From Desulfobulbaceae bacterium (GTDB lineage: Bacteria; Desulfobacterota; Desulfobulbia; Desulfobulbales; Desulfocapsaceae), in the NCBI GenBank assembly GCA_026988015.1, contig JALSMA010000017.1:1-64000 (forward strand): 64,000 nt of DNA, given 5' to 3'. Positions 1 to 64,000 of the stretch are shown here, in pieces. The notes beneath the pieces were generated by a model, which was not told where the DNA came from, did no database searches, and saw nothing but the letters and a program-made list of their open reading frames with translations. Numbering within the stretch: position 1 is the stretch's first letter; every line of letters starts with the position of its first letter. The position numbers and the translations under genes were made by a program.

Positions 1-207
1 GACCCTGCGCCGGGTTACACCGGCAAGGCTGGCAATTTCATCTGTCTCAACTCCCTGACTTTTCAGTGCAATAACCAGATTCCTTCGTTCTTTGTAAAAA
101 CTGTCTGGCGCTGGAATCCACAACATCCCGGTGTGATACTTCTGAATCTCTTTGAGTAGTTCCCTTGGCAGCTTGTGTTCAGCATTGGCGTATTTCTTAA
201 TGTTCAT
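1..207 (-). CDS. Partial small HTH protein (Mor/CD3324-like), continues off the left edge
   Basis: Reverse complement reads MNIKKYANAEHKLPRELLKEIQKYHTGMLWIPAPDSFYKERRNLVIALKSQGVETDEIASLAGVTRRRV...; C-terminal part HTH-like; start overlaps the end of the 197-985 ORF. Confidence 0.6.
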   Translation of the reverse strand, partial: MNIKKYANAEHKLPRELLKEIQKYHTGMLWIPAPDSFYKERRNLVIALKSQGVETDEIASLAGVTRRRV

Positions 208-985
208 GATTGCTCTCCACTTTCTTTAACCACGGCTGCGGAACATCCGGATTATGAAACCTGAGCGTGCTGGGGCGCAGCGTGTCCGGGCCGTGGATTA
301 TCTCTATGTACTGTTCCGTTACGGCTCCAATTTTTTGATCATCACCAACAAAGCAGACCAGTCCGTAATCCTGACCACAGGGGAATTTGAAACGTCCCTG
401 ATTCTGATAAAGCCTGGCTTCAGACCAGTTCTTGGACATGGCTTCCTCCTTAATGGCGTTGACTTTGGCCAGTGCTTCGGCACTGACCTGTTGAATGCAA
501 TTCCATGCTTCGTTTTCAGGATAAGTCCAGTTGTTCTTGGGAGGTTCCAAAGGTTTCTCCGGTTCTTTGGGAATAAGGCGAGGCGCTTGATAATCCTGCG
601 GGTTGAACTGGCGGGATGTCTGTTGCAGAGACTCTTTGCCAAATTTCTGAATGGCGTATTCCTGAAGCGGATTAAATCTACTTTTCAGGCTTTCCCACGT
701 TGTTTCTGGAAGCTTCCCTGCCTTGAATGCTGATTGGGCTGCCAGCATGCGGGAACGGAGCCATGCAAAATACTCCGGCTCGAGACGGCGATAGATTTTG
801 CCGCCCGATTCAACATCGCTGGTAGATGTGACTGCCCACTCGAACCAGGCGGTTTCAAGATAGGTGGATACAAAAAGATCGGGCTCCGGTGTGCTGATGT
901 CATTTTCAGTTGGCTGTGGAGCTTGTTCGGAATGCTCACACTCTGAGGAATCGAGATGCGTGAGCATGGTTTGTAAAAGGCTCAT
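197..985 (-). CDS. Hypothetical element protein (262 aa)
   Basis: Long ORF with SD GGAGGTAATCC directly upstream of ATG; overlaps downstream gene start. Confidence 0.6.
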   Translation of the reverse strand: MSLLQTMLTHLDSSECEHSEQAPQPTENDISTPEPDLFVSTYLETAWFEWAVTSTSDVESGGKIYRRLEPEYFAWLRSRMLAAQSAFKAGKLPETTWESLKSRFNPLQEYAIQKFGKESLQQTSRQFNPQDYQAPRLIPKEPEKPLEPPKNNWTYPENEAWNCIQQVSAEALAKVNAIKEEAMSKNWSEARLYQNQGRFKFPCGQDYGLVCFVGDDQKIGAVTEQYIEIIHGPDTLRPSTLRFHNPDVPQPWLKKVESNHEH

Positions 986-1057
986 GGATTACCTCCGGAA
1001 GTTCGGGTTTATTTTTCTTCCCGTTACTTACCGGAGCCAGGCCGTGGGTGTCGGATG

Positions 1058-1377
1058 GTAGAAAGCGTAGAAAGGGGTTTCTACGGTCAGCGACCTTTCT
1101 ACACCCCCTTTCTACACCTCTTAACAGTAGTATTATCAGTTAGTTATATATAATTTTGTAGAAAGAGTAGAAAGGTATAGGAATATTACTCACGCATAGC
1201 CCGTTTTTTTCACTATGGCCTTCAACTGGAAAAAAGAAAAAATGAACAGTAGGGGGGGGTAACCTCTGGAACCTTTCTACACTTTCTACGCTTGCCGCAT
1301 AACGCTATAAATAACAGGCAGTTACGATGCAGAAAGGTACTCTTGGGACATTCTACATTGTAGAAAGGTCTTTCTAC
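1058..1377. repeat. Array of GTAGAAAG/CTTTCTAC octamers (10 exact copies, both orientations)
   Basis: Exact copies start at 1058, 1067, 1095, 1108, 1158, 1167, 1273, 1282, 1360, 1370; one-mismatch copies near 1077 and 1329. Confidence 0.85.
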
Positions 1378-1414
1378 ATCGACGGTCTTTGTAATGATTT
1401 TTTCGGGCAGACGC

Positions 1415-1514
1415 CGATTTGTAATTGTTTTTGTAGCGGAATAACAGTTTTGCCAGCTATCTGTCGATTTCTAATCGTTTTACCAGCGAAATAACAGTTT
1501 TGCCAAAATCTGCC
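1415..1514. repeat. Imperfect ~50-bp tandem duplication
   Basis: cgatttgtaattgtttttgtagcggaataacagttttgcca... followed by cgatttctaatcgttttaccagcgaaataacagttttgcca... Confidence 0.8.
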
Positions 1515-1525
1515 GGGGATATAAA

Positions 1526-1557
1526 CAAAAAGCCCGCAGAGGTGAATCCACGGGCTT
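1526..1557 (-). terminator. Rho-independent terminator after the RloAB/84-aa operon
   Basis: Minus strand AGCCCG...CGGGCT stem followed by TTTTTG. Confidence 0.75.
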
Positions 1558-1580
1558 CAAAGAAATATGATTTGTGAAAA

Positions 1581-1835
1581 TCAGCGTTTTTTGTTTGACT
1601 GAGACAAGATAGAGCCTGCCAACGATTTTGTCGTATCATTGTACTTTGAGCTCTGCAGAACCTTTGAGGCGACATCCTCCATTTCGGCACCGGTCTGATG
1701 TTTGGATTTAGATTGTGACAATGCTGATCCGGCCAAAGACTTCTGAATCTGGGAGGCATTCTGATCTTTGAGAATATCAGAAGCCATTGAAGCGATTTGT
1801 TTTGATGTCTGTTTTTTGTTATTTGCCATTTGCAT
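1581..1835 (-). CDS. 84-aa protein with two internal repeats, downstream of RloB
   Basis: Repeat pattern: ...LKDQNASQIQKSLAGSALSQS... and ...LQSSKYNDTTKSLAGSILSQS...; SD-like sequence upstream. Confidence 0.65.
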   Translation of the reverse strand: MQMANNKKQTSKQIASMASDILKDQNASQIQKSLAGSALSQSKSKHQTGAEMEDVASKVLQSSKYNDTTKSLAGSILSQSNKKR

Positions 1836-1846
1836 ATCTCCTATCG

Positions 1847-2452
1847 TTATTGATTCCTGTGAGATTCCAGTATGCTTTCAACCAGTTTATAAACGGTTGT
1901 TCCTGTGGTGCGCGGCCAATCATCGCAAGGCGGGTTGTCCCGTTGTCTGGCTCTCCTGATGGCATCGGCAATCATTGTGTCAGATATTCTTCTGACATTG
2001 ATGCCTTTGTCATAGCCGGGAAGATGACGCTCCAGTTTTTGTGAACATATCTGCGAACTGCTGACACCTCCGCCATCCTCGAAATGCAGAAGAAGCCAGA
2101 ATTCGAATTTGGGATTACTGAGTGCAAACCCATAATTATCGGCCTGCTGGGACCATTGATGCAGCTGTGACAATTGTTCGTCAGTCCACTGGTCCTTGTC
2201 GACCACTAGCCATGCTTCATCCGACTTTTTCAAGCCTTCATTTTTCAGGTGTTTTTCCATTCGAGCAAGCACCTGCGGGGGAGCGCTATCATGTTTGCTT
2301 TTCAGGCAACTGACCCGAATGACTGAATTTTGATCATTGAAAATCGCAAAATACTGCGGCTCTGTTTTACTGCCTTCAACGGCAAGTACAAAAATTTTCC
2401 GGTATCGACGCTCACCCAGTGGGCGACTGAATTTTCTTCGTTTAGGAGGCAT
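1847..2452 (-). CDS. RloB-like protein (AbiLii-like)
   Basis: 201 aa; VLAVEGSKTEPQYFAIFN, WLVVDKDQWTDEQL, FALSNPKFEFWLLLHFED are RloB-family motifs; start overlaps stop of the upstream ATPase. Confidence 0.85.
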   Translation of the reverse strand: MPPKRRKFSRPLGERRYRKIFVLAVEGSKTEPQYFAIFNDQNSVIRVSCLKSKHDSAPPQVLARMEKHLKNEGLKKSDEAWLVVDKDQWTDEQLSQLHQWSQQADNYGFALSNPKFEFWLLLHFEDGGGVSSSQICSQKLERHLPGYDKGINVRRISDTMIADAIRRARQRDNPPCDDWPRTTGTTVYKLVESILESHRNQ

Positions 2453-3780
2453 CAGTCATCCTCCCTTCGATTTGTCAGAGCATTGCTCAGAAGGATTCTG
2501 GGGATACCTCCCAACCGTCCTTGAAGATAGCTTTTACGGATATCCTTATCATAGCGGACATCTTTATAGTCGCTGAATGACAGAAGTTCGGAACAGCCTT
2601 CACGGTTTCTTTCCGCCACCCACATTTCATCACGCCGGAAAAGCCCCTGATCCATCAGAAGAACATCATGCGTCGTAATTAACAATTGAGCCCGGCTTTC
2701 AGTGCTGCAATTCGCCAGATATGCCTCTATCAATTGCCTTGTCAGCAGGGAATGAAGGCTGCGGTCAACTTCATCAATGACATACACTTTTTTGGAACTG
2801 GTGGCCGAAACTTCAAGAAATGCCGGTAGCAGATCGATTACCCTTTGGGAACCATCGGATTCCTGGCGTATGTCAAACTTGGCTTCGGTTCCGTCACTTC
2901 TTGAATGAAATGTAACCAGCTTTTTGGCGACCAGCTCACCGGCTTTTCTTGTAATAATAAACCGCTCGTTTGTTGGTGAGGCCAAAAAGCGAATAGTCAT
3001 GCCTTCCTTGACATCTTCCTGCAGCTTGCTTTTGAAGCTTTCCGGGAGAGGGATGTTTTCAAATGGAATTTCCTCTCCACCCAGATGGGAAATGCCGGTA
3101 TCGAGCTGGGGCAGCATCTCATTCATGGTGCTGTACAGTGGATGGCCTTCATCAAGGAAATGTTCAAACGGTTCAAATCTTGAGTCAGGAGCAATCAACT
3201 CCAGCGTGTCTTTGAACCAGTCATATACTGGCCTGAATTTATCGACTTTCTGAGATACCGAGTTGGTCAGAAACAGCTGATTGTCTCTTGTTCCCTTGAA
3301 GGCAAAATGCAGAAATTGTTCTTTATCCAGTGAGCTGTCAAAATTTGGCTCATCACCTTGCCTGTCATAGAGGACCTTTTCGCTGGTGCTGGTGATTTGA
3401 ACAAGCTTTTCGTGGGTGACGGCTTTTCTGGTCACAGCAAAGCTGAATTCATAGATTATTTCATCAATCAGCAGCTCCAGTTTGAAGCGCGACGGCTTTT
3501 CAAGGCTATCACTGTCAAGTCGGTATGGTTCAACCGGAATTAAACTGTCGGGTCCAGTCCCTCGAACAACCAATCCTTTAACAAAACTCAGAGCTTTGAA
3601 AAAATTTGTCTTGCCAGATGCATTGCCGCCATAAATGGCAGCTACTGGTAAAATTCTTGTCTGATATTTTGGTACCTTGGGAACTCGGTCTCCATGCTGC
3701 CTTTCTCGACTGGCAACCATGGAAAAAGAGACCGAATCTCGAAAGGACATCCAGTTTTCTATTGAAAAACTCAGGATCAT
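2452..3780 (-). CDS. RloA/AbiLi-like AAA ATPase
   Basis: 442 aa; N-terminal [12 protein letters not shown], Walker [16 protein letters not shown], Walker [15 protein letters not shown], switch [12 protein letters not shown]. Confidence 0.85.
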
Positions 3781-3882
3781 TATATAGCTCCTTATGTGAA
3801 ATTAGCTCATTAAACACCATCTAATATATGAACTAAAGCGACTCGTGTCAAGCTAAAAGAGATATTTTCTCATAAAACAAGA

Positions 3883-6444
3883 TTACAGCATAAGATTTGA
3901 CTGAATGGAATACATTTTTGTTCCATATCGTTTCTGACTGATGGCAACATCGAAACCAGCCTCACGTATGGTTTCAAGGTCGTTGGCAAAGCGCTGGGCA
4001 AACTGCCTCGATGAATCCATTTCAAAACGCAATCCAAAATCACGGGACACACGCTTGAGTGCTACAAATAACTCCCGGGATAAAACATTATTCAGACTGC
4101 CGTCATCTTCGAACTTAATCTGGTATCGGGCAACGAACTCCTGAATGTGGTCAACACGGCGGTCGTTGTACATATCTTTCTGGTCTGCCTCCACAGCGTT
4201 CTGCCACGCCTTGAACAGAGTAGAAAGCGCCGTTGCCGTATGGTTGGATTCACGGGCAGTCTCACGGCTGGTCTGATTGATACTCTGAATCTGCTGTTTG
4301 AATGCCGGAGCCAGCTGGGTCATACCCTGTTCAACCCGCTCCTGTGATGAACCAGCCAAAAGCATCAAATACATTAAACTTAGGTATTCATTACAGCGCC
4401 GCTTATCATGATTGCCGAGAGCCTCATGCAGTAGCTTCATCGCCTGTGTGCGCATCCCATCTTTCATCATAGCCAGGACCTCGCTGGTTCTTTTCATGAT
4501 GGCAGAAATAATCAGATCACGTTTTTGCTGAATGGCTGCGATCACTTCGGACTCAATAAAGCAGTCATTGCCCTGATTGCCGATGTCGAAATTAATAACA
4601 AAGCTTCGGGACTGAATTTCAGACAGTCCTCCACACAAGGGCTCGATACCGGTAGTATTGAGCAGACATTTGGTTCGCTCAGTTACCGTTTCACTGTCAG
4701 TACCGCTCTTGCGCTTTTCTTTGGCAATGCCAGTGATGCTGGTCAGCATGAACGTGGTAAGGTCCTCGGTCATTTGTTTCACCTCTATATTGTCGAGAAC
4801 AATAAGAGGGTTTTGGGAACCATCAGTATAATTTGCGGCATCGGTTGCCTTCTTGTGCTGCGGCTCACCGTAGAGCAGTGCCGAGATAATCTTGCTGGCC
4901 GTGGTTTTACCAGATCCGGCTGATCCTTCAAAACGGGTCATAGGTCTGGTACCTGAAAAATCAATCAACAGAAAACAAGTTAGCCACGACAGAATCAGAA
5001 AACGGTCTCCCTGAGAACAGGTCATGTTGTTGACCAATAGATCAACCAGCAACTTATCGGCTTCTTCCGGTGAAGCATCTTTCAGAAATTTGAGCGGCTT
5101 CATTTTGCGGGAACCGTCAAGAATAATCCCATCAGCATTGCCACCGTTCTTGAGAATTTCAATGCCATCCGGAGTGATGCGGGCAATCTCATGGTCTTGA
5201 TTGTTCAGGTTGAAATAGATCGTAAAATTGGAAATGTCGGTGTGCAGCCAGGAGAAATGATCACGGACCTGTCCACGGATCATGGCCAGACTGGGCAAAA
5301 CTTCAAAAAACGTGCGTCCGCCATTGGAGGTTGGAACCATCCCTGTGTGTTTGTAGAGCATTGCGGCATACTGTCTTTTGCGGCCGCGATCGGGTGAGTC
5401 CATCCAATAAATGGAATTGTCGAAATACATAAATGGCTCCCCGGTCTGGGTGTGAAAGAACTGGGCACCATTGGCCGTAAACCAGTCATAAGCGGCTTCG
5501 GCAGCCGCTGTGTAATCAGGAGCACCATTTTCCAGTTTCGTATCGATCAACACCTCATCAACACGGGCTCGGCAGGAGCCGGGAGGAGATCCTCTCAGGC
5601 GTTTGGCTTTCTTTTTTTCCTTCTTGGCAATGTTGCGTCGATTCTGCTGAACAGAACGTACCTGTTCTTTGAGGGTGGCCATTGGAACGGCTTTTCCGAG
5701 GCGTTCCTGAACCAGTTTAAGGAGGCGACTCTGCTCAAGAGGTGAATGGGCCGCAATTTCGGCCAGAACCGGCTCGAGCTGGCGGTTTCTTTCTTCTTCC
5801 GATGCATCCTCCGGCAATCCCTGTATTCCGAATTCAACAGGTGTACAAGCCTTGAAAAGTAATTCCTGAAATTCATCTTTGCCATTTCCCGATGCAAAGA
5901 AGTCATTTACATCGATCTTGGCATTGGCAAGCAGGGTTTCGGCATCACGAATATCCTCGGCAGAGTGTCCTTCGAGCAATTTGGCCAGTTCCCGTGGACC
6001 AACAGCCGCCGTCAAGTTGAACCTGTTCTGCAGTTCCTGACGCGCCTGCTGCTGGGATTCATCCAAAGGAATTGTCACCAGCTTTGTGTCAATTTTATGC
6101 TCGGCCAGAGTGCGTGCGGTTTGCAGTGCTCCTTTGAGGCCAGCCTCTGATATTTCATTGTCCTGGCAGATATAAACGGTCTTGATACCCCGCATCTTCG
6201 GCACAAGGCGTTCCCAGTCAGCGGCTCGAATTCTCACTGTCACAGGAGAGAGTGCCGGAAATCCTTGCTGCATAAGAGCAATGCAATCCGTCACTCCCTC
6301 GGTAATGATAATGTGATCCGGCTTGCCCAGCAGGCAGTCTTCATTGAAGAGAACGGCATTGTTTATGAAGCGGGCAACATAAGGTCTCTGATGTTCATCG
6401 TGAACAGGGAGTTTTTTTATATTTTCCCTGTTCCCAGTTTGCAT
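3883..6444 (-). CDS. Primase TOPRIM domain plus SF3/D5-like helicase (C-terminal part of split primase-helicase)
   Basis: TOPRIM-like HIIITEGVTDCIALMQQG...VYICQDNE; ATPase RFEGSAGSGKTTASKII and LIVLDNIE. N-terminal domain lies in another frame (6395-7207). Confidence 0.8.
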   Translation of the reverse strand: MQTGNRENIKKLPVHDEHQRPYVARFINNAVLFNEDCLLGKPDHIIITEGVTDCIALMQQGFPALSPVTVRIRAADWERLVPKMRGIKTVYICQDNEISEAGLKGALQTARTLAEHKIDTKLVTIPLDESQQQARQELQNRFNLTAAVGPRELAKLLEGHSAEDIRDAETLLANAKIDVNDFFASGNGKDEFQELLFKACTPVEFGIQGLPEDASEEERNRQLEPVLAEIAAHSPLEQSRLLKLVQERLGKAVPMATLKEQVRSVQQNRRNIAKKEKKKAKRLRGSPPGSCRARVDEVLIDTKLENGAPDYTAAAEAAYDWFTANGAQFFHTQTGEPFMYFDNSIYWMDSPDRGRKRQYAAMLYKHTGMVPTSNGGRTFFEVLPSLAMIRGQVRDHFSWLHTDISNFTIYFNLNNQDHEIARITPDGIEILKNGGNADGIILDGSRKMKPLKFLKDASPEEADKLLVDLLVNNMTCSQGDRFLILSWLTCFLLIDFSGTRPMTRFEGSAGSGKTTASKIISALLYGEPQHKKATDAANYTDGSQNPLIVLDNIEVKQMTEDLTTFMLTSITGIAKEKRKSGTDSETVTERTKCLLNTTGIEPLCGGLSEIQSRSFVINFDIGNQGNDCFIESEVIAAIQQKRDLIISAIMKRTSEVLAMMKDGMRTQAMKLLHEALGNHDKRRCNEYLSLMYLMLLAGSSQERVEQGMTQLAPAFKQQIQSINQTSRETARESNHTATALSTLFKAWQNAVEADQKDMYNDRRVDHIQEFVARYQIKFEDDGSLNNVLSRELFVALKRVSRDFGLRFEMDSSRQFAQRFANDLETIREAGFDVAISQKRYGTKMYSIQSNLML

Positions 6445-7207
6445 CAGAAGTCCATGGCGTTTTGCGGCCGATCATGAACACGACACGACCGCGACTCCAG
6501 TATGGAAAGATGATGCGCTTCTCAAAAAACGGGTTCAATCCATCCTGACTGGTGGGCCGAAACGCTCCGGTGGCAGCCAGCTCTCTTTTGCTGAAGCCGT
6601 TATCTCCGGAACGCAGGGACGCAATGACACCGGATTCGTTATCGGCATAACCGATCAGAAGATCATCGATGGTTTCATCGCTGATGGCATATTTTTCTTT
6701 CAGCCATGTAAGAGCTTCCGAATTTTCCTTCAACCGGTGATGATAGTATCGCGCCAGTTCGGTCAGTGCATCTTTGACACGGATTTCAAATAAGCGGTCG
6801 TTTTCAGTCTGTTCCAATCGTTCCTGTGTAAGCCCATACCGTGACAAAGGAGGCATTCCGGCCTTTTCAGCAAGGAAGTCCCGGGCCTGTCGATGACTAT
6901 CAGGCATGGGACCCGATTGCCCGGCCGTAACCACGCCCGATTGAACAAACTCAACCAACTGCAGGACATCACCGCCCACACCACAGCCGAAACAATACCA
7001 TCCCTGTTTGTCGAGCATCACATGCAGTGATCGATGCGACTGGCTTTGATGATGTGGACAGTCGCATTGAAGCCTCTGCCGGGATTCCTGAGTAATTTTT
7101 CCCGCAAGGAGTTCCCTTACCACATCACCAATATCGAGCTCGGTTATCAGACGGTAATATTCTCTGACATTATCTGTTCCCCCCATACTCATTGTGCCCC
7201 CGCGCAA
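6395..7207 (-). CDS. CHC2 zinc-finger primase N-terminal part (split by frame change)
   Basis: CDCPHHQSQSHRSLHVMLDKQGWYCFGCGVGGDVLQLVEF; catalytic-core-like RIIFPYWSRGRVVFMIGRK; ends prematurely after an A7 tract. Confidence 0.8.
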   Translation of the reverse strand: MRGGTMSMGGTDNVREYYRLITELDIGDVVRELLAGKITQESRQRLQCDCPHHQSQSHRSLHVMLDKQGWYCFGCGVGGDVLQLVEFVQSGVVTAGQSGPMPDSHRQARDFLAEKAGMPPLSRYGLTQERLEQTENDRLFEIRVKDALTELARYYHHRLKENSEALTWLKEKYAISDETIDDLLIGYADNESGVIASLRSGDNGFSKRELAATGAFRPTSQDGLNPFFEKRIIFPYWSRGRVVFMIGRKTPWTSDANWEQGKYKKTPCSR

Positions 7208-9411
7208 GCTGTCTGCTGTTCAGGGCTATTTGTATTATTCAAAAAAATGGAGAGGAATGTCTTTCTGTTATCCACCTGACATTTCTTGGCGCAATTACGG
7301 ATTCCCCAGCGGTCACCCAATATAATTGCTGTCTTCCGGGCACGGGTGACACCAGTGTAGAGCAGGTTCCGATGGTGCATAAAAGAATGTGCCTTATGAA
7401 CAACCACCACAGCACACGGAAATTCCGATCCCTGGGTTTTATGAATGGTCAAAGCATAGGCCAGCTGAATGTCCTGAAGATTTGGCGAGCCTTTTTCAAT
7501 TTCCACTGACGCACCTTCAAAGTCGATCAACAACATGCCGTTTGGCAAAACATCGACCACATGACCGATGGCTCCATTCATCACATTGAGGTCGTAATTG
7601 TTGCGGGTTTGAATCACCTTGTCGTGCTTCAGAAAAGGAGGTCTGCGACCGGGAGTGGTATCCGGGACAGTAACATTCCACAGGCGTTTCTGAATCAGTT
7701 TCTGCAGGTCTTCATTCAGCGATTTTGTTCCAAGCGGCCCCTTATGGGTAGGCGTCAGCACCTGTACGTCTTTAATCAGGTCAAAACCGAGTGCACCGAG
7801 TCGTTTGTCAAAAAGATCCAGCAGGAAATTTCGGGCGGCCATCGGGTCTGTAAACTGATCAGCCAGATACCAGTCCCGACAACCGTGTGCGTTGGATTCA
7901 CTGGTTTTTCTTACTTCACCTTTCAGGATGGCTGTGCTGTTTTCTTTCAGTACACCGGCCTGTCTGACCACTTTATCCAAAATGACAGTTGGAATGGCTT
8001 CCGAGTGGATGAGATCCCGAAGAATGTTTCCAGGACCTACTGGTGGAAGCTGGTTGTGATCACCCACAATAACAATGGTTGTTCTGGCAAAATCCACGGC
8101 ATTAAAAAGATGCCAGGCCAGAGGTACATCCACCATAGAGAATTCATCAATAATAAGGATATCGGTATCGATAGGATTATTGCTGTCGCGAGAAAATGAT
8201 TTACCATCATAGCCCAGCAGTCGGTGAATAGTAGTCCCTGTGCGTCCGCTGACTTCTTCGAGCCTCTTGGCCGCCTTACCTGTGGGAGCAGACAACACCA
8301 CTTCCAGATCGCATTCCTCACATACAGCGTTGATGACTGAAACCGTATAGCTTTTGCCCGAACCGGCACCACCGGATATCAGGCTGATGGAATTCTTCAG
8401 GGCTGATTGAACCGCCTCGAACTGCTTTTCATTCAGTGTCTCGGCCTGACGTAATATCAGCTTCTGCAGATTGCGTGTGTTTTTGAAATGAGGATTGGGT
8501 TCATCTGCCTTGGTAAAGATAGCGGCAATATCCTGCTCCATTTTAAGAATATCCGACAACGCCACAAGGAAACGACCGCCGTAAGATTCACACGAAAGCA
8601 GCTTTTCATTGATCAAGTTATCAAGAGCCGTTTCAATCTGAATTCGGCTGTCGAGGTTATCCATAACCAGAAGAAGATTTGCCTGATCGACCAGATCTTC
8701 ATATTCGACCCAGCAGTTTCCCTGATCCAGTGCTTCCTGAATGCAATACTGAATACCAGCACGGATTCGAGGAAGATGATCTTTGGGAGTCCCAAGTTTA
8801 CGAGCAATCTTATCGACCTTTTTAAAGCCGAATCCCCGCAGTTCCCGAATGAGGATATACGGATCTGCTTTGAGTATATCCAAACAGCTGCTGCCGAGTT
8901 TATCGACGAGTGTCGTTACTTGATGGTGGGTCAAACCAAAGGCTGACAGCCATGTGAGGACGGCATTAACACTACGGTTTTTACACCATTCATCCTTTAA
9001 CCGATTGGCAGCAACGAGGGAGATTCTGGCTTTTGCGGCAATGAGTTCCGGGGATTCAATCAGTGTGTCTTCAAATGAATCGCCGAACTCTTCGACAATA
9101 AGGCGGGCTTTGGCTGGGCCAATCCCCTTGATGTCCGGGTGATTGGCCAGGTAATGAATCAATCCTTCCGGGTCCAGGTCAAGATCATGCTCCATGGTTT
9201 CAACCTTGAACTGACGACCGTATTTAGGATGGGTGGTCCACGTCCCAAGCAGGACCACGGGCTGGTTTTCCCGGGCAAAAAGGTTTCCGGCAAACTGAAT
9301 TTCATCTCCAGTAGATGTGAGCAAACGGCCTGCGGAAAACTTCGGCCCGGCATAATAAACTCTCTCTATTCTTCCCCGGAGTTTTGCCGGGGAGTTTGTT
9401 TTTCTTGGCAT
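7189..9411 (-). CDS. RecD2-like DNA helicase
   Basis: GGAGSGKSYTVSVI, DILIIDEFSMVDVPL, AYALTIHKTQGSEFPCAVVVV; likely start MPRKTNSPAKLRGRIERV at 9411. Confidence 0.85.
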   Translation of the reverse strand: MPRKTNSPAKLRGRIERVYYAGPKFSAGRLLTSTGDEIQFAGNLFARENQPVVLLGTWTTHPKYGRQFKVETMEHDLDLDPEGLIHYLANHPDIKGIGPAKARLIVEEFGDSFEDTLIESPELIAAKARISLVAANRLKDEWCKNRSVNAVLTWLSAFGLTHHQVTTLVDKLGSSCLDILKADPYILIRELRGFGFKKVDKIARKLGTPKDHLPRIRAGIQYCIQEALDQGNCWVEYEDLVDQANLLLVMDNLDSRIQIETALDNLINEKLLSCESYGGRFLVALSDILKMEQDIAAIFTKADEPNPHFKNTRNLQKLILRQAETLNEKQFEAVQSALKNSISLISGGAGSGKSYTVSVINAVCEECDLEVVLSAPTGKAAKRLEEVSGRTGTTIHRLLGYDGKSFSRDSNNPIDTDILIIDEFSMVDVPLAWHLFNAVDFARTTIVIVGDHNQLPPVGPGNILRDLIHSEAIPTVILDKVVRQAGVLKENSTAILKGEVRKTSESNAHGCRDWYLADQFTDPMAARNFLLDLFDKRLGALGFDLIKDVQVLTPTHKGPLGTKSLNEDLQKLIQKRLWNVTVPDTTPGRRPPFLKHDKVIQTRNNYDLNVMNGAIGHVVDVLPNGMLLIDFEGASVEIEKGSPNLQDIQLAYALTIHKTQGSEFPCAVVVVHKAHSFMHHRNLLYTGVTRARKTAIILGDRWGIRNCAKKCQVDNRKTFLSIFLNNTNSPEQQTACAGAQ

Positions 9412-9848
9412 TGAGCGAACCTCCGGTGAAAGCGCATTAAAAACTCGTAGGCAAACCGGCAGGCAGCCTGACGGTCTGAACAGAAATACACAGGCACACC
9501 GAAGTCGATGATGATGGAGGCTATGGTTCCTATGATGGCGTTTGGATGGGCGTCGCTTTTGTAGCAAGCTCCGAGAACATCCCGGTAATTTGCCTCAACA
9601 ACGACGCAGGCTGCGTCATAGTGGTGAAGCTTTTCCAGCTCCTTATAAAAACGCTTTCTGCCTCGGATGACAGTGGAAACAAAATCCGCCATGGATTTCC
9701 TTTCCACTGCCACCCGGGTTTCAAACCCCTCTATGGAATAATCTCCCGCCGGGAGGGTCTTACGGACTGATGACACAAATTCCGAATCAAATCCGTAAGG
9801 CTCCTGTTCCCGGGTATCAACGACAACGGTAACCATGCCCATGCTCAA
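9366..9848 (-). CDS. ERCC4-domain nuclease
   Basis: VVVDTREQEPYGF...LPAGDYSIEGFETRVAVERKSMADFVSTVIRGRKRFYKEL. Confidence 0.85.
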   Translation of the reverse strand: MSMGMVTVVVDTREQEPYGFDSEFVSSVRKTLPAGDYSIEGFETRVAVERKSMADFVSTVIRGRKRFYKELEKLHHYDAACVVVEANYRDVLGACYKSDAHPNAIIGTIASIIIDFGVPVYFCSDRQAACRFAYEFLMRFHRRFAQCQEKQTPRQNSGEE

Positions 9849-10327
9849 AACGGAATCATGTCATTAACATCATGATCGGCTGACGGTTCTGATGAAGCGT
9901 CTTCACCAGAAAGCACTATGCGTCGGTTGAAATAGATGTTTTCAAATTCGTTTTTCGTGCGCTTGGTCACCTCAAGCCCAACATCCAGAAGAGACTCCAG
10001 TTTGCCGGGAAGATCAGAAAGCTTTTCCATCTGAAGGCCGCAGGTATAGAGATCCTGCTTCAACCATTTCACATTGTCCTTACTGGCAATGACATTGTTT
10101 CTCCAGAGGAGCCGACCTTTATGTTTCGGCCCCAGAATCTTCAATGCCCATTTGAGCATGGGGTTCCCAGAAGTCTCAGAGCGTGTCAGCTCCACGCGAT
10201 CAACCTTGACCTGATACTTCCCGTCGGGAACAGGCTCAAAATCCTTCTCTTCAACATCCGCAGAGACAAAGTCATCATCGAATTGTGCGAGATCCATAGT
10301 GTCATCATTATTCCAACTCATAGTCAT
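9845..10327 (-). CDS. DUF669 protein (SSB-like)
   Basis: FEPVPDGKYQVKVDRVELTRSETSGNPMLKWALKILGPKHKGRLLWRNN. Confidence 0.8.
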   Translation of the reverse strand: MTMSWNNDDTMDLAQFDDDFVSADVEEKDFEPVPDGKYQVKVDRVELTRSETSGNPMLKWALKILGPKHKGRLLWRNNVIASKDNVKWLKQDLYTCGLQMEKLSDLPGKLESLLDVGLEVTKRTKNEFENIYFNRRIVLSGEDASSEPSADHDVNDMIPF

Positions 10328-11097
10328 TACTCCTTATTTTGAGGTTTAGCCGTTGTGGCAGGCTCCGACTTTGCCCGGGCGGCACTCACCGCTGAACCGG
10401 CAGCCGTTTGATTGAAAGCTTTCAGGAAGGTTGGGAAATCCAATGGGATAATTTCCGGAAGTCTGCCGGTTCGGTCTCCGGCATCGTAATTGGGACTTGG
10501 CTTGGTGCGCATCACCCGCTGGTAAGTGGGTTTTCCGTCCTCACCAGGTTTGATGTCGAGATCACAGAATAGAATCAGATCGACCAGCCCGGTAACCAGC
10601 TTGCGGGCTTTGTCCGGAAGGGTCGGTACAATGCGTGTGTGTTTCCCGGTACGTGTTTCAATGTCACGCTCATGGGAATGAGAAATGAGGATCAGCCCGT
10701 AAGGCAGGAAGGCCAACTTGTTCAGAACACGCTGGAACTCATTGTTGATGAGAGCATATCCTTTTCCGTAACCAAGGTCGGACTCATGCTCGATCTTGAA
10801 CTTTTTACAGACATAATCCGCACACATGCGATAGGCGTTATCGACTGTATCGATGACGATGGTTTTGAAGTCGTGTTTACCTTCCGCGATTTCGGCACAG
10901 GCCTGCAGAAGGTCATCCCAGCAGGTAATGGGCGCTTCGAACACTTCGAGAGCATTCAGGCCGGGTTCTGTGGCGAGAAACAAGGCGTTCTCCGCATGGG
11001 AACACCAAGTGCTCTTTCCAATTTTGCTCGGTCCGTAAACCAGAGCGGTCAGGTCGTGCAGACTTGCTTTCGGTTTGGTTTTGCTTTTTGGCAGCAT
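10327..11097 (-). CDS. Sak4-like RecA-fold ATPase (phage nucleotide-binding protein)
   Basis: VYGPSKIGKSTWCSHAENALFLATEPGLNAL; FKTIVIDTVDNAYRM. Confidence 0.8.
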   Translation of the reverse strand: MLPKSKTKPKASLHDLTALVYGPSKIGKSTWCSHAENALFLATEPGLNALEVFEAPITCWDDLLQACAEIAEGKHDFKTIVIDTVDNAYRMCADYVCKKFKIEHESDLGYGKGYALINNEFQRVLNKLAFLPYGLILISHSHERDIETRTGKHTRIVPTLPDKARKLVTGLVDLILFCDLDIKPGEDGKPTYQRVMRTKPSPNYDAGDRTGRLPEIIPLDFPTFLKAFNQTAAGSAVSAARAKSEPATTAKPQNKE

Positions 11098-11122
11098 GAT
11101 TTATCTCCTTGTATTGGTTGGG

Positions 11123-11986
11123 TTAAAAAACAGGGGCAGCATCTTCACTTGCTCCATCCAGCATCGCTTTGGAGAGCTCCCAAAGCTCACTGCGGAGCTC
11201 GTCGAACTGATCGCGAGAGATGTAGAGCAACTCACGGTGAAACATGCCAGGCTCGAGATATTTTTCTTTGAGTCGAGCCTGAAAGGCTTCGTCTGATTCC
11301 GGCATCTTGCGCTTGGCGCTGCTCTTGCCACTTTTTGACTTGGCAATCAGCGCGGCACGACGGGTTTCGAATTCGGCTTCTGTTTCGCCTTTGCTCTGGC
11401 GCAGCTTGGCCTTTACCAGCACGTTATAGATGATGCCGGAGATGCGGATACCGAGGGTCTGCTCCAGATACCATGCATAGATGATGATCTGAAAATCGGT
11501 CCAAAGCCGTTCCAGATAACCGGCATCGATTTGCGAGGCGGTTTTATGTTCCAGAAGGAAGTATTGACCATTCTGCTTGACAAGACCGTCCACCTTGCCA
11601 GCCAGCACAAAGCTTCTGGAAGCGGCATTAGTATCCGGATTGATGATGGGGCCTTCGAAGGTCTTCTCCAGAGCGACTACATCAAAGTCCTCAACGGGAT
11701 AATGCTCCGTGTATGAACTCATCATGGCGGTGGCGAGATGCCAGTCAGCGAGCTGATGGTCATCCTGAGCACGGTTGGCATAGACCTGATCGATGTGTTC
11801 TAAAACTTTTTCGAGGTCCCGCTGCCCGTGCCAGATTTCCAAACAGTCGTGAATGACTGATCCGAAAGCCAGGTTGTGATCCCGCTCCAGAGGAACAAGC
11901 TCCCTCAGGTAGCGGTATTCACAAGCCTTGCGGCAGTTGCGGAAGAGCCGCCACATGGAATAAGTGGTGGTCATCATTTTGCTCAT
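11123..11986 (-). CDS. PD-(D/E)XK superfamily nuclease (RecB/Cas4-like)
   Basis: FRNCRKACEYRYLRELVPLERDHNLAFGSVIHDCLEIWH; GKVDGLVKQNGQYFLLEHKTA. Confidence 0.8.
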   Translation of the reverse strand: MSKMMTTTYSMWRLFRNCRKACEYRYLRELVPLERDHNLAFGSVIHDCLEIWHGQRDLEKVLEHIDQVYANRAQDDHQLADWHLATAMMSSYTEHYPVEDFDVVALEKTFEGPIINPDTNAASRSFVLAGKVDGLVKQNGQYFLLEHKTASQIDAGYLERLWTDFQIIIYAWYLEQTLGIRISGIIYNVLVKAKLRQSKGETEAEFETRRAALIAKSKSGKSSAKRKMPESDEAFQARLKEKYLEPGMFHRELLYISRDQFDELRSELWELSKAMLDGASEDAAPVF

Positions 11987-12303
11987 ACCGCCACCTCCAT
12001 TGCAGAAGGTGCTTTTGAATTACAGGCGCATCCGCCACCGACGGGTTCACGATCGATCATTACTGAACGCTCGCCATATTCCTTGGTGGCGAATCCGGTA
12101 AAGATGCTCGCCAGATCGCACCCGACCTTGGTCGCTGCATCGATAAAGCAAGTGCGATTCTGCTTATCCAGATTGAAGCGGGATTCCATCCTCACTCTGG
12201 AGTGTCCATAGATGCTTTCCACAGCCAGCAACGCCAGCATGAAGGTATCTTCCAAGTCCTGAGCCGGGACCGACTGATCAAAGCGATACTTGTATGTTTC
12301 CAT
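11983..12303 (-). CDS. Hypothetical element protein (106 aa)
   Basis: ORF in tight operon, overlapping next gene start. Confidence 0.55.
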   Translation of the reverse strand: METYKYRFDQSVPAQDLEDTFMLALLAVESIYGHSRVRMESRFNLDKQNRTCFIDAATKVGCDLASIFTGFATKEYGERSVMIDREPVGGGCACNSKAPSAMEVAV

Positions 12304-12411
12304 TATTAATCTCCTGTTGTTTCTCAGGTTTTCCGTTTACCGAGGCCCCGGTCGTCCGCTTCATGCGGTACGATGCTTACTTACCGGAACTCCGGGCGAT
12401 GCGTCGGTTTA

Positions 12412-12996
12412 TCAGAGGTATTCTTCCAAACCCGCCTCCCTGAAGGCGTCCCGCAGTTTGGTCAGTTTTCCGTAGAGAGTGCTGCGCGGAACACCCATCT
12501 CCCTTGCAATTTCAGCCATGTTGCTCGACTGCAGTTTCTCGCAAAGCTCCTGAAGGTCTTCCGGAAGAGCGGCAATCACCCGGTCGACATCAAAGCGGAT
12601 GTCGTTCTGGCGCTGTTCAATGGTTTCCCTGCCTTGGTGTCCCATCTGTCCGTCACTTGAAACCTGCTCAATACGTTCTGTGGAATCATCATTGCCACCC
12701 GGAATGGGGTCGTTGAGAGAAGCTGTGCATTTGCGCCAGTCCCTGCATTGAGCGAAACGGGCCTCGAGAATGTTTGAAATCCGCCGCTCCACAATGCGGG
12801 TCAGGAAGGTGGTCTTTTTGCCTTTGGCGGGATTGAAGTGCTTCATTCTGCTGAGCAGATCGATCATCAATTCCTGTTCGAGATCCTGCCGATCGTTTTC
12901 TGTTAATCCTGCTTTGCCTACCAGCTGTCTTGCTTTGTGCCGAATAAGGTCTGCGGCATATGCATCAATGCCGTCATAGGAATTTTGATAAAACAT
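12412..12996 (-). CDS. Sigma-70-like factor (regions 2 and 4-like)
   Basis: 194 aa; QDLEQELMIDLLSRMKHFNPAKGKKTTFLTRIVERRISNI and NMAEIAREMGVPRSTLYGKLTKLRDAF. Confidence 0.7.
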   Translation of the reverse strand: MFYQNSYDGIDAYAADLIRHKARQLVGKAGLTENDRQDLEQELMIDLLSRMKHFNPAKGKKTTFLTRIVERRISNILEARFAQCRDWRKCTASLNDPIPGGNDDSTERIEQVSSDGQMGHQGRETIEQRQNDIRFDVDRVIAALPEDLQELCEKLQSSNMAEIAREMGVPRSTLYGKLTKLRDAFREAGLEEYL

Positions 12997-13000
12997 TTGG

Positions 13001-13021
13001 TCCTCCTCGGAGCGAGGAGGA
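13001..13021 (-). promoter_or_regulatory. Hairpin sequestering the SD of the sigma-like gene
   Basis: mRNA TCCTCCTC-gctcc-GAGGAGGA-ccaa-ATG; 8-bp perfect stem containing the SD. Confidence 0.75.
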
Positions 13022-13303
13022 GGCCGGAGCCCGGCAGGCAGAATGATTGAGCGTCTTGATTAATCGGGAGCATCTCGAAACCACCACCTGACGAACTTCT
13101 AAAACCAACATCGTTGGGCGTGGGTGTCGGCACGGGCCGGAAACAGAGTAAGGAGCTGAGCGGGCAAGCTTAAGCGTTGCAGGTTCGCCTTTTCTGCCAC
13201 CTGCCGTGATGATAAACACACGGTCAGGTTTGGCTCGGCGACACCCACAACAGCCTCCGCCTTGCGTCCAGCTTGTTGTCGAAGTGTCTAAATTTTCAGT
13301 TTG

Positions 13304-13630
13304 TTATGCTGCCCGTTCCTCGATGCGGATCAGGAATGGCAACCCATGTTTAATTTCAAGATGACGGATGGTTCCGTCGCCCATGCGGGTAAGGTGTTCA
13401 AAAAGAGAGAGCACCTCCTGTTTCAGGGTGAAGTCATCCTTCTCCAATTCCGGGCGAATACCGTTCTGGCCGCCCAGTTTGATTTCACGCTCGATAATGG
13501 TGTCTGCGGTAAGTTCAGGATTGCCGCCAACAACTGGTATGTTGGAAATGCGCCCGAAGTTGATTTGCTGCATCAACTCAATGAGTTTCTGCTGCTGTCC
13601 ATTTAGTGATGTCTTCTTTATCTGGTTCAT
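13304..13630 (-). CDS. Hypothetical element protein (108 aa)
   Basis: ORF with SD AAAGGAGGTTCGGCATG. Confidence 0.6.
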   Translation of the reverse strand: MNQIKKTSLNGQQQKLIELMQQINFGRISNIPVVGGNPELTADTIIEREIKLGGQNGIRPELEKDDFTLKQEVLSLFEHLTRMGDGTIRHLEIKHGLPFLIRIEERAA

Positions 13631-13650
13631 GCCGAACCTCCTTTGTTAAG

Positions 13651-13670
13651 GACCTCCCGGAAGACAGGTC
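13651..13670. promoter_or_regulatory. Candidate LexA-type operator GACCT-N10-AGGTC
   Basis: GACCTcccggaagacAGGTC, same architecture as 16962-16981; 21 bp upstream of the 13630 start. Confidence 0.5.
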
Positions 13671-13902
13671 CGGCATGCTTTATCCGGGTGAGGTCGTGAA
13701 CGTCTTTGTGTTCACCAGACCTGTCACCCTTCTTTGGCGAAATTTCGTTGGGGCACTGAAAATTCACCGGACGAGGAAGAGGTGAGATTCGGTAATTGGT
13801 CGAAATAGAGGGGATTTGAGGCGATTTAGACTGGGAAATATTTTTTAACTTTTTTTTCTACCCTTCAGTGAAATTTCGTTGAACTCACTCGTCAGGGCAT
13901 AA

Positions 13903-13927
13903 AAAAAGCCGACACAAGGGTCGGCTA
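13903..13927 (-). terminator. Rho-independent terminator
   Basis: Minus strand AGCCGACCCTTGTGTCGGCTTTTTTTA. Confidence 0.75.
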
Positions 13928-13954
13928 CACAGCAGAAGGATTTTGGATATATGA

Positions 13955-14374
13955 TCAGCAGAATCCAAAGAAGACCCTTTGTTCTCTCCAATCCAGTGGA
14001 AATGTTTTCACCAGCTTTGACAAAGACAATCCGCTGGGTTCTTCACCATTTATAATGGCTTCGATAATATCAGGAGCCAGAGTGGTCAATTTCAAGGTTC
14101 TGGCTACATAGGAAGAGTCGACATCCAGATCCCTTGCCAATTCACTGATTGATTTTACCTCTCCATTTTCAAGGATATCTGTCCATGCAAAGGCTCGTGC
14201 CAATGACTGAACTATGGCTGTCTGGACGGTTTCCGGCATACCTTCATTTTCACCATCCAGCGTGTCCGGTGTGAATACCATTTTCCGCCCACGCATCCTT
14301 CGAATGAACATGGGGATATGGATATGCAGATTCCCGCTATCAGTAAGTTTGATCGTTGGTTTGATCTTCTTCAT
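13955..14374 (-). CDS. Recombinase-associated HTH/ParB-like hypothetical (139 aa)
   Basis: ISELARDLDVDSSYVARTLKLTTLAPDIIEAIINGEEPSGLSLSKL; abuts the recombinase. Confidence 0.6.
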   Translation of the reverse strand: MKKIKPTIKLTDSGNLHIHIPMFIRRMRGRKMVFTPDTLDGENEGMPETVQTAIVQSLARAFAWTDILENGEVKSISELARDLDVDSSYVARTLKLTTLAPDIIEAIINGEEPSGLSLSKLVKTFPLDWREQRVFFGFC

Positions 14375-15966
14375 CAGTTGTTACTCCTTTCCTTGACCTC
14401 ACAGGCCAGCCCGGCCAGCTCGGTGACGAGGTTTGTCAGTCCGTTCGTTTTCAGCTCCATATCGATTCCCGTTTCTCGGATTTCGATCGTTTCAACCAAG
14501 AGCTGGATCAGTCGGTTGCGCTCAAGCGGGAAGAGATCCTCCCAGAAGGTTTCCACACTCTGGAATGCCTCGGAAACATCGCCTTCCGATATCTGTTCTG
14601 TATCAATTACCTTCAATCGGGCAGATACGTTGGTGAGCTGCTTGGTCAAATCAACGGCCTGCTGGTTGACCAAGGGCAGCCTGTTGTTTCGGTCGGGATC
14701 GTCATTGTCAGGCGACATCAGCTTCAGCGCTTCCTGCCTGACATTCTGAAGGGATTGCTCAAGTTCTTTTTTCTGGACTTGCAGACGCTGCCGCTCTTCT
14801 TTCTCGATCTCTCTGGCTGCAAAATAGGTCTTGGCAACTAAAGTGGGTGTTCGGAATACAGCTCCCAGCTGGTCAAGCACTACCGATTCAATGTCCCCGG
14901 CTGGAACTCTCTTGATAGGACATTGACTGACGGCACGTTTGGTATCCTTTTCACATATATAATAGGAGTAACGCCGGTCGCCTTTATTGGTATAGGTAAT
15001 GCCCATAGCACTATCACAGTGCCCGCACCGGATAACCCCACTCAAAGGAGAGATCATCTTTACCCGGGCCTTGCTCATCTTGGTTCGATTGTTTTCCGAG
15101 AGCAGACTCTGAACCTTGTCCCATGTATTCCGATCAATCAACGCTTCATGCTCGCCGGGATAATTATTCCCTTTGTAGGCAATCTCCCCGATGTAAAGTC
15201 TGTTGTTGAGAAGCCGGTAAACCTGAGCCGTGTTCCATTCGGTGCCGACTCGTTCTTTTCCTTTTTTGGTGGTCCATGATTTGGTTTTGTATCCTTGCTC
15301 GTTGAGTTCCTGTGCGACTTTCTTGGCAGAGCCCACCTGTGTGTATCGCCTGAATATGAGCTTCACCAGTGGAGCCTCACTCTGATTGACAAGCAGCTTT
15401 TTGTTTACGCGGTCAACGTCATAACCAAGAACCGCAGGACCTCCGCAATATTTGCCACGGCGTTTTGCGGCAGCAACCTTGTCCCGGATACGCTCACCGA
15501 TAACTTCCCGTTCATACTGGGCAAAGGTGATCAGGATTCCCAGAAACATTCGACCCGTTGGATCGGTGGTGCTGAAATGCTGGGTGACGGAAACGAAGCT
15601 CACTTCCTTTTCGTTGAAGAGCTCTATCATCTTCATGAAATCCAGCAGGGAGCGCGACAGTCGGTCGATTTTGTAGACAACGATGACATCAATCTTACCG
15701 GCATCGATATCGGCCAGCAGCCTTTGGAGAGCCGGACGTTCCATGTTACCTCCGGAAAACCCGCCATCGTCATATCGATATGGAATGGCTTTCCAGCCCT
15801 GAAGTTTCTGACTCTCGATGTAGGCCTCACCAGCTTCTCTTTGAGCATCGAGTGAATTGAATTCCTGCTCCAAGCCTTCTTCGTGACTCTTTCTGGTGTA
15901 GATTGCACACCGGAGTGTTTTGCGCTGACCATTCTGGGTGTTGGTATTGTTAAGCATTTTGACCAC
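14374..15966 (-). CDS. Large serine recombinase
   Basis: AIYTRKSHEEG, SLDAQREAGEAYI, DDGGFSGGNMERPALQRLLADIDAGKIDVIVVYKIDRLSR; recombinase/zinc ribbon C-terminus. Confidence 0.92.
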   Translation of the reverse strand: MVKMLNNTNTQNGQRKTLRCAIYTRKSHEEGLEQEFNSLDAQREAGEAYIESQKLQGWKAIPYRYDDGGFSGGNMERPALQRLLADIDAGKIDVIVVYKIDRLSRSLLDFMKMIELFNEKEVSFVSVTQHFSTTDPTGRMFLGILITFAQYEREVIGERIRDKVAAAKRRGKYCGGPAVLGYDVDRVNKKLLVNQSEAPLVKLIFRRYTQVGSAKKVAQELNEQGYKTKSWTTKKGKERVGTEWNTAQVYRLLNNRLYIGEIAYKGNNYPGEHEALIDRNTWDKVQSLLSENNRTKMSKARVKMISPLSGVIRCGHCDSAMGITYTNKGDRRYSYYICEKDTKRAVSQCPIKRVPAGDIESVVLDQLGAVFRTPTLVAKTYFAAREIEKEERQRLQVQKKELEQSLQNVRQEALKLMSPDNDDPDRNNRLPLVNQQAVDLTKQLTNVSARLKVIDTEQISEGDVSEAFQSVETFWEDLFPLERNRLIQLLVETIEIRETGIDMELKTNGLTNLVTELAGLACEVKERSNN

Positions 15967-16456
15967 CTCCCTTTTTTCTGTGACTGCTTTTCAGACCGAA
16001 GAAAATCTTTCCGTTCCATCTGGTTCCGGTTATCTCACGGGCAACAGCGCTTAAAGATCTGAAGATGCGGCCGTCATACTCATAGCCACTATCCCGGGCT
16101 ATCACTTCATAGCGCTGGTCGTTCCAGATTCGGACAAAGCGAGTGCCGGGAAGGATGGTTTCCTGTGATTTTCGCTCCTCAGGGATTTTACGGATCACGG
16201 TTGCGACTGGATCTGTTTCGGCAACCTGTTTGAGGTGGGCTTTGGCTTGCTCGGACAGACCACCGTAAAAGAGTTCCTGTATTCGGTGCGCCAGCCGTTT
16301 TATCAGAAACTGTTTTTTGTACTTGGGTGGTTCGGTTCCATAAAGATCCAGCCATTTTTCTCTGAGCTGATCAAGGCTCAACGTCTGGAGCGTGGCCAGT
16401 TGCCTCAACACCGAGGTCTTGGCTCGCTCGTCTTTCTTTTTTTTCAGGTCATTCAT
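15950..16456 (-). CDS. DUF2924 protein
   Basis: LREKWLDLYGTEPPKYKKQFLIKRLAHRIQELFYGGLS...PGTRFVRIWNDQRYEV...YDGRIFRSLSAVAREITGTRWNGKIFFGL. Confidence 0.85.
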   Translation of the reverse strand: MNDLKKKKDERAKTSVLRQLATLQTLSLDQLREKWLDLYGTEPPKYKKQFLIKRLAHRIQELFYGGLSEQAKAHLKQVAETDPVATVIRKIPEERKSQETILPGTRFVRIWNDQRYEVIARDSGYEYDGRIFRSLSAVAREITGTRWNGKIFFGLKSSHRKKGGGQNA

Positions 16457-16486
16457 TTACAACTCCTTAATTACGGTTACAGGACT

Positions 16487-16741
16487 TTAGTTGTCATGAA
16501 TGACGCTCTTTCTCGGAGAAGAATCAAGTCCTTCTCCGAAGGTTCTGGAAGAATCTGCAATATTCTTTAACCCATTGGCATTATTTGCTTTACGGTATCG
16601 ATTCCTGAGGGCTGCAATAGCCAGAATGGCCGCAATTGCATCCAGCTGTTGTTCCGGTGTAATACATTCAGCGTCTGGTAATTGTGCTTCACTCAGCGTC
16701 TCTGAATAAGGGTTTTCGGGTGCTAATTCCACATCAAGCAT
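16487..16741 (-). CDS. Hypothetical small element protein
   Basis: Likely start MLDVELAPENPYSE; upstream of DUF2924. Confidence 0.45.
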   Translation of the reverse strand: MLDVELAPENPYSETLSEAQLPDAECITPEQQLDAIAAILAIAALRNRYRKANNANGLKNIADSSRTFGEGLDSSPRKSVIHDN

Positions 16742-16959
16742 AAGGGCCTCCGTTGGGCCGGTGCCGATGGGAGAAGCTGCGGGTGCCAAAAACAAAAGGC
16801 GGCTGGGATGCGCGTTTTTCAGCACCCACAACCGCCTCTGCCTGGCATCCGGCCAATTGTCTGGTTTCTAACTCTTGTCCGAATTGAATCTTCGGAGTTT
16901 CCGGAGGTTACATACCGGAAGAGTTTTTAACCTGTCGGAAATATTATTTATAAGATTTC

Positions 16960-16988
16960 TTGACCTGATAGATATAAGGTCGTATATT
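16960..16988 (+). promoter_or_regulatory. lexA promoter with overlapping inverted-repeat operator
   Basis: TTGACC-N17-TATATT; GACCT-N10-AGGTC at 16962-16981 lies between and over the -35 and -10. Confidence 0.7.
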
Positions 16989-17046
16989 TATATGTTATTC
17001 GGCCCAATATGGGGCTCTCTGTCTTTTTATAAGGAAGGAGTACGCT

Positions 17047-17670
17047 ATGGGCAGAAACAAAGAAGATGACATAACACCGTTGCAGCAGGAAACGCTTGAT
17101 GAGATATGCCGGTATGTTTCAGCCAAAGGGTATCCGCCAACGGTTAAGGAATTGAGCGAAACATTTGGAATCAGTCACGCCAGTGTGCATGACCGGATCA
17201 ACCAGCTGGTTCGCAAAGGTTATTTGAAAAGAGAGGATGGTAAGGCTCGCGGATTGACCGTGACCAAACCTCCCCAGACAAACGCTGTCGCTCTTGTGGC
17301 GGTCCCGATTGTCGGCACAGTCGCAGCCGGTCAGCCGATCTTCGCTCAGGAGAACATTATGGGCGAGGTATTGGTGGAAGCCTCTGTTGTTGGATCAGGC
17401 AAGTGTTTTGCTCTGTATGCGCAGGGTAACAGCATGATAAACGCCGATATAAATGACGGCGACCTGATCATTGTAAGGCGGCAGCCAATTGCTGAAGATG
17501 GTGATATCGTTATTGCTCTGCTGGACGATGAAGCCACAGTCAAGAGGCTGAAAATCAACAATGAGCTCATTGAGCTGGTCCCGGAGAATCCGAGACTGAA
17601 ACCCATCAGGGTGAAACCTGAAGATGAATTGAGGATTCTCGGCAAAGTGGTGGGCCGTAAACGAATTTGA
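17047..17670 (+). CDS. lexA: LexA repressor (element-borne)
   Basis: N-terminal wHTH, cleavage-site-like GTVAAGQPIFAQENI, Ser in QGNSMINADI, Lys in DDEATVKRLK. Confidence 0.92.
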   Translation: MGRNKEDDITPLQQETLDEICRYVSAKGYPPTVKELSETFGISHASVHDRINQLVRKGYLKREDGKARGLTVTKPPQTNAVALVAVPIVGTVAAGQPIFAQENIMGEVLVEASVVGSGKCFALYAQGNSMINADINDGDLIIVRRQPIAEDGDIVIALLDDEATVKRLKINNELIELVPENPRLKPIRVKPEDELRILGKVVGRKRI

Positions 17671-17717
17671 GAGAACATAACATGCAAGAATAATAGAAAG
17701 GAAAACAGGAGACAATA

Positions 17718-18884
17718 ATGGCAACTTTAAACCTTCGCCGCTTTTCAAAGCCGGAAATGCTCCGGAAGATCGACCGGAGCCATCTGATCACATTTTTTGA
17801 GCCCTATACCGAATATCTATCCGGGCGAGGAATAGAGTTGCCAGCGGCAGCCAATGAAGACGGACTGGATTATTCAGCTCTAAGTACCGTTTTGATTAAT
17901 CCAAATGCCAGTACTCCTGAGGGGATGGCAGAGGCACTTTATTATATCAATGAGGTATCTACCCCAGAGGGCTTTGACCTGATACAGGATGCCATTGCCG
18001 ATACCGCGATTGATGTCAGTATCTCTGAAGATGCCGCCTATGGTGATTTGGCCCTGCAGGTGTGGCTTCAGGATAGTGACCTTATTGAGCGTATTCATGC
18101 TGAACAGTTCCTCTTCCGCCCACGTTCCTTTGAGTATTTCAAATGCACCCGAGAAACCATCCCGGATTTCGAAGAACCGAGCGAAGAAACTATTGCCGCC
18201 CTCGAAGCGGATCTGGATGAATGGTTTGCTAAAAAAAGACGTGGTCGAGCCTCCAAGGTATTAAAATATGTGAAAGATGACTTTGTCTGGTTTCTCGTCC
18301 GTCATGGTGAACCTTTCACCCGGGAATCCATCATCAAGGATGATAAATCCTCGAGCCTGTTTTATCGACCGGAAAAATATGATGTGATCGTTTACAACCC
18401 GGAGAACGGTGAGATCCGGATGAATGCACGATCCAAAGGTGAAAAGGAACTGTACCGCACCAAGTTCGGGCTCCACCTTTTTGGTGATGCCGAGTTTTTC
18501 GATGGAAAGAGCAAATTTACGTTGGAGCCACTCCGGGAATCGGGATCAGCCTCCATTCTTTGTGATGATATTGAAGGGATCGATTGGGTACGCCTCAAGG
18601 AACTTCAAATTTATTGGGGAGGAACACATAAAGAAATTGAGATCCGGAAAGCCGAGGATATCTTTGCTTCCTTGGAAGAGCGGGATCGCAGCATCCCCAA
18701 TGGGGGGCGATTGAACAAGGCAAGTTTTCAAATCAAGTTTTCCGACTCCAAAACGCCACGAACCGTAACTCTAAGCTCAGGCAACCGGGCTCAGTTCAAA
18801 CGGGATGATGATGCTGAAGTGCTGGAAGAGTGGTTGATCCGTCGTGGATTTGTCATAGCAGATTCGGAGGATAATGGTGAGTGA
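17718..18884 (+). CDS. Hypothetical protein (388 aa), lexA operon
   Basis: Long ORF; stop overlaps next start. Confidence 0.75.
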   Translation: MATLNLRRFSKPEMLRKIDRSHLITFFEPYTEYLSGRGIELPAAANEDGLDYSALSTVLINPNASTPEGMAEALYYINEVSTPEGFDLIQDAIADTAIDVSISEDAAYGDLALQVWLQDSDLIERIHAEQFLFRPRSFEYFKCTRETIPDFEEPSEETIAALEADLDEWFAKKRRGRASKVLKYVKDDFVWFLVRHGEPFTRESIIKDDKSSSLFYRPEKYDVIVYNPENGEIRMNARSKGEKELYRTKFGLHLFGDAEFFDGKSKFTLEPLRESGSASILCDDIEGIDWVRLKELQIYWGGTHKEIEIRKAEDIFASLEERDRSIPNGGRLNKASFQIKFSDSKTPRTVTLSSGNRAQFKRDDDAEVLEEWLIRRGFVIADSEDNGE

Positions 18885-19953
18885 AGCCCTGCTGTGGCAA
18901 TTTTTGGAAGAGCATCCGAAGCAGAATGCGCCGTGGTGTGAATGGCAGGATGCGTTTGGCGGTTGGGATTCCTTCAGTGGATTTGAAACGAAGTTCCTGC
19001 AGCTGACCAATCAGCGTGCGTCTGCGGTCAATTGTCGAACCGACTGTGGACAAGGTTGCCCCAGAAAAGTTGTCGAACATGCCGCCGATGATATTGCTGC
19101 GGTTTGCCCTGAGCAGGAAGAGAAGCCTTACAGCCTGAACAAGAGGGATGTGCTGGTCTATACATTGACCCGGTCATCGTTCCACAAAAGCATCTGCGCC
19201 GGGCTTGGAATCACACGGAATGAAAATTCGCTGGACGGCATTCCCGGTGTTTTCCGTCTGGGGGATTACACACCGACCGCCGGTTTCAATTTTCCGGTTT
19301 ACCTGACCTTCAAGAGTGACCCGGACGCACTTCTTGAAAGCGTCAGGAATATCAGTCTGCTTGGGCAGGACCCTTATGCGCTGATCATTCCAACCCGCAA
19401 GCAGCTGACACCCCGGACCGAAGACCTGCTTAACCGGAGCGGATCAATATGTATCGTGCTGAGCGAGGAATTTTCCATTCAAGCCAATGGCAGCCTGAAA
19501 GCTCTCAGACCAGCGACCGATGTATTTACAACCTTTCAGGCAGATGTGCCTGAGCCGGATTCCGGTGGCATGGTCCATTTTGATACGCCTGCCGGTATTA
19601 ACTGGAGCGGCATCAGCATCAAGTTTATTGACGGCCATACCGTTTCCATCCGCACGACCAAATCACACGGCCAGTACAATTACACCCAAATGGGAATGGC
19701 TAATACCAGAAACGGGAACCCGACTGTTCACTGGACCCTCTTGCGGGATTTTGCGGAAAACCAAGGCATTATTGATAACACAAGCCCCAAGGACACACCG
19801 TTTCATCATATGTCCAAGCGTAAACAGAATTTATCCAAAAAGCTAAGGCAATTTTTCCGTCTAACAGACGACCCGATTGAATACCTGAAGGAAGAAGGAT
19901 GCTACCGATGCCTTTTCACAATCAAGCCTGAGGGGGATGACGAATATGCATAA
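18874..19953 (+). CDS. Hypothetical protein (359 aa), Cys-containing N-terminus and shared C-terminal module
   Basis: C-terminus SIRTTKSHGQYNYTQMGMANTRNGNPTVHWTLLRDFAENQG...YRCLFTIKPEGDDEYA homologous to the next ORF. Confidence 0.75.
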   Translation: MVSEALLWQFLEEHPKQNAPWCEWQDAFGGWDSFSGFETKFLQLTNQRASAVNCRTDCGQGCPRKVVEHAADDIAAVCPEQEEKPYSLNKRDVLVYTLTRSSFHKSICAGLGITRNENSLDGIPGVFRLGDYTPTAGFNFPVYLTFKSDPDALLESVRNISLLGQDPYALIIPTRKQLTPRTEDLLNRSGSICIVLSEEFSIQANGSLKALRPATDVFTTFQADVPEPDSGGMVHFDTPAGINWSGISIKFIDGHTVSIRTTKSHGQYNYTQMGMANTRNGNPTVHWTLLRDFAENQGIIDNTSPKDTPFHHMSKRKQNLSKKLRQFFRLTDDPIEYLKEEGCYRCLFTIKPEGDDEYA

Positions 19954-21895
19954 CGAAGGCGTCATTCACTATGATTTTGAAAAGTCCATGCCATCTTCTC
20001 TTAAAAAAGCAGCGGACTGGGCATGGACTTGTTATGAACGCCTTTGCCTATCTTTTTGCACGACGAATTGTATCAAGAAGGTAAAGTGTAAACTGCCGAC
20101 CCACTTAGAGTCGCACAGCCATGCTGGATTTGAGGAAGCTCAAAAAGCATTTCATGAGGCACTGGCTTATTTGCCTGTAATCGAGATGCCCAATGACGAA
20201 TGTCCGGCGTGCACCGTTGCAAAAGCGCTTCACACATTTCCACTAATTGCTGCCAGATCTGAAGTAACTCCCGTATCAGAAATAAAAATGAACGGTGTTG
20301 ACTGTTATCCTGAAGTTGTTCCCATGGGGGCCAATACAAAAAGATCATTTCCTTGCTGTATTGTAAATACATGGGTAGGAGACTCTGAACACGTCATAGA
20401 AAATCGATGCAGGGAAATGGTGCTACTCAATTTGGACATTGATGAGCTTCCTTCAATGCCTCCATGGGAATATGAAAAAATCGAGCATTCCTTTTTGCAA
20501 GGGCAAACAGTTGTAAAACGATTATGGGCTATCAAACAAGGGGAGCCGGAAGAAGAGATTAAGAAGAGCGAGCTATTTGAATACAATCTTAACAACGCAA
20601 TTGCGGCAACGATCTGCTTGAGAGATCTTCTTCGAGCAAATGTATTTTATCCCGGCGCAATACCTGAAGATGATTTTAGTTCCTTGGAACGGTCCCTTCT
20701 CGAGTGGATTAATCATTCAGTTGAAAACGAGCCTTTGCTAAAAAAAATATACAGTCAGTTATTTAAGGATGAATCATCTGAAGCCACAAATCCTTTGGAT
20801 ACTCTTTCGGCATTCTATTCTGTGATGTTGCTCCATCATCCTGACATGCCTGCAATCAATGCTGACTCCGGTAAAACAAAGGAATCAATTTCTGAGGTCA
20901 TGAACAAATGCCTTGGTGACTCGTTGCAGCCGATCAAAGAGGCACGCGACTATATCGTTAACGCAAAGCTGAGAAGCTGTATATATCCAACACCAGAAGG
21001 AAATGCCCAGTATCGTTCTACTTCAAGGTACTTCATGATGCTCCGAGAATATTGGATGCTTTGCCAAAAAGCTGTTACTGATCGGACCAATCATCATGTG
21101 GCTTGGCACCCATACCCCCTGTCAACCATTGTGATTAATTTGAAGCACCGGATTGATGCTTGTATCAAGGGGATGTCTGAAACGGGATTTGACATTTCAC
21201 CGAATATTCAAAGTGACATGGATGATCTGGTGGAAGCCTTATTGCATTGGGATGTCGATGAATTCAGCATTGGTGGGGAGGATTTGTTGAACAAAATCCA
21301 ATCTGTCGCTTTATGGATTGAAGAAACGGATATTCAAGTTGGTCGATCACTCTCTGCAATGATCCCTGAAGAGCAGACTTATATCGAATATGCACACCAA
21401 CTCTTCGAGAAATACAACAAGGATGCCAAGGCTGCTTTTCAAAAGATGTTGAGCAACGCCGACAAGCAAGCCGCACAGTACAAGAAGGACACTCAACCCG
21501 AGAGCCCGAAAGAAAAAAACGGAGAGACCTTCCCGCTGCCCCAAGGAGCAAAATGGAGCGAGCTTACACTTGAATTCTCGGATGGCCATGTAGTCACTGT
21601 TAAGTTTCAAGAAAAGCGCAAGCGCTTTACATACGCACAAATGGGGATGGTTTGTAGCAAAAGTGGAAACCCAAATAAGCAATGGGATCTGCTGAAAGCT
21701 TTTGCCGAATCATACGGCCAGATCGATTGGCAAAACCGGTTTGCTTCAAACAAGCTCAAAAAACAGAAACAGGAACTTTCCAAACGCCTCCGGGAATTTT
21801 TTCGGATCGAAGAAGACCCAATTGAGTGGGGCAAAGGTGAAAAATCCTACCGCTGCCTTTTCACGATAAAGCCTGAAGGAGCTGATGATTATTGA
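19937..21895 (+). CDS. Hypothetical protein (652 aa), Cys-rich N-terminus and shared C-terminal module
   Basis: Overlaps preceding ORF; N-terminal CYERLCLSFCTTNCIKKVKC; C-terminal FTYAQMGMVCSKSGNPNKQWDLLKAFAESYG...YRCLFTIKPEGADDY. Confidence 0.75.
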   Translation: MTNMHNEGVIHYDFEKSMPSSLKKAADWAWTCYERLCLSFCTTNCIKKVKCKLPTHLESHSHAGFEEAQKAFHEALAYLPVIEMPNDECPACTVAKALHTFPLIAARSEVTPVSEIKMNGVDCYPEVVPMGANTKRSFPCCIVNTWVGDSEHVIENRCREMVLLNLDIDELPSMPPWEYEKIEHSFLQGQTVVKRLWAIKQGEPEEEIKKSELFEYNLNNAIAATICLRDLLRANVFYPGAIPEDDFSSLERSLLEWINHSVENEPLLKKIYSQLFKDESSEATNPLDTLSAFYSVMLLHHPDMPAINADSGKTKESISEVMNKCLGDSLQPIKEARDYIVNAKLRSCIYPTPEGNAQYRSTSRYFMMLREYWMLCQKAVTDRTNHHVAWHPYPLSTIVINLKHRIDACIKGMSETGFDISPNIQSDMDDLVEALLHWDVDEFSIGGEDLLNKIQSVALWIEETDIQVGRSLSAMIPEEQTYIEYAHQLFEKYNKDAKAAFQKMLSNADKQAAQYKKDTQPESPKEKNGETFPLPQGAKWSELTLEFSDGHVVTVKFQEKRKRFTYAQMGMVCSKSGNPNKQWDLLKAFAESYGQIDWQNRFASNKLKKQKQELSKRLREFFRIEEDPIEWGKGEKSYRCLFTIKPEGADDY

Positions 21896-22204
21896 TTCCG
21901 GGTGCAAGAAATCCGAATAAATATTAATTCCCGAAACCTGCGAGAGACTTTTGGTTTGTGAAATCGGGTGGTTTGGTCAGACCGTTTGATGTCTTAACAC
22001 AACTCCAAAATACAGTTATTTGGCTAAATGCTTATTATAAAAGGATATCTGCAACCGGACTTGTTTCGGACTAAGTCTGAGAAAACAGAGAATACCGGCT
22101 CAAACAGAGAATAATATCCGGAGAATAGAGAGAATCAGGCGGCTGGAGAGTGGTTCCGGAAAGATGTCAAAACCGCCCAAACCCTTTGAATACAAGGGAA
22201 AAAG

Positions 22205-22255
22205 AAAACCCGTCACCTAAGAGTTTTTCTCTGAAGAGACGGGTTGTCTTTTTTC
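22205..22255. terminator. Bidirectional terminator between element operon and ssrA
   Basis: aacccgtcacctaagagtttttctctgaagagacgggttgtctttttt; minus strand also ends gacgggttttcttttt. Confidence 0.7.
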
Positions 22256-22258
22256 AAA

Positions 22259-22618
22259 TGGTGGAGGCGGCGGGAGTCGAACCCGCGTCCAAGAATGCTC
22301 CCCTTTCGTATCTACATGCTTAGTTCCGGGCTTTAGGTTTCGCGCCTGAGGCCCCGCCGGAACCAGAGTACTCCGACGCTATTCTGCTAAATCTCGTTCT
22401 TTTACCGGCAGACGCAGTGAAAGAACCAGCCCGTTGAGTCGGCGCTCCGATCCGGTCTTACGGGCAAAGACCGGGGGAACGGCACAGCAGTCTAAGCTGC
22501 CAGTGCGTAGTTATAATCGTCGGCGATTATAATTAAAGTTCCATCAGTTTAACGAGCAGATAGAAGCTCGGCATGCAACGTAAAGCTTACACATCCCTGT
22601 CGAATCCGTTTCGCCCCC
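22259..22618 (-). ncRNA. ssrA: tmRNA
   Basis: 5' GGGGGCGAAACGGATTCGACAGGG, 3' GGTTCGACTCCCGCCGCCTCCACCA; tag reading frame GCC GAC GAT TAT AAC TAC GCA CTG GCA GCT TAG = ADDYNYALAA. Confidence 0.95.
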
Positions 22619-22651
22619 ATAGTTTTTAATGTTAGTATACGTTTGTAATGT

Positions 22652-23137
22652 TCAACCAATCTGGCCGTTCTTCATGACACGCTGCAGTTCACGGTTGCTC
22701 TGTTTCTCTTTCAGAGACGCTCGTTTGTCGTACTGTTTTTTACCTCGTGCCAGGCCAAGTTCGACTTTGGCTTTGCCATTTCCAATAAAGTATATCTTTA
22801 GGGGGATGAGCGCAAGGCCCTTCTCTTTTAATTTTCCGATCAGCTTGCGCAACTCCCTTTTATGGAGTAGGAGTTTTCGTACTCGCAAGGGCTCATTGGG
22901 ATTGTGAGTGGCAAAGCTGTACATGGAGATATGGACATTGTGCAGGTATAGTTCGCCACGGCTGTCAATCTGAGCGTAACCGTCCTTCAGATTGGCTTTT
23001 CCAGCCCGCAGTGATTTCACTTCCGGGCCGCGCAGCACGATTCCCGCCTCGTATCTGGCGTCGATATGGTAGTTGTGGAACGCTTTTTTATTTTTGCAGA
23101 CAATCTTTACTGCTTTGTCTGAACCTTTGTGTGCCAT
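22652..23137 (-). CDS. smpB: SsrA-binding protein SmpB
   Basis: [42 protein letters not shown]; adjacent to ssrA. Confidence 0.95.
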
Positions 23138-23149
23138 GGTCTCTTTTTT

Positions 23150-24949
23150 TTATCCAGCGGTTACCCGCATTGCTTCTTCGTAGGTGGTAATCCCGGCTTT
23201 CACCTTCTCCCAGGCATCTTCTCGTAAAGTAGTCATTCCCTCGCGGATTGCAAGCTGTCTTATCTCTTCCACATTATTCCCGGCGGTAACCATTCTTTTC
23301 ATCTGCTCCGAAAGTGGGAAGATCTCAAAGATACCGCACCGTCCCTTGAATCCTGTATCTCTGCACTTACGACAGCCCTTGCCGCGTTTGAGACTGTAAG
23401 TTTCCTTGTCTGCTACAGGAAAGCCAAGCTTCAGCAGCTCTGACCCTTTCATTTCAAAGGATTCTTTGCAATGTGGACAGACGGTTCGAACCAGGCGCTG
23501 GGCCAGGGCACCGAGCAGGGTGGATGAAATCAGGAATGGTTCAAGGCCCAGATCTCTCAGTCTTACGATGGAGGAAACAGCATCATTGGTGTGTAAGGTG
23601 GAGAAGACAAGATGTCCGGTCATCGCGGCCTGTACTGCATGGGAAGCCGTGTCGAGGTCACGGATCTCACCGATCATGATGACATCTGGATCCTGGCGCA
23701 GGATGTTTCTCAGTATAGTTGAAAAGGTGACATCAATGAGGGGCTGTACTGAGATTTGGTTAAATGCCTCGTACACCATTTCCACGGGATCTTCCACGGT
23801 TACGATGTTGCGTTCCGGTGTGGCGATCTTCTCCAGGGTGGAGTAAAGAGTGGTCGATTTACCTGATCCTGTGGGGCCGGTGACCAGAACGATGCCGTGT
23901 GGTGCCTCTATAAAGGAGTTGTAAACATTACGATCTCTTGCTGAAAATCCGAGGTTGTCCAGATCCTGAAAGATCACATCCGGATCAAGAATACGCATAA
24001 CCACCTTTTCTCCGAAGGCGACGGGGACCGTGGATACCCGAACCTCGGCCTTTTTGTCACCACTTAAAGAGAGTTTGATGCGACCATCTTGCGGCCTTCT
24101 CTTCTCTGCAATATCAAGCCTGCCAAGAAATTTTATCCGTGCAACAATTGCCGAATGAACGGCCTTGGGAAGGTTGTAAATGGTGTGGAGGGCTCCGTCT
24201 ATCCGAAAGCGAATCATGCAGTTTTCCCGTTTGGGTTCTACATGAATATCACTGGCATTTTGGTCAAGGGCGTAATTGAATAGATGGTTTACCGCCGATT
24301 TGATATGCTGATCTGACGATGAAATCTCTTTGGAGGAGGAAATCTTGACAAACTGTTCCAGGTTTCCAATATCAACGGAGCTTCCCAGTCCTGCGCCTCC
24401 ATACTGGTCCTCAGCAGCACTGATTGAGCGCTGAAATCCGAAAAATTCCGAGAGAATTTTTTTGATGTCAGTTTTGGTGGTGATAAAAGGCTTGATCTTG
24501 ACCTGATTGGCCTGCTCGATATCTTTCAGTACCGAACGCTTGTCCGGGTGGTAAACGGCCACTTCCAGGATTCCATTCTGGAAATTAAAGGGCAGCAGCA
24601 GGTGGCTGATGGCAAAGTTTCTGGGGATGGTTTTAGTGACAATTTCCATGTCCAGGTTGAGCGGGTCCAGTTTTTTGAAGGGAAGTCCGTAGGACTTGCT
24701 CACTGCCCGCATGATACTGTCTTCATCAAGGGGGTTGTTCCTTTTGTTTCCGATATCAAGCCTGAGTGAGACAATAACATCAACCAGATCCGGAAAGCTT
24801 TTGTCAAACTTCTTGTCTGCTCCAAATTTTATAAGGAGTTTCTGACGCTGTTTACCCTTTTCGAGGGTAATGAATTTCCGTTGTTTCTGGGTGATCAGCC
24901 CATTTTTACTGAGTATATCAAGCAACGCATCGCTGTTGAGTAGTGCCAT
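23150..24949 (-). CDS. Type II secretion/type IV pilus assembly ATPase (GspE/PilB family)
   Basis: VTGPTGSGKSTTLYSTLE, ASDIHVEPKRENCMIRFRIDG, MIGEIRDLDTASHAVQAAMTGHLVFSTLHTNDA, CPHCK...CRKC. Confidence 0.92.
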   Translation of the reverse strand: MALLNSDALLDILSKNGLITQKQRKFITLEKGKQRQKLLIKFGADKKFDKSFPDLVDVIVSLRLDIGNKRNNPLDEDSIMRAVSKSYGLPFKKLDPLNLDMEIVTKTIPRNFAISHLLLPFNFQNGILEVAVYHPDKRSVLKDIEQANQVKIKPFITTKTDIKKILSEFFGFQRSISAAEDQYGGAGLGSSVDIGNLEQFVKISSSKEISSSDQHIKSAVNHLFNYALDQNASDIHVEPKRENCMIRFRIDGALHTIYNLPKAVHSAIVARIKFLGRLDIAEKRRPQDGRIKLSLSGDKKAEVRVSTVPVAFGEKVVMRILDPDVIFQDLDNLGFSARDRNVYNSFIEAPHGIVLVTGPTGSGKSTTLYSTLEKIATPERNIVTVEDPVEMVYEAFNQISVQPLIDVTFSTILRNILRQDPDVIMIGEIRDLDTASHAVQAAMTGHLVFSTLHTNDAVSSIVRLRDLGLEPFLISSTLLGALAQRLVRTVCPHCKESFEMKGSELLKLGFPVADKETYSLKRGKGCRKCRDTGFKGRCGIFEIFPLSEQMKRMVTAGNNVEEIRQLAIREGMTTLREDAWEKVKAGITTYEEAMRVTAG

Positions 24950-25118
24950 TGAACGCTCACGAATTGAAAAAGTCTAAGGATATTGCATCTGTGCTTCTGG
25001 TATTCTGTTCTTTTTCGTCCACTTAATCAAGAAACTTTTAACTCTTTCATCTATCTGTTATAAACTGGAGCAGAGAGTTTTTAGAACGCCATCAATCATT
25101 ACAATTCAGGATCTGTTC

Positions 25119-28100
25119 ATGTTATCTATTGTGAGTCAGTTATATCGAAGAACCGGAGAAACCAGTGAGTACTGTTTTAATATCGAATCCAGTCGCCCCC
25201 TGACTGGAGAGGAGCAGCAACGGCTGGGGCTGATCCTGGCTGACGGTTTTCTCGCGGAAACGGTTAGCGCAGTGCCGCAGCTTGTCGGAGAGCGGGTGGT
25301 GGAGATGGGGCCACGCCTCAATTTTGCTACGGCCTGGTCTTCCAATATGGTTTCCATCTGTGCCGCTACTGGTTTGGAGATTATCTCCCGTGTTGAGCGA
25401 TCCCGAAGATATCTGGTGGACGAGTCCATAGATCTGGAGGAGTTTATTTGGGAAAACCATGACAGGATGACCGAGTGTCTCTATCCGGAACCCCTTTCTA
25501 CCTTTGAGACCGGAATTGAGCCGGAGGCTGTTTACGATGTGGATATGATAGCTGGTGGCCCGGATGCCCTTCTGGAAATCCCCGGTATCTCAATGGATGA
25601 GCGGGATCGGAATTTCTATTATGATTACTTTGTTAAAAAGCATAAGCGCAATCCCACCATTGTTGAGATCATGGACTTGAATAATGCCAATTCCGAGCAT
25701 TCACGGCACGGTTTCTTTCGCGGCAAACAGGTGATAGACGGTGAGATGCAGGACGAGACCCTCTTTGATCTGGTGATCGAGACATTGACCAGAAATCCCA
25801 AGGGGAGTCTGGTGGCTTTTAAGGATAATTCCAGTGTGGTGGCGGGGCATGATATTCATACCATAATGCCCGAAAATCCAGGGAACCCCAGCCCTCTGCA
25901 GGGACAGGACGTTCGTTATCATATGCTTCTTACTGCAGAGACCCATAATTTCCCCACAGGTGTTGCACCTTTTCCGGGTGCAGAGACCGGTACCGGTGGC
26001 CGTATCCGGGACGTACAGGGGACCGGAAAGGGTGGCTTGGTCATTGCCGGAACTACCGGCTATTGTGTGGCAAATCTCCACATCCCCGGTTATACCCTGC
26101 CTTGGGAAAATCAGTACCCGTGCCCCGATAATCTTGCATCGGCTCTGGAGATTGAGATTCAGGCTAGTAACGGTGCCTCAGATTATGGGAATAAGTTCGG
26201 GGAACCCATGATACAGGGTTTTACCCGCTCCTTTGATCTGCGTCTTGATAATGGTGAGCGCTGGGGCTTTTTAAAGCCCATTATGTTCACTGGTGGAATA
26301 GGACAAATTGATGATAGGCACACGGAAAAGGACAAAGAAGTCAAAGGAATGAAAATTGTCCAGGTAGGGGGTCCCGCCTATCGGGTTGGTTTTGGTGGTG
26401 GTGCCGCATCGTCCATGCTCCAGGGGGAGAATGCCTCGGAGCTTGATTTCAACGCGGTTCAGCGTGGTGATGCGGAGATGGAACAGAAGATGAATCGTGT
26501 TATTCGTGCCTGCAATGAAATGGGTGACAGGACGATCATAGATGTGATTCACGATCAGGGCGCGGGCGGCCCTGCCAATGTCTTGAAAGAGCTGGTGGAA
26601 CATTCTGGTGGCTATATTGAGATTCGGAAAATGCGGGTGGGGGATCCCACCATGTCGGTGTTGGAAATCTATGTGGCTGAGTATCAGGAGCGAAATGGCT
26701 TTCTAATCAGTCCGGAGAATATTAAACAGTTCCAGGCCATCTGTGAGCGTGAAAAGGTGGGTTGTGAGGTGCTGGGCGAGGTGACGGGTGACCTGCAGTT
26801 TGTGGTTCATGATGAGCTTGACGACACTACCCCTGTGGATATTGATCTCTCAGAATTACTGGGCGATATTCCGGTAAAGACATTTGAGGATAATCGGGTT
26901 GATTCAAAACTGAAACCACTGGAGCTGCCCGATGATCTCACTGTTGCTGATGCCCTTGGGGATGTTCTGCGCTTGGTATCTGTTGGCTCCAAGCGTTTTC
27001 TTACCAACAAGGTGGATCGTGCAGTGACTGGGCTTATCGCCCGTCAGCAGTGTTGTGGTCCCCTGCAGCTCACAGTGAGTAATGTGGCGGTGGTTGCCCA
27101 GTCCCATTTTAGCAGGAGTGGTGGGGCCACAGCCATTGGTGAGCAGCCCATAAAGATGCTTGTCGATCCAGCGAAGGGTGCGAGGATGGCGGTGGGAGAA
27201 TCCCTCACCAATCTTGTTTGGGCACAGATTGATGACCTTGCGCAGGTGAAGTGTTCGGCCAACTGGATGTGGGCTCCTAAACTGCCTGGTGAGGGGGCAG
27301 CTCTCTTTGATGCTGCAAAGGGCATGTGTGATGCCATGATAGCGGTTGGTATGGCCGTTGATGGTGGTAAAGACAGCCTCTCCATGGCAACCATGGTGGG
27401 TGAAGAGACTGTCAAATCTCCTCGCGAACTGGTTATTTCTGCCTATGCTGCCATGGGTGACATCACAAAGGTGGTGACCCCTGATATCAAAGAGGCGGGA
27501 AGCTCTTCCCTGCTCTTTGTTGATCTGGGTGCCGGTCATAACAGGCTGGGCGGTTCAGCACTGGCTCAGACCAGGTCGTCACTGGGCAATGATAGTCCTG
27601 ATATGGACAGACCGGAGGATGTGAAGCAGGCTTTTCTGGCGGTTCAGGAAGCTATTGCCCAGGATCTGCTGGTTGCCGGACACGACAGAAGCGACGGCGG
27701 TCTGGTCACTACTCTCCTGGAGATGGCCTTTGCCGGTAACTGTGGCCTTGATATCTCCCTTGATTCTACTGATTCACCCCTGGAGGTGTTGTTCGCCGAA
27801 GAACTTGGGCTTGTACTCGAGTGCAGGGATGCGAATATTGTGCACCTGACTGAGATTTTCTCCAGTCGTCAGGTGGCGCTCACAAATATCGGCCGCTCCA
27901 TCAAAGAGAAACAGATTCGCATCGCAGTCAATGGCGAAACTGTTCTTGATGACGATATGAGAAAACTTCGAGAGACCTGGGAGGAAACAAGCTATCAGCT
28001 TGAGCGTCTCCAGGTAAAACCGGAATGTGCTGATGAAGAGAAGAAGAACTGTTATGACCGCATAGGGCCGCAGTATGTACTTCCCTTTGCACCCGTGCCC

Positions 28101-28925
28101 GCACCTGCAGAACTCCTTGCCATGTCTGATAAGCCCAAGGTTGCCATCTTGCGGGATGAAGGCTCAAATTCGGACCGTGAGATGTCCTCTGCTTTTTATC
28201 TGGCAGGGTTTGAGCCATGGGATATCACCATGAGCGATCTCCTGGCAGGTCGAGTGAGCCTTGATGGCTTCAGGGGACTTGCTGCAGTGGGTGGCTTTTC
28301 TTATGCCGATGTGCCGGAATCGGCCAAGGGATGGGCTGGCACCATCCGGTTTAATGACACTCTCCGAAAGATGTTTCGGGAATTTTATGACCGGCCAGAT
28401 ACCTTCAGCCTCGGGGTCTGTAACGGCTGTCAGCTCTTCGGGCTCCTTGGCATGGTACCGTGGCAGGATATTGAGGCAGAACGTCAGCCCCGATTTGTTC
28501 ATAATGTCTCTGGTCGCTTTGAGTCCCGCTGGAGTACGGTGAAGGTGTGGAAAAGTCCGGCACTGATGCTGAAGGGTATGGAAGGGCTGGTCTTTGGTAT
28601 TCATGTGGATCATGGCGAGGGGTATCTCTCCTTTCCCGACGCTGCAATCAAGGAAAGGGTGCTTGCGGAGAACCTGGCGCCGCTCAGCTATGTTGATGAT
28701 ATAGGTAATGCAACAGAATCCTATCCTTTTAATCCCAACGGTTCACCGGATGGATTTGCCGGGCTCTGCTCTCCTGATGGCAGGCATCTGGCCATGATGC
28801 CCCATCCGGAACGGGTCTTTCTTGCATGGCAGGCCCATTATCTCCCTGCTGAGATGAAGGCTCTTGAGGTTACGCCCTGGATGCAGATGTTCAGAAATGC
28901 CTATGAGTGGTGCCTGAAGGGGTAG
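25119..28925 (+). CDS. purL: Phosphoribosylformylglycinamidine synthase
   Basis: NNANSEHSRHGFFRGK, LTAETHNFPTGVAPFPGAETGTGGRIRD, C-terminal glutaminase LGVCNGCQLFGLLG. Confidence 0.95.
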   Translation: MLSIVSQLYRRTGETSEYCFNIESSRPLTGEEQQRLGLILADGFLAETVSAVPQLVGERVVEMGPRLNFATAWSSNMVSICAATGLEIISRVERSRRYLVDESIDLEEFIWENHDRMTECLYPEPLSTFETGIEPEAVYDVDMIAGGPDALLEIPGISMDERDRNFYYDYFVKKHKRNPTIVEIMDLNNANSEHSRHGFFRGKQVIDGEMQDETLFDLVIETLTRNPKGSLVAFKDNSSVVAGHDIHTIMPENPGNPSPLQGQDVRYHMLLTAETHNFPTGVAPFPGAETGTGGRIRDVQGTGKGGLVIAGTTGYCVANLHIPGYTLPWENQYPCPDNLASALEIEIQASNGASDYGNKFGEPMIQGFTRSFDLRLDNGERWGFLKPIMFTGGIGQIDDRHTEKDKEVKGMKIVQVGGPAYRVGFGGGAASSMLQGENASELDFNAVQRGDAEMEQKMNRVIRACNEMGDRTIIDVIHDQGAGGPANVLKELVEHSGGYIEIRKMRVGDPTMSVLEIYVAEYQERNGFLISPENIKQFQAICEREKVGCEVLGEVTGDLQFVVHDELDDTTPVDIDLSELLGDIPVKTFEDNRVDSKLKPLELPDDLTVADALGDVLRLVSVGSKRFLTNKVDRAVTGLIARQQCCGPLQLTVSNVAVVAQSHFSRSGGATAIGEQPIKMLVDPAKGARMAVGESLTNLVWAQIDDLAQVKCSANWMWAPKLPGEGAALFDAAKGMCDAMIAVGMAVDGGKDSLSMATMVGEETVKSPRELVISAYAAMGDITKVVTPDIKEAGSSSLLFVDLGAGHNRLGGSALAQTRSSLGNDSPDMDRPEDVKQAFLAVQEAIAQDLLVAGHDRSDGGLVTTLLEMAFAGNCGLDISLDSTDSPLEVLFAEELGLVLECRDANIVHLTEIFSSRQVALTNIGRSIKEKQIRIAVNGETVLDDDMRKLRETWEETSYQLERLQVKPECADEEKKNCYDRIGPQYVLPFAPVPAPAELLAMSDKPKVAILRDEGSNSDREMSSAFYLAGFEPWDITMSDLLAGRVSLDGFRGLAAVGGFSYADVPESAKGWAGTIRFNDTLRKMFREFYDRPDTFSLGVCNGCQLFGLLGMVPWQDIEAERQPRFVHNVSGRFESRWSTVKVWKSPALMLKGMEGLVFGIHVDHGEGYLSFPDAAIKERVLAENLAPLSYVDDIGNATESYPFNPNGSPDGFAGLCSPDGRHLAMMPHPERVFLAWQAHYLPAEMKALEVTPWMQMFRNAYEWCLKG

Positions 28926-29058
28926 TGAAACGATAAAAAATGGGATTCGTTACGGATTGTGAATTGTTTTCTTGGCAACATGTTGAAATAAGAAGGGAAA
29001 AAAATCCAATAAAAAAATAACATGAATCCGTGAGCGTTCGGTGGTGGTGCGGCATCTG

Positions 29059-29919
29059 TTATCGGAGAAGACTGCGGAGTGCTGCAAGATTATCCCGGTC
29101 TTCCTGAAGATCCTTGCCCTTGGGAGTTTCAAGAGTCATGGGATGCTTTGCAAAACGCGGGTCATTGAGGAGATTTCTAAACGCTTCCAGACCGATTTCT
29201 CCCTGTCCGATGTGTTCGTGTCTGTCTACCCGGCTTCCCAGCCCTTTTCTTGAGTCATTGAGGTGGAAGAACAGTATCCGGTTAATGCCCACAACTCTGT
29301 CAAATTCTTCCATGGTGGCCTGGTATGTTTTCTTGGTGCGGATGTCGTATCCTGCAGCAAAGGTGTGGCAGGTGTCGATGCATACTCCGAGTCTATCAGA
29401 ATGCTGTGATCCCTCAATGATGGCGGCAAGCTCCTCAAACTGGCTGCCCAACCCTGTTCCCTGTCCAGCGGTATTTTCAAGAAGCAGCATCACCTGATTA
29501 TCTGCCTGGGAAAAGGCTTCGTCAAGGTTTTTGATGAACCTGCTGAGTCCGGCTTTTACGCCATCTCCTCCGTGGGATCCGGGATGCATGACCACCAGAG
29601 GGATATTCAACATTTCGCAGCGCTGCAATTCATCCACAAAGGCTGTAATGGATTTCTGCACCAGCTCCGGTTTTGCAGATGCCAGGTTGATCAGGTAGGA
29701 TGCGTGTGAGGCAATCGGCATATTTGGGTGCAGTTTCCAGGCTGCGCTAAAGAGTTGCTGTTCGTTTTCTGTCACTGTTGCTGGATTCCACTGCCTCTGG
29801 TTCCGGGTGAAAATCTGTAGAGCATCGCCGCCAACCTCGACTATTCTGTCAAAGGCGAGATGGATTCCTCCGACAACAGATTCATGGGCTCCTAATAGTA
29901 CCATTTTAGATCTCTCCAA
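29059..29919 (-). CDS. nfo: Deoxyribonuclease IV (endonuclease IV)
   Basis: GAHESVVGGIHLAFDR, LENTAGQGTGLGSQFEELAAII, LGVCIDTCHTFAAGYDI, HLNDSRKGLGSRVDRHEHIGQGEIG. Confidence 0.95.
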   Translation of the reverse strand: MERSKMVLLGAHESVVGGIHLAFDRIVEVGGDALQIFTRNQRQWNPATVTENEQQLFSAAWKLHPNMPIASHASYLINLASAKPELVQKSITAFVDELQRCEMLNIPLVVMHPGSHGGDGVKAGLSRFIKNLDEAFSQADNQVMLLLENTAGQGTGLGSQFEELAAIIEGSQHSDRLGVCIDTCHTFAAGYDIRTKKTYQATMEEFDRVVGINRILFFHLNDSRKGLGSRVDRHEHIGQGEIGLEAFRNLLNDPRFAKHPMTLETPKGKDLQEDRDNLAALRSLLR

Positions 29920-30005
29920 TGTGGGGCTTGATTTTTAGAAAATTTTCTTTATAATAGTCATTATCGTTTAACATATTCGATTCAGGAGAGAGAGGAAACA
30001 GAAAA

Positions 30006-30260
30006 ATGGCACTTGGAATGGCGGCAGCATCGGCGGTAGCACCCCGTTCGGCGGCGGCCCCTGTAGACAGAGGGTTCAAAGTGAACACCGAACCGCAGAA
30101 TATGCGGGTGGATGAGGCAGCACCCCGCCGGGCAGAAAAAAAGGCTCGCATGGAGCAGGCCCAGGCGCAGGCCAATCAGGTTGCCAAACGGGTCTTCGAT
30201 ATCCAGACTGTGGATGAAAAGGCTTGGGCTGACGCGACCAGGATTGACACCTATGCCTGA
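30006..30260 (+). CDS. Ala-rich small hypothetical protein (84 aa)
   Basis: ORF with purine-rich SD, divergent from nfo. Confidence 0.5.
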   Translation: MALGMAAASAVAPRSAAAPVDRGFKVNTEPQNMRVDEAAPRRAEKKARMEQAQAQANQVAKRVFDIQTVDEKAWADATRIDTYA

Positions 30261-30262
30261 TC

Positions 30263-32128
30263 CTATTCTGCTGGAACGGTTGTCCCGTCAGGGCTGTATA
30301 TTGTCGTCTTAAACTTCTCTATCTGTTCCCGGTAGTAAGCCCCTTCCGCTGGATCGGCAAAAAGGGCTTGTTTCTCTATCTCAATGGCCTTTTCCGGGAA
30401 CCCATTGGCCCAGTAGGCGGTGGCAAGGGTGTCCAGAACATGGCCTGCCGGGATCTGCAGGGCTGCAAGGCGGGCAAGACGCAGGGCCCGCTCTGGATCA
30501 CGCAGGGCAGGGTTGTCGCTTGTGAGCAGCAGCCAAGCCAGATTGTTGAGCAGTTTCGGGTTTGAGGGCTCCATTACCAGGGCCTTATCATAGGCGGCAA
30601 TGGCTTTTTTCTCCATTTTTTTATGCTGCATCAGATCCCCGGCTATCCCCAGCCATAATGCTTTGTCAGGTTCCCGCATCAGTTTCTGGTCGAGGATATA
30701 CTCTGTGTATTTTTCCTCATAACTTTGTTTCCATTGCTCAGCCGGCAGAATATTGTGACTGGTGGCAGCAAAGCCAATGATCACAACATAGGCGAGCAGA
30801 CTCAGCCACACTTTTCGATTATGGCGACTGATCCATGAGGGGTTTCGTTCACATTTTTTCAGAAAATCCACTCGCTGTCCTATTCCAAAATGGTGCCAGC
30901 TTGGTTGGTCGCGGATGTTTCCTGACAGGATTGCAATTTTCTCAAAGGCAGAGATAATGGCCTGGCTGTTGCCGATAGCTTTGATGACATGGAGGTCTGC
31001 CTGGCGTTCGAAATTTCTGATGAAATATCCAAACAGGAACCTGAAATACAGCACCAGGGCGATAAGGAGCATAATAGCCATCATCGCGGTGAGCATATTT
31101 TCTGCGCTGAGTCCGGTGATGCCAAGCAGGCTGTAGAAGCTGTCCCTAGAGAGAAGATAAAAGGTGAAGGGCTCAAGGGCGAACCCTGCAAGAACAGAAA
31201 ACCCTGAAATGATAAGAAGATAGAGTAGCATGTGTTTGTTCTTGATATGGCCGATTTCATGTGCCATTACACTGTCGAGCTCTGCCAGGTTGAGGTGTTC
31301 GAGCAGGGCGGGTGTTATCATTACATAGCGCAGTCCGGGGATGATCCCCATGACACCAGCGGTGATAATTCTGCCTTCAAAGAGTGGCCAGATGAATATT
31401 TTGGCGGAAAAACGCTGTTTTTTGAAGAAGTTCTGCAGGTGATCATGGAGCTCTCCTTCCGGAAACGGGGTGCAGCCCCAGAGCCTTCGTACCAGTGGTG
31501 GGAAAAATATCAGAATCAGAACCAGAAAAAGGATGAATGATGCATATTCACCGGGTTCTGAATGGAGAAAGGTCTTGAGACCGGGTAGGGGAAGCAGTGC
31601 CAGGAGGTCGTAACTGAGTGAAAGGAGGATCCAGGGGAGCACAATGGGCAGATTTGCCTTGGTATTGAATAGGAGAAAGGTCCTGTTGCTGTATCTGCGG
31701 CCAAAGATTGTTTCGTAGGCTGGGCGAGCATGGCGCCACATCAACAGTAAAAAGAGAAAAAAGAAAGCCAGGCCGCCAATGTTAACGAAAGATGGGAACA
31801 AACCATTCAGTGAGAGAGGGTTTATGTAATAGTGGAGGTCACATGAAAAAAGGATGAGTGAATAGCAGAGCAGTGCCAACATGGAGAGCTTTTTCTCTGT
31901 GCTGAAGTAGGTCCCGGAGCCATTTCTGTTGGCCCTGATGTAGAGCCGTTTAGCCACCCGGTCAAAAAAGAAAAGAATAATGGCAGAAATAGTCAGTGAG
32001 CCGAAAAAAGGGAGCAGCGGGGTATCTGTTCCGCTGGTCATGGTGAAGAGAAATATGGCTACAAGAAAGAAGAGTAGGTTATTATATATCATAAGGGCTG
32101 TTATATCGTGTATGGGCTTCTCTTTCAA
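30263..32128 (-). CDS. M48-family membrane metallopeptidase with TPR
   Basis: ELDSVMAHEIGHIKNKHM; multiple TM segments; C-terminal TPR-like repeats. Confidence 0.88.
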   Translation of the reverse strand: MKEKPIHDITALMIYNNLLFFLVAIFLFTMTSGTDTPLLPFFGSLTISAIILFFFDRVAKRLYIRANRNGSGTYFSTEKKLSMLALLCYSLILFSCDLHYYINPLSLNGLFPSFVNIGGLAFFFLFLLLMWRHARPAYETIFGRRYSNRTFLLFNTKANLPIVLPWILLSLSYDLLALLPLPGLKTFLHSEPGEYASFILFLVLILIFFPPLVRRLWGCTPFPEGELHDHLQNFFKKQRFSAKIFIWPLFEGRIITAGVMGIIPGLRYVMITPALLEHLNLAELDSVMAHEIGHIKNKHMLLYLLIISGFSVLAGFALEPFTFYLLSRDSFYSLLGITGLSAENMLTAMMAIMLLIALVLYFRFLFGYFIRNFERQADLHVIKAIGNSQAIISAFEKIAILSGNIRDQPSWHHFGIGQRVDFLKKCERNPSWISRHNRKVWLSLLAYVVIIGFAATSHNILPAEQWKQSYEEKYTEYILDQKLMREPDKALWLGIAGDLMQHKKMEKKAIAAYDKALVMEPSNPKLLNNLAWLLLTSDNPALRDPERALRLARLAALQIPAGHVLDTLATAYWANGFPEKAIEIEKQALFADPAEGAYYREQIEKFKTTIYSPDGTTVPAE

Positions 32129-32271
32129 TCAGGGAAACTACCGGAACGTAAATCTGCGCTGTCCTATTATGGTTCATGATGGAGTAATGAGAGGATTTCC
32201 TGATTTTATATGTTTAATTTGTTGACAATTTTTTTTTGCCGGTATAATATATCTGGTTTTGATGCCGGAAA

Positions 32272-32347
32272 GGGCGCATAGCTCAGTTGGTAGAGCCACC
32301 GGCTCATAACCGGTCGGTCGTAGGTTCAAGTCCTACTGCGCCCACCA
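32272..32347 (+). tRNA. tRNA-Met (CAT)
   Basis: GGGCGCATAGCTCAGTTGGTAGAGCCACCGGCTCATAACCGGTCGGTCGTAGGTTCAAGTCCTACTGCGCCCACCA cloverleaf with encoded CCA; TTGACA and TATAAT upstream. Confidence 0.95.
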
Positions 32348-32652
32348 TTTTAAATACAGAATCTGCACCAATGACCAGGTTCCTTGAATAGAATAAAATT
32401 TTTTCCAGACAGAGAGAGGCTGACGGCCTCATACCTCATACCAGTTTTTGCTGAAGCAGGCAAAGAATCCTGCTTTAGAAAGCCCGAAATCCAAAGGTAC
32501 AGCCCGAAAGGGATGTACCTTTTTTTATTGCCTGATTTTAGTGTATTAGAGATGCTCCACCAGGTCTTTCTTACAAGAAATCTCCTTTTGCTGACCAAGA
32601 TGTCAAGCAGACGTTCCTGTTTTGAGAACAGACTCTCAGGAGGAAGGGGATA

Positions 32653-33474
32653 ATGCAAGTCATGCTGGCTGATCTCCTTACTGAACTTGAACAGATAGTC
32701 CCCCGGGGCCTGGCTGAAAGTTGGGATAATGTGGGGCTGCTGGTTGGTGATGAGCAACGGGAGAGCCACTCATGGTTGCTGGGACTTGATCCTACCCTGT
32801 CCCTTCTTGAAGAGGCAATTTTTCTTGGTGTCGATACCCTGATTACGCATCATCCCTGCATCTTTCGTCCTCTCTCATTTGTTCATACAAACACTCCATC
32901 CGGAGTTTTTCTCGAAAAAGCCCTTGCCTGTAAGATCAATGTGATTGCCTGCCATACAAATTTCGACAGTGCCGCATCCGGAGTCAGTGATGCTTTGGCT
33001 GCTCTGCTGGATCTTGTTGATACTCGCGCGCTGCATCCTGTTGATTCCTCGGGTGCGGCTGGATTGGGTAGAATCGGAAAATATGTCAGCCCCCTTTCTT
33101 TTGGAACATTTATGGCTCGGGTTTTTGAGGCACTTGGCAGTGATACTGTACTGCTTGCCGGTAAGACCCCTGAGAATGTCCAGACCGTTGCCCTTTGTGG
33201 TGGCAGTGGCTCAGACCTGGCTGAAGACGCATATGCGTTGGGGGCAGATCTGTATCTTTCGGCTGAGATAAAACATTCTACAGCCCGCTGGGCCGAAGAT
33301 GCAGGATTCTGCATAATTGACGGGGGCCACTATGGCACTGAAAAACCTGCCATGGCTTTATTGAGAAACAAACTGGAAAACGTGGTTCGTGCCAGGAACT
33401 GGGATATAAAAATTTACGAGAGCAGTACTGAAAAGCCTGCCTTCACATTTATTAATAAGAATACTTTTTCATAA
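32653..33474 (+). CDS. NIF3-like / GTP cyclohydrolase I type 2 family
   Basis: LAESWDNVGLLVGD, DTLITHHPCIFRPL, ACHTNFDSA, DGGHYGTEKPAM. Confidence 0.88.
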   Translation: MQVMLADLLTELEQIVPRGLAESWDNVGLLVGDEQRESHSWLLGLDPTLSLLEEAIFLGVDTLITHHPCIFRPLSFVHTNTPSGVFLEKALACKINVIACHTNFDSAASGVSDALAALLDLVDTRALHPVDSSGAAGLGRIGKYVSPLSFGTFMARVFEALGSDTVLLAGKTPENVQTVALCGGSGSDLAEDAYALGADLYLSAEIKHSTARWAEDAGFCIIDGGHYGTEKPAMALLRNKLENVVRARNWDIKIYESSTEKPAFTFINKNTFS

Positions 33475-33502
33475 AATAGTACTTTACAACAGGAGATACA
33501 CC

Positions 33503-34264
33503 TTGAACGAAGAAATAGTCCAATTGACACTACTGCAGAGTATAGATCATGTGATTGACAGTATCGATTCGGAGATACAGGAAGAGCAGGATGCACTTGA
33601 TGCAAAAAATGGTGAGCTTGCTGACAGGGAATCAACCATCAGTGAACTTACCGGGAGAATCGAGAGTCTTGAAAAAGAGAGGCGTACTCTGGAAGTGGAA
33701 ATAGCCGATGAGATGGTCCATGTGAAAGATCGTCAGTCTAAAATGATGCAGGTTCAGACTGGTCGTGAGCAGACAGCTCTGTTAAAGGAGATCGAGGATG
33801 GTAAAAAGGGTGTAAAGGAGAAAGAGGAAAAAGTTGTGGCCATCATGGAAGAGGTGGAGCAGTTGACGGCCGAGATTGAAGAGAACAGAAATCTCTTTAA
33901 AGGTGAGACAGAGTTGCTTCAGGAAGAGACTGAAAAGGTCAAAAAAGCAATTGCTGCTATAAACAAAAAGAAGAAGACCCAGGAAAAGAAACGCGCCACT
34001 CAGGCCAAGAAGCTAAAGGTCCAGCTCCTGAAAAAGTATGATAATTTGCGAAAGCATCGTAATGGTCTCGGGGTTGTCAATGTCCTGGCCGGTGTCTGTC
34101 AGGGGTGCTTCATGGCCATTCCACCGCAGCAGTATAATCTTCTGCTTCGCGGTGAAGACCATTTTGATTGTCCGACCTGTCAGCGGATAATGTACCATGA
34201 ACCGGTGGAAGTGGCGGAAGAGCCAAAGAAGGCAAAGAAGAAAGCTGTTAAAAAGAAGAAATAA
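33503..34264 (+). CDS. Coiled-coil protein with C4 zinc ribbon
   Basis: Long coiled coil; CQGCFMAIPPQQYNLL...CPTCQRIMYH. Confidence 0.85.
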   Translation: MNEEIVQLTLLQSIDHVIDSIDSEIQEEQDALDAKNGELADRESTISELTGRIESLEKERRTLEVEIADEMVHVKDRQSKMMQVQTGREQTALLKEIEDGKKGVKEKEEKVVAIMEEVEQLTAEIEENRNLFKGETELLQEETEKVKKAIAAINKKKKTQEKKRATQAKKLKVQLLKKYDNLRKHRNGLGVVNVLAGVCQGCFMAIPPQQYNLLLRGEDHFDCPTCQRIMYHEPVEVAEEPKKAKKKAVKKKK

Positions 34265-34302
34265 TAGTTTTATTTTTGGCAGATTGCCGATAGTATCAAG
34301 AG

Positions 34303-34648
34303 TTAGAGTGGGTGCATGATCGCTCGGGTCTGAAGACTCGAGAGGAAAGTCCGAACTCCACAGGGCAGGATGGTTCGTAACGCGAACGTCGGGTGACCGG
34401 CGGAAAGTGCCACAGAAAATATACCGCCGTATTAAGTACGGTAAGGTTGAAATGGTGAGGTAAGAGCTCACCGCCCGTATGGTGACATGCGGGGCAGGGT
34501 AAACCCCATCCGGAGCAAGACCAAATAGGAAGATGTCCCACAGGCTGCCCGCCTGAAGTCTTCGGGTAGGTTGCAAGAGGTGTCGGGTGACCGGCATCCC
34601 AGTGAAATGATCATGATTGTACAGAATTCGGCTTACAGCCCACTCTAT
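34303..34648 (+). ncRNA. rnpB: RNase P RNA (type A)
   Basis: GAGGAAAGTCCGAACTCC, GGGTAAACCCCATCCGGAGCAAGACCAAATAGG; closing arms agagtggg/cccactct. Confidence 0.93.
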
Positions 34649-34702
34649 TTTTTAGTCAAATGTTCTGGTAGTCGACGACTCCCTCGTCGTTAATTATCCT
34701 CG

Positions 34703-35884
34703 ATGTCCTTCACAGCCGCTATAATTCCTGCCGCTGGCAGCGGAAGCAGGATGGGGCTGGACCATCCCAAACAGTACCATCATCTCTGCGGTGTTCCAAT
34801 ACTCATTCATACTGTTCGAGTTTTTGCAGGTACTTCCTGCATAGACAGGATAGTGGTGGTGGTACCGGAAGAGCGGGTTGGAAGCACCTCCAGTCTCTTT
34901 GCTGAGTACGGCTTGTTGTCAGATAGCCTTCAAGTCGTAGCCGGTGGAAAGCGGCGTCAGGATTCGGTGAAAGCAGGTCTTGATACTCTGGGGAAAGAGG
35001 TTGAAATTGTCCTTGTCCATGATGGGGCCCGCCCTCTGGTCAGTGAAAACCTGATTGGCAGTTGCTGCAGGGCTGCAAGTGTTTATGGCGCAGCCATTGC
35101 TGCCGTACCTGTGAAGGACACGTTAAAAAAGGCAGGGGGTGATGGGCATATTCTACACACGGTCGACCGGGAAAATCTATGGCAGGCCCAGACTCCCCAG
35201 GCAGTTTCATCTAGCGTCCTGCGTACTGCCTATGAGGCGGTTGGAGACAGGGATGTGACCGATGAAGCGTCTCTGCTGGAGCTTGCTGGTGTTGCGGTTC
35301 ATATGGTGGAAGGCTCTGAAACCAATATTAAAATAACAAGACTGGATGATCTGCTTGTAGCGGAAAAAATTATGGGAAAGAGTGAATCTTCTGTTGCTGC
35401 AATGCGGGTTGGACATGGCTATGACGCCCATCGCTTTGCCTCTGGTCGGGAGCTGGTTCTTGGTGGAGTAAAGATTCCATTTGACATGGGGCTTGCTGGA
35501 CATTCAGATGCGGATGTTTTGACCCATGCCTTTTGTGATGCGATTCTTGGCGCCCTGGGGCTTGGTGACATTGGTGCTCATTTTCCCGATTCTGATGAGA
35601 AGTTTGCAGGTATTTACTCAATCACCCTGCTTGAAAAGGTGATTAATTTGGCGGGGGAGCATGGGTTTCAGGTGGCCAATGGAGATGTTACCGTCGTTTG
35701 TGAAAAACCAAAATTATCTCCATTTATTAATGAGATGAAAACTATACTGGCCACAGCATGTAGTGTGGCTGTGGAGCAAATCAATGTCAAGGCAACTACC
35801 ACCGAGAAGATGGGTTTTACCGGTAGGATGGAAGGTATCAGCTGCCATGCTGTTGTCCTTCTGGAACAGAAGGGGATTGAGTAG
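34703..35884 (+). CDS. ispDF: Bifunctional IspD/IspF
   Basis: IspD AAIIPAAGSGSRMG; IspF RVGHGYDAHRFASGRELVLGGVKIPFDMGLAGHSDADVLTHAFCDAILGA. Confidence 0.95.
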   Translation: MSFTAAIIPAAGSGSRMGLDHPKQYHHLCGVPILIHTVRVFAGTSCIDRIVVVVPEERVGSTSSLFAEYGLLSDSLQVVAGGKRRQDSVKAGLDTLGKEVEIVLVHDGARPLVSENLIGSCCRAASVYGAAIAAVPVKDTLKKAGGDGHILHTVDRENLWQAQTPQAVSSSVLRTAYEAVGDRDVTDEASLLELAGVAVHMVEGSETNIKITRLDDLLVAEKIMGKSESSVAAMRVGHGYDAHRFASGRELVLGGVKIPFDMGLAGHSDADVLTHAFCDAILGALGLGDIGAHFPDSDEKFAGIYSITLLEKVINLAGEHGFQVANGDVTVVCEKPKLSPFINEMKTILATACSVAVEQINVKATTTEKMGFTGRMEGISCHAVVLLEQKGIE

Positions 35885-37027
35885 ATGGTGAGTTATTCCA
35901 TAAACAGAGAGCGGCTGGCGAGTACTTTCACCCGGCTCTGTGAGATTGACAGCCCCTCTCGTCGTGAAGGTCGTCTTGCCAAATATTTAAAGGCAGTTTT
36001 TACTGAGCTTGGGGCAGAGTCCGTTTTGGAAGACGATTCTGCATCCCAAACTGGCTCTGATTGCGGAAACCTGATTATTCGTTTTCCCGGAAATAGCAGC
36101 AGGGAACCAATGTTTTTTGCCTGTCACATGGACACGGTTGAACCGGGGCGTGGTGTTGAAGTGCTGCGGGTTGGCGACCTGTTTACCAGCCGAGGGGATA
36201 CCATTCTTGGCGGTGACGATAAGTCTGGCATTGCCGCTATTATAGAGATGATCCGGGTTCTTGCTGAAGATAATCTGAGCCATGGTCCAGTTGAGGTGCT
36301 GCTTACAACCTGTGAGGAGATCGGGCTGCTTGGTGCCAAGCATCTGGATCATGCTCTTTTGCAGGCTGAAAGCGGCTATGCTCTGGATTCAACGGGTATT
36401 GACAAGGTCATCGTGGGTGCTCCTGCTGCAAATCGGCTCAAGATCAAGGTGCATGGAATTGCCGCTCATGCCGGATTGAATCCGGAGCAGGGCGTGTCTG
36501 CTCTCTGCCTTGCGGCCCGTGCCATAGCGGATCTTCGTCTTGGCCGTCTTGATGAACAGTCCACAGCCAACTTTGGTTTGATTTACGGAGGTGTCGCGAC
36601 AAACATTGTTCCGGATCTGATCACTATTGAAGGAGAGGTTCGCTCTCACTCTGCTGCCAAGCTCAAGGATTATACCCGTGAAATAGAATCCACTTTCCAG
36701 AACGTGGTATGGGGATGGGCGGGGCAAATTGGCAAAGGCAGGCATCCTTCTGTTGATATTCACGTTGAGCAGGAGTATCCGGCACTGTTTCTTGAGGATG
36801 ATGATCCGGTGTTAGACAGGCTCCGCCGAGCAGGGGATCTGCTGGAACGGGAACTGCTTTTCCAGGTTGCAGGTGGTGGCTCGGATGCCAATATATTGAA
36901 CAGTTATGGTCTGAAAACCGCCATTGTGGCCACAGGTATGGAAAAAGTTCACACCTGTGACGAATGTCTTGATCTGAAAGACCTCACCATGCTGACGGAA
37001 TTGCTGCTGGCCACCGTAGTATCCTGA
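35885..37027 (+). CDS. M20-family (PepT-like) peptidase
   Basis: FACHMDTVEPG, TILGGDDKSGIAAI, TTCEEIGLLGAKHLD, GGGSDANI. Confidence 0.88.
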   Translation: MVSYSINRERLASTFTRLCEIDSPSRREGRLAKYLKAVFTELGAESVLEDDSASQTGSDCGNLIIRFPGNSSREPMFFACHMDTVEPGRGVEVLRVGDLFTSRGDTILGGDDKSGIAAIIEMIRVLAEDNLSHGPVEVLLTTCEEIGLLGAKHLDHALLQAESGYALDSTGIDKVIVGAPAANRLKIKVHGIAAHAGLNPEQGVSALCLAARAIADLRLGRLDEQSTANFGLIYGGVATNIVPDLITIEGEVRSHSAAKLKDYTREIESTFQNVVWGWAGQIGKGRHPSVDIHVEQEYPALFLEDDDPVLDRLRRAGDLLERELLFQVAGGGSDANILNSYGLKTAIVATGMEKVHTCDECLDLKDLTMLTELLLATVVS

Positions 37028-37098
37028 CTTTCCCTTGAAAAAACCAGTTATTCACTTGGGTTGCGGAGCCTTCAAGCGTTCATGGATTCAGGTGTTTT

Positions 37099-38151
37099 TT
37101 AGAGAAGTTCCACAGCTCCTGCTTCTCCAGCAATAATTTCACCGATCTCGGCAAAGGCAAGCCCATATCCAGAGTCTCTGAGGGTTTGCAGAATAGTATC
37201 GGTTGCTTCAGGAGGAGCCGCAATCAGCAGGCCCCCGGATGTCTGCGGGTCCACCAGTGCCATTTCAATGGTGTCGCATGTCCCTTCCCTGCAGTGCAGC
37301 CACTTGGAATAGAATTTACGGTTTGAGTAAGCCCCTTCAGGGATGATTCCCATGTTGATAAAATCGATACAGTCTGGAATCAGAGGGATTTTGTCCGCAT
37401 CGAGTCGGGCGCTGACACCAGATGCCAGTGCCATTTCATGGAGATGTCCAAGAAGGCCGAACCCTGTGATGTCGGTACAGGCATGCACTTCCCCCCCCTC
37501 CTCTATTGTCCGGGCCACAGCATCGGCAGGAGCGCGATTCAGGGTGGCCATGATCTCCGTTATTAATTTTTCTATGGCCGGGTCGGCAAGTTCTCCTTTA
37601 ATCGCTGTTGAGAGTATTCCAGTGCCTATGGGTTTGGTGAGAATCAGGTGGTCACCAACCTTTGCGCCACTGTTTAACAAAACCCTGTCCGGATGAACCG
37701 TTCCTGTGATGGAAAGGCCATATTTCAGTTCATCATCCTCCACCGAATGGCCGCCAACCAAAAGGGCACCAGCTTCTTCCACCTTGGAAAGTCCGCCCCT
37801 GATCACCTCTTTTATGACGTCCGCCTCCATGGTTTTGATGGGGCAGGCAAGGATGTTCATGGCAAGTAGTGGCTTGCCCCCCATGGCATACACGTCACTC
37901 AGGGCATTGGCTGCAGTTATCTGGCCAAAGTGATAGGGATCATCAACAATGGGAGTGAAAAAATCCAGAGTTTGAATAAGGGCTGTCTCGTCGTTAAGGC
38001 GATACACCCCAGCATCGTCGCAGGTTTCAGCGCCGACAATTAATCGGTCATCTTTGGGTAGTTTAATACCGCATAATATCTGGCTCAGGTCCCCTGGGCC
38101 GAGTTTTGCGGCTCAACCCGATGCTTTAACTGTTGAGGTAAGTTTTATCAT
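37099..38151 (-). CDS. selD: Selenide, water dikinase SelD with selenocysteine (TGA at 38113-38115)
   Basis: Reading through TGA: [55 protein letters not shown]...; ORF track truncated it to start at 38007. Confidence 0.92.
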
Positions 38152-38346
38152 TTTGCTGACCCGTGAAGGTGGTATTACTGCAGAATCTTTAATTGCTCCC
38201 ATGGAAGAAAGGCCACATTGTGGTAGTCTTCTGGAGGGTTCGAAAATCTGAGTAAATGGTTATAAAAAAAGAAAAACAGGACATAGGGCGCTTTATTGTT
38301 GAATTTCCCTGATACATATTATAAATCTTTCTATCAGATTTTGATA

Positions 38347-38393
38347 AAAGGCACAAAGATATTCGTTTTCTTTGTGCCTTTCCCCTTTTTTTA
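38347..38393 (+). terminator. Strong hairpin plus T-tract upstream of purF
   Basis: AAAGGCACAAAG...CTTTGTGCCTTTccccTTTTTTT. Confidence 0.75.
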
Positions 38394-38442
38394 AGAGTTT
38401 CGGCTTAGCTGTTTGTTTGTTCAAACAAAGGATGATAGTTTA

Positions 38443-39864
38443 ATGGACAGGAACGGGGTACAGACACTTGAAGATGGTCGTCCCAAAGATGAATGTGGTG
38501 TCTGTGGTATTTTTGGCCATGAAGATGCAGCAAAGCTAGCCTATTTTGGACTGTATGCTTTACAGCACCGTGGGCAGGAGAGTGCCGGTATTGTCGCCTC
38601 TGACAACGGGACGGTTACTATTCACAAGGCCATGGGGCTGGTGCCTGAGATTTTTTCAGAAGAGATACTCCAGAGACTGCCAGGGGCCATGGCCATGGGA
38701 CATGTGCGTTATTCCACCACAGGAGCGTCCTGTGTGATTAATTCCCAGCCGCTGATGGTGACCCATAAAGGCTGTACTCTAGCCGTGGCCCACAATGGGA
38801 ACCTAGTGAATTCAATGGAGCTGCGTCAGGGGCTTGAAGATCGGGGTTCCATTTTTCAGACATCCATGGACAGTGAGGTGGTTCTTCATCTCATGGCCCG
38901 CCGAACTCATCTGGATCTGGACAAGGCCCTCAAAGAGTCTTTTTCTTCGCTGAAAGGTGCCTACTCCATCCTGATGATGACAGAAGATACCTTGATGGCA
39001 GTGCGGGATCCGGGCGGGTTTAGACCGCTCTGTCTTGGAAAACTTAACAATGGGGCCTGGGTTGTGGCTTCTGAGACCTGTGCCCTTGATCTCATAGAGG
39101 CCGAATATATCCGTGACATTAAACCCGGAGAGGTTCTTATCATAAATAAGGATGGCATGAGGTCCATTTTTCCATGGCCAAAGCAGAAAACGAGTTTTTG
39201 TATTTTTGAACATGTCTATTTTGCTCGTCCCGATTCGGATATCTTTGGCATTAATGTGTATGAGTCTCGAAAACGGATGGGAGAGATCATGGCTCGGGAG
39301 TCCGGGGTGGAGGGCGATTTTGTGATGCCTTTTCCAGATTCAGGAAACTATGCTGCTATCGGTTTCTCGAAAGCGTCCGGGATACCTCTTGAAATGGGAA
39401 TGATCCGTAACCACTATGTGGGGAGAACCTTTATTCAACCCACCCAGTCTATGCGTGATTTTAATGTGCGGGTGAAGTTGAATCCTGTTCGTTCCCTTTT
39501 GAAGGGAAAACGGGTCATCATTGTGGAGGATTCAATTATTCGTGGCACAACGGGGCGGAGCCGGGTGAAGGCATTGAGAGAGGCTGGTGCCAAAGAAGTA
39601 CACATGATGGTCAGCTGTCCTCCAACCCGTCACGCTTGCTATTATGGGATAGATTTTCCTTCGTCAGATCAGCTTATTGCTGCCAACTACTCCATTGCAG
39701 AGACTGCTGAGCGGCTAGGTCTGGACTCACTTCATTATCTGAGTATTGAAGGGCTGGTGGAGGCCACCGGTCTGGTGAAGGATGATTTCTGTCTCGCCTG
39801 CTTTGACGGGCAATACCCTGTACCCCCTGATATCAACTTTACCAAGGATGCTCTGGAGCGCTAG
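38443..39864 (+). CDS. purF: Amidophosphoribosyltransferase
   Basis: DECGVCGIFGHEDAAKLAYFGLYALQHRGQESAGI; VIIVEDSIIRGTT. Confidence 0.95.
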   Translation: MDRNGVQTLEDGRPKDECGVCGIFGHEDAAKLAYFGLYALQHRGQESAGIVASDNGTVTIHKAMGLVPEIFSEEILQRLPGAMAMGHVRYSTTGASCVINSQPLMVTHKGCTLAVAHNGNLVNSMELRQGLEDRGSIFQTSMDSEVVLHLMARRTHLDLDKALKESFSSLKGAYSILMMTEDTLMAVRDPGGFRPLCLGKLNNGAWVVASETCALDLIEAEYIRDIKPGEVLIINKDGMRSIFPWPKQKTSFCIFEHVYFARPDSDIFGINVYESRKRMGEIMARESGVEGDFVMPFPDSGNYAAIGFSKASGIPLEMGMIRNHYVGRTFIQPTQSMRDFNVRVKLNPVRSLLKGKRVIIVEDSIIRGTTGRSRVKALREAGAKEVHMMVSCPPTRHACYYGIDFPSSDQLIAANYSIAETAERLGLDSLHYLSIEGLVEATGLVKDDFCLACFDGQYPVPPDINFTKDALER

Positions 39865-39874
39865 GAGTTAAATA

Positions 39875-40063
39875 ATGGCAAGATCCATCGTAATTGATGT
39901 CTATGAGTGTAACGGCTGTGGTTCCTGTGAGGAGATCTGTCCCGAAGCTTTTGTGATGGATGATGGTGATAAGGCTGCCCTTGTGGATTCTGAAGCTGAG
40001 GTAACTGACAAGGTGGAAGAGGCCGCTGCCTACTGCCCCCAAAAATGTATTTTCTTTGAATAA
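39875..40063 (+). CDS. 4Fe-4S ferredoxin
   Basis: CNGCGSCEEICPEAF ... CPQKCI. Confidence 0.9.
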   Translation: MARSIVIDVYECNGCGSCEEICPEAFVMDDGDKAALVDSEAEVTDKVEEAAAYCPQKCIFFE

Positions 40064-40241
40064 ACAGGACTCTTTTGAAAAGGGTTGTTTTTTTTAGGTT
40101 TTATTGAAAATCTTATGATAATGTGAGACTATCTGTACGTACAGGATATGGTCTGGGTGTTCAAACAAAAGATATTCGGGCAATAAACTCATAACTTCTG
40201 AGGGATTCGGAACATCGCAACAACGTAATCATATTGCCCAG

Positions 40242-41141
40242 ATGGACAATCTTTATCTGACAAAGCTGCTTGCAACTGGAAAAACCAATGATCCTCTGGA
40301 TGAAATTCTGGCTGTTATCGCCTTGATGTCACCTGAGTTTGATCAGGGACCGCTCATTGCACTGCACCGTGAAATCGGACTTATTTTTGGTGGTAAACAT
40401 CCGGATTACCGCCAGAGTAACACAAAGTATCATAACCTGGATCACACCTACAGTGTGGTTCTGGCGACGGTGAGGATTTTTCACGGTCTCTCCTGTGATG
40501 GCTGGCCGGTGTCAGAGGAAACCTTGACCAAAGCTCTTTACAGCGCCTATTTCCATGATTGTGGACTTCTGCTTAAAAACTCAGAAAATGCAGTAACCGG
40601 AGCGACTTTTACCGTCGGTCACGAAAAACGGTCCATGTTTTTTATGGCTGACTACTTGAAAGAGAAAGATTTTTCACTGCCATTTATCACAGACTGCTCA
40701 GTCATTATTCAATGTACCAACCTCAGTATCAGTCCTGATTCCCTGTTTTTTCCATCTGCTGAGATGCAGTTGGCTTCTTTTACTGTGGGCTCTGCAGATA
40801 TTCTGGCCCAAATGGCCGACAGGTATTACCTGGAGCGACTGCCATCCCTGTTTCAGGAACACAAGGAGGGTGGGATTGAAAACTATAATTCCGCTGTGGA
40901 GCTGATGGAACAGACCTCCATGTTCTATCACGATGTTGTGGTTGATCGACTGCTGCATGTTTTTGGGAACCTCACTAAATTCATGCAGGTGCATTTTCGG
41001 GAGCGCTGGGGAGTGGACAGGAACCTCTATCTCGACAATGTGAAAAATAATGTCAAGTATATCCAGTTGATTGTGAAGTCCTGCAGTGGGGATATGGAAG
41101 GTTCATTGCAGAAATATTTGCGTCGAACTCCCCCGCTGTGA
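40242..41141 (+). CDS. HD-domain-like protein
   Basis: KYHNLDHTYSVVLATVRI ... SAYFHDCGLLL. Confidence 0.65.
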   Translation: MDNLYLTKLLATGKTNDPLDEILAVIALMSPEFDQGPLIALHREIGLIFGGKHPDYRQSNTKYHNLDHTYSVVLATVRIFHGLSCDGWPVSEETLTKALYSAYFHDCGLLLKNSENAVTGATFTVGHEKRSMFFMADYLKEKDFSLPFITDCSVIIQCTNLSISPDSLFFPSAEMQLASFTVGSADILAQMADRYYLERLPSLFQEHKEGGIENYNSAVELMEQTSMFYHDVVVDRLLHVFGNLTKFMQVHFRERWGVDRNLYLDNVKNNVKYIQLIVKSCSGDMEGSLQKYLRRTPPL

Positions 41142-41157
41142 CAGACTGATTTTCCGA

Positions 41158-41361
41158 TTATTTCTGGCGAGGATCCTTGCCGGTTTCAAACATTTCAAAA
41201 AGATCATAAAAAAGCCTGGCCACTGCGCTGAAGTGAGTGGCAGATCCTGAACTTGCGTAAGCCTTTGTGAGTTCCATGGCCCTTGCAAAACTCTCCTGCC
41301 CCTCTGAATCTTCAGGCGTCTTTAAGACCTGCACCAACCGTTCTCCTATCTCGTCACTCAT
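41158..41361 (-). CDS. Small hypothetical protein (67 aa)
   Basis: Short ORF in a gap between genes. Confidence 0.45.
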   Translation of the reverse strand: MSDEIGERLVQVLKTPEDSEGQESFARAMELTKAYASSGSATHFSAVARLFYDLFEMFETGKDPRQK

Positions 41362-41424
41362 TTGCTATTCTCCACTGTTAAGGGTTGTTTTTAGGGGATA
41401 ATATGTATGTTGTTCATCCTGTTC

Positions 41425-43194
41425 CTATTCGATCTCTTGAAGCATCTCTTCTATCACCTGCAGGCCACCCTGCCAGAAATGCGGGTCGTTGAGGTTGATG
41501 GCAAAAGGGGTAAGCAGTTCATAGGGTGATTTACTCCCACCTGCTGTAAGAAGCTGAATGTACTTGGGAATGAATCCTGCGCGCTCTTCCTGATATCTCC
41601 GGTACAGAGAGAGAACCAAAAGTTCACCGAATGCGTAAGAATAGACATAGCCGGGAGTGTGGAGAAAGTGGGGGATGTATGACCACCATATTTTATAATG
41701 CTCTCCAAGGGAAACAGCATCTCCAAACAGGGCCTCCTGGCTCTGCATCCAGAGTGCGGAGAAGTCATCTGTCGCAAGCTCACCTTTGTCACGGCGTCGG
41801 TTATGGATAAGTGACTCAAAACGATTCATGGAGATCTGGCGGAATACTGTGGCAAAGATGGATTCAAGTTTCTGGCAGATAAATGCTCTTTTCTCCTGTG
41901 GCTCATCCAAGCTTTCGAGCTGTTTGTGAAAAATGAGCAGTTCTGCAAAAACTGATGCGGTCTCAGCAAGTACCAGCGGGGTGTCACTGTTGAAATACCC
42001 CTGATCTTTTGCAAGGTATTGATGGATCCCATGGCCGAGCTCATGAGCCACTGTAGAGACATCACGAATATTCCCAGTATAGTTTACCAGAATGAATGGG
42101 TGGGCATCCGGGACTGCAGGGTGAGCGAAGGCACCGCCTCTTTTACCGTCAAGCAATGGGGCGTGTATCCATTTCTGATCAAAGAAGAGCCTGGCAATAT
42201 CAGCCATCTCCGGGGAGAATGCCTCAAAGCCGTCAAGTACCATCTTCTTGCATTCATCCCAGGGAACCAGTCGATTTGGCAGAGAGGGGAGTGGGGCATA
42301 GCGGTCATAATCGTGGAGTTTATTCAGGCCAAGCAGGTCTTTTTTCAGTCTGTAGTAGCGCTGGACGATATCATAGCGGTCGGTACAGCTGTTCACCAGG
42401 GCATCGACGGTTTCTGTTTTCAGCTCATTTGAGAGGTTTCGGGCACTGATCCAGGATGGGTAATGGCGCAGTCTGTCATCAATCATCTTCTCGGCGAGGA
42501 TGGTGTTAAATATGTGGCTGAGAATGTGGAGCTGGCTCTTAAGTCCTTCGGTGAGTTCGCCTGCTGCTTTTTTCCGAACCTCACGGTCTGAAGCATACAG
42601 GTCGGAAAGGACTTCCTCTTCACTTCTGTTGTCTGTACCAAATTCAAGATGGCCCATGAGTTTTTCAAAAAGAGTCAGCCAGCTGTCACGTCCAACCGGG
42701 GAGAGTTCAACCAACAACGATTCCTCAGTGTGAGACAGGAGGTGGCTGGCGTAGCGGCGGATGTTCTCAAGGTAGTGTCGATAGGGGGCCACGTCATCAG
42801 AGGCCAGAAGTGTTGCTGCTGATTCAGTATCCATCTTGGCCCACTCCAGGTCAAAAAAGACCAGTTCTTTCTGAATTTTGCTTGCATCCTCTCTACATTT
42901 TTGAAGAAATGCCGCGGCGGCATCGTTTTTGACTTGGGTAACAAAGTTGAGAAAGGCGTAGGTTTCAATGCGGCCAAGGTTGACGTGAATCCGTTCGATA
43001 CGACGGATGGTGCGAGCGAAGGTGGCCATCGGCAGTTCAGCAAGCTTTCCGGCGCAGCCTTCTTTTAGCAGCTCTGCCTCCTGGATGCAGAGATCGAGGT
43101 CGTCGTGGAGCAGTTCATCCTGCAGAGAGTCATACAGGGCGTCAAGGGTCCATGTTACATCGGTAGTGCCAAGTTCTGTGTTCAGTGAAGACAT
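41425..43194 (-). CDS. pepF: M3-family oligoendopeptidase (PepF-like)
   Basis: VAHELGHGIHQYLAKDQG; family architecture. Confidence 0.92.
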   Translation of the reverse strand: MSSLNTELGTTDVTWTLDALYDSLQDELLHDDLDLCIQEAELLKEGCAGKLAELPMATFARTIRRIERIHVNLGRIETYAFLNFVTQVKNDAAAAFLQKCREDASKIQKELVFFDLEWAKMDTESAATLLASDDVAPYRHYLENIRRYASHLLSHTEESLLVELSPVGRDSWLTLFEKLMGHLEFGTDNRSEEEVLSDLYASDREVRKKAAGELTEGLKSQLHILSHIFNTILAEKMIDDRLRHYPSWISARNLSNELKTETVDALVNSCTDRYDIVQRYYRLKKDLLGLNKLHDYDRYAPLPSLPNRLVPWDECKKMVLDGFEAFSPEMADIARLFFDQKWIHAPLLDGKRGGAFAHPAVPDAHPFILVNYTGNIRDVSTVAHELGHGIHQYLAKDQGYFNSDTPLVLAETASVFAELLIFHKQLESLDEPQEKRAFICQKLESIFATVFRQISMNRFESLIHNRRRDKGELATDDFSALWMQSQEALFGDAVSLGEHYKIWWSYIPHFLHTPGYVYSYAFGELLVLSLYRRYQEERAGFIPKYIQLLTAGGSKSPYELLTPFAINLNDPHFWQGGLQVIEEMLQEIE

Positions 43195-43238
43195 AATAAA
43201 TCCTGGATAAAGAGAGTATAAAACATGAATTGTGAGTA

Positions 43239-43318
43239 ATTAAACGAAAAATGTACCCCAAGGACACTTCCTAAAGGGCGCACAACAATGCAGGTGAAAA
43301 GTTTTTATGACACCATCA
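43239..43318. repeat. Dispersed intergenic repeat copy A
   Basis: attaaacgaaaaatgtaccccaaggacacttcctaaagggcgcacaacaatgcaggtgaaaagtttttatgacaccatca; matches 46972-47051. Confidence 0.75.
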
Positions 43319-43461
43319 AAGAAACATACCTTATCACCAAATCTATATTTGCATTTCAACATGCTAACAAAAAAAAGCACCAAGCCATCACGGATTCCGG
43401 ATAATTATAGGAGGGCGGTAAGAGGCAAGAGCCGTCAGAGAACCAACTGTGATCCTGAAGG

Positions 43462-43947
43462 TCAATGTTCCATAAATTCCACAACAGTAAACGAGGAAAA
43501 CAGCCACTTGTCATCAATCTTTTCTGTACCTATATCAAACTCGTAGGCATCTGTGAACTGGTCACTGGCAATTTTGCCAGTCAGTCTGAGGGTGGTGGAA
43601 ATCTCAGCTTTATGTTCTTCCGGGAAAGATATACTGGTATCGTGAAAGGTGAAACGTGTTGTGGACAGCATTTTTTTCATCATGAGGATATGGTCGGTGA
43701 GTTCTTTTCTGTCAAAGTCCCGATTAATTTTAAAGGAGAGAAACTGCACGGCACATGGATCACTGCACATCTTTCCGGCCTGAGCAACTTTTTGTAGAGT
43801 TGCCAGTGATTTGTCAGTATCGGTTGTGGTGAAATGTTCCGCCAGGGTATCAAGGTTGTGCCGTATTTTTTTCTCGTCATCTGGCAGCAGAAAAAAAACT
43901 GTTGCTGCAGCGATGAGGATCACCATGGCAATTACTATTTTATTCAT
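43462..43947 (-). CDS. Membrane-anchored hypothetical protein (161 aa)
   Basis: N-terminal TM segment; ORF adjacent to signal peptidase. Confidence 0.6.
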   Translation of the reverse strand: MNKIVIAMVILIAAATVFFLLPDDEKKIRHNLDTLAEHFTTTDTDKSLATLQKVAQAGKMCSDPCAVQFLSFKINRDFDRKELTDHILMMKKMLSTTRFTFHDTSISFPEEHKAEISTTLRLTGKIASDQFTDAYEFDIGTEKIDDKWLFSSFTVVEFMEH

Positions 43948-44519
43948 GGAATGACTCCACCCATAATTCTATTTTGGTTAACATGTCCAAAACGGTGTCT
44001 GGCCATGGATGTACCGCGATTATCTCCAACAACATAGACATATCCGGATTCTACGGTTCTCGGCTTGAGGTTCCAGGGATTACGGTATTTGACATATGGC
44101 TCCACCACCTCTTTACCGTTTCGAACAAGTATCCCTTCTTTAAACTCTATGGTGTCACCGCTCAGTCCGACAACCCTTTTCAGGAGCATGGTGTTTTTCC
44201 CAGAAAGGCGGACAGTTACGATATCGGATCGTTTAACTTCTGCATAGAGGTATCTGGGTCTCCAGCAGAAGGTAAAGGAGCCATTTTTGTATGTGGGTTC
44301 CATGCTGTGCCCCTGAATGCGCATGGGGATTAGGAGGTAGGTGAATATGAGATAGCAACTCAGACCGGTTATCAGGATACGGCGCAGCAATGATTTGTTC
44401 AGCGCAGGAAGAAAAAAATTTCTAATTGAGGGAGAGAGTTTCATCCAGGTAATCTGCTCAGAATGCTCCGGCATTGGGGGTGAACAGGGCGTTCCCCATG
44501 GTATCCCTGAAATCTCCAA
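43944..44519 (-). CDS. lepB: Signal peptidase I
   Basis: IQGHSMEPTYKNG, LLKRVVGLSGDTIEFKEG, VVGDNRGTSMARHRFG; likely start MKLSPSIRN (~44444). Confidence 0.88.
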   Translation of the reverse strand: MEISGIPWGTPCSPPMPEHSEQITWMKLSPSIRNFFLPALNKSLLRRILITGLSCYLIFTYLLIPMRIQGHSMEPTYKNGSFTFCWRPRYLYAEVKRSDIVTVRLSGKNTMLLKRVVGLSGDTIEFKEGILVRNGKEVVEPYVKYRNPWNLKPRTVESGYVYVVGDNRGTSMARHRFGHVNQNRIMGGVIP

Positions 44520-45294
44520 TGGCCTGTTGGCCTGCTGGAGAGCTCAGCCAGATTACAAAGTTCATGGCGGATTGATAGTTAACCTGTTTGTGGTTTTCGG
44601 GGTTGACGACCATGGTCCCATATTGATTATGGAGTCCCGGGTCATTTTCAAGGACAATTTCGAGGGCAGGGAGTACTTTGCTTCGCATGGCAAGCCAGGT
44701 GGCCCGGTCAGCCAGAGTGTATGCCTGCTGTGTCGCAGCTATTGTAATGGTTTGGGCCATGTCAAGGTTTGCACTGTGGTACCAGGTGTCGGTCCTGCCG
44801 GGCATTCTTCCGGTACTGGCCCAGATGCGGTTTTCCCGCATATTGGTTCCGGAATTATCTCCCCTGGAAATAAATAGTGCCTCGGAGTTTCTAATCTTCT
44901 TAAAGGCCTCAAAAGGGAAGGAGATCCTTTTGAGGCCAGCTGGATCATTTGGTGGGCCGAGGATAACAAAGTCATTATACATGATATCTTCACGGTCAAT
45001 GAAGTAGCCCTCATCAACCAGTTGAATTTCGAGATCCCTGTCATGTACCAGAACAACGTCCACCTTACCTTGTTTACCAAGCTCCAGTGCTTCACTGGTA
45101 CCAACTGAGAGTACTTTTACATCAATACCTGTGTCCTGTTTGAAAATGGGTAGGAGATAACCAAGCAGACCGGAATTGACTGCGGAAGTAGCTGAGGCAC
45201 AGGTGATGGATTCACCGGCGTGGATGGAGCAAGGTAAGGACAAGGTAAGCAGGAAAAAAAGAATAATTTTTTTATGCATGGCTTGGCTCTTCAA
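44458..45294 (-). CDS. tupA: Tungstate-type ABC transporter substrate-binding protein
   Basis: Signal peptide; ASATSAVNSGLLGYLLPIFKQDTGIDVKVLSVGTSEALELGKQGKVDVVLVHD. Confidence 0.82.
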   Translation of the reverse strand: MKSQAMHKKIILFFLLTLSLPCSIHAGESITCASATSAVNSGLLGYLLPIFKQDTGIDVKVLSVGTSEALELGKQGKVDVVLVHDRDLEIQLVDEGYFIDREDIMYNDFVILGPPNDPAGLKRISFPFEAFKKIRNSEALFISRGDNSGTNMRENRIWASTGRMPGRTDTWYHSANLDMAQTITIAATQQAYTLADRATWLAMRSKVLPALEIVLENDPGLHNQYGTMVVNPENHKQVNYQSAMNFVIWLSSPAGQQAIGDFRDTMGNALFTPNAGAF

Positions 45295-45313
45295 AAAAGA
45301 ATGGATAAAGATA

Positions 45314-45982
45314 TCAACTCTCAGCTGGTAGGGTTATTCGTATATCGATGGTTCTGGCTGGCTTTGTACCTATCTTTAGAGAATCAACAAATCCGTACAC
45401 GGTGCCGGCGAGGGCGTCCTGGACAAAATCTTTGAGCGGGACCCGGTTCCCATTGATAAGCAATATGGTATGATCGGCACCTTTGGCTGCGTTATGGAGG
45501 AAGCGTTTTTCGATGAAGGAGGCAATTTCGGCAGCCTCACTGAGACGGAAAATATGATCGCCGCTTATTCTTTCATCGCTGGCAACGGCAATGACTCCGG
45601 TCACTGTACCGCGAAGGAGCTTGGCGGGGTCACTGTCTCGAAAGACCTCAATTTTAGAGACCTGTCGGGCTTTTTTAAACCCTTCTCCAATGACTATATC
45701 TACTTCGGGAAAATGTCTGTGGGCGAGGGTTGACAGGGATTCCCCCCTGTTGTCAGTCATGATAACCATCTGATCAGGGGCCACCAGCATCACTGAGTCG
45801 GCACCGGCTTTTCTGTGTGTATAGGTGTCGGTCCCGGGAGTATCAAAAGTGATTTCAGTTTCCTTGGTGGATTTGATGACTGCCACCTGATACCCCAACT
45901 GTTTCAAGTGGCTGACGACCTGAGAGGCAAGAGTGGTCTTGCCGCTGTTGTGCCAGCCGATAAAGGTAACAATGGGGGGCAT
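45314..45982 (-). CDS. mobB: Molybdopterin-guanine dinucleotide biosynthesis protein B
   Basis: FIGWHNSGKTTLASQVVSHLKQLGYQVAVIKSTK; TYTHRKAGADSVMLVAP. Confidence 0.9.
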   Translation of the reverse strand: MPPIVTFIGWHNSGKTTLASQVVSHLKQLGYQVAVIKSTKETEITFDTPGTDTYTHRKAGADSVMLVAPDQMVIMTDNRGESLSTLAHRHFPEVDIVIGEGFKKARQVSKIEVFRDSDPAKLLRGTVTGVIAVASDERISGDHIFRLSEAAEIASFIEKRFLHNAAKGADHTILLINGNRVPLKDFVQDALAGTVYGFVDSLKIGTKPARTIDIRITLPAES

Positions 45983-46258
45983 GCGAAAACCTCGAAAATG
46001 AAAAAATTACTCGGATCACCGGGTTATTAAACAAGTATCTTCAACAAATTACTGTATTCCTCTTGAAAATTCAAGTTATCCGGGTACTCTTTTACCTGTT
46101 GAGGGGCCTTCTTATAATACGAAAAACCAAAAAATTGTGGCGAGCCATACGGTTTGCCTTTGGTATCATTACTCCCTGTTTCCAGCGGAACTGTCAGTTG
46201 ATGTATTAATGGTTTACAGCTGGCCAGCGGATTTTGGGGTGATAGTGGGCGAAAAAAC

Positions 46259-46906
46259 TTGAATTTACCTGTTCAATATCATACTATGTACCAAACGGTC
46301 AGTATATTTGAGGGGGGTGGGTACTTGCAGACTAAGGGACAGGAAACACGTAATCATATACTGAAAGAGAGCAGAAGGCTTTTTACTCTTCAGGGATTTA
46401 ATAATACCAGTATCAGTGAGATTATAGCTGCCACCGGTGTGAAAAAGGGAAACCTCTACTATCATTTTTCCAGCAAGGAAGAGTTGGGACTTGCAGTTTT
46501 ACTTGATGTACGACATGAATTTCTCGGTGTTCTGGAACGCTCCATGGTTGGTAGCAGTGCGGTGGAGCGAATCCTTCATTCTTGTAACAGTATCATGGCG
46601 TTAATGGAAGAGACCGATTTTGTGGGCGGCTGTTTGTTTGGCAATACTGCTCTTGAAATGATTGATTTGAGTTCCAGCTTTGGGCAGGTGGTTCGGGATG
46701 TGTTCAGTCACTGGATCAATCTTATTGAGCAGGAGATTCGACGGGATATCGGTGATGAAGGGAATGGAAAAAATCTTTCTCCGGAGACCCTGGCCATTGC
46801 CGTTGTGGCAATACTTGAGGGCGGGATAATGCTTTCCAGGCTCTATCAGAACAAAAAAAGCCTGGATGCTTGTATACGTTCAATCGAAGGATTGGTTGGC
46901 TCATAA
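46259..46906 (+). CDS. TetR-family regulator (real start probably TTG 46325)
   Basis: TRNHILKESRRLFTLQGFNNTSISEIIAATGVKKGNLYYHFSSKEEL. Confidence 0.88.
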   Translation: MNLPVQYHTMYQTVSIFEGGGYLQTKGQETRNHILKESRRLFTLQGFNNTSISEIIAATGVKKGNLYYHFSSKEELGLAVLLDVRHEFLGVLERSMVGSSAVERILHSCNSIMALMEETDFVGGCLFGNTALEMIDLSSSFGQVVRDVFSHWINLIEQEIRRDIGDEGNGKNLSPETLAIAVVAILEGGIMLSRLYQNKKSLDACIRSIEGLVGS

Positions 46907-46971
46907 AAACAGATCATCCTCTCTGTTATTGCATCTTTTTATTTGCTTTCAACGTGCTGGGGAACGTCTCG

Positions 46972-47051
46972 ATTAAATGAAAATGTACCTAAGGGAACTT
47001 TCTATAAAGGGCGCACAATGAAGTAGGTGAGGAGTTTTTACGACGCCATCA
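46972..47051. repeat. Dispersed intergenic repeat copy B
   Basis: attaaatgaaaatgtacctaagggaactttctataaagggcgcacaatgaagtaggtgaggagtttttacgacgccatca. Confidence 0.75.
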
Positions 47052-47139
47052 TGGTTGATCAGGGCGTACTGGATTTCTGTTGGGTAGTTACTGTACCAGC
47101 TGTTTGGTATAAAATAAGAGTAGAGATTGGAGGTGTGCC

Positions 47140-47634
47140 ATGAACGGGTGTGAAGGGCGGATAGATCTTAGAGGAAGTATTGTCGCAGTATTAGGAGTAG
47201 TTGTTCTGAGTCTGGTGTTAAGCGGGTGTGGAGGAAAAAACCAGCAGGATACTGGTTTTTCAGGAAACAGTGGTGCACGACTGGTTTCAGTGGGTGAGGG
47301 GATCTGCCAGGATACTAAAACAGGTTTAATGTGGCAGACAGAAAAGAGCAGGAGCATCAAATCACTGGAAGAGGCACAAAGCTATACAGCATCATTGACA
47401 ACCGGTGGCTATACGGATTGGCGTATGCCAACAGTTATTGAACTCTATGGTCTTTATATGACTTTTGATCTCCATGAGAATGGTGACTGCAGGATGGAAG
47501 TGGAGGGAACGTACTGGTCTGATGAAGAAGACCTTGAAGGCCGGGTGGGGACATGGGAGCTCGATGACAACTGTGACCCGGAGCGAAGGTACATTCCGAA
47601 ACAAAAAGGGCTGGTACGGGCAGTACGGAAGTAG
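47140..47634 (+). CDS. DUF1566-type lipoprotein
   Basis: Lipobox LVLSGC; TGLMWQ ... GGYTDWRMPTVIEL. Confidence 0.75.
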   Translation: MNGCEGRIDLRGSIVAVLGVVVLSLVLSGCGGKNQQDTGFSGNSGARLVSVGEGICQDTKTGLMWQTEKSRSIKSLEEAQSYTASLTTGGYTDWRMPTVIELYGLYMTFDLHENGDCRMEVEGTYWSDEEDLEGRVGTWELDDNCDPERRYIPKQKGLVRAVRK

Positions 47635-47669
47635 CCGGCTGAAGAGTCATCTCTGACTGTACGCATTAA

Positions 47670-49037
47670 TTATAGGATATCGTACTCTTTCAACTTGTTG
47701 AGAAGCGTCTGTCTGGCGACACCGAGGACCTTTGCCGTTTTGCTGCGGTTTCCATTGTACTGGGCTAGGGTGCTGCGTATCATCTCCCGCTCCATGTCCC
47801 GAAGAGTTACAGGTGTCTGAGCAGGTTTTGTGGCGGGATCTATGTCGTCAGGGAGGAGTTGCGGTGGAAGTTCCCGGATTGAGATCAACTCGCCAGGACA
47901 AAGAATTACGGCCCGTTCCACTGTGTTTTCAAGTTCCCGAATATTTCCAGGCCATGAATACTGCATGAATATACGCAGTATCTCTGGTGTAAATCCTTTT
48001 ATATCTTTACGATTTTTGAGGGCATAGCGTTCAAGAAAGAGTTTGGCAAGTTCCGGGATGTCGGTGGATCGCTCCCGCAGAGGCGGAAGTTCTACAGGAA
48101 CCACAGATAATCTGAAGAAGAGATCCTGCCTGAAACTGCCCTCTGTTATCATTTGCTGCAAATTGCGGTGGGTAGCAGCAAGGAGCCGGACATTGACCTT
48201 GATGGTTTCACTTCCGCCGAGTCTGTCGAGTTCTCCTTCCTGCAATACCCTGAGGATTTTAGCCTGCGTCTGCAGGCTCATATCACCAATTTCATCAAGG
48301 AACAGGGTCCCTTTGCTGGCCTGTTCAAAGCGGCCCTTACGCCTGGCGACTGCACCGGTAAATGCACCGGCCTCGTGGCCAAAGAGTTCACTCTCAAGGA
48401 GGTTCTCATTGAGTGCAGCACAGTTTACTTTGATGAAGGGAAACTCTTTCCGGCTACTTTTCTGATGCAGGGCATTTGCGACAAGCTCTTTTCCGGTTCC
48501 GGATTCACCGGTGATCAGTACCGTAGCGTCTGACGGCGCGACCAGCTCTAGGGTAGAAAAAAGTTCCTCCATGGCGGGGCTGCCACCTATCATGTTTCCA
48601 AAGGAGAAGTTCCGGCCTAGATGTTTTTTTAAACGGTTGTTCTCTTGTTGCAGTGCCTGGAAACCGAGTGCCTTTTTCATCACCAGTTTCAGCTCATCGA
48701 GATCTATGGGTTTAGCCACGTAATCATAGGCCCCTTCACGCATGGCCTTAACGGCCGTATCAACTGAAGAGAAGGCTGTGAGAACAATAACCGGTATAGC
48801 GGTGTAGGCCGTTTCACGGAGAGCTGCAAGGGTGGCTAGTCCATCCATGCGGGTCATCTTCATGTCCAGCAGGATCAGATCTACTGAGCCTTCGTTGTCA
48901 AGATAGGAGATAACCTGATCACCATCTTCAACTTCAAAAACCTCAAAGTGACTGCCGGACAGGTTGGCCTTGAGCATTGTCCGATGCGCATTGTCGTCAT
49001 CCACCAGCAGTATTCTTTTTTTGGAAGAGTTGCTCAT
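47670..49037 (-). CDS. Sigma-54-dependent response regulator (NtrC/ZraR family)
   Basis: Receiver domain; GESGTGKELVANALH; GAFTGA; Fis-type HTH at C-terminus. Confidence 0.93.
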   Translation of the reverse strand: MSNSSKKRILLVDDDNAHRTMLKANLSGSHFEVFEVEDGDQVISYLDNEGSVDLILLDMKMTRMDGLATLAALRETAYTAIPVIVLTAFSSVDTAVKAMREGAYDYVAKPIDLDELKLVMKKALGFQALQQENNRLKKHLGRNFSFGNMIGGSPAMEELFSTLELVAPSDATVLITGESGTGKELVANALHQKSSRKEFPFIKVNCAALNENLLESELFGHEAGAFTGAVARRKGRFEQASKGTLFLDEIGDMSLQTQAKILRVLQEGELDRLGGSETIKVNVRLLAATHRNLQQMITEGSFRQDLFFRLSVVPVELPPLRERSTDIPELAKLFLERYALKNRKDIKGFTPEILRIFMQYSWPGNIRELENTVERAVILCPGELISIRELPPQLLPDDIDPATKPAQTPVTLRDMEREMIRSTLAQYNGNRSKTAKVLGVARQTLLNKLKEYDIL

Positions 49038-50740
49038 CTGTTTTCTCCTGGTAAAATTACTCGCATAGTGGTGCCGATTCCGAGTTTACTCTCCACTTCA
49101 ATCCTCCCGTGATGCTGTTCAACGATCTGGTGACTCACGGCGAGGCCAAGGCCGGTACCATCTTTTCGGGTAGAGAAAAAGGGATCAAAAAGCTTTTCCT
49201 GCTCCTCGTTAGTCATGCCGTGTCCAGTATCGCTCACCTCAATGACCATATCGTGAGCTCGTCGGGTAGTGGTAAGGGTTATTTGGCCCCCCCGGTCTGT
49301 GACACTGATACTGTTTTTCAGCAGGTTCAATAGTACCTGGAGAAGTAAATCCGGGTCGGCATAGAGGGTCAACTCCGGGTCAAACTGCAGCTGGAAGGCG
49401 ACCTGCCCGGAGGAAAAATCCGCTTCCATGAGGCTGCTGAGTTTTTCAAAAAGATCGCCAGCCTGCATCAAAACAGGCTGAGGCTCGCGAGCCCTTGCAA
49501 ACTGAAGAAGGCTGGATATTGTCTGATTGAGACGATCTACTTCAGAGATCATGAGCCGTGCATATTTCTCCCCATCTGTTCCTTTTCCTGCCTCTTTGCC
49601 GAAGTATTGTGCGAAACCGCGCAGAGTACCGAGGGGATTCCTGATTTCATGTGCCACTCCTGCTGCCATTTTTCCAAGTGATGCCAGACGCCTGGATAAC
49701 TCAAGCTGGAGTTCGATTTTTTTGATCTCACGCATGTCCCGCAGGATAATAACCATGCCATTCCTGGTACCATCGTGTTTTAACAGTGGGGAGGTGGAGA
49801 GTTTTATGGGGATTTCTTCACCACTGCTGCTGAGGCAGAAGACGTCCTTTTCAAGGAGGAGCTGTTCCTGCTGCAGATCTTGCGGTAGTGGATAGAATAG
49901 CTCTTCGAGGGACAACCCCTCCATGTCTTTTAATCGTCGGGAAAGAAGCTGTTCGGCTCTGGAGTTACAGGAAACAATGTCCCCGTCACCGTTTATGGTG
50001 ATAAGGCCGGCTGGCATGCTTTCAATCACATTGTCGGTGTAGAGCTGCATGTTTGCCAGAGTCGATTTTCCCACCCGTATACTCTGGTAGAGAAACAGGG
50101 AATAGAGTCCGGCTGTCCCCAGGAGAAAGAGCAGTGCTCCCATAAAGAGGGCTCGGTTTTTGTCTTCCTGCCTGGCGGCGTCAAAGGCACTTGTCCCGAG
50201 GCCGACTACAATCAGTTGCCTGCCTTTTTTGTGCTGGTCTTTTTGCATCTGCTGCATGTGCTTATGCATTCTTCCGCCTCTGGGGGGCATCAGAGGTGGC
50301 AGGGGTTCGAAAATCCTGGCCAGCTGAAAAATGTTTTTTCCTGGAAGGCTTCTGGTGGTAACGGTTTCAGCGGTAAGGATGGCATGAATTTCACCCATGT
50401 CCATAGGCGGTGGGAGATCACCTGATTCTGCCGCAATATCACCGTTTTCCCAGACAATACGGATATAAGCTACACTCTCCTCTTTTGCAGTCTCTTCCAC
50501 CAGTGTTTCCAGTGGATCAGTTCCAGTCATAAAGTGCCGCATTGACGTTCTGGCACCGGCCTCAAAAGAGCGAATCAGGGTAAGCCCTTGTTGGAGGAGA
50601 GAATTTTCCAGGAGGCGCTGTTCACGGTTCATGTTACGAACCGTGGTTACGGCAAGGATCGCTGCAAGCAGAGAGCTTGCCAGAATGATTGCAAGAGCGG
50701 GTTTGGAAAATTTGAATGGTTGGTTACTGGAAGGGATCAT
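49034..50740 (-). CDS. Sensor histidine kinase (ZraS-like)
   Basis: PAS; GVAHEIRNPLGTLRGFAQYF; ATPase domain DPFFSTRKDGTGLGLAVSHQIVEQH; overlaps the regulator gene. Confidence 0.93.
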   Translation of the reverse strand: MIPSSNQPFKFSKPALAIILASSLLAAILAVTTVRNMNREQRLLENSLLQQGLTLIRSFEAGARTSMRHFMTGTDPLETLVEETAKEESVAYIRIVWENGDIAAESGDLPPPMDMGEIHAILTAETVTTRSLPGKNIFQLARIFEPLPPLMPPRGGRMHKHMQQMQKDQHKKGRQLIVVGLGTSAFDAARQEDKNRALFMGALLFLLGTAGLYSLFLYQSIRVGKSTLANMQLYTDNVIESMPAGLITINGDGDIVSCNSRAEQLLSRRLKDMEGLSLEELFYPLPQDLQQEQLLLEKDVFCLSSSGEEIPIKLSTSPLLKHDGTRNGMVIILRDMREIKKIELQLELSRRLASLGKMAAGVAHEIRNPLGTLRGFAQYFGKEAGKGTDGEKYARLMISEVDRLNQTISSLLQFARAREPQPVLMQAGDLFEKLSSLMEADFSSGQVAFQLQFDPELTLYADPDLLLQVLLNLLKNSISVTDRGGQITLTTTRRAHDMVIEVSDTGHGMTNEEQEKLFDPFFSTRKDGTGLGLAVSHQIVEQHHGRIEVESKLGIGTTMRVILPGENR

Positions 50741-50876
50741 GGGTTCCTGCCGGGTTTCGTTCCGATGGCCAAATTGTGTCTCTGATTATAACACAGAAAA
50801 AGGCGAAACGCTGTGTTCTGTCTGCAGAAGCACAACCTTTCGCCCTGTCTTACGTGTAAAACTCTAACTACAATTG

Positions 50877-51368
50877 TTATTGCGCAGGAGCGGCAAAGAT
50901 TGCCTGACGTTTGGTCATGAGTTCCTGACGCAGGGTATAGAGTTCGGTCTGCTGAGCTTGTAGTTCGCCCTGGGTTACTGAAGGATTGCGGCTCGCTTCG
51001 ATGTAGGCAAACTGTTTGTCATGGATCTGTTTGCGCAGCTCAGTGGTCGCATCCAGAAACTGATTACGTTTCTCAAGCATCTGGGGATTCATCATGGCAC
51101 CACCGCGTTTGCCACAGGGGCCGCAACCTTGCATCATCATCTTACCCATACCAGGGCCAAAATTGTTCATCATGCCATAACCACCCATCCCTTGTCCCAT
51201 CACCCCTCCACCCATACCCATCATCCCATTACCACGCATCATCATGCCATTTCCGGGACCACCTGCCGGGGAGGGCTGGGGGGGCGTTGCTGGGATTGTG
51301 GCCAGGGCTACTCCTGCCATTAGTGAAAGGGCCAAGGCTGTCGCTGCAATGTTTCTTTTTAATTTCAT
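50877..51368 (-). CDS. Met/Gly-rich ZraP/Spy-like periplasmic protein
   Basis: Signal peptide; GNGMMMRGNGMMGMGGGVMGQGMGGYGMMNN; helical C-terminus. Confidence 0.82.
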   Translation of the reverse strand: MKLKRNIAATALALSLMAGVALATIPATPPQPSPAGGPGNGMMMRGNGMMGMGGGVMGQGMGGYGMMNNFGPGMGKMMMQGCGPCGKRGGAMMNPQMLEKRNQFLDATTELRKQIHDKQFAYIEASRNPSVTQGELQAQQTELYTLRQELMTKRQAIFAAPAQ

Positions 51369-51434
51369 AGTGTTTCTCCTTAAAAGGTTGTTGTTTGTTT
51401 TGAGATTATCAAAACAGTATTTAGTGCCTGTCTG

Positions 51435-51698
51435 TTACTGCAGGTCCTTTTGCATCTGTTGAAATTCCTCGCGGCTGATCTGACCCTGAGCATAACGGCT
51501 TTTCAGCAGTTCACTAGCAGTGCCAGTCTCCATTTTTGTTTCCTTCTGACCGTTTGAAAAAAGGAGTTGTGTTCCTTTGAATAACAGGAAAAGAAGAATC
51601 GCCCAGAAGATCAGGGTGAATATCATACCCAGTGATCCCGGAAAAAGACTTCCTGGTCCGCACCACCATTCACCGCTATTTATTCCATGTCGAAACAT
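51435..51698 (-). CDS. SHOCT-domain membrane protein
   Basis: Start MFRHGINSGEWW; TM segment; LLKSRYAQGQISREEFQQMQKDL. Confidence 0.8.
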   Translation of the reverse strand: MFRHGINSGEWWCGPGSLFPGSLGMIFTLIFWAILLFLLFKGTQLLFSNGQKETKMETGTASELLKSRYAQGQISREEFQQMQKDLQ

Positions 51699-51746
51699 CT
51701 GTCGTCCTCCATCATATTTGAGATCATTGCTTCTGCATATTATTAA

Positions 51747-51761
51747 GCACATAGCGTGCCA
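51747..51761 (-). promoter_or_regulatory. Sigma-54 (-24/-12) promoter
   Basis: Minus strand TGGCACG-CTAT-GTGC; GG/GC spacing correct; ~50 bp upstream of the SHOCT gene start. Confidence 0.75.
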
Positions 51762-52471
51762 GTTGTGATTTGAATTGGCTGCTGTCTGTCTAAGGTCTCG
51801 AAATGGTGATCAAATAAGAACCATATGCCATGGGGATAGTGATGTCCTGTGAGGTTAGTGTCCAATTATTATACAATCTGGAAATGTGGTGGTAAAGGTA
51901 TTGTACATTTTTTGGGCAGGAGGGTGCACCGGGCGGCAGGATGCTCATGTTTGTAGTTATGGAAGTAGGGCGTTTCCTGGGTATGTTCTTGTCTTCAGGT
52001 ACTGTTTGTGGGGTAAGATTATGTAATTCGTTGACTTCAAGCTTTCCTGTACCGGAACTGTTTCTTTCGACTATCGGGCTTTACATGGTGATGCAGTGAA
52101 AAATAAAGAACTGACACTTACCAACATGACTCCAGTGAGTGAGATAAATATTCTCAAACCAATGGCTGTCAGTGATACAACCACCACCCTTGAAGAACCG
52201 TATGGCTTTAGGGCTTTAATCCTGAATACAGAATACACCAAACAGTTACTCCGAGTATAAATGTTTCAATAAAAACTGGTTATAGGAGTTTTTCAAGAAG
52301 CGTCTCTTATACAACCTGGCTGAACAGCATGAAAATGCTGCTGCCACCAGTCACTATTTGAATGTCATAGTGGAACCACACTGGAATACCTCTGGGATGC
52401 CGAGCGGAAGTCTTGTGTGAAAAGATAAGGTGCTGTGATTGTCAGTTGTTCAATTGTTGAAGGTCACCTGA

Positions 52472-53359
52472 TCAGTATTTAAATTTAGGGTGAAGGATTT
52501 TCAGTTCAGCCTCTGCCTTATAGCCATGGATCATACTCTGGAATGAACCTTTAATGCTAACCAAGGACATGTAGAGGTGAGTAATAAAGAGGGCCACCAT
52601 GGCAGATCCAAGGAAATTGTGGATGATGGCAGAGAGTCGCAGAATTTCGATGTCTCCCTGGTGGGAGTAGAGGAAATATCCGGTCACAGCCATAACACCG
52701 CCACCAACGGTTGCCAGCCAGAACCACATCTTCTGACCTGCATTGAACTTTCCTGCAGACACCGGTTTCTTTTTTTTACTCAGGTAACCACCCATGATCA
52801 TCATCCATTGCAGATCATAAAGGGCAGGAAGCATCTCCCTTATCCAGAAGAGAAACATTGGAATGGTTGAAATGGCAAAAATTACGGCGGAGACCAGGTG
52901 GATGATTCTTGCCGCTATCCCAAAATTGCCGGGGCCAATGAGCTTTGCGAAAATAATCAACAATCCTGTGAGAACCAGCAGACTGAAGGAAACTGCTGCC
53001 ACCCAGTGGATGATCCGCACGAAAAGATTGTAGCAGTAAACCTGTTTTCCATCGTGGGGAAAAGACATGGGGCCGATTGCAATATAGTGGAGAAAAAAGA
53101 ATACCGGTACGGTGGTGATGACCAAGAGAAAGAGCCTTGGAAACAGGTTCTTCTGCAGGCTGGTGAAGAGCTCTCCGTACTGCTGCCATTCACCGGTGAA
53201 AGGTGCATTGAACTGCTGATATGCTGTGGTTAAATTTTCCGGTGTCTGAGCAATGGCAATTCCGGTCATTGCCCAGAAGAGAATAAGGCTTGGAAGAAGT
53301 ATCTTCTTCATATGTGTCCTCATGGGAGTTGTTTCGTATTTCTCAGGGTATCTTCCCAT
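52472..53359 (-). CDS. Formate dehydrogenase cytochrome b subunit (gamma)
   Basis: FVRIIHWVAAVSFSLLVLTGL, multiple TMs, His residues; follows FdhB. Confidence 0.87.
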   Translation of the reverse strand: MGRYPEKYETTPMRTHMKKILLPSLILFWAMTGIAIAQTPENLTTAYQQFNAPFTGEWQQYGELFTSLQKNLFPRLFLLVITTVPVFFFLHYIAIGPMSFPHDGKQVYCYNLFVRIIHWVAAVSFSLLVLTGLLIIFAKLIGPGNFGIAARIIHLVSAVIFAISTIPMFLFWIREMLPALYDLQWMMIMGGYLSKKKKPVSAGKFNAGQKMWFWLATVGGGVMAVTGYFLYSHQGDIEILRLSAIIHNFLGSAMVALFITHLYMSLVSIKGSFQSMIHGYKAEAELKILHPKFKY

Positions 53360-53448
53360 TTTTGACGGGAAAATACCCTGATGACATACTCATCCGACAA
53401 ACAGCAAACGATTTCCCCCCCGGCGGTATGCGGGGGGGCTTTATTCAA

Positions 53449-54036
53449 CTACCTGTTCTTGTAGGCTTTATTCCAACCCCAGGCATTGGCGCCGGAGCCG
53501 CGTTTAAAAACACGCTCCCGGTACACGTCGGAAACCTCATCGGCATCACCTGCAAGTAGTGATTTGGTTGCACACATTGCGGCGCACAGAGGAACCTTTC
53601 CTTCGGCAATCCGGTTCTGGCCGTAAAGTTTCCTCTCTTTGACACTGAATGTTTCTTCCGGGCCACCGGCACAAAAGGTACACTTGTCCATGGCTCCACG
53701 GGCTCCAAAGACCTGTCCACTTGGAAACTGCGGCGCACCAAAGGGGCAAGCCATAAAGCAGTAACCGCAACCGATACATGCATCTTTGTCGTGTAGTACA
53801 ATACCATCGTCACGCTGATAAATGCAGTCAACCGGACAGACAGCAATGCATGGTGCATCGGAACAGTGCATACAGGCAACAGAGATGGATTTCTCTCCCG
53901 GCTGACCCTGGCCAATGGTTATTACCCGCCGTCGGTTTACTCCAACTGGGATATGGTTACCCTCTTTACAGGCTACTACACAGCCACTGCAGTCAATACA
54001 GCGTTCAATATCACATAAAAATTTCATGCGTCCCAT
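53449..54036 (-). CDS. Formate dehydrogenase iron-sulfur subunit (beta)
   Basis: CIDCSGCVVACKEGNHIP, CMHCSDAPCIAVCP, CIGCGYCFMACPFGAPQ. Confidence 0.92.
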   Translation of the reverse strand: MGRMKFLCDIERCIDCSGCVVACKEGNHIPVGVNRRRVITIGQGQPGEKSISVACMHCSDAPCIAVCPVDCIYQRDDGIVLHDKDACIGCGYCFMACPFGAPQFPSGQVFGARGAMDKCTFCAGGPEETFSVKERKLYGQNRIAEGKVPLCAAMCATKSLLAGDADEVSDVYRERVFKRGSGANAWGWNKAYKNR

Positions 54037-54048
54037 TTACTGTTCCTC

Positions 54049-56841
54049 CTAAGCTCGACTGATCTTACACAGACCATCTTTGGTTGCCTGAATCTGGGTA
54101 ACAATGTCATAGCCGTAATTGGTACAGACATTGGCTGGTTCACCGCTGACATAAGGTTCATGTCCTGCCGGATAGTTACCGGACAGTGATTCACCCATGA
54201 GGACGCCACCGAAATGGTATGGCATGAATATGGTGTGTTCATCAACCCGTTCAGTGAAAAAGGCTTTCACCTTCACTTTACCGCCTTCCGGAGATTCGAT
54301 CCAGATCATATCACCATCCCGTACGCCAAGATCATTACCGGTTTTCGGGTTAACCTCTGCGTACATTTCCGGCTGAAGCTCAGCGAGGTACTTGTTACTT
54401 CGTGTCTCCGCGCCACCTCCCATGTGTTCAACCATACGACCCGTGGTGAGGACGAAGGGGAAGCTTTTGGCAAGCTCCGGGCTTTGTTCACTCTTGAACC
54501 TGGTAAATACTCTAAAGTGATTAGGCTTATCTTCATAGGTCGGATATTTGGAAATGAGATCGGGTCGTGGTGAATGGAGCGGTTCACGGTGGATGGGTAT
54601 CTGATCCGGAAATGTCCAGACAACGCAACGGGCCCGGGCATTCCCGAATGGCGCCATACCGCGCCGTAACGCTTCTTTAAGGGTTTTCTGGGAGAGATCA
54701 GTCTTCCAGTTGGTTCCTGGTACCACATCCTTAAATTCAGGATATCCGCCCTTGACTTCACTGCCGGGATTATAAACACCATCAGCAGCTAGCTGATTTT
54801 CAGTACGGCCGCTCATCTCATAGGTGTGTTCTATACCAAAGCGATTTCTGAATGGCAGGCCGCCCTTTGAGACAGGCTTTGACACATCATAGAGTATCGG
54901 GGTTCCTGGGTGCTCTTCTGTCCAGCAGGGCCATGGCATGCCGTAATAATCACCATTACAGGGACCGCCCTTGGCCTGTAAAGTGTCAATGTCAAAGGTG
55001 TGCCAGTTTTCCATGTGTTTTTTGATCCGTTCAGGGGTCTGACCATTGTATCCGATGGTAAGGGTTCCCCGGTTGATCTCACGGGTAATATCTTCTGGCA
55101 CCTCTTTGATGTTTTTATAGAACTTGTCGGCAAAGCCGAGACGCTCTACCAGATCTTGCATGATGGTGTAATCGTCGCGACATCCGTTGATGGGATCAAC
55201 GATTTTGTGACGCCACTGAATCTGGCGCGATGTTGATGTTACAGAGCCGGAGGTTTCGTACTGGCTTGAGCAGGGCAGCAAATATACATTGTCAGAGGTA
55301 CAGGTGGCAGCTGCCATGGTCGGGAAGGGGTCGATGATTACAAAGAGATCGAGCTTGTTGTAGGCCTTCACCACCCTGTTGTATTGGGAGTTGGAGTTTG
55401 AACCACACCCCCACTGTATCATCGCCTTGATGGGGGTGTACTGTTCTATCTTCTCTTCTCCGAGGACTCCCTCATACCAGCGGGACAAGGTAAAGCCCTT
55501 GGCATTCATCCATTTTTTTTCCTTGAATCTGGAGGCAATATAGTCGTACTCGACATCCCATACACGGCACCAGTGTTTCCAGGAGCCGTCTTTTAATCCG
55601 TAGTAACCTGGCAGGGTGTGAGAGAGGACGCACATATCAGTGGCACCCTGAACGTTGTCGTGGCCACGGAAGATGTTAGTTCCGCCGCCTGATTTTCCCA
55701 TATTTCCCAACACCAGTTGCAGGATGCAGAAGGCACGGGTAATGGAGGATCCAATGTGATGCTGGGTACCGCCCATGCACCAGGTAAGGGATGTGGGGCG
55801 GTTGGTTGCAAGGATTTTCGCAACTTTTCTGGTCTGCACTGCTGGTATTCCGGTTACATTTTCAACCTCTTCAGGTGTGTACTGGCTGCAGCTTGCGGCC
55901 ATTTCCGGAAATCCGGCAACCCGACTGCGGATAAATTCCTTGTCTTCCCAGCCTTTTTGAATAATCTCGTTGATCAGGCCCATGACAAAGATGCAGTCTG
56001 TTCCCGGACGAATCCTTACAAATTCATCAGCCTTGGCGGCCAGTTTGGTGAAACGTGGATCAACCACAATGACGGGTGCGTTGTTCACCTCTTTGGCGTG
56101 GAGGATATGCTGCATGGACACCGGATGAGCTTCCGCAGCATTGGATCCTATGAAGATCATTGATTGTGCATGTCTCATGTCGTTGAGACTGTTGGTCATT
56201 GCACCGTAACCCCATGTATTGGCGACACCTGCCACCGTTGTGGAGTGTCAGATCCTGGCTTGGTGGTCAACGTTGTTCGACCCCCAGAATGCGGCAAATT
56301 TCCGTTGCAGATAGGCCATCTCGGTGGAGACTTTGGCGCTGCCGTTCAGGTGCAGAGCGTCAGGGCCGTCATTGTCTCGGATGGTCGTCAGCTTGCTGGC
56401 TATTTCATCCATGGCGGTATCCCAGGAGATTTTCTGCCACTTGCCATTCACCCGTTTCATGGGGTTTTTGAGACGCTTTTCAGAGGTGACCATGTCAATG
56501 GCAGAGGCACCTTTACAGCAGTAGCCGCCGCGACTGACAGGATGGTCCTGGGCCACTTCCTGTCTGACCCAGACTCCGTTTTGGACTTCGGCGTTGATGC
56601 CGCAGCCTACAGCACAATGAGTGCAGATGGATCGAACCATTTTTGAGTTTGGATACGCGGCTTTGACAGCTGCAGATGTGGCAGCTTTAGCGGTCATTCT
56701 GGTTGTCATGGCAGCGGTGGTCAGTGCAGCGGTGGCAGCAGAGAGTTTGAGAAAAGAACGTCTGGCAACTTTGGGGTTTAGAGTTACTCTGCTGGTGGTT
56801 GTACCAACTGAAGAGGAGTTGCGAATTTTTCGTTGAGCCAT
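54049..56841 (-). CDS. Formate dehydrogenase alpha subunit with selenocysteine (TGA at 56248-56250)
   Basis: RRSFLK Tat motif; CTHCAVGCG; reading through TGA: [38 protein letters not shown]. Confidence 0.95.
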
Positions 56842-56864
56842 TTTCCTGGATCTCCTATTTTGGA

Positions 56865-57053
56865 TTAACGAAGAGAGTCGTAATAGTCTTTAAAGGCCGC
56901 AGTTTTCTTGTAGAGTACTTCATTGGGATGCCTGGCAGCAGTTTTTTCTCCGGCCTGGGCCTGTTTTCCAATGAGTGCAGACCCGGCGACCATGGCAGTG
57001 GCTCCCAGTATCTGTTTGAGAAAGGAACGTCTCTTTTCATCGTCTTTTTTCAT
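56865..57053 (-). CDS. Small twin-arginine protein of formate dehydrogenase operon (62 aa)
   Basis: MKKDDEKRRSFLKQILGATAMVAGSALIGKQAQAGEK. Confidence 0.75.
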   Translation of the reverse strand: MKKDDEKRRSFLKQILGATAMVAGSALIGKQAQAGEKTAARHPNEVLYKKTAAFKDYYDSLR

Positions 57054-57075
57054 ATACTATCTCCCATAATAGAGG

Positions 57076-57696
57076 TTACAAGTACCGTTCCTCAAAAAGA
57101 CCCTGCTCAAGGTTGAGGTAGGAGCCAAGGAAGGCGATACATTTCTGATAAAACTCAGCCGCTGTAATCGTATTGATACGTTCCTGGAGATTTTTCACCG
57201 TGGGAACAAGAAACTGCTGCAGGAGCTGTCTCTGCAGGTGTTCGGTATCTGCTCCTCCCTGCTGTTCCTGGATCAGCCTGATCATGACATCAAGCATGAC
57301 CGCAAGGGAATCTTCCGGCTCACTTATGCCACTTTCCCGAATCAGTTTACCCTGTTTTAGAATATCTCTCAGGGTAACAAGACTGGGCCCAAAACTCTTG
57401 CCGTCAATGTAATAGGTGGCTGTCAGGGGGAGCAGATCCTGGCTGTATGGGTCCACAAAGAGCTGATAATGCTCATTTTTTATCTGTTTCAGACTTTTGT
57501 GGGCCAGTATTTCATTAAGTTCCCGGGTTTTGCTGTCAAGATCGAGGTTGACCTGTTCTTTGTCCAGAGCAGCAAATATCCCGCGCCACCGGCTCAGCCT
57601 GTCAGCGTCAGGAACATCCTGAAAGAATGATTTGAGAAGATCCAGAAAACGAAGCCGCACCCGGCAGAGATCACGATCTGTAATGTCTGTCTGCAT
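57076..57696 (-). CDS. TorD-like chaperone
   Basis: NEHYQLFVDPYSQDLLPLTATYYIDGKSFGPSLVTLRDILKQ; position in operon. Confidence 0.8.
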   Translation of the reverse strand: MQTDITDRDLCRVRLRFLDLLKSFFQDVPDADRLSRWRGIFAALDKEQVNLDLDSKTRELNEILAHKSLKQIKNEHYQLFVDPYSQDLLPLTATYYIDGKSFGPSLVTLRDILKQGKLIRESGISEPEDSLAVMLDVMIRLIQEQQGGADTEHLQRQLLQQFLVPTVKNLQERINTITAAEFYQKCIAFLGSYLNLEQGLFEERYL

Positions 57697-57698
57697 AG

Positions 57699-59567
57699 TT
57701 ATTTCTCATGAGATTCATAGAGAGTAGCCACCCGGCAACTATCACAGTATGAGAGGAGGTTATCCTCAGGGTTCCACATTTGTTTTGCCGAGAGAATGGC
57801 AATTACCTTCTCCAGTGATTTTCTGGTACCAAATACTTTGCCACAACCCTTGCATCTGGCAGGCTCAGCCCGGGCAATAATTTTTTCCCTGAAAAAATTA
57901 TCATCCAAGGAGATACCTTTTCGGGTGGAAAGGACATCCTCAGGGCAGACTGTGATACAGATCCCGCACTGTACGCAGAGGGCCGGAGTATGATTTAGGG
58001 TGTAAGAGCTGCTGTCTGCAATGAGTGCTTCAACACGGCATTCGGCTACACAGGCGAGGCACTGGGTGCACCCGTTTTCGTCACAGAGGACTTCACCAAA
58101 ATCCTCCGTATGTACGCCTTGGGATATGGCAGATGTTTCATTGCTTTGCTGCATGATAAACGTTATGATGTCAAGGAGTTTCGTTCTGCGGTTGCTGTAT
58201 GAAAAATCATGATAACAAGTCACTGTGCTGTCGAATTCGTGGTCTGTCGCAAGAAAAGAGTGGAGCTTGCCCGGAGGCATCAGGTTCACGGGTTGTTGTC
58301 CCTGAAGGGCCTGGAGCAACGCATTGCTGAACTGTGCCTGCCTGGATAATTCGCAGTCTTTCTCTCCAAGAATAACGATTCTTCCTGCCCCCATGGCCCG
58401 GAGCAGGAGGATGTGCATGGCATGGAGTGCTGCCGGCTGTGGGTGTTCCAGAAAAAAAACACCGTTCTGCTTCTCCCTGGGGTTGTACCACCAGTATCTG
58501 TGCAGAGACTGTTCTGTTCCAAGGACGATGGTTGTGCCGGGGGGCAGAGGAAATGACCGGAAGTATTCCAGAAACCGGATGTCATCAAAACGTTTATATT
58601 GCAGCGCTCCGGTGGGGCAGCTGCTGAGGCAGGCCCCGCACTCAACGCAGAAGAGGTGGTTGATTTCCACACTGTTCCTGCTTTGGTTTATTGCACTGTG
58701 TTGACAGGCATCCATGCAGACACTGCAGCCAGTCTGCAGTTTGGGGCTGTATTGGCAGATCGGGGCGCTCCATTCGATAACTTCTTCCACCTCAGCGTCA
58801 AAAATGGTCTTGAAAAAGGAGTTGAGGGTGGCTTCCGAGTAGATATTGTCTTTCTGGCGAGGCAGATCGGGTTTGGCACTGCCAAGAAGGAGCAGGGCAG
58901 GTGTTATGAGTTCCCGTTTCTCTACACTGTGGAGGTCAATGGCACCGTCACTGCAGGCGGAGACACACTCATTGCAGAAGCTGCAGAGTGAAAAATCAAG
59001 GAAGAGCGTTTCGGTAAGGCACTGTTCGGGACAACTTGTGCCACAGGAACCGCAATAGGTACAGCGGTTTATGTCAACGGGTTGTCTGACATTGAAGCTG
59101 AGTCTAAAGCCTTTTTGGACTGCGTCAATCTGGAGATCCACAGCAGTTGTCAGGGTAGGATCGTAGTAATCAAGAAGGATGGGGGTGATTTGGAGTAATG
59201 CGTCGTATGTTTCAAGAAAGTTGTGTAAGGTTTCAGGCTTGTTGCCAAGGACTGTGATGCATCTGTCTGCTTCCAGGGTGTAGGATCTGAAGGACTGACT
59301 GTTGTAACGAAATAATTCGGCTCTGGCAAGGGCAGCTAGGGCGCCAGTGTCGAAGGCAGCCAAATCGCCGTTGAGCTGCAGTGTGACTGAGAGCGGGAAG
59401 GGGGAATCTTGAGAGCCTGCAGGGAATCCACCCGAAAGAAGGATGTTTTTACCGGAAAGTTGTTCGGCGCTGAATTTGCCGCCAGGATGTGTTTTGCAGG
59501 GTGTAGAAAAAAAGTCTGCAGATGCTCCTGTGCCAGAAGAGAGAAAGTATCCAGAATAGTGACTCAT
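57699..59567 (-). CDS. Multi-[4Fe-4S] protein of formate dehydrogenase operon (622 aa)
   Basis: CTYCGSCGTSCP, CSFCNECVSAC, CSVCMDAC, CVECGACLSSCP, CTQCLACVAEC, CVQCGICITVCP, C-terminal CKGCGK/CDSC. Confidence 0.88.
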   Translation of the reverse strand: MSHYSGYFLSSGTGASADFFSTPCKTHPGGKFSAEQLSGKNILLSGGFPAGSQDSPFPLSVTLQLNGDLAAFDTGALAALARAELFRYNSQSFRSYTLEADRCITVLGNKPETLHNFLETYDALLQITPILLDYYDPTLTTAVDLQIDAVQKGFRLSFNVRQPVDINRCTYCGSCGTSCPEQCLTETLFLDFSLCSFCNECVSACSDGAIDLHSVEKRELITPALLLLGSAKPDLPRQKDNIYSEATLNSFFKTIFDAEVEEVIEWSAPICQYSPKLQTGCSVCMDACQHSAINQSRNSVEINHLFCVECGACLSSCPTGALQYKRFDDIRFLEYFRSFPLPPGTTIVLGTEQSLHRYWWYNPREKQNGVFFLEHPQPAALHAMHILLLRAMGAGRIVILGEKDCELSRQAQFSNALLQALQGQQPVNLMPPGKLHSFLATDHEFDSTVTCYHDFSYSNRRTKLLDIITFIMQQSNETSAISQGVHTEDFGEVLCDENGCTQCLACVAECRVEALIADSSSYTLNHTPALCVQCGICITVCPEDVLSTRKGISLDDNFFREKIIARAEPARCKGCGKVFGTRKSLEKVIAILSAKQMWNPEDNLLSYCDSCRVATLYESHEK

Positions 59568-59681
59568 TTAGTGTTCTTCCACATTGGTTAACAGCAGAGC
59601 ATTTGCAAACTGATGAAATGTTAATATACAATATCCTGTATCGGGGCTTGAGTCAAAGTTTTAGTAGTTTTTGATCTTTTT

Positions 59682-60119
59682 ATGCCGTCATCAAATATAA
59701 ATTTTAAAATAAATATGGATTTCCAGAAGAGTGTGCACCCCCTGAAGCTAAAAAAGCTGCAGGAGATGGCACAGGTAAAATATCACCGGTGCCTCAAGCG
59801 TTACGGCCTTGCTCTGAGTGAGTGGCAGGAATGCCAGAAGCCTTATTCCATTGATGATAATCTTCGGCAGTATGAGGTCTCAAGCAGGATTCTGTCCGAA
59901 GAACTCCAGAAACAGCTTGAGCTGGTCAGAGATCTCCAGGAGAGATTGGAAAAGGTGTTGACTACCATGGAAACTTTGAAAAAGAATCCGGAGCAGATTA
60001 CCATGCTTCATGCCGAGGAAATTGAGATGGCGCGGGAGCGGATGGAAGAGGCCCACAGGGAACTCATGGTAGCGGAGAAACGCTGTGAGGAACTGGAAAA
60101 CTATTTTGATCCCGGTTGA
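59682..60119 (+). CDS. Coiled-coil hypothetical protein
   Basis: Charged heptad-rich ORF upstream of fdhD. Confidence 0.55.
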   Translation: MPSSNINFKINMDFQKSVHPLKLKKLQEMAQVKYHRCLKRYGLALSEWQECQKPYSIDDNLRQYEVSSRILSEELQKQLELVRDLQERLEKVLTTMETLKKNPEQITMLHAEEIEMARERMEEAHRELMVAEKRCEELENYFDPG

Positions 60120-60192
60120 TTTCAGCTGGTGTGTTGCGTCCCGGGAAGATAGACAGGGAAGTGACAAATAATAACTTAATATAACCTGGTAC

Positions 60193-60978
60193 TTGAATTT
60201 GGAACATATTGACAGTGCGGTGACCTTACAGCAGAAGACTGTGGTAATTACCACAGATGGCCGGGAGGAAAGAGAGGAAACCCTGGCCATTGAAGTGCCT
60301 TATAAGGTAGCTTTAAATGATGAGGAAATTGGTGCGTCCATGGTTCTGGCCACCGGACTGGAGGAATTTGGGGCAGGATTTCTCTTTGGGCAGGGGTATG
60401 TGACAAAGCCGGGACAGGTACGTGAGGTTCTTGTCTGTCCCGATGGGCGCATTTCGGTGCATGCAGACGTGGAAGAGGGCAGTGCACCCAAAGAGGTGAT
60501 AATCACCTCCGGGTGTGGCGGCACTGGAAAAATATCTAGGGAGATGCTGGAAGGTGCCTTTGATCCGTTGCAGGAGTGCAGTATAACCTTTGACGAGGTG
60601 GGTAGGTTTATCCGTGAAATGCTGCAAAAATCTCCTCTGGGACCGGCAACACACTGTATTCATGGTTGTGGACTCTGGGCAGACGGCAGAATGCAGGGGT
60701 TTTATGAAGATGTGGGGCGCCACAATGCAGTGGATAAGGTTATCGGAGCAATTCTTATGGAAAAAATTCCTGCCAGGGGAGCAATCTATACCACAGGTCG
60801 TCTGACTTCAGATATGGTGCTGAAGTGTGCCCGCATCGGTATTCCTATTGTGATGTCCAGAACTTCTCCGTCTTCCCTTGGGCTGGCTATTGCCAGAAGA
60901 GCCGGGGTGACTTTGATCGGTTATGCCAGGCCTGGACGACTGAATGTGTTTAACGCACCGCAACGGGTTGTGGCCTAG
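60193..60978 (+). CDS. fdhD: Formate dehydrogenase accessory sulfurtransferase FdhD
   Basis: TSGCGGTGKISREML; CIHGCGLW; EDVGRHNAVDKVIGA; GRLTSDMVLKCARIGIPIVMSRTSPSSLGLAIARR. Confidence 0.93.
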   Translation: MNLEHIDSAVTLQQKTVVITTDGREEREETLAIEVPYKVALNDEEIGASMVLATGLEEFGAGFLFGQGYVTKPGQVREVLVCPDGRISVHADVEEGSAPKEVIITSGCGGTGKISREMLEGAFDPLQECSITFDEVGRFIREMLQKSPLGPATHCIHGCGLWADGRMQGFYEDVGRHNAVDKVIGAILMEKIPARGAIYTTGRLTSDMVLKCARIGIPIVMSRTSPSSLGLAIARRAGVTLIGYARPGRLNVFNAPQRVVA

Positions 60979-61700
60979 CTTTTGCGAACCACCAGGGTTG
61001 AAAAGTAGTGGAGATCCATGCCGACCGTAGCCCTTACATCGTGATGAACCCGCTCTCCTTTCATACTGGTTCGCTCCACGAGCACTGCATTGTCAAGGAG
61101 GTCCAGCTCTTCTAGGAGTGGCACCATGCGATCCATGGCCTTGTAGACCTTCATAAAGACAACAGCTTCAAACTGCTGCAGGATATCCTTAATCTTATCG
61201 CTTTCAAAAATAGCCGGAATGACGGCCACCCTGTCATCACCAAGACAGATTGGAGTGTTGGCAGCAGCTGCAGTTGCGCCAATGGCTGATATCCCGGGAA
61301 TCACTGTTATGGAGGTCTCCGGGTTTAACTGCAGCAGGGTCTCGTAAACATAGAATCCGGTGCAGTAGATTGCTGGGTCGCCAAGGGTTGGCAGGGCAAC
61401 ATCAAGGCCATTGTTCAACTGCTCATTGATGAGCGTGGCAGCTTCCTGCCACGCTTTTTGTACCTCCGGATCCGGGATCTTTCCCATATGGATCTTTTTC
61501 ATGGGGAAGTGGTGAATTAGGATCGTTTTATCTTTTGGATCAACGGAACCACTGGCAATGGAAAGGGCAGTGGAGTTACCGTCTTTCTGGGCGGCAGGGG
61601 TGAGCCAGACCGGGCAGTTCTTTAAAACCCGTACAGCTTTCAAGGTTATGAGCTCCGGGTCACCGGGACCAACTCCCACTATGTGAAATGTTCCTTTCAT
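60975..61700 (-). CDS. Precorrin-2 C20-methyltransferase (CobI/CbiL-like)
   Basis: Start MKGTFHIVGVGPGDPELITLKAVRVL; VALPTLGDPAIY; VIPGISAIGATAAAA; downstream of cobalamin riboswitch. Confidence 0.87.
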   Translation of the reverse strand: MKGTFHIVGVGPGDPELITLKAVRVLKNCPVWLTPAAQKDGNSTALSIASGSVDPKDKTILIHHFPMKKIHMGKIPDPEVQKAWQEAATLINEQLNNGLDVALPTLGDPAIYCTGFYVYETLLQLNPETSITVIPGISAIGATAAAANTPICLGDDRVAVIPAIFESDKIKDILQQFEAVVFMKVYKAMDRMVPLLEELDLLDNAVLVERTSMKGERVHHDVRATVGMDLHYFSTLVVRKS

Positions 61701-61743
61701 GAGTATCTGATACAGCCTTGTCTTAAGGTGAGAAAGCCGGGCA

Positions 61744-61780
61744 AAAAAATCCCCGGACCAAAAATATTGATCCGGGGATG
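61744..61780 (-). terminator. Riboswitch expression-platform terminator
   Basis: Minus strand ATCCCCGGATC-aatattttt-GGTCCGGGGAT-TTTTTT. Confidence 0.85.
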
Positions 61781-61844
61781 CCCTTTTTCCTCGAATTGCC
61801 ACAACCCTCCTTGTCCACGGGAGATTTGTATGATCAGCAAATGT

Positions 61845-62030
61845 TCATTCAGGTAGGTCTTCTGGCTCCCGGATCATCCTACAGATTACACCTTCCCGAC
61901 AGTTAAGCCAGTGGTATGAACGTAATCTTCGTCCCCGGTTACAGCGGCGGGCCCGTTCCGGATTTACACCGGATTCCCATTTAAGCCCCTAAAGGAGCGC
62001 CTGATAGTAACGCGGCAACCATAACCGGAA
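61845..62030 (-). promoter_or_regulatory. Cobalamin (AdoCbl) riboswitch
   Basis: Minus strand ...GGGAATCCGGTGTAAATCCGGAACGGGCCCGCCGCTGTAACCGGGGACG...CCACTG...GGGAAGG...GAGCCAGAAGACCTACCTG. Confidence 0.93.
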
Positions 62031-62143
62031 AGGATAAATACGTCAACTGTGGAGAGAGTTGTTCCTGCTGTAATACTAAACCCGTGAGTACTCAATTGTG
62101 ATTCTTTCCGGCTGTTAGTTCTGTTCAGGAAGAAGAAAGATTA

Positions 62144-62734
62144 TCAGAGAATGAGACGTTCATAATCTTCTCTGCTGTCAATATCAAAAACAACCCCTTC
62201 ATCATCAACTTCTATGGTTTTGAGGTTGGCTGCGGAGTCCTTGAGGTGTTTTCTGGGCCCGGTGTCGCCTGAGAGGGCAAAAATCCTGTCAAACCAGGAG
62301 GCGGGGGTGATAACTGGATTGCCGCGTTGCCCTCTCCAGGAGGGAGCAATCCAGCGCAAAGGTTCTTTTTGAAAGGCGTGGACCAGTTTTTCTATGGTAT
62401 CCACTTGTAACAGTGGCTGATCACCAAGAAGGAACATGGCACCGGCACATTGGTCAGGGATGGCTTTAAGTCCTGCCTGCAGCGAAGAAGAGTAGCCTTT
62501 TAAGGCGTCATGGTTTGTAATCACTATTGCCCTGCCCCTGTTTATCTGCTTCTGCAGTTTGTTGCTTTCTGGTCTGACGACAAGGATGAGGGGAGAGAGG
62601 GAGGTCGGTGCTGCCGTATCCAGCACATGCTGGAGGATGGGCTTGTTATTGAAAGGTAGCAGCAGTTTGTTCTGCCCCATGCGGAGCCCTTTTCCGGCGG
62701 CTAGAATGATACCCGGAATGGGTGGCGGTAGCAT
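62144..62734 (-). CDS. MocA/MobA-like molybdenum cofactor nucleotidyltransferase
   Basis: GIILAAGKGLRMGQNKLLLPFNNKPILQHVLD; FLLGDQPLL; RGNPVI. Confidence 0.85.
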   Translation of the reverse strand: MLPPPIPGIILAAGKGLRMGQNKLLLPFNNKPILQHVLDTAAPTSLSPLILVVRPESNKLQKQINRGRAIVITNHDALKGYSSSLQAGLKAIPDQCAGAMFLLGDQPLLQVDTIEKLVHAFQKEPLRWIAPSWRGQRGNPVITPASWFDRIFALSGDTGPRKHLKDSAANLKTIEVDDEGVVFDIDSREDYERLIL

Positions 62735-62738
62735 CGGT

Positions 62739-63548
62739 TCAGGAAACTTTTTTCAGGTAATTATAGACGGTGCACTTGGTGACATCCATGAGCCCGGCTA
62801 CTTCTTCAACAGCGCCCTTAAACTGGAAGACCCCATTGTTTTTCATGATCTCAATGAAGCGGGTTTTTTCCTCGATTGACATGGCAGCCGGCTGAGTACC
62901 GATGGCTTCCACTGCCTGTCCGAAAAGGGTTCTTACCGTGTCCACCGCTGTGTCTGCAAAGGTTTCCTTGGAAGGATAGATACCGCTTTCCAGGTCGTGG
63001 ATAAAGGGTAGTAGAGCCTGGATGGCGTTGAAATACTGGGTGGTGTCAAGGTTGATGCAGAATGCCGCGACCGGGGTTCCACCACTGTCTTTTATAATGG
63101 TGGTGGTGGATTTGAGACATCTGCCATCAGCGGTGACCGACTTGTAGTTGTGTAGCTGTTCTCCTTGTTCCGAACCCTGCTCAAGGAGCTTCACCAGGAG
63201 GTTTGTGGCAGGAGCTCCTGGTTCCCGTCCGGTGACATCCCCTTTCATATAGACAAGGGATCTCAGGAGATCAGAAAGGTCATGGATGACCACCTCACAG
63301 TTTGGCCCGAAGAGGGTGTGTACTGCATCGGCAATTTGTCTCAGATTATGGAAAATCTGCTCTTTTTCAGCTGCGTCGCTCATGTGGTGGCTACTTTTTG
63401 TTCCGATGTTCTTCGCGGTCATTATACTCTCCATACCATACTGCGTCACGAAACGCACGAGGGGAGGTGTTTCCCTCTGTGGAGACGAGGAGGACAATGG
63501 AGTCTTGGTTGAGATTGAGCTGTTTTCGCAGATCAGCGGCATTGCCAC
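62739..63548 (-). CDS. YheO/DauR-like PAS-HTH regulator
   Basis: FGPNCEVVIHDLSDLLRSLVYMKGDVTGREPGAPATNLL; C-terminal VAGLMDVTKCTVYNYLKK; start uncertain. Confidence 0.85.
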   Translation of the reverse strand: MAMPLICENSSISTKTPLSSSSPQRETPPLVRFVTQYGMESIMTAKNIGTKSSHHMSDAAEKEQIFHNLRQIADAVHTLFGPNCEVVIHDLSDLLRSLVYMKGDVTGREPGAPATNLLVKLLEQGSEQGEQLHNYKSVTADGRCLKSTTTIIKDSGGTPVAAFCINLDTTQYFNAIQALLPFIHDLESGIYPSKETFADTAVDTVRTLFGQAVEAIGTQPAAMSIEEKTRFIEIMKNNGVFQFKGAVEEVAGLMDVTKCTVYNYLKKVS

Positions 63549-64000
63549 TTTCAGATTCCATAAGAAGGTGGAGCAGGCCAGTGGTTACGGCTCCGGATTC
63601 TCCGGAGATCACAACTTCATCTCCTTTCAAAGGTGTTGCCAGGACTCGCATGCCGGTGGCGGCAAGATAATCGGGGCAGGATACGTAAGCTGTGGCGTAG
63701 TCACGAAGCAGTTCCCAACTGATGGTGTTTGGTTCGCCACAGGCCAGCCCGGCCATGAGGGTGTCCAGATCGCCGCTGACTTTGTGGGGTCTGCCATCGC
63801 CAATTCGGGCAGATTTGTAGATGCAGTTGGCTTTCTCCGGTTCAACAATGGTCACCATGGGCATCTTCTCACCAAGACTTGAGGCCAGGTAACCAAGCAC
63901 GCCACCTGCAAAAGAACCTACACCCGCTTGAAGGAAGACATGGGTCGGGGATTTGCTGCCCTGCTGTGCCATCTGTTCCAGGGCTTCAACGGCAAGGGTC
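63391..64000 (-). CDS. Diaminopropionate ammonia-lyase-like PLP enzyme, C-terminal part, runs off window
   Basis: PTHVFLQAGVGSFAGGVLGYLASSLG...GLACGEPNTISWELLRDYATAYVSCPDYLAATGMRVLATPLKGDEVVISGESGAVTTGLL. Confidence 0.82.
   Translation of the reverse strand, partial: TLAVEALEQMAQQGSKSPTHVFLQAGVGSFAGGVLGYLASSLGEKMPMVTIVEPEKANCIYKSARIGDGRPHKVSGDLDTLMAGLACGEPNTISWELLRDYATAYVSCPDYLAATGMRVLATPLKGDEVVISGESGAVTTGLLHLLMESESGNAADLRKQLNLNQDSIVLLVSTEGNTSPRAFRDAVWYGEYNDREEHRNKK

What the first reader, a model, noticed from the sequence alone, without database searches (positions are those of the whole stretch)
17047..21895. LexA-headed, translationally coupled operon of three unrecognised genes, two sharing a C-terminal module: candidate undescribed system
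Sequence shows lexA followed by ORFs of 388, 359 and 652 aa on the same strand with short gaps or overlaps (18874 vs 18884; 19937 vs 19953). The last ~125 aa of the 359- and 652-aa proteins are clearly homologous (W..l.i.F.DGH.V......Y.QMGM....GNP...W.LL..FAE..G......K.K..LSK.LR.FFR...DPIE......YRCLFTIKPEG.D.Y), while their N-terminal parts differ and both contain Cys clusters (NCRTDCGQGCP; CYERLCLSFCTTNC...KC). I do not recognise any of the three families. Inference: a damage-responsive accessory module where the shared C-terminal domain docks variable Cys-rich N-terminal domains.
Basis: partly seen in the sequence, partly recalled or inferred. Interest (0 to 1): 0.75.

Follow-up and report, generated by a model that had tools for sequence, protein, structure and literature searches.

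The report
LexA-controlled prophage cassette, likely anti-phage
A virus lying dormant in a bacterial chromosome carries, behind a DNA-damage-sensitive switch, a widespread but unnamed pair of genes in exactly the spot where sister viruses carry known anti-virus defence genes, so the pair is a good candidate for an undescribed defence system that viruses use against each other.

Summary
In detail: lexA (17047-17670), g1 (388 aa), g2 (359 aa) and g3 (652 aa) are co-directional, g1/g2 and g2/g3 overlap, and g2 and g3 share a C-terminal module. It is not a host SOS operon but the repressor end of a temperate contractile-tailed phage integrated at the 3' end of ssrA. g1 and g2 are unrecognised families that travel as a pair (91 of 95 g1 loci with room), in hosts of many phyla; g3 is a rare extra. 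One palindromic operator, GACCTGAT-N4-ATCAGGTC, sits between -35 and -10 of the lexA promoter, once per prophage examined. Sister phages carry, behind the same operator and a LexA helix-turn-helix stub, QatB-QatC or a type III-D CRISPR effector in the g1-g2 place. Other g1-g2 pairs follow capH/capP-like regulators. Best reading: an exchangeable defence slot under a damage-sensitive repressor, with g1-g2 a probable new superinfection-exclusion or defence pair. Nothing was tested at the bench; g1's mechanism is unknown; a phage-regulatory role is the main rival.

The parts
16960..16988 (+). lexA promoter (-35 TTGACC, -10 TATATT, spacer 17) with the palindromic operator GACCTGATagatATAAGGTC at 16962-16981 between them
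   Evidence: Conserved upstream of lexA in 26 loci; weight-matrix score 27.7; one strong site per phage
17047..17670 (+). phage lexA: HTH plus S24 peptidase domain; Ala-Gly cleavage site, Ser (GNSM) and Lys (ATVKR) motifs present
   Evidence: TIGR00498 179 bits, Peptidase_S24 2e-33; motifs
17718..18884 (+). g1, 388 aa, unrecognised family; invariant RPEKxD motif in 51 homologues
   Evidence: No Pfam/PDB/PADLOC/PHROG match; alignment A4
18874..19953 (+). g2, 359 aa: constant N-terminal ~200-aa domain (C-terminal part exchanged between phages)
   Evidence: g2 next to g1 in 91 of 95 loci; AlphaFold2 pLDDT 91.9
19567..19950 (+). exchangeable C-terminal module of g2 (type A), winged-helix-like order of strands and helices
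   Evidence: shared with g3; other kinds elsewhere; secondary structure; DNA binding is inference (negative)
19937..21895 (+). g3, 652 aa, unrecognised N-terminal part plus the same C-terminal module; rare accessory
   Evidence: Homologue only in L033; dN/dS 0.095; slot holds another gene in L003/L004 and is empty in L005
21524..21892 (+). C-terminal module of g3, homologous to 19567-19950
16487..16831 (-). orf114, small conserved gene divergent from lexA
   Evidence: Synteny
15950..16456 (-). DUF2924 protein, companion of the integrase
   Evidence: PF11149 1.5e-49
14374..15966 (-). large serine recombinase (phage integrase)
   Evidence: Resolvase/Recombinase/Zn ribbon; 47% to phage AcaML1, 43% to phage WO
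13955..14374 (-). ParB-like small protein of the integrase operon
   Evidence: TIGR00180 weak match, synteny
12412..12996 (-). sigma-factor-like protein at the head of the phage early genes
   Evidence: Sigma70_r2 2.6e-7, synteny
3883..11986 (-). phage replication/recombination genes: primase, RecD2, ERCC4 nuclease, DUF669 SSB, Sak4, exonuclease
22259..22618 (-). host ssrA (tmRNA); its 3' terminal 31-40 nt (22259-22298) is the attachment site at the phage boundary
   Evidence: ARAGORN; phage similarity stops there in L004 and L005, L004 has a different tmRNA

Best explanation
The segment is the repressor end of a temperate contractile-tailed phage integrated at ssrA. Its repressor-controlled slot holds a cassette, lexA-g1-g2, to which this phage has added g3. 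Shown by sequence: the phage LexA has one strong operator, overlapping the lexA promoter, so its visible target is its own operon. Shown by comparison: the slot is exchangeable, and sister phages carry QatB-QatC or a type III-D CRISPR effector there. Inferred: LexA keeps g1-g2 expression low in the lysogen, and expression rises when LexA is cleaved (DNA damage, ssDNA from an invading phage) or is absent on entry into a new cell. g1 and g2 then act together as an anti-phage or superinfection-exclusion pair: g2 recognises a DNA or nucleoprotein target through its exchangeable C-terminal head, and g1, the invariant partner, is the likely effector. g3 borrows the same head to bring a further unknown domain to the same target.
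For: Slot content: behind the same operator and a 77-86 aa LexA HTH stub, 31 of 36 IMG/VR operator loci carry QatB-QatC, the other five end shortly behind the operator (PADLOC QatC 1.9e-53); one of 11 genome sites carries Csx1, Cas10, Cas5 and Cas7 of type III-D. XRE + ImmA/IrrE pairs in front of g1 in nine loci, capH 9e-8 and capP 8e-24 for L131. Single operator per prophage. g1 and g2 inseparable and under purifying selection. g2 heads swapped repeatedly: 13 changes on the g1 tree. Prophage defence hotspots between repressor and integrase are known (PMC9122126); CapH/CapP control immune operons in response to damage (PMC13373217).
Against: g1 and g2 match no known defence protein. Guilt by position is not a function test. 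g1-g2 is unusually constant and widespread for a cargo gene, and it was not found outside integrase-bearing elements, though all loci were collected through g1. The winged-helix reading of the module fails profile comparison. Many g1-g2 loci have no recognised regulator in front (34 'other').
Confidence: 0.5

Rival explanations
1. g1-g2 is part of the phage's own lysogeny switch. LexA autorepresses the operon; on damage, derepressed g1-g2 acts as activator or antirepressor and turns on the early operon, the swapped g2 heads matching each phage's own promoters.
For: Operator only at lexA-g1-g2, none at the early genes, so another factor must relay the signal; head swapping fits promoter specificity; g1-g2 accompanies either LexA or XRE+ImmA, both prophage-type repressors.
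Against: Sister phages with the same integrase and sigma-exo-Sak4 genes lack g1-g2 and have QatB-QatC instead, so g1-g2 is dispensable for the phage cycle; some Myxococcota elements have g1-g2 without these replication genes.
Confidence: 0.28
2. g1-g2 is a recombination or excision accessory (for example a directionality factor) for the serine integrase, induced by SOS through LexA.
For: Integrase or DUF2924 in 43 of 51 loci with long upstream sequence; serine integrases need a directionality factor (general knowledge).
Against: The same integrase works in elements without g1-g2: phages with Qat (L174) and a BREX-carrying element (L173). Integrase presence is partly an ascertainment effect.
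Confidence: 0.08
3. One reading: a chromosomal damage-response accessory module in which a shared C-terminal dock carries variable Cys-rich N-terminal domains.
For: Within the window alone, g2 and g3 share only the C-terminal module.
Against: Family-wide the N-terminus is the constant part and the C-terminus the variable part. The operon lies in a prophage at ssrA. The genome has another lexA, and no strong operator of this type was found at that locus.
Confidence: 0.04

Closest known systems
[quoted passage not shown] 2022, PMC9122126)
   Same: A small exchangeable slot at a conserved place of a temperate phage, filled with different anti-phage systems
   Different: Here the slot is led by its own LexA (or LexA HTH stub) and one conserved operator, and most known contents are Qat or g1-g2
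QatABCD (QatB-QatC core; PMC13279940)
   Same: QatB-QatC occupies the identical slot behind the identical operator in sister phages
   Different: g1 and g2 have no sequence similarity to QatA-D; here QatB-QatC directly follow the LexA stub, with no QatA seen between them
CapH/CapP, CapW/BrxR and CapK/CapS controllers of immune operons (PMC13373217)
   Same: Damage-responsive repressor encoded directly in front of a defence cassette; g1-g2 of other phages has capH/capP-like genes in front
   Different: In the window the controller is a LexA-family protein with its own operator
Lambda cI-rexA-rexB
   Same: Repressor gene followed by two co-transcribed genes that may exclude other phages; RexA binds DNA (PMC11077077)
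   Different: No sequence similarity was tested or seen; g1-g2 is far more widespread
Wolbachia phage WO and Acidithiobacillus phage AcaML1
   Same: Closest named phages by integrase (43% and 47% identity)
   Different: No g1 or g2 in any of 50,697 phage records

Membership tests
LexA repressor (SOS type) | LexA HTH and S24 domains | tested here: met
   TIGR00498 179 bits, cut-off 111
LexA repressor (SOS type) | Ala-Gly cleavage site, catalytic Ser and Lys | tested here: met
   Window LexA; 36 of 49 LexA genes in front of g1 have both motifs, most of the rest are cut or deviate
LexA repressor (SOS type) | RecA-dependent cleavage and SOS induction of the operon | not testable with these tools
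   Needs a bench test
Temperate tailed phage | Integrase, attachment site, replication and virion genes in one element | tested here: met
   Integrase and replication genes in the window; ssrA boundary; terminase, portal, sheath in sister element; the window's own contig ends before its virion genes
QatABCD | QatB/QatC homologues | tested here: not met
   PADLOC scan of g1, g2, g3: no match; QatB-QatC only in sister phages
Any PADLOC defence system, for g1-g2 | Profile match to a known defence protein | tested here: not met
Anti-phage defence (function) | Protection against phage | not testable with these tools
   Only position and regulation were compared
CapH/CapP controllers, for the genes in front of g1 in planctomycete and viral loci | XRE repressor plus ImmA/IrrE metallopeptidase next to an immune operon | tested here: met
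   capH 9e-8, capP 8e-24 for L131; Pfam HTH_19 and Peptidase_M78; immune role of the operon itself unproven
Winged-helix (OmpR-type) DNA-binding domain, for the shared module | Sequence-profile homology | tested here: not met
   Pfam none, hhalign probability 0.3
Winged-helix (OmpR-type) DNA-binding domain, for the shared module | Order of secondary-structure elements | tested here: inconclusive
   Strands-helix-strand-long helix-hairpin in a confident model; no structural match obtained
PD-(D/E)XK-like fold, for g2 N-terminal domain | Fold match and catalytic residues | tested here: inconclusive
   Only weak Foldseek hits to RPB5 and phage restriction-endonuclease models (probability 0.51-0.63), no PDB match at E <= 0.001; no conserved acidic/Lys set seen

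The most novel reading that the evidence does not exclude
g1-g2 is an undescribed two-gene anti-phage system in which an invariant effector (g1) is aimed by a partner (g2) whose C-terminal recognition head is exchanged between phages. It is carried in a phage defence slot whose promoter is controlled by a phage LexA, which would make LexA proteins, full-length or HTH-only, a further class of controller of adjacent immune operons beside CapH/CapP, CapW/BrxR and CapK/CapS.
Probability: 0.42. Interest if true: 0.82.

Novelty: new variant of a known kind. Interest (0 to 1): 0.62.

Why it matters
If true, it adds a widespread and so far unnamed defence pair with a built-in way of changing what it recognises, and shows that temperate phages use a LexA-type switch with one operator to run interchangeable immune cassettes (g1-g2, Qat, type III-D CRISPR). 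The operator is distinctive enough (reversed-pattern control 0 in 398 genomes) to serve as a probe for further unknown cassettes in the same slot. It also makes a question directly testable: what does a prophage gain by coupling its weapons to the DNA-damage signal?

Tried and rejected
Plasmids searched with g1 and g3, and phages searched with g1 and g2: no match. PDB sequence searches with g1 and g2 profiles: nothing convincing. Foldseek of g2 against PDB: no match at E <= 0.001; in the viral library one hit at 2e-4 to an HSP70-like protein, rejected (TM 0.11, rmsd 21). Profile comparison of the shared module with OmpR-type domains and with the other head types: not significant; an apparent A-B match (97%) vanished after one misfiled sequence was removed. 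Idea that ssrA att copies flank an invertible block: only one copy of the 31-nt site in the window. Idea that g1-g2 is an obligatory phage core gene: dropped when phages with QatBC or CRISPR in its place were found. First operator guess (5-bp arms, GACCT-N10-AGGTC): no better than chance in the window alone; it became convincing only by comparison between phages.

Full report
WHAT IS THERE. The four genes are as described: lexA 17047-17670; g1 17718-18884; g2 18874-19953; g3 19937-21895, with overlaps of 11 and 17 nt and a 47-nt gap between lexA and g1. lexA is recognised beyond doubt and has the cleavage site and Ser/Lys motifs of an autocleaving repressor. g1, g2 and g3 match nothing significantly in Pfam, PHROGs, NCBIfam or PADLOC. 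g2 and g3 share their C-terminal module (37% over 208 columns, E = 2e-37). dN/dS values of 0.05-0.14 show real genes under purifying selection.

WHERE IT LIES. The operon is the end of a prophage. tmRNA (ssrA) lies at 22259-22618 on the minus strand. To its left are a large serine recombinase, DUF2924, a ParB-like gene, a sigma-like protein, exonuclease, Sak4-like recombinase, DUF669 SSB, ERCC4 nuclease, RecD2 and primase. Four IMG/VR contigs match at about 85-90% DNA identity. In two of them the similarity runs to the last 31-40 nt of ssrA and stops; in L004 a tmRNA with a different tag follows, so ssrA is the integration site in different hosts. In Desulfocarbo indianensis the same element continues into terminase, portal, head morphogenesis, tail sheath and tape-measure genes, so these are contractile-tailed temperate phages. 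The window's contig starts inside the phage, so its own virion genes were not seen. The closest named integrases are those of phages AcaML1 (47%) and Wolbachia WO (43%), but no g1 or g2 was found in 50,697 phage records.

THE GENE FAMILY. A g1 alignment found 10 of 348 genomes of the phylum. A scan of 85,488 species genomes gave 80 loci and IMG/VR gave 27, in Desulfobacterota, Planctomycetota, Pseudomonadota (mostly Magnetococcales), Myxococcota, Kiritimatiellota, Nitrospirota and others; many are metagenome bins, so single host assignments are uncertain. Of 95 loci with at least 700 nt after g1, 91 have g2 next to it; the four exceptions include broken g1 genes. Of 51 loci with long upstream sequence, 43 have integrase or DUF2924. 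Some Myxococcota loci have integrase and DUF2924 but none of the recognisable replication genes.

ARCHITECTURE. Over the family the N-terminal ~200 aa of g2 is constant; the C-terminus is the window-type module, a longer type B, an HTH-like type C (best Pfam hint Crp-like HTH, E = 0.0026, below the curated cut-off), or one of at least three rarer kinds. On a g1 tree these types need 13 changes, and the label changes of type B number at least four on well-supported branches. AlphaFold2 gives a confident g2 model (pLDDT 91.9). Its module reads strands-helix-strand-long helix-hairpin, compatible with a winged helix, but profile comparison with OmpR-type domains fails; DNA binding by the module is therefore inference. 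g3 occurs only in the window and L033. In L003 and L004 a 193-205 aa gene stands in its place, and in L005 nothing does. In L005 the end of g2 and the sequence behind it match the end of g3, as if the two module copies had recombined and deleted g3.

THE SWITCH. Upstream regions of LexA-bearing loci share TTGACCTGAt-N4-ATCAGGTc-n-TATAaT: a palindrome between -35 and -10 of the lexA promoter (window 16960-16988). A weight matrix finds one strong site per locus, always there, with none at int, sigma or other early genes, and none at the host's other lexA. The D. alkanivorans prophage with flanks (about 68 kb) and two 39-kb contigs also contain one strong site each. LexA proteins of Magnetococcales phages have other palindromes by eye. 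So the visible target of this LexA is its own operon.

THE SLOT. Phages of the same family without g1 were sought through DUF2924. L174 and L175 carry, behind the same operator, a LexA reduced to its HTH and then QatB and QatC (QatC by PADLOC, QatB by position and by my reading of its sequence). A pattern scan of IMG/VR gave 36 further operator loci: 31 have QatB or QatB-QatC behind the operator and five end shortly behind it. In 398 genomes the pattern (reversed control 0) gave 11 sites: five lexA-g1, four Qat, one LexA-HTH followed by Csx1, Cas10, Cas5 and Cas7 of type III-D, and one without a recognised gene. In other g1-g2 loci an XRE + ImmA/IrrE pair stands in place of LexA (nine loci); for L131 the pair matches capH and capP, known damage-responsive controllers of immune operons (PMC13373217). 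QatB-QatC is the minimal complex required for Qat defence (PMC13279940). A prophage defence hotspot between repressor and integrase is known in Vibrionaceae (PMC9122126).

INTERPRETATION. Shown: a repressor-led slot in a temperate phage family, whose content is exchangeable and includes two known kinds of defence genes and the g1-g2 pair. Inferred: g1-g2 is itself an anti-phage or superinfection-exclusion pair, kept low by LexA and released on damage or on entry into a new host; g2 recognises the target by its exchangeable head, and g1 is the effector. The main rival is that g1-g2 relays the LexA signal to the phage's own lytic genes; the single operator would fit that. Against it stands the existence of sister phages that do without g1-g2.

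LIMITS. Loci were found through g1, so co-occurrence with the phage core is biased. g1 has no usable structure model. Membership in any named defence system was tested and not met; the claim is 'sits and is wired like a defence cassette', not 'is a known system'. The literature library is incomplete, so prior naming of g1-g2 elsewhere cannot be excluded.

Noticed in passing
window 1847-3780 (-): The same prophage also carries an AbiL-like pair (RloB-like 201 aa, AAA ATPase 442 aa; PADLOC AbiLii 2e-25, AbiLi 3e-79), a known abortive-infection system, at its other visible end.
   Followed up: partly
L173 (G216:C1:694000-713900): An integrative element at ssrA with nearly the same integrase, DUF2924 and ParB-like genes carries a BREX-like cluster (BrxF, BrxC, PglX-like methylase) and no LexA, g1 or Qat in the stretch read: the integrase module also moves defence islands.
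   Followed up: partly
L234 (G456:C47:5000-14000): A type III-D CRISPR effector operon (Csx1, Cas10, Cas5, Cas7) directly behind the phage LexA operator and a LexA HTH stub; adaptation genes and a CRISPR array were not looked for.
   Followed up: partly
L022-L024, L036, L041 versus window, L030, L033: The block ParB-Int-DUF2924-lexA-g1-g2 has opposite orientation relative to ssrA and the sigma-exo-Sak4 genes in two groups of otherwise similar phages: a large inversion of unknown cause.
   Followed up: no
L037 and L035, in front of g1: lexA is replaced by a MarR-type regulator, an ArsP-type permease and a 63-aa protein: a metal/arsenic-resistance-like cargo seems to have displaced the repressor.
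   Followed up: no
L003 6151-7258: Two extra genes (134 aa with weak DnaJ similarity, 237 aa unknown) inserted between orf114 and lexA in one phage, displacing the usual operator-promoter.
   Followed up: no
window 18877-19566 versus L030: dS of the g2 N-terminal part (0.23) is far lower than that of g1 (0.98) for the same pair of phages, suggesting recent exchange of that stretch.
   Followed up: no
L004 10250-10831 and L003 10220-10837: A 193-205 aa protein of no recognised family stands in the g3 place next to the attachment site: another candidate cargo gene.
   Followed up: no
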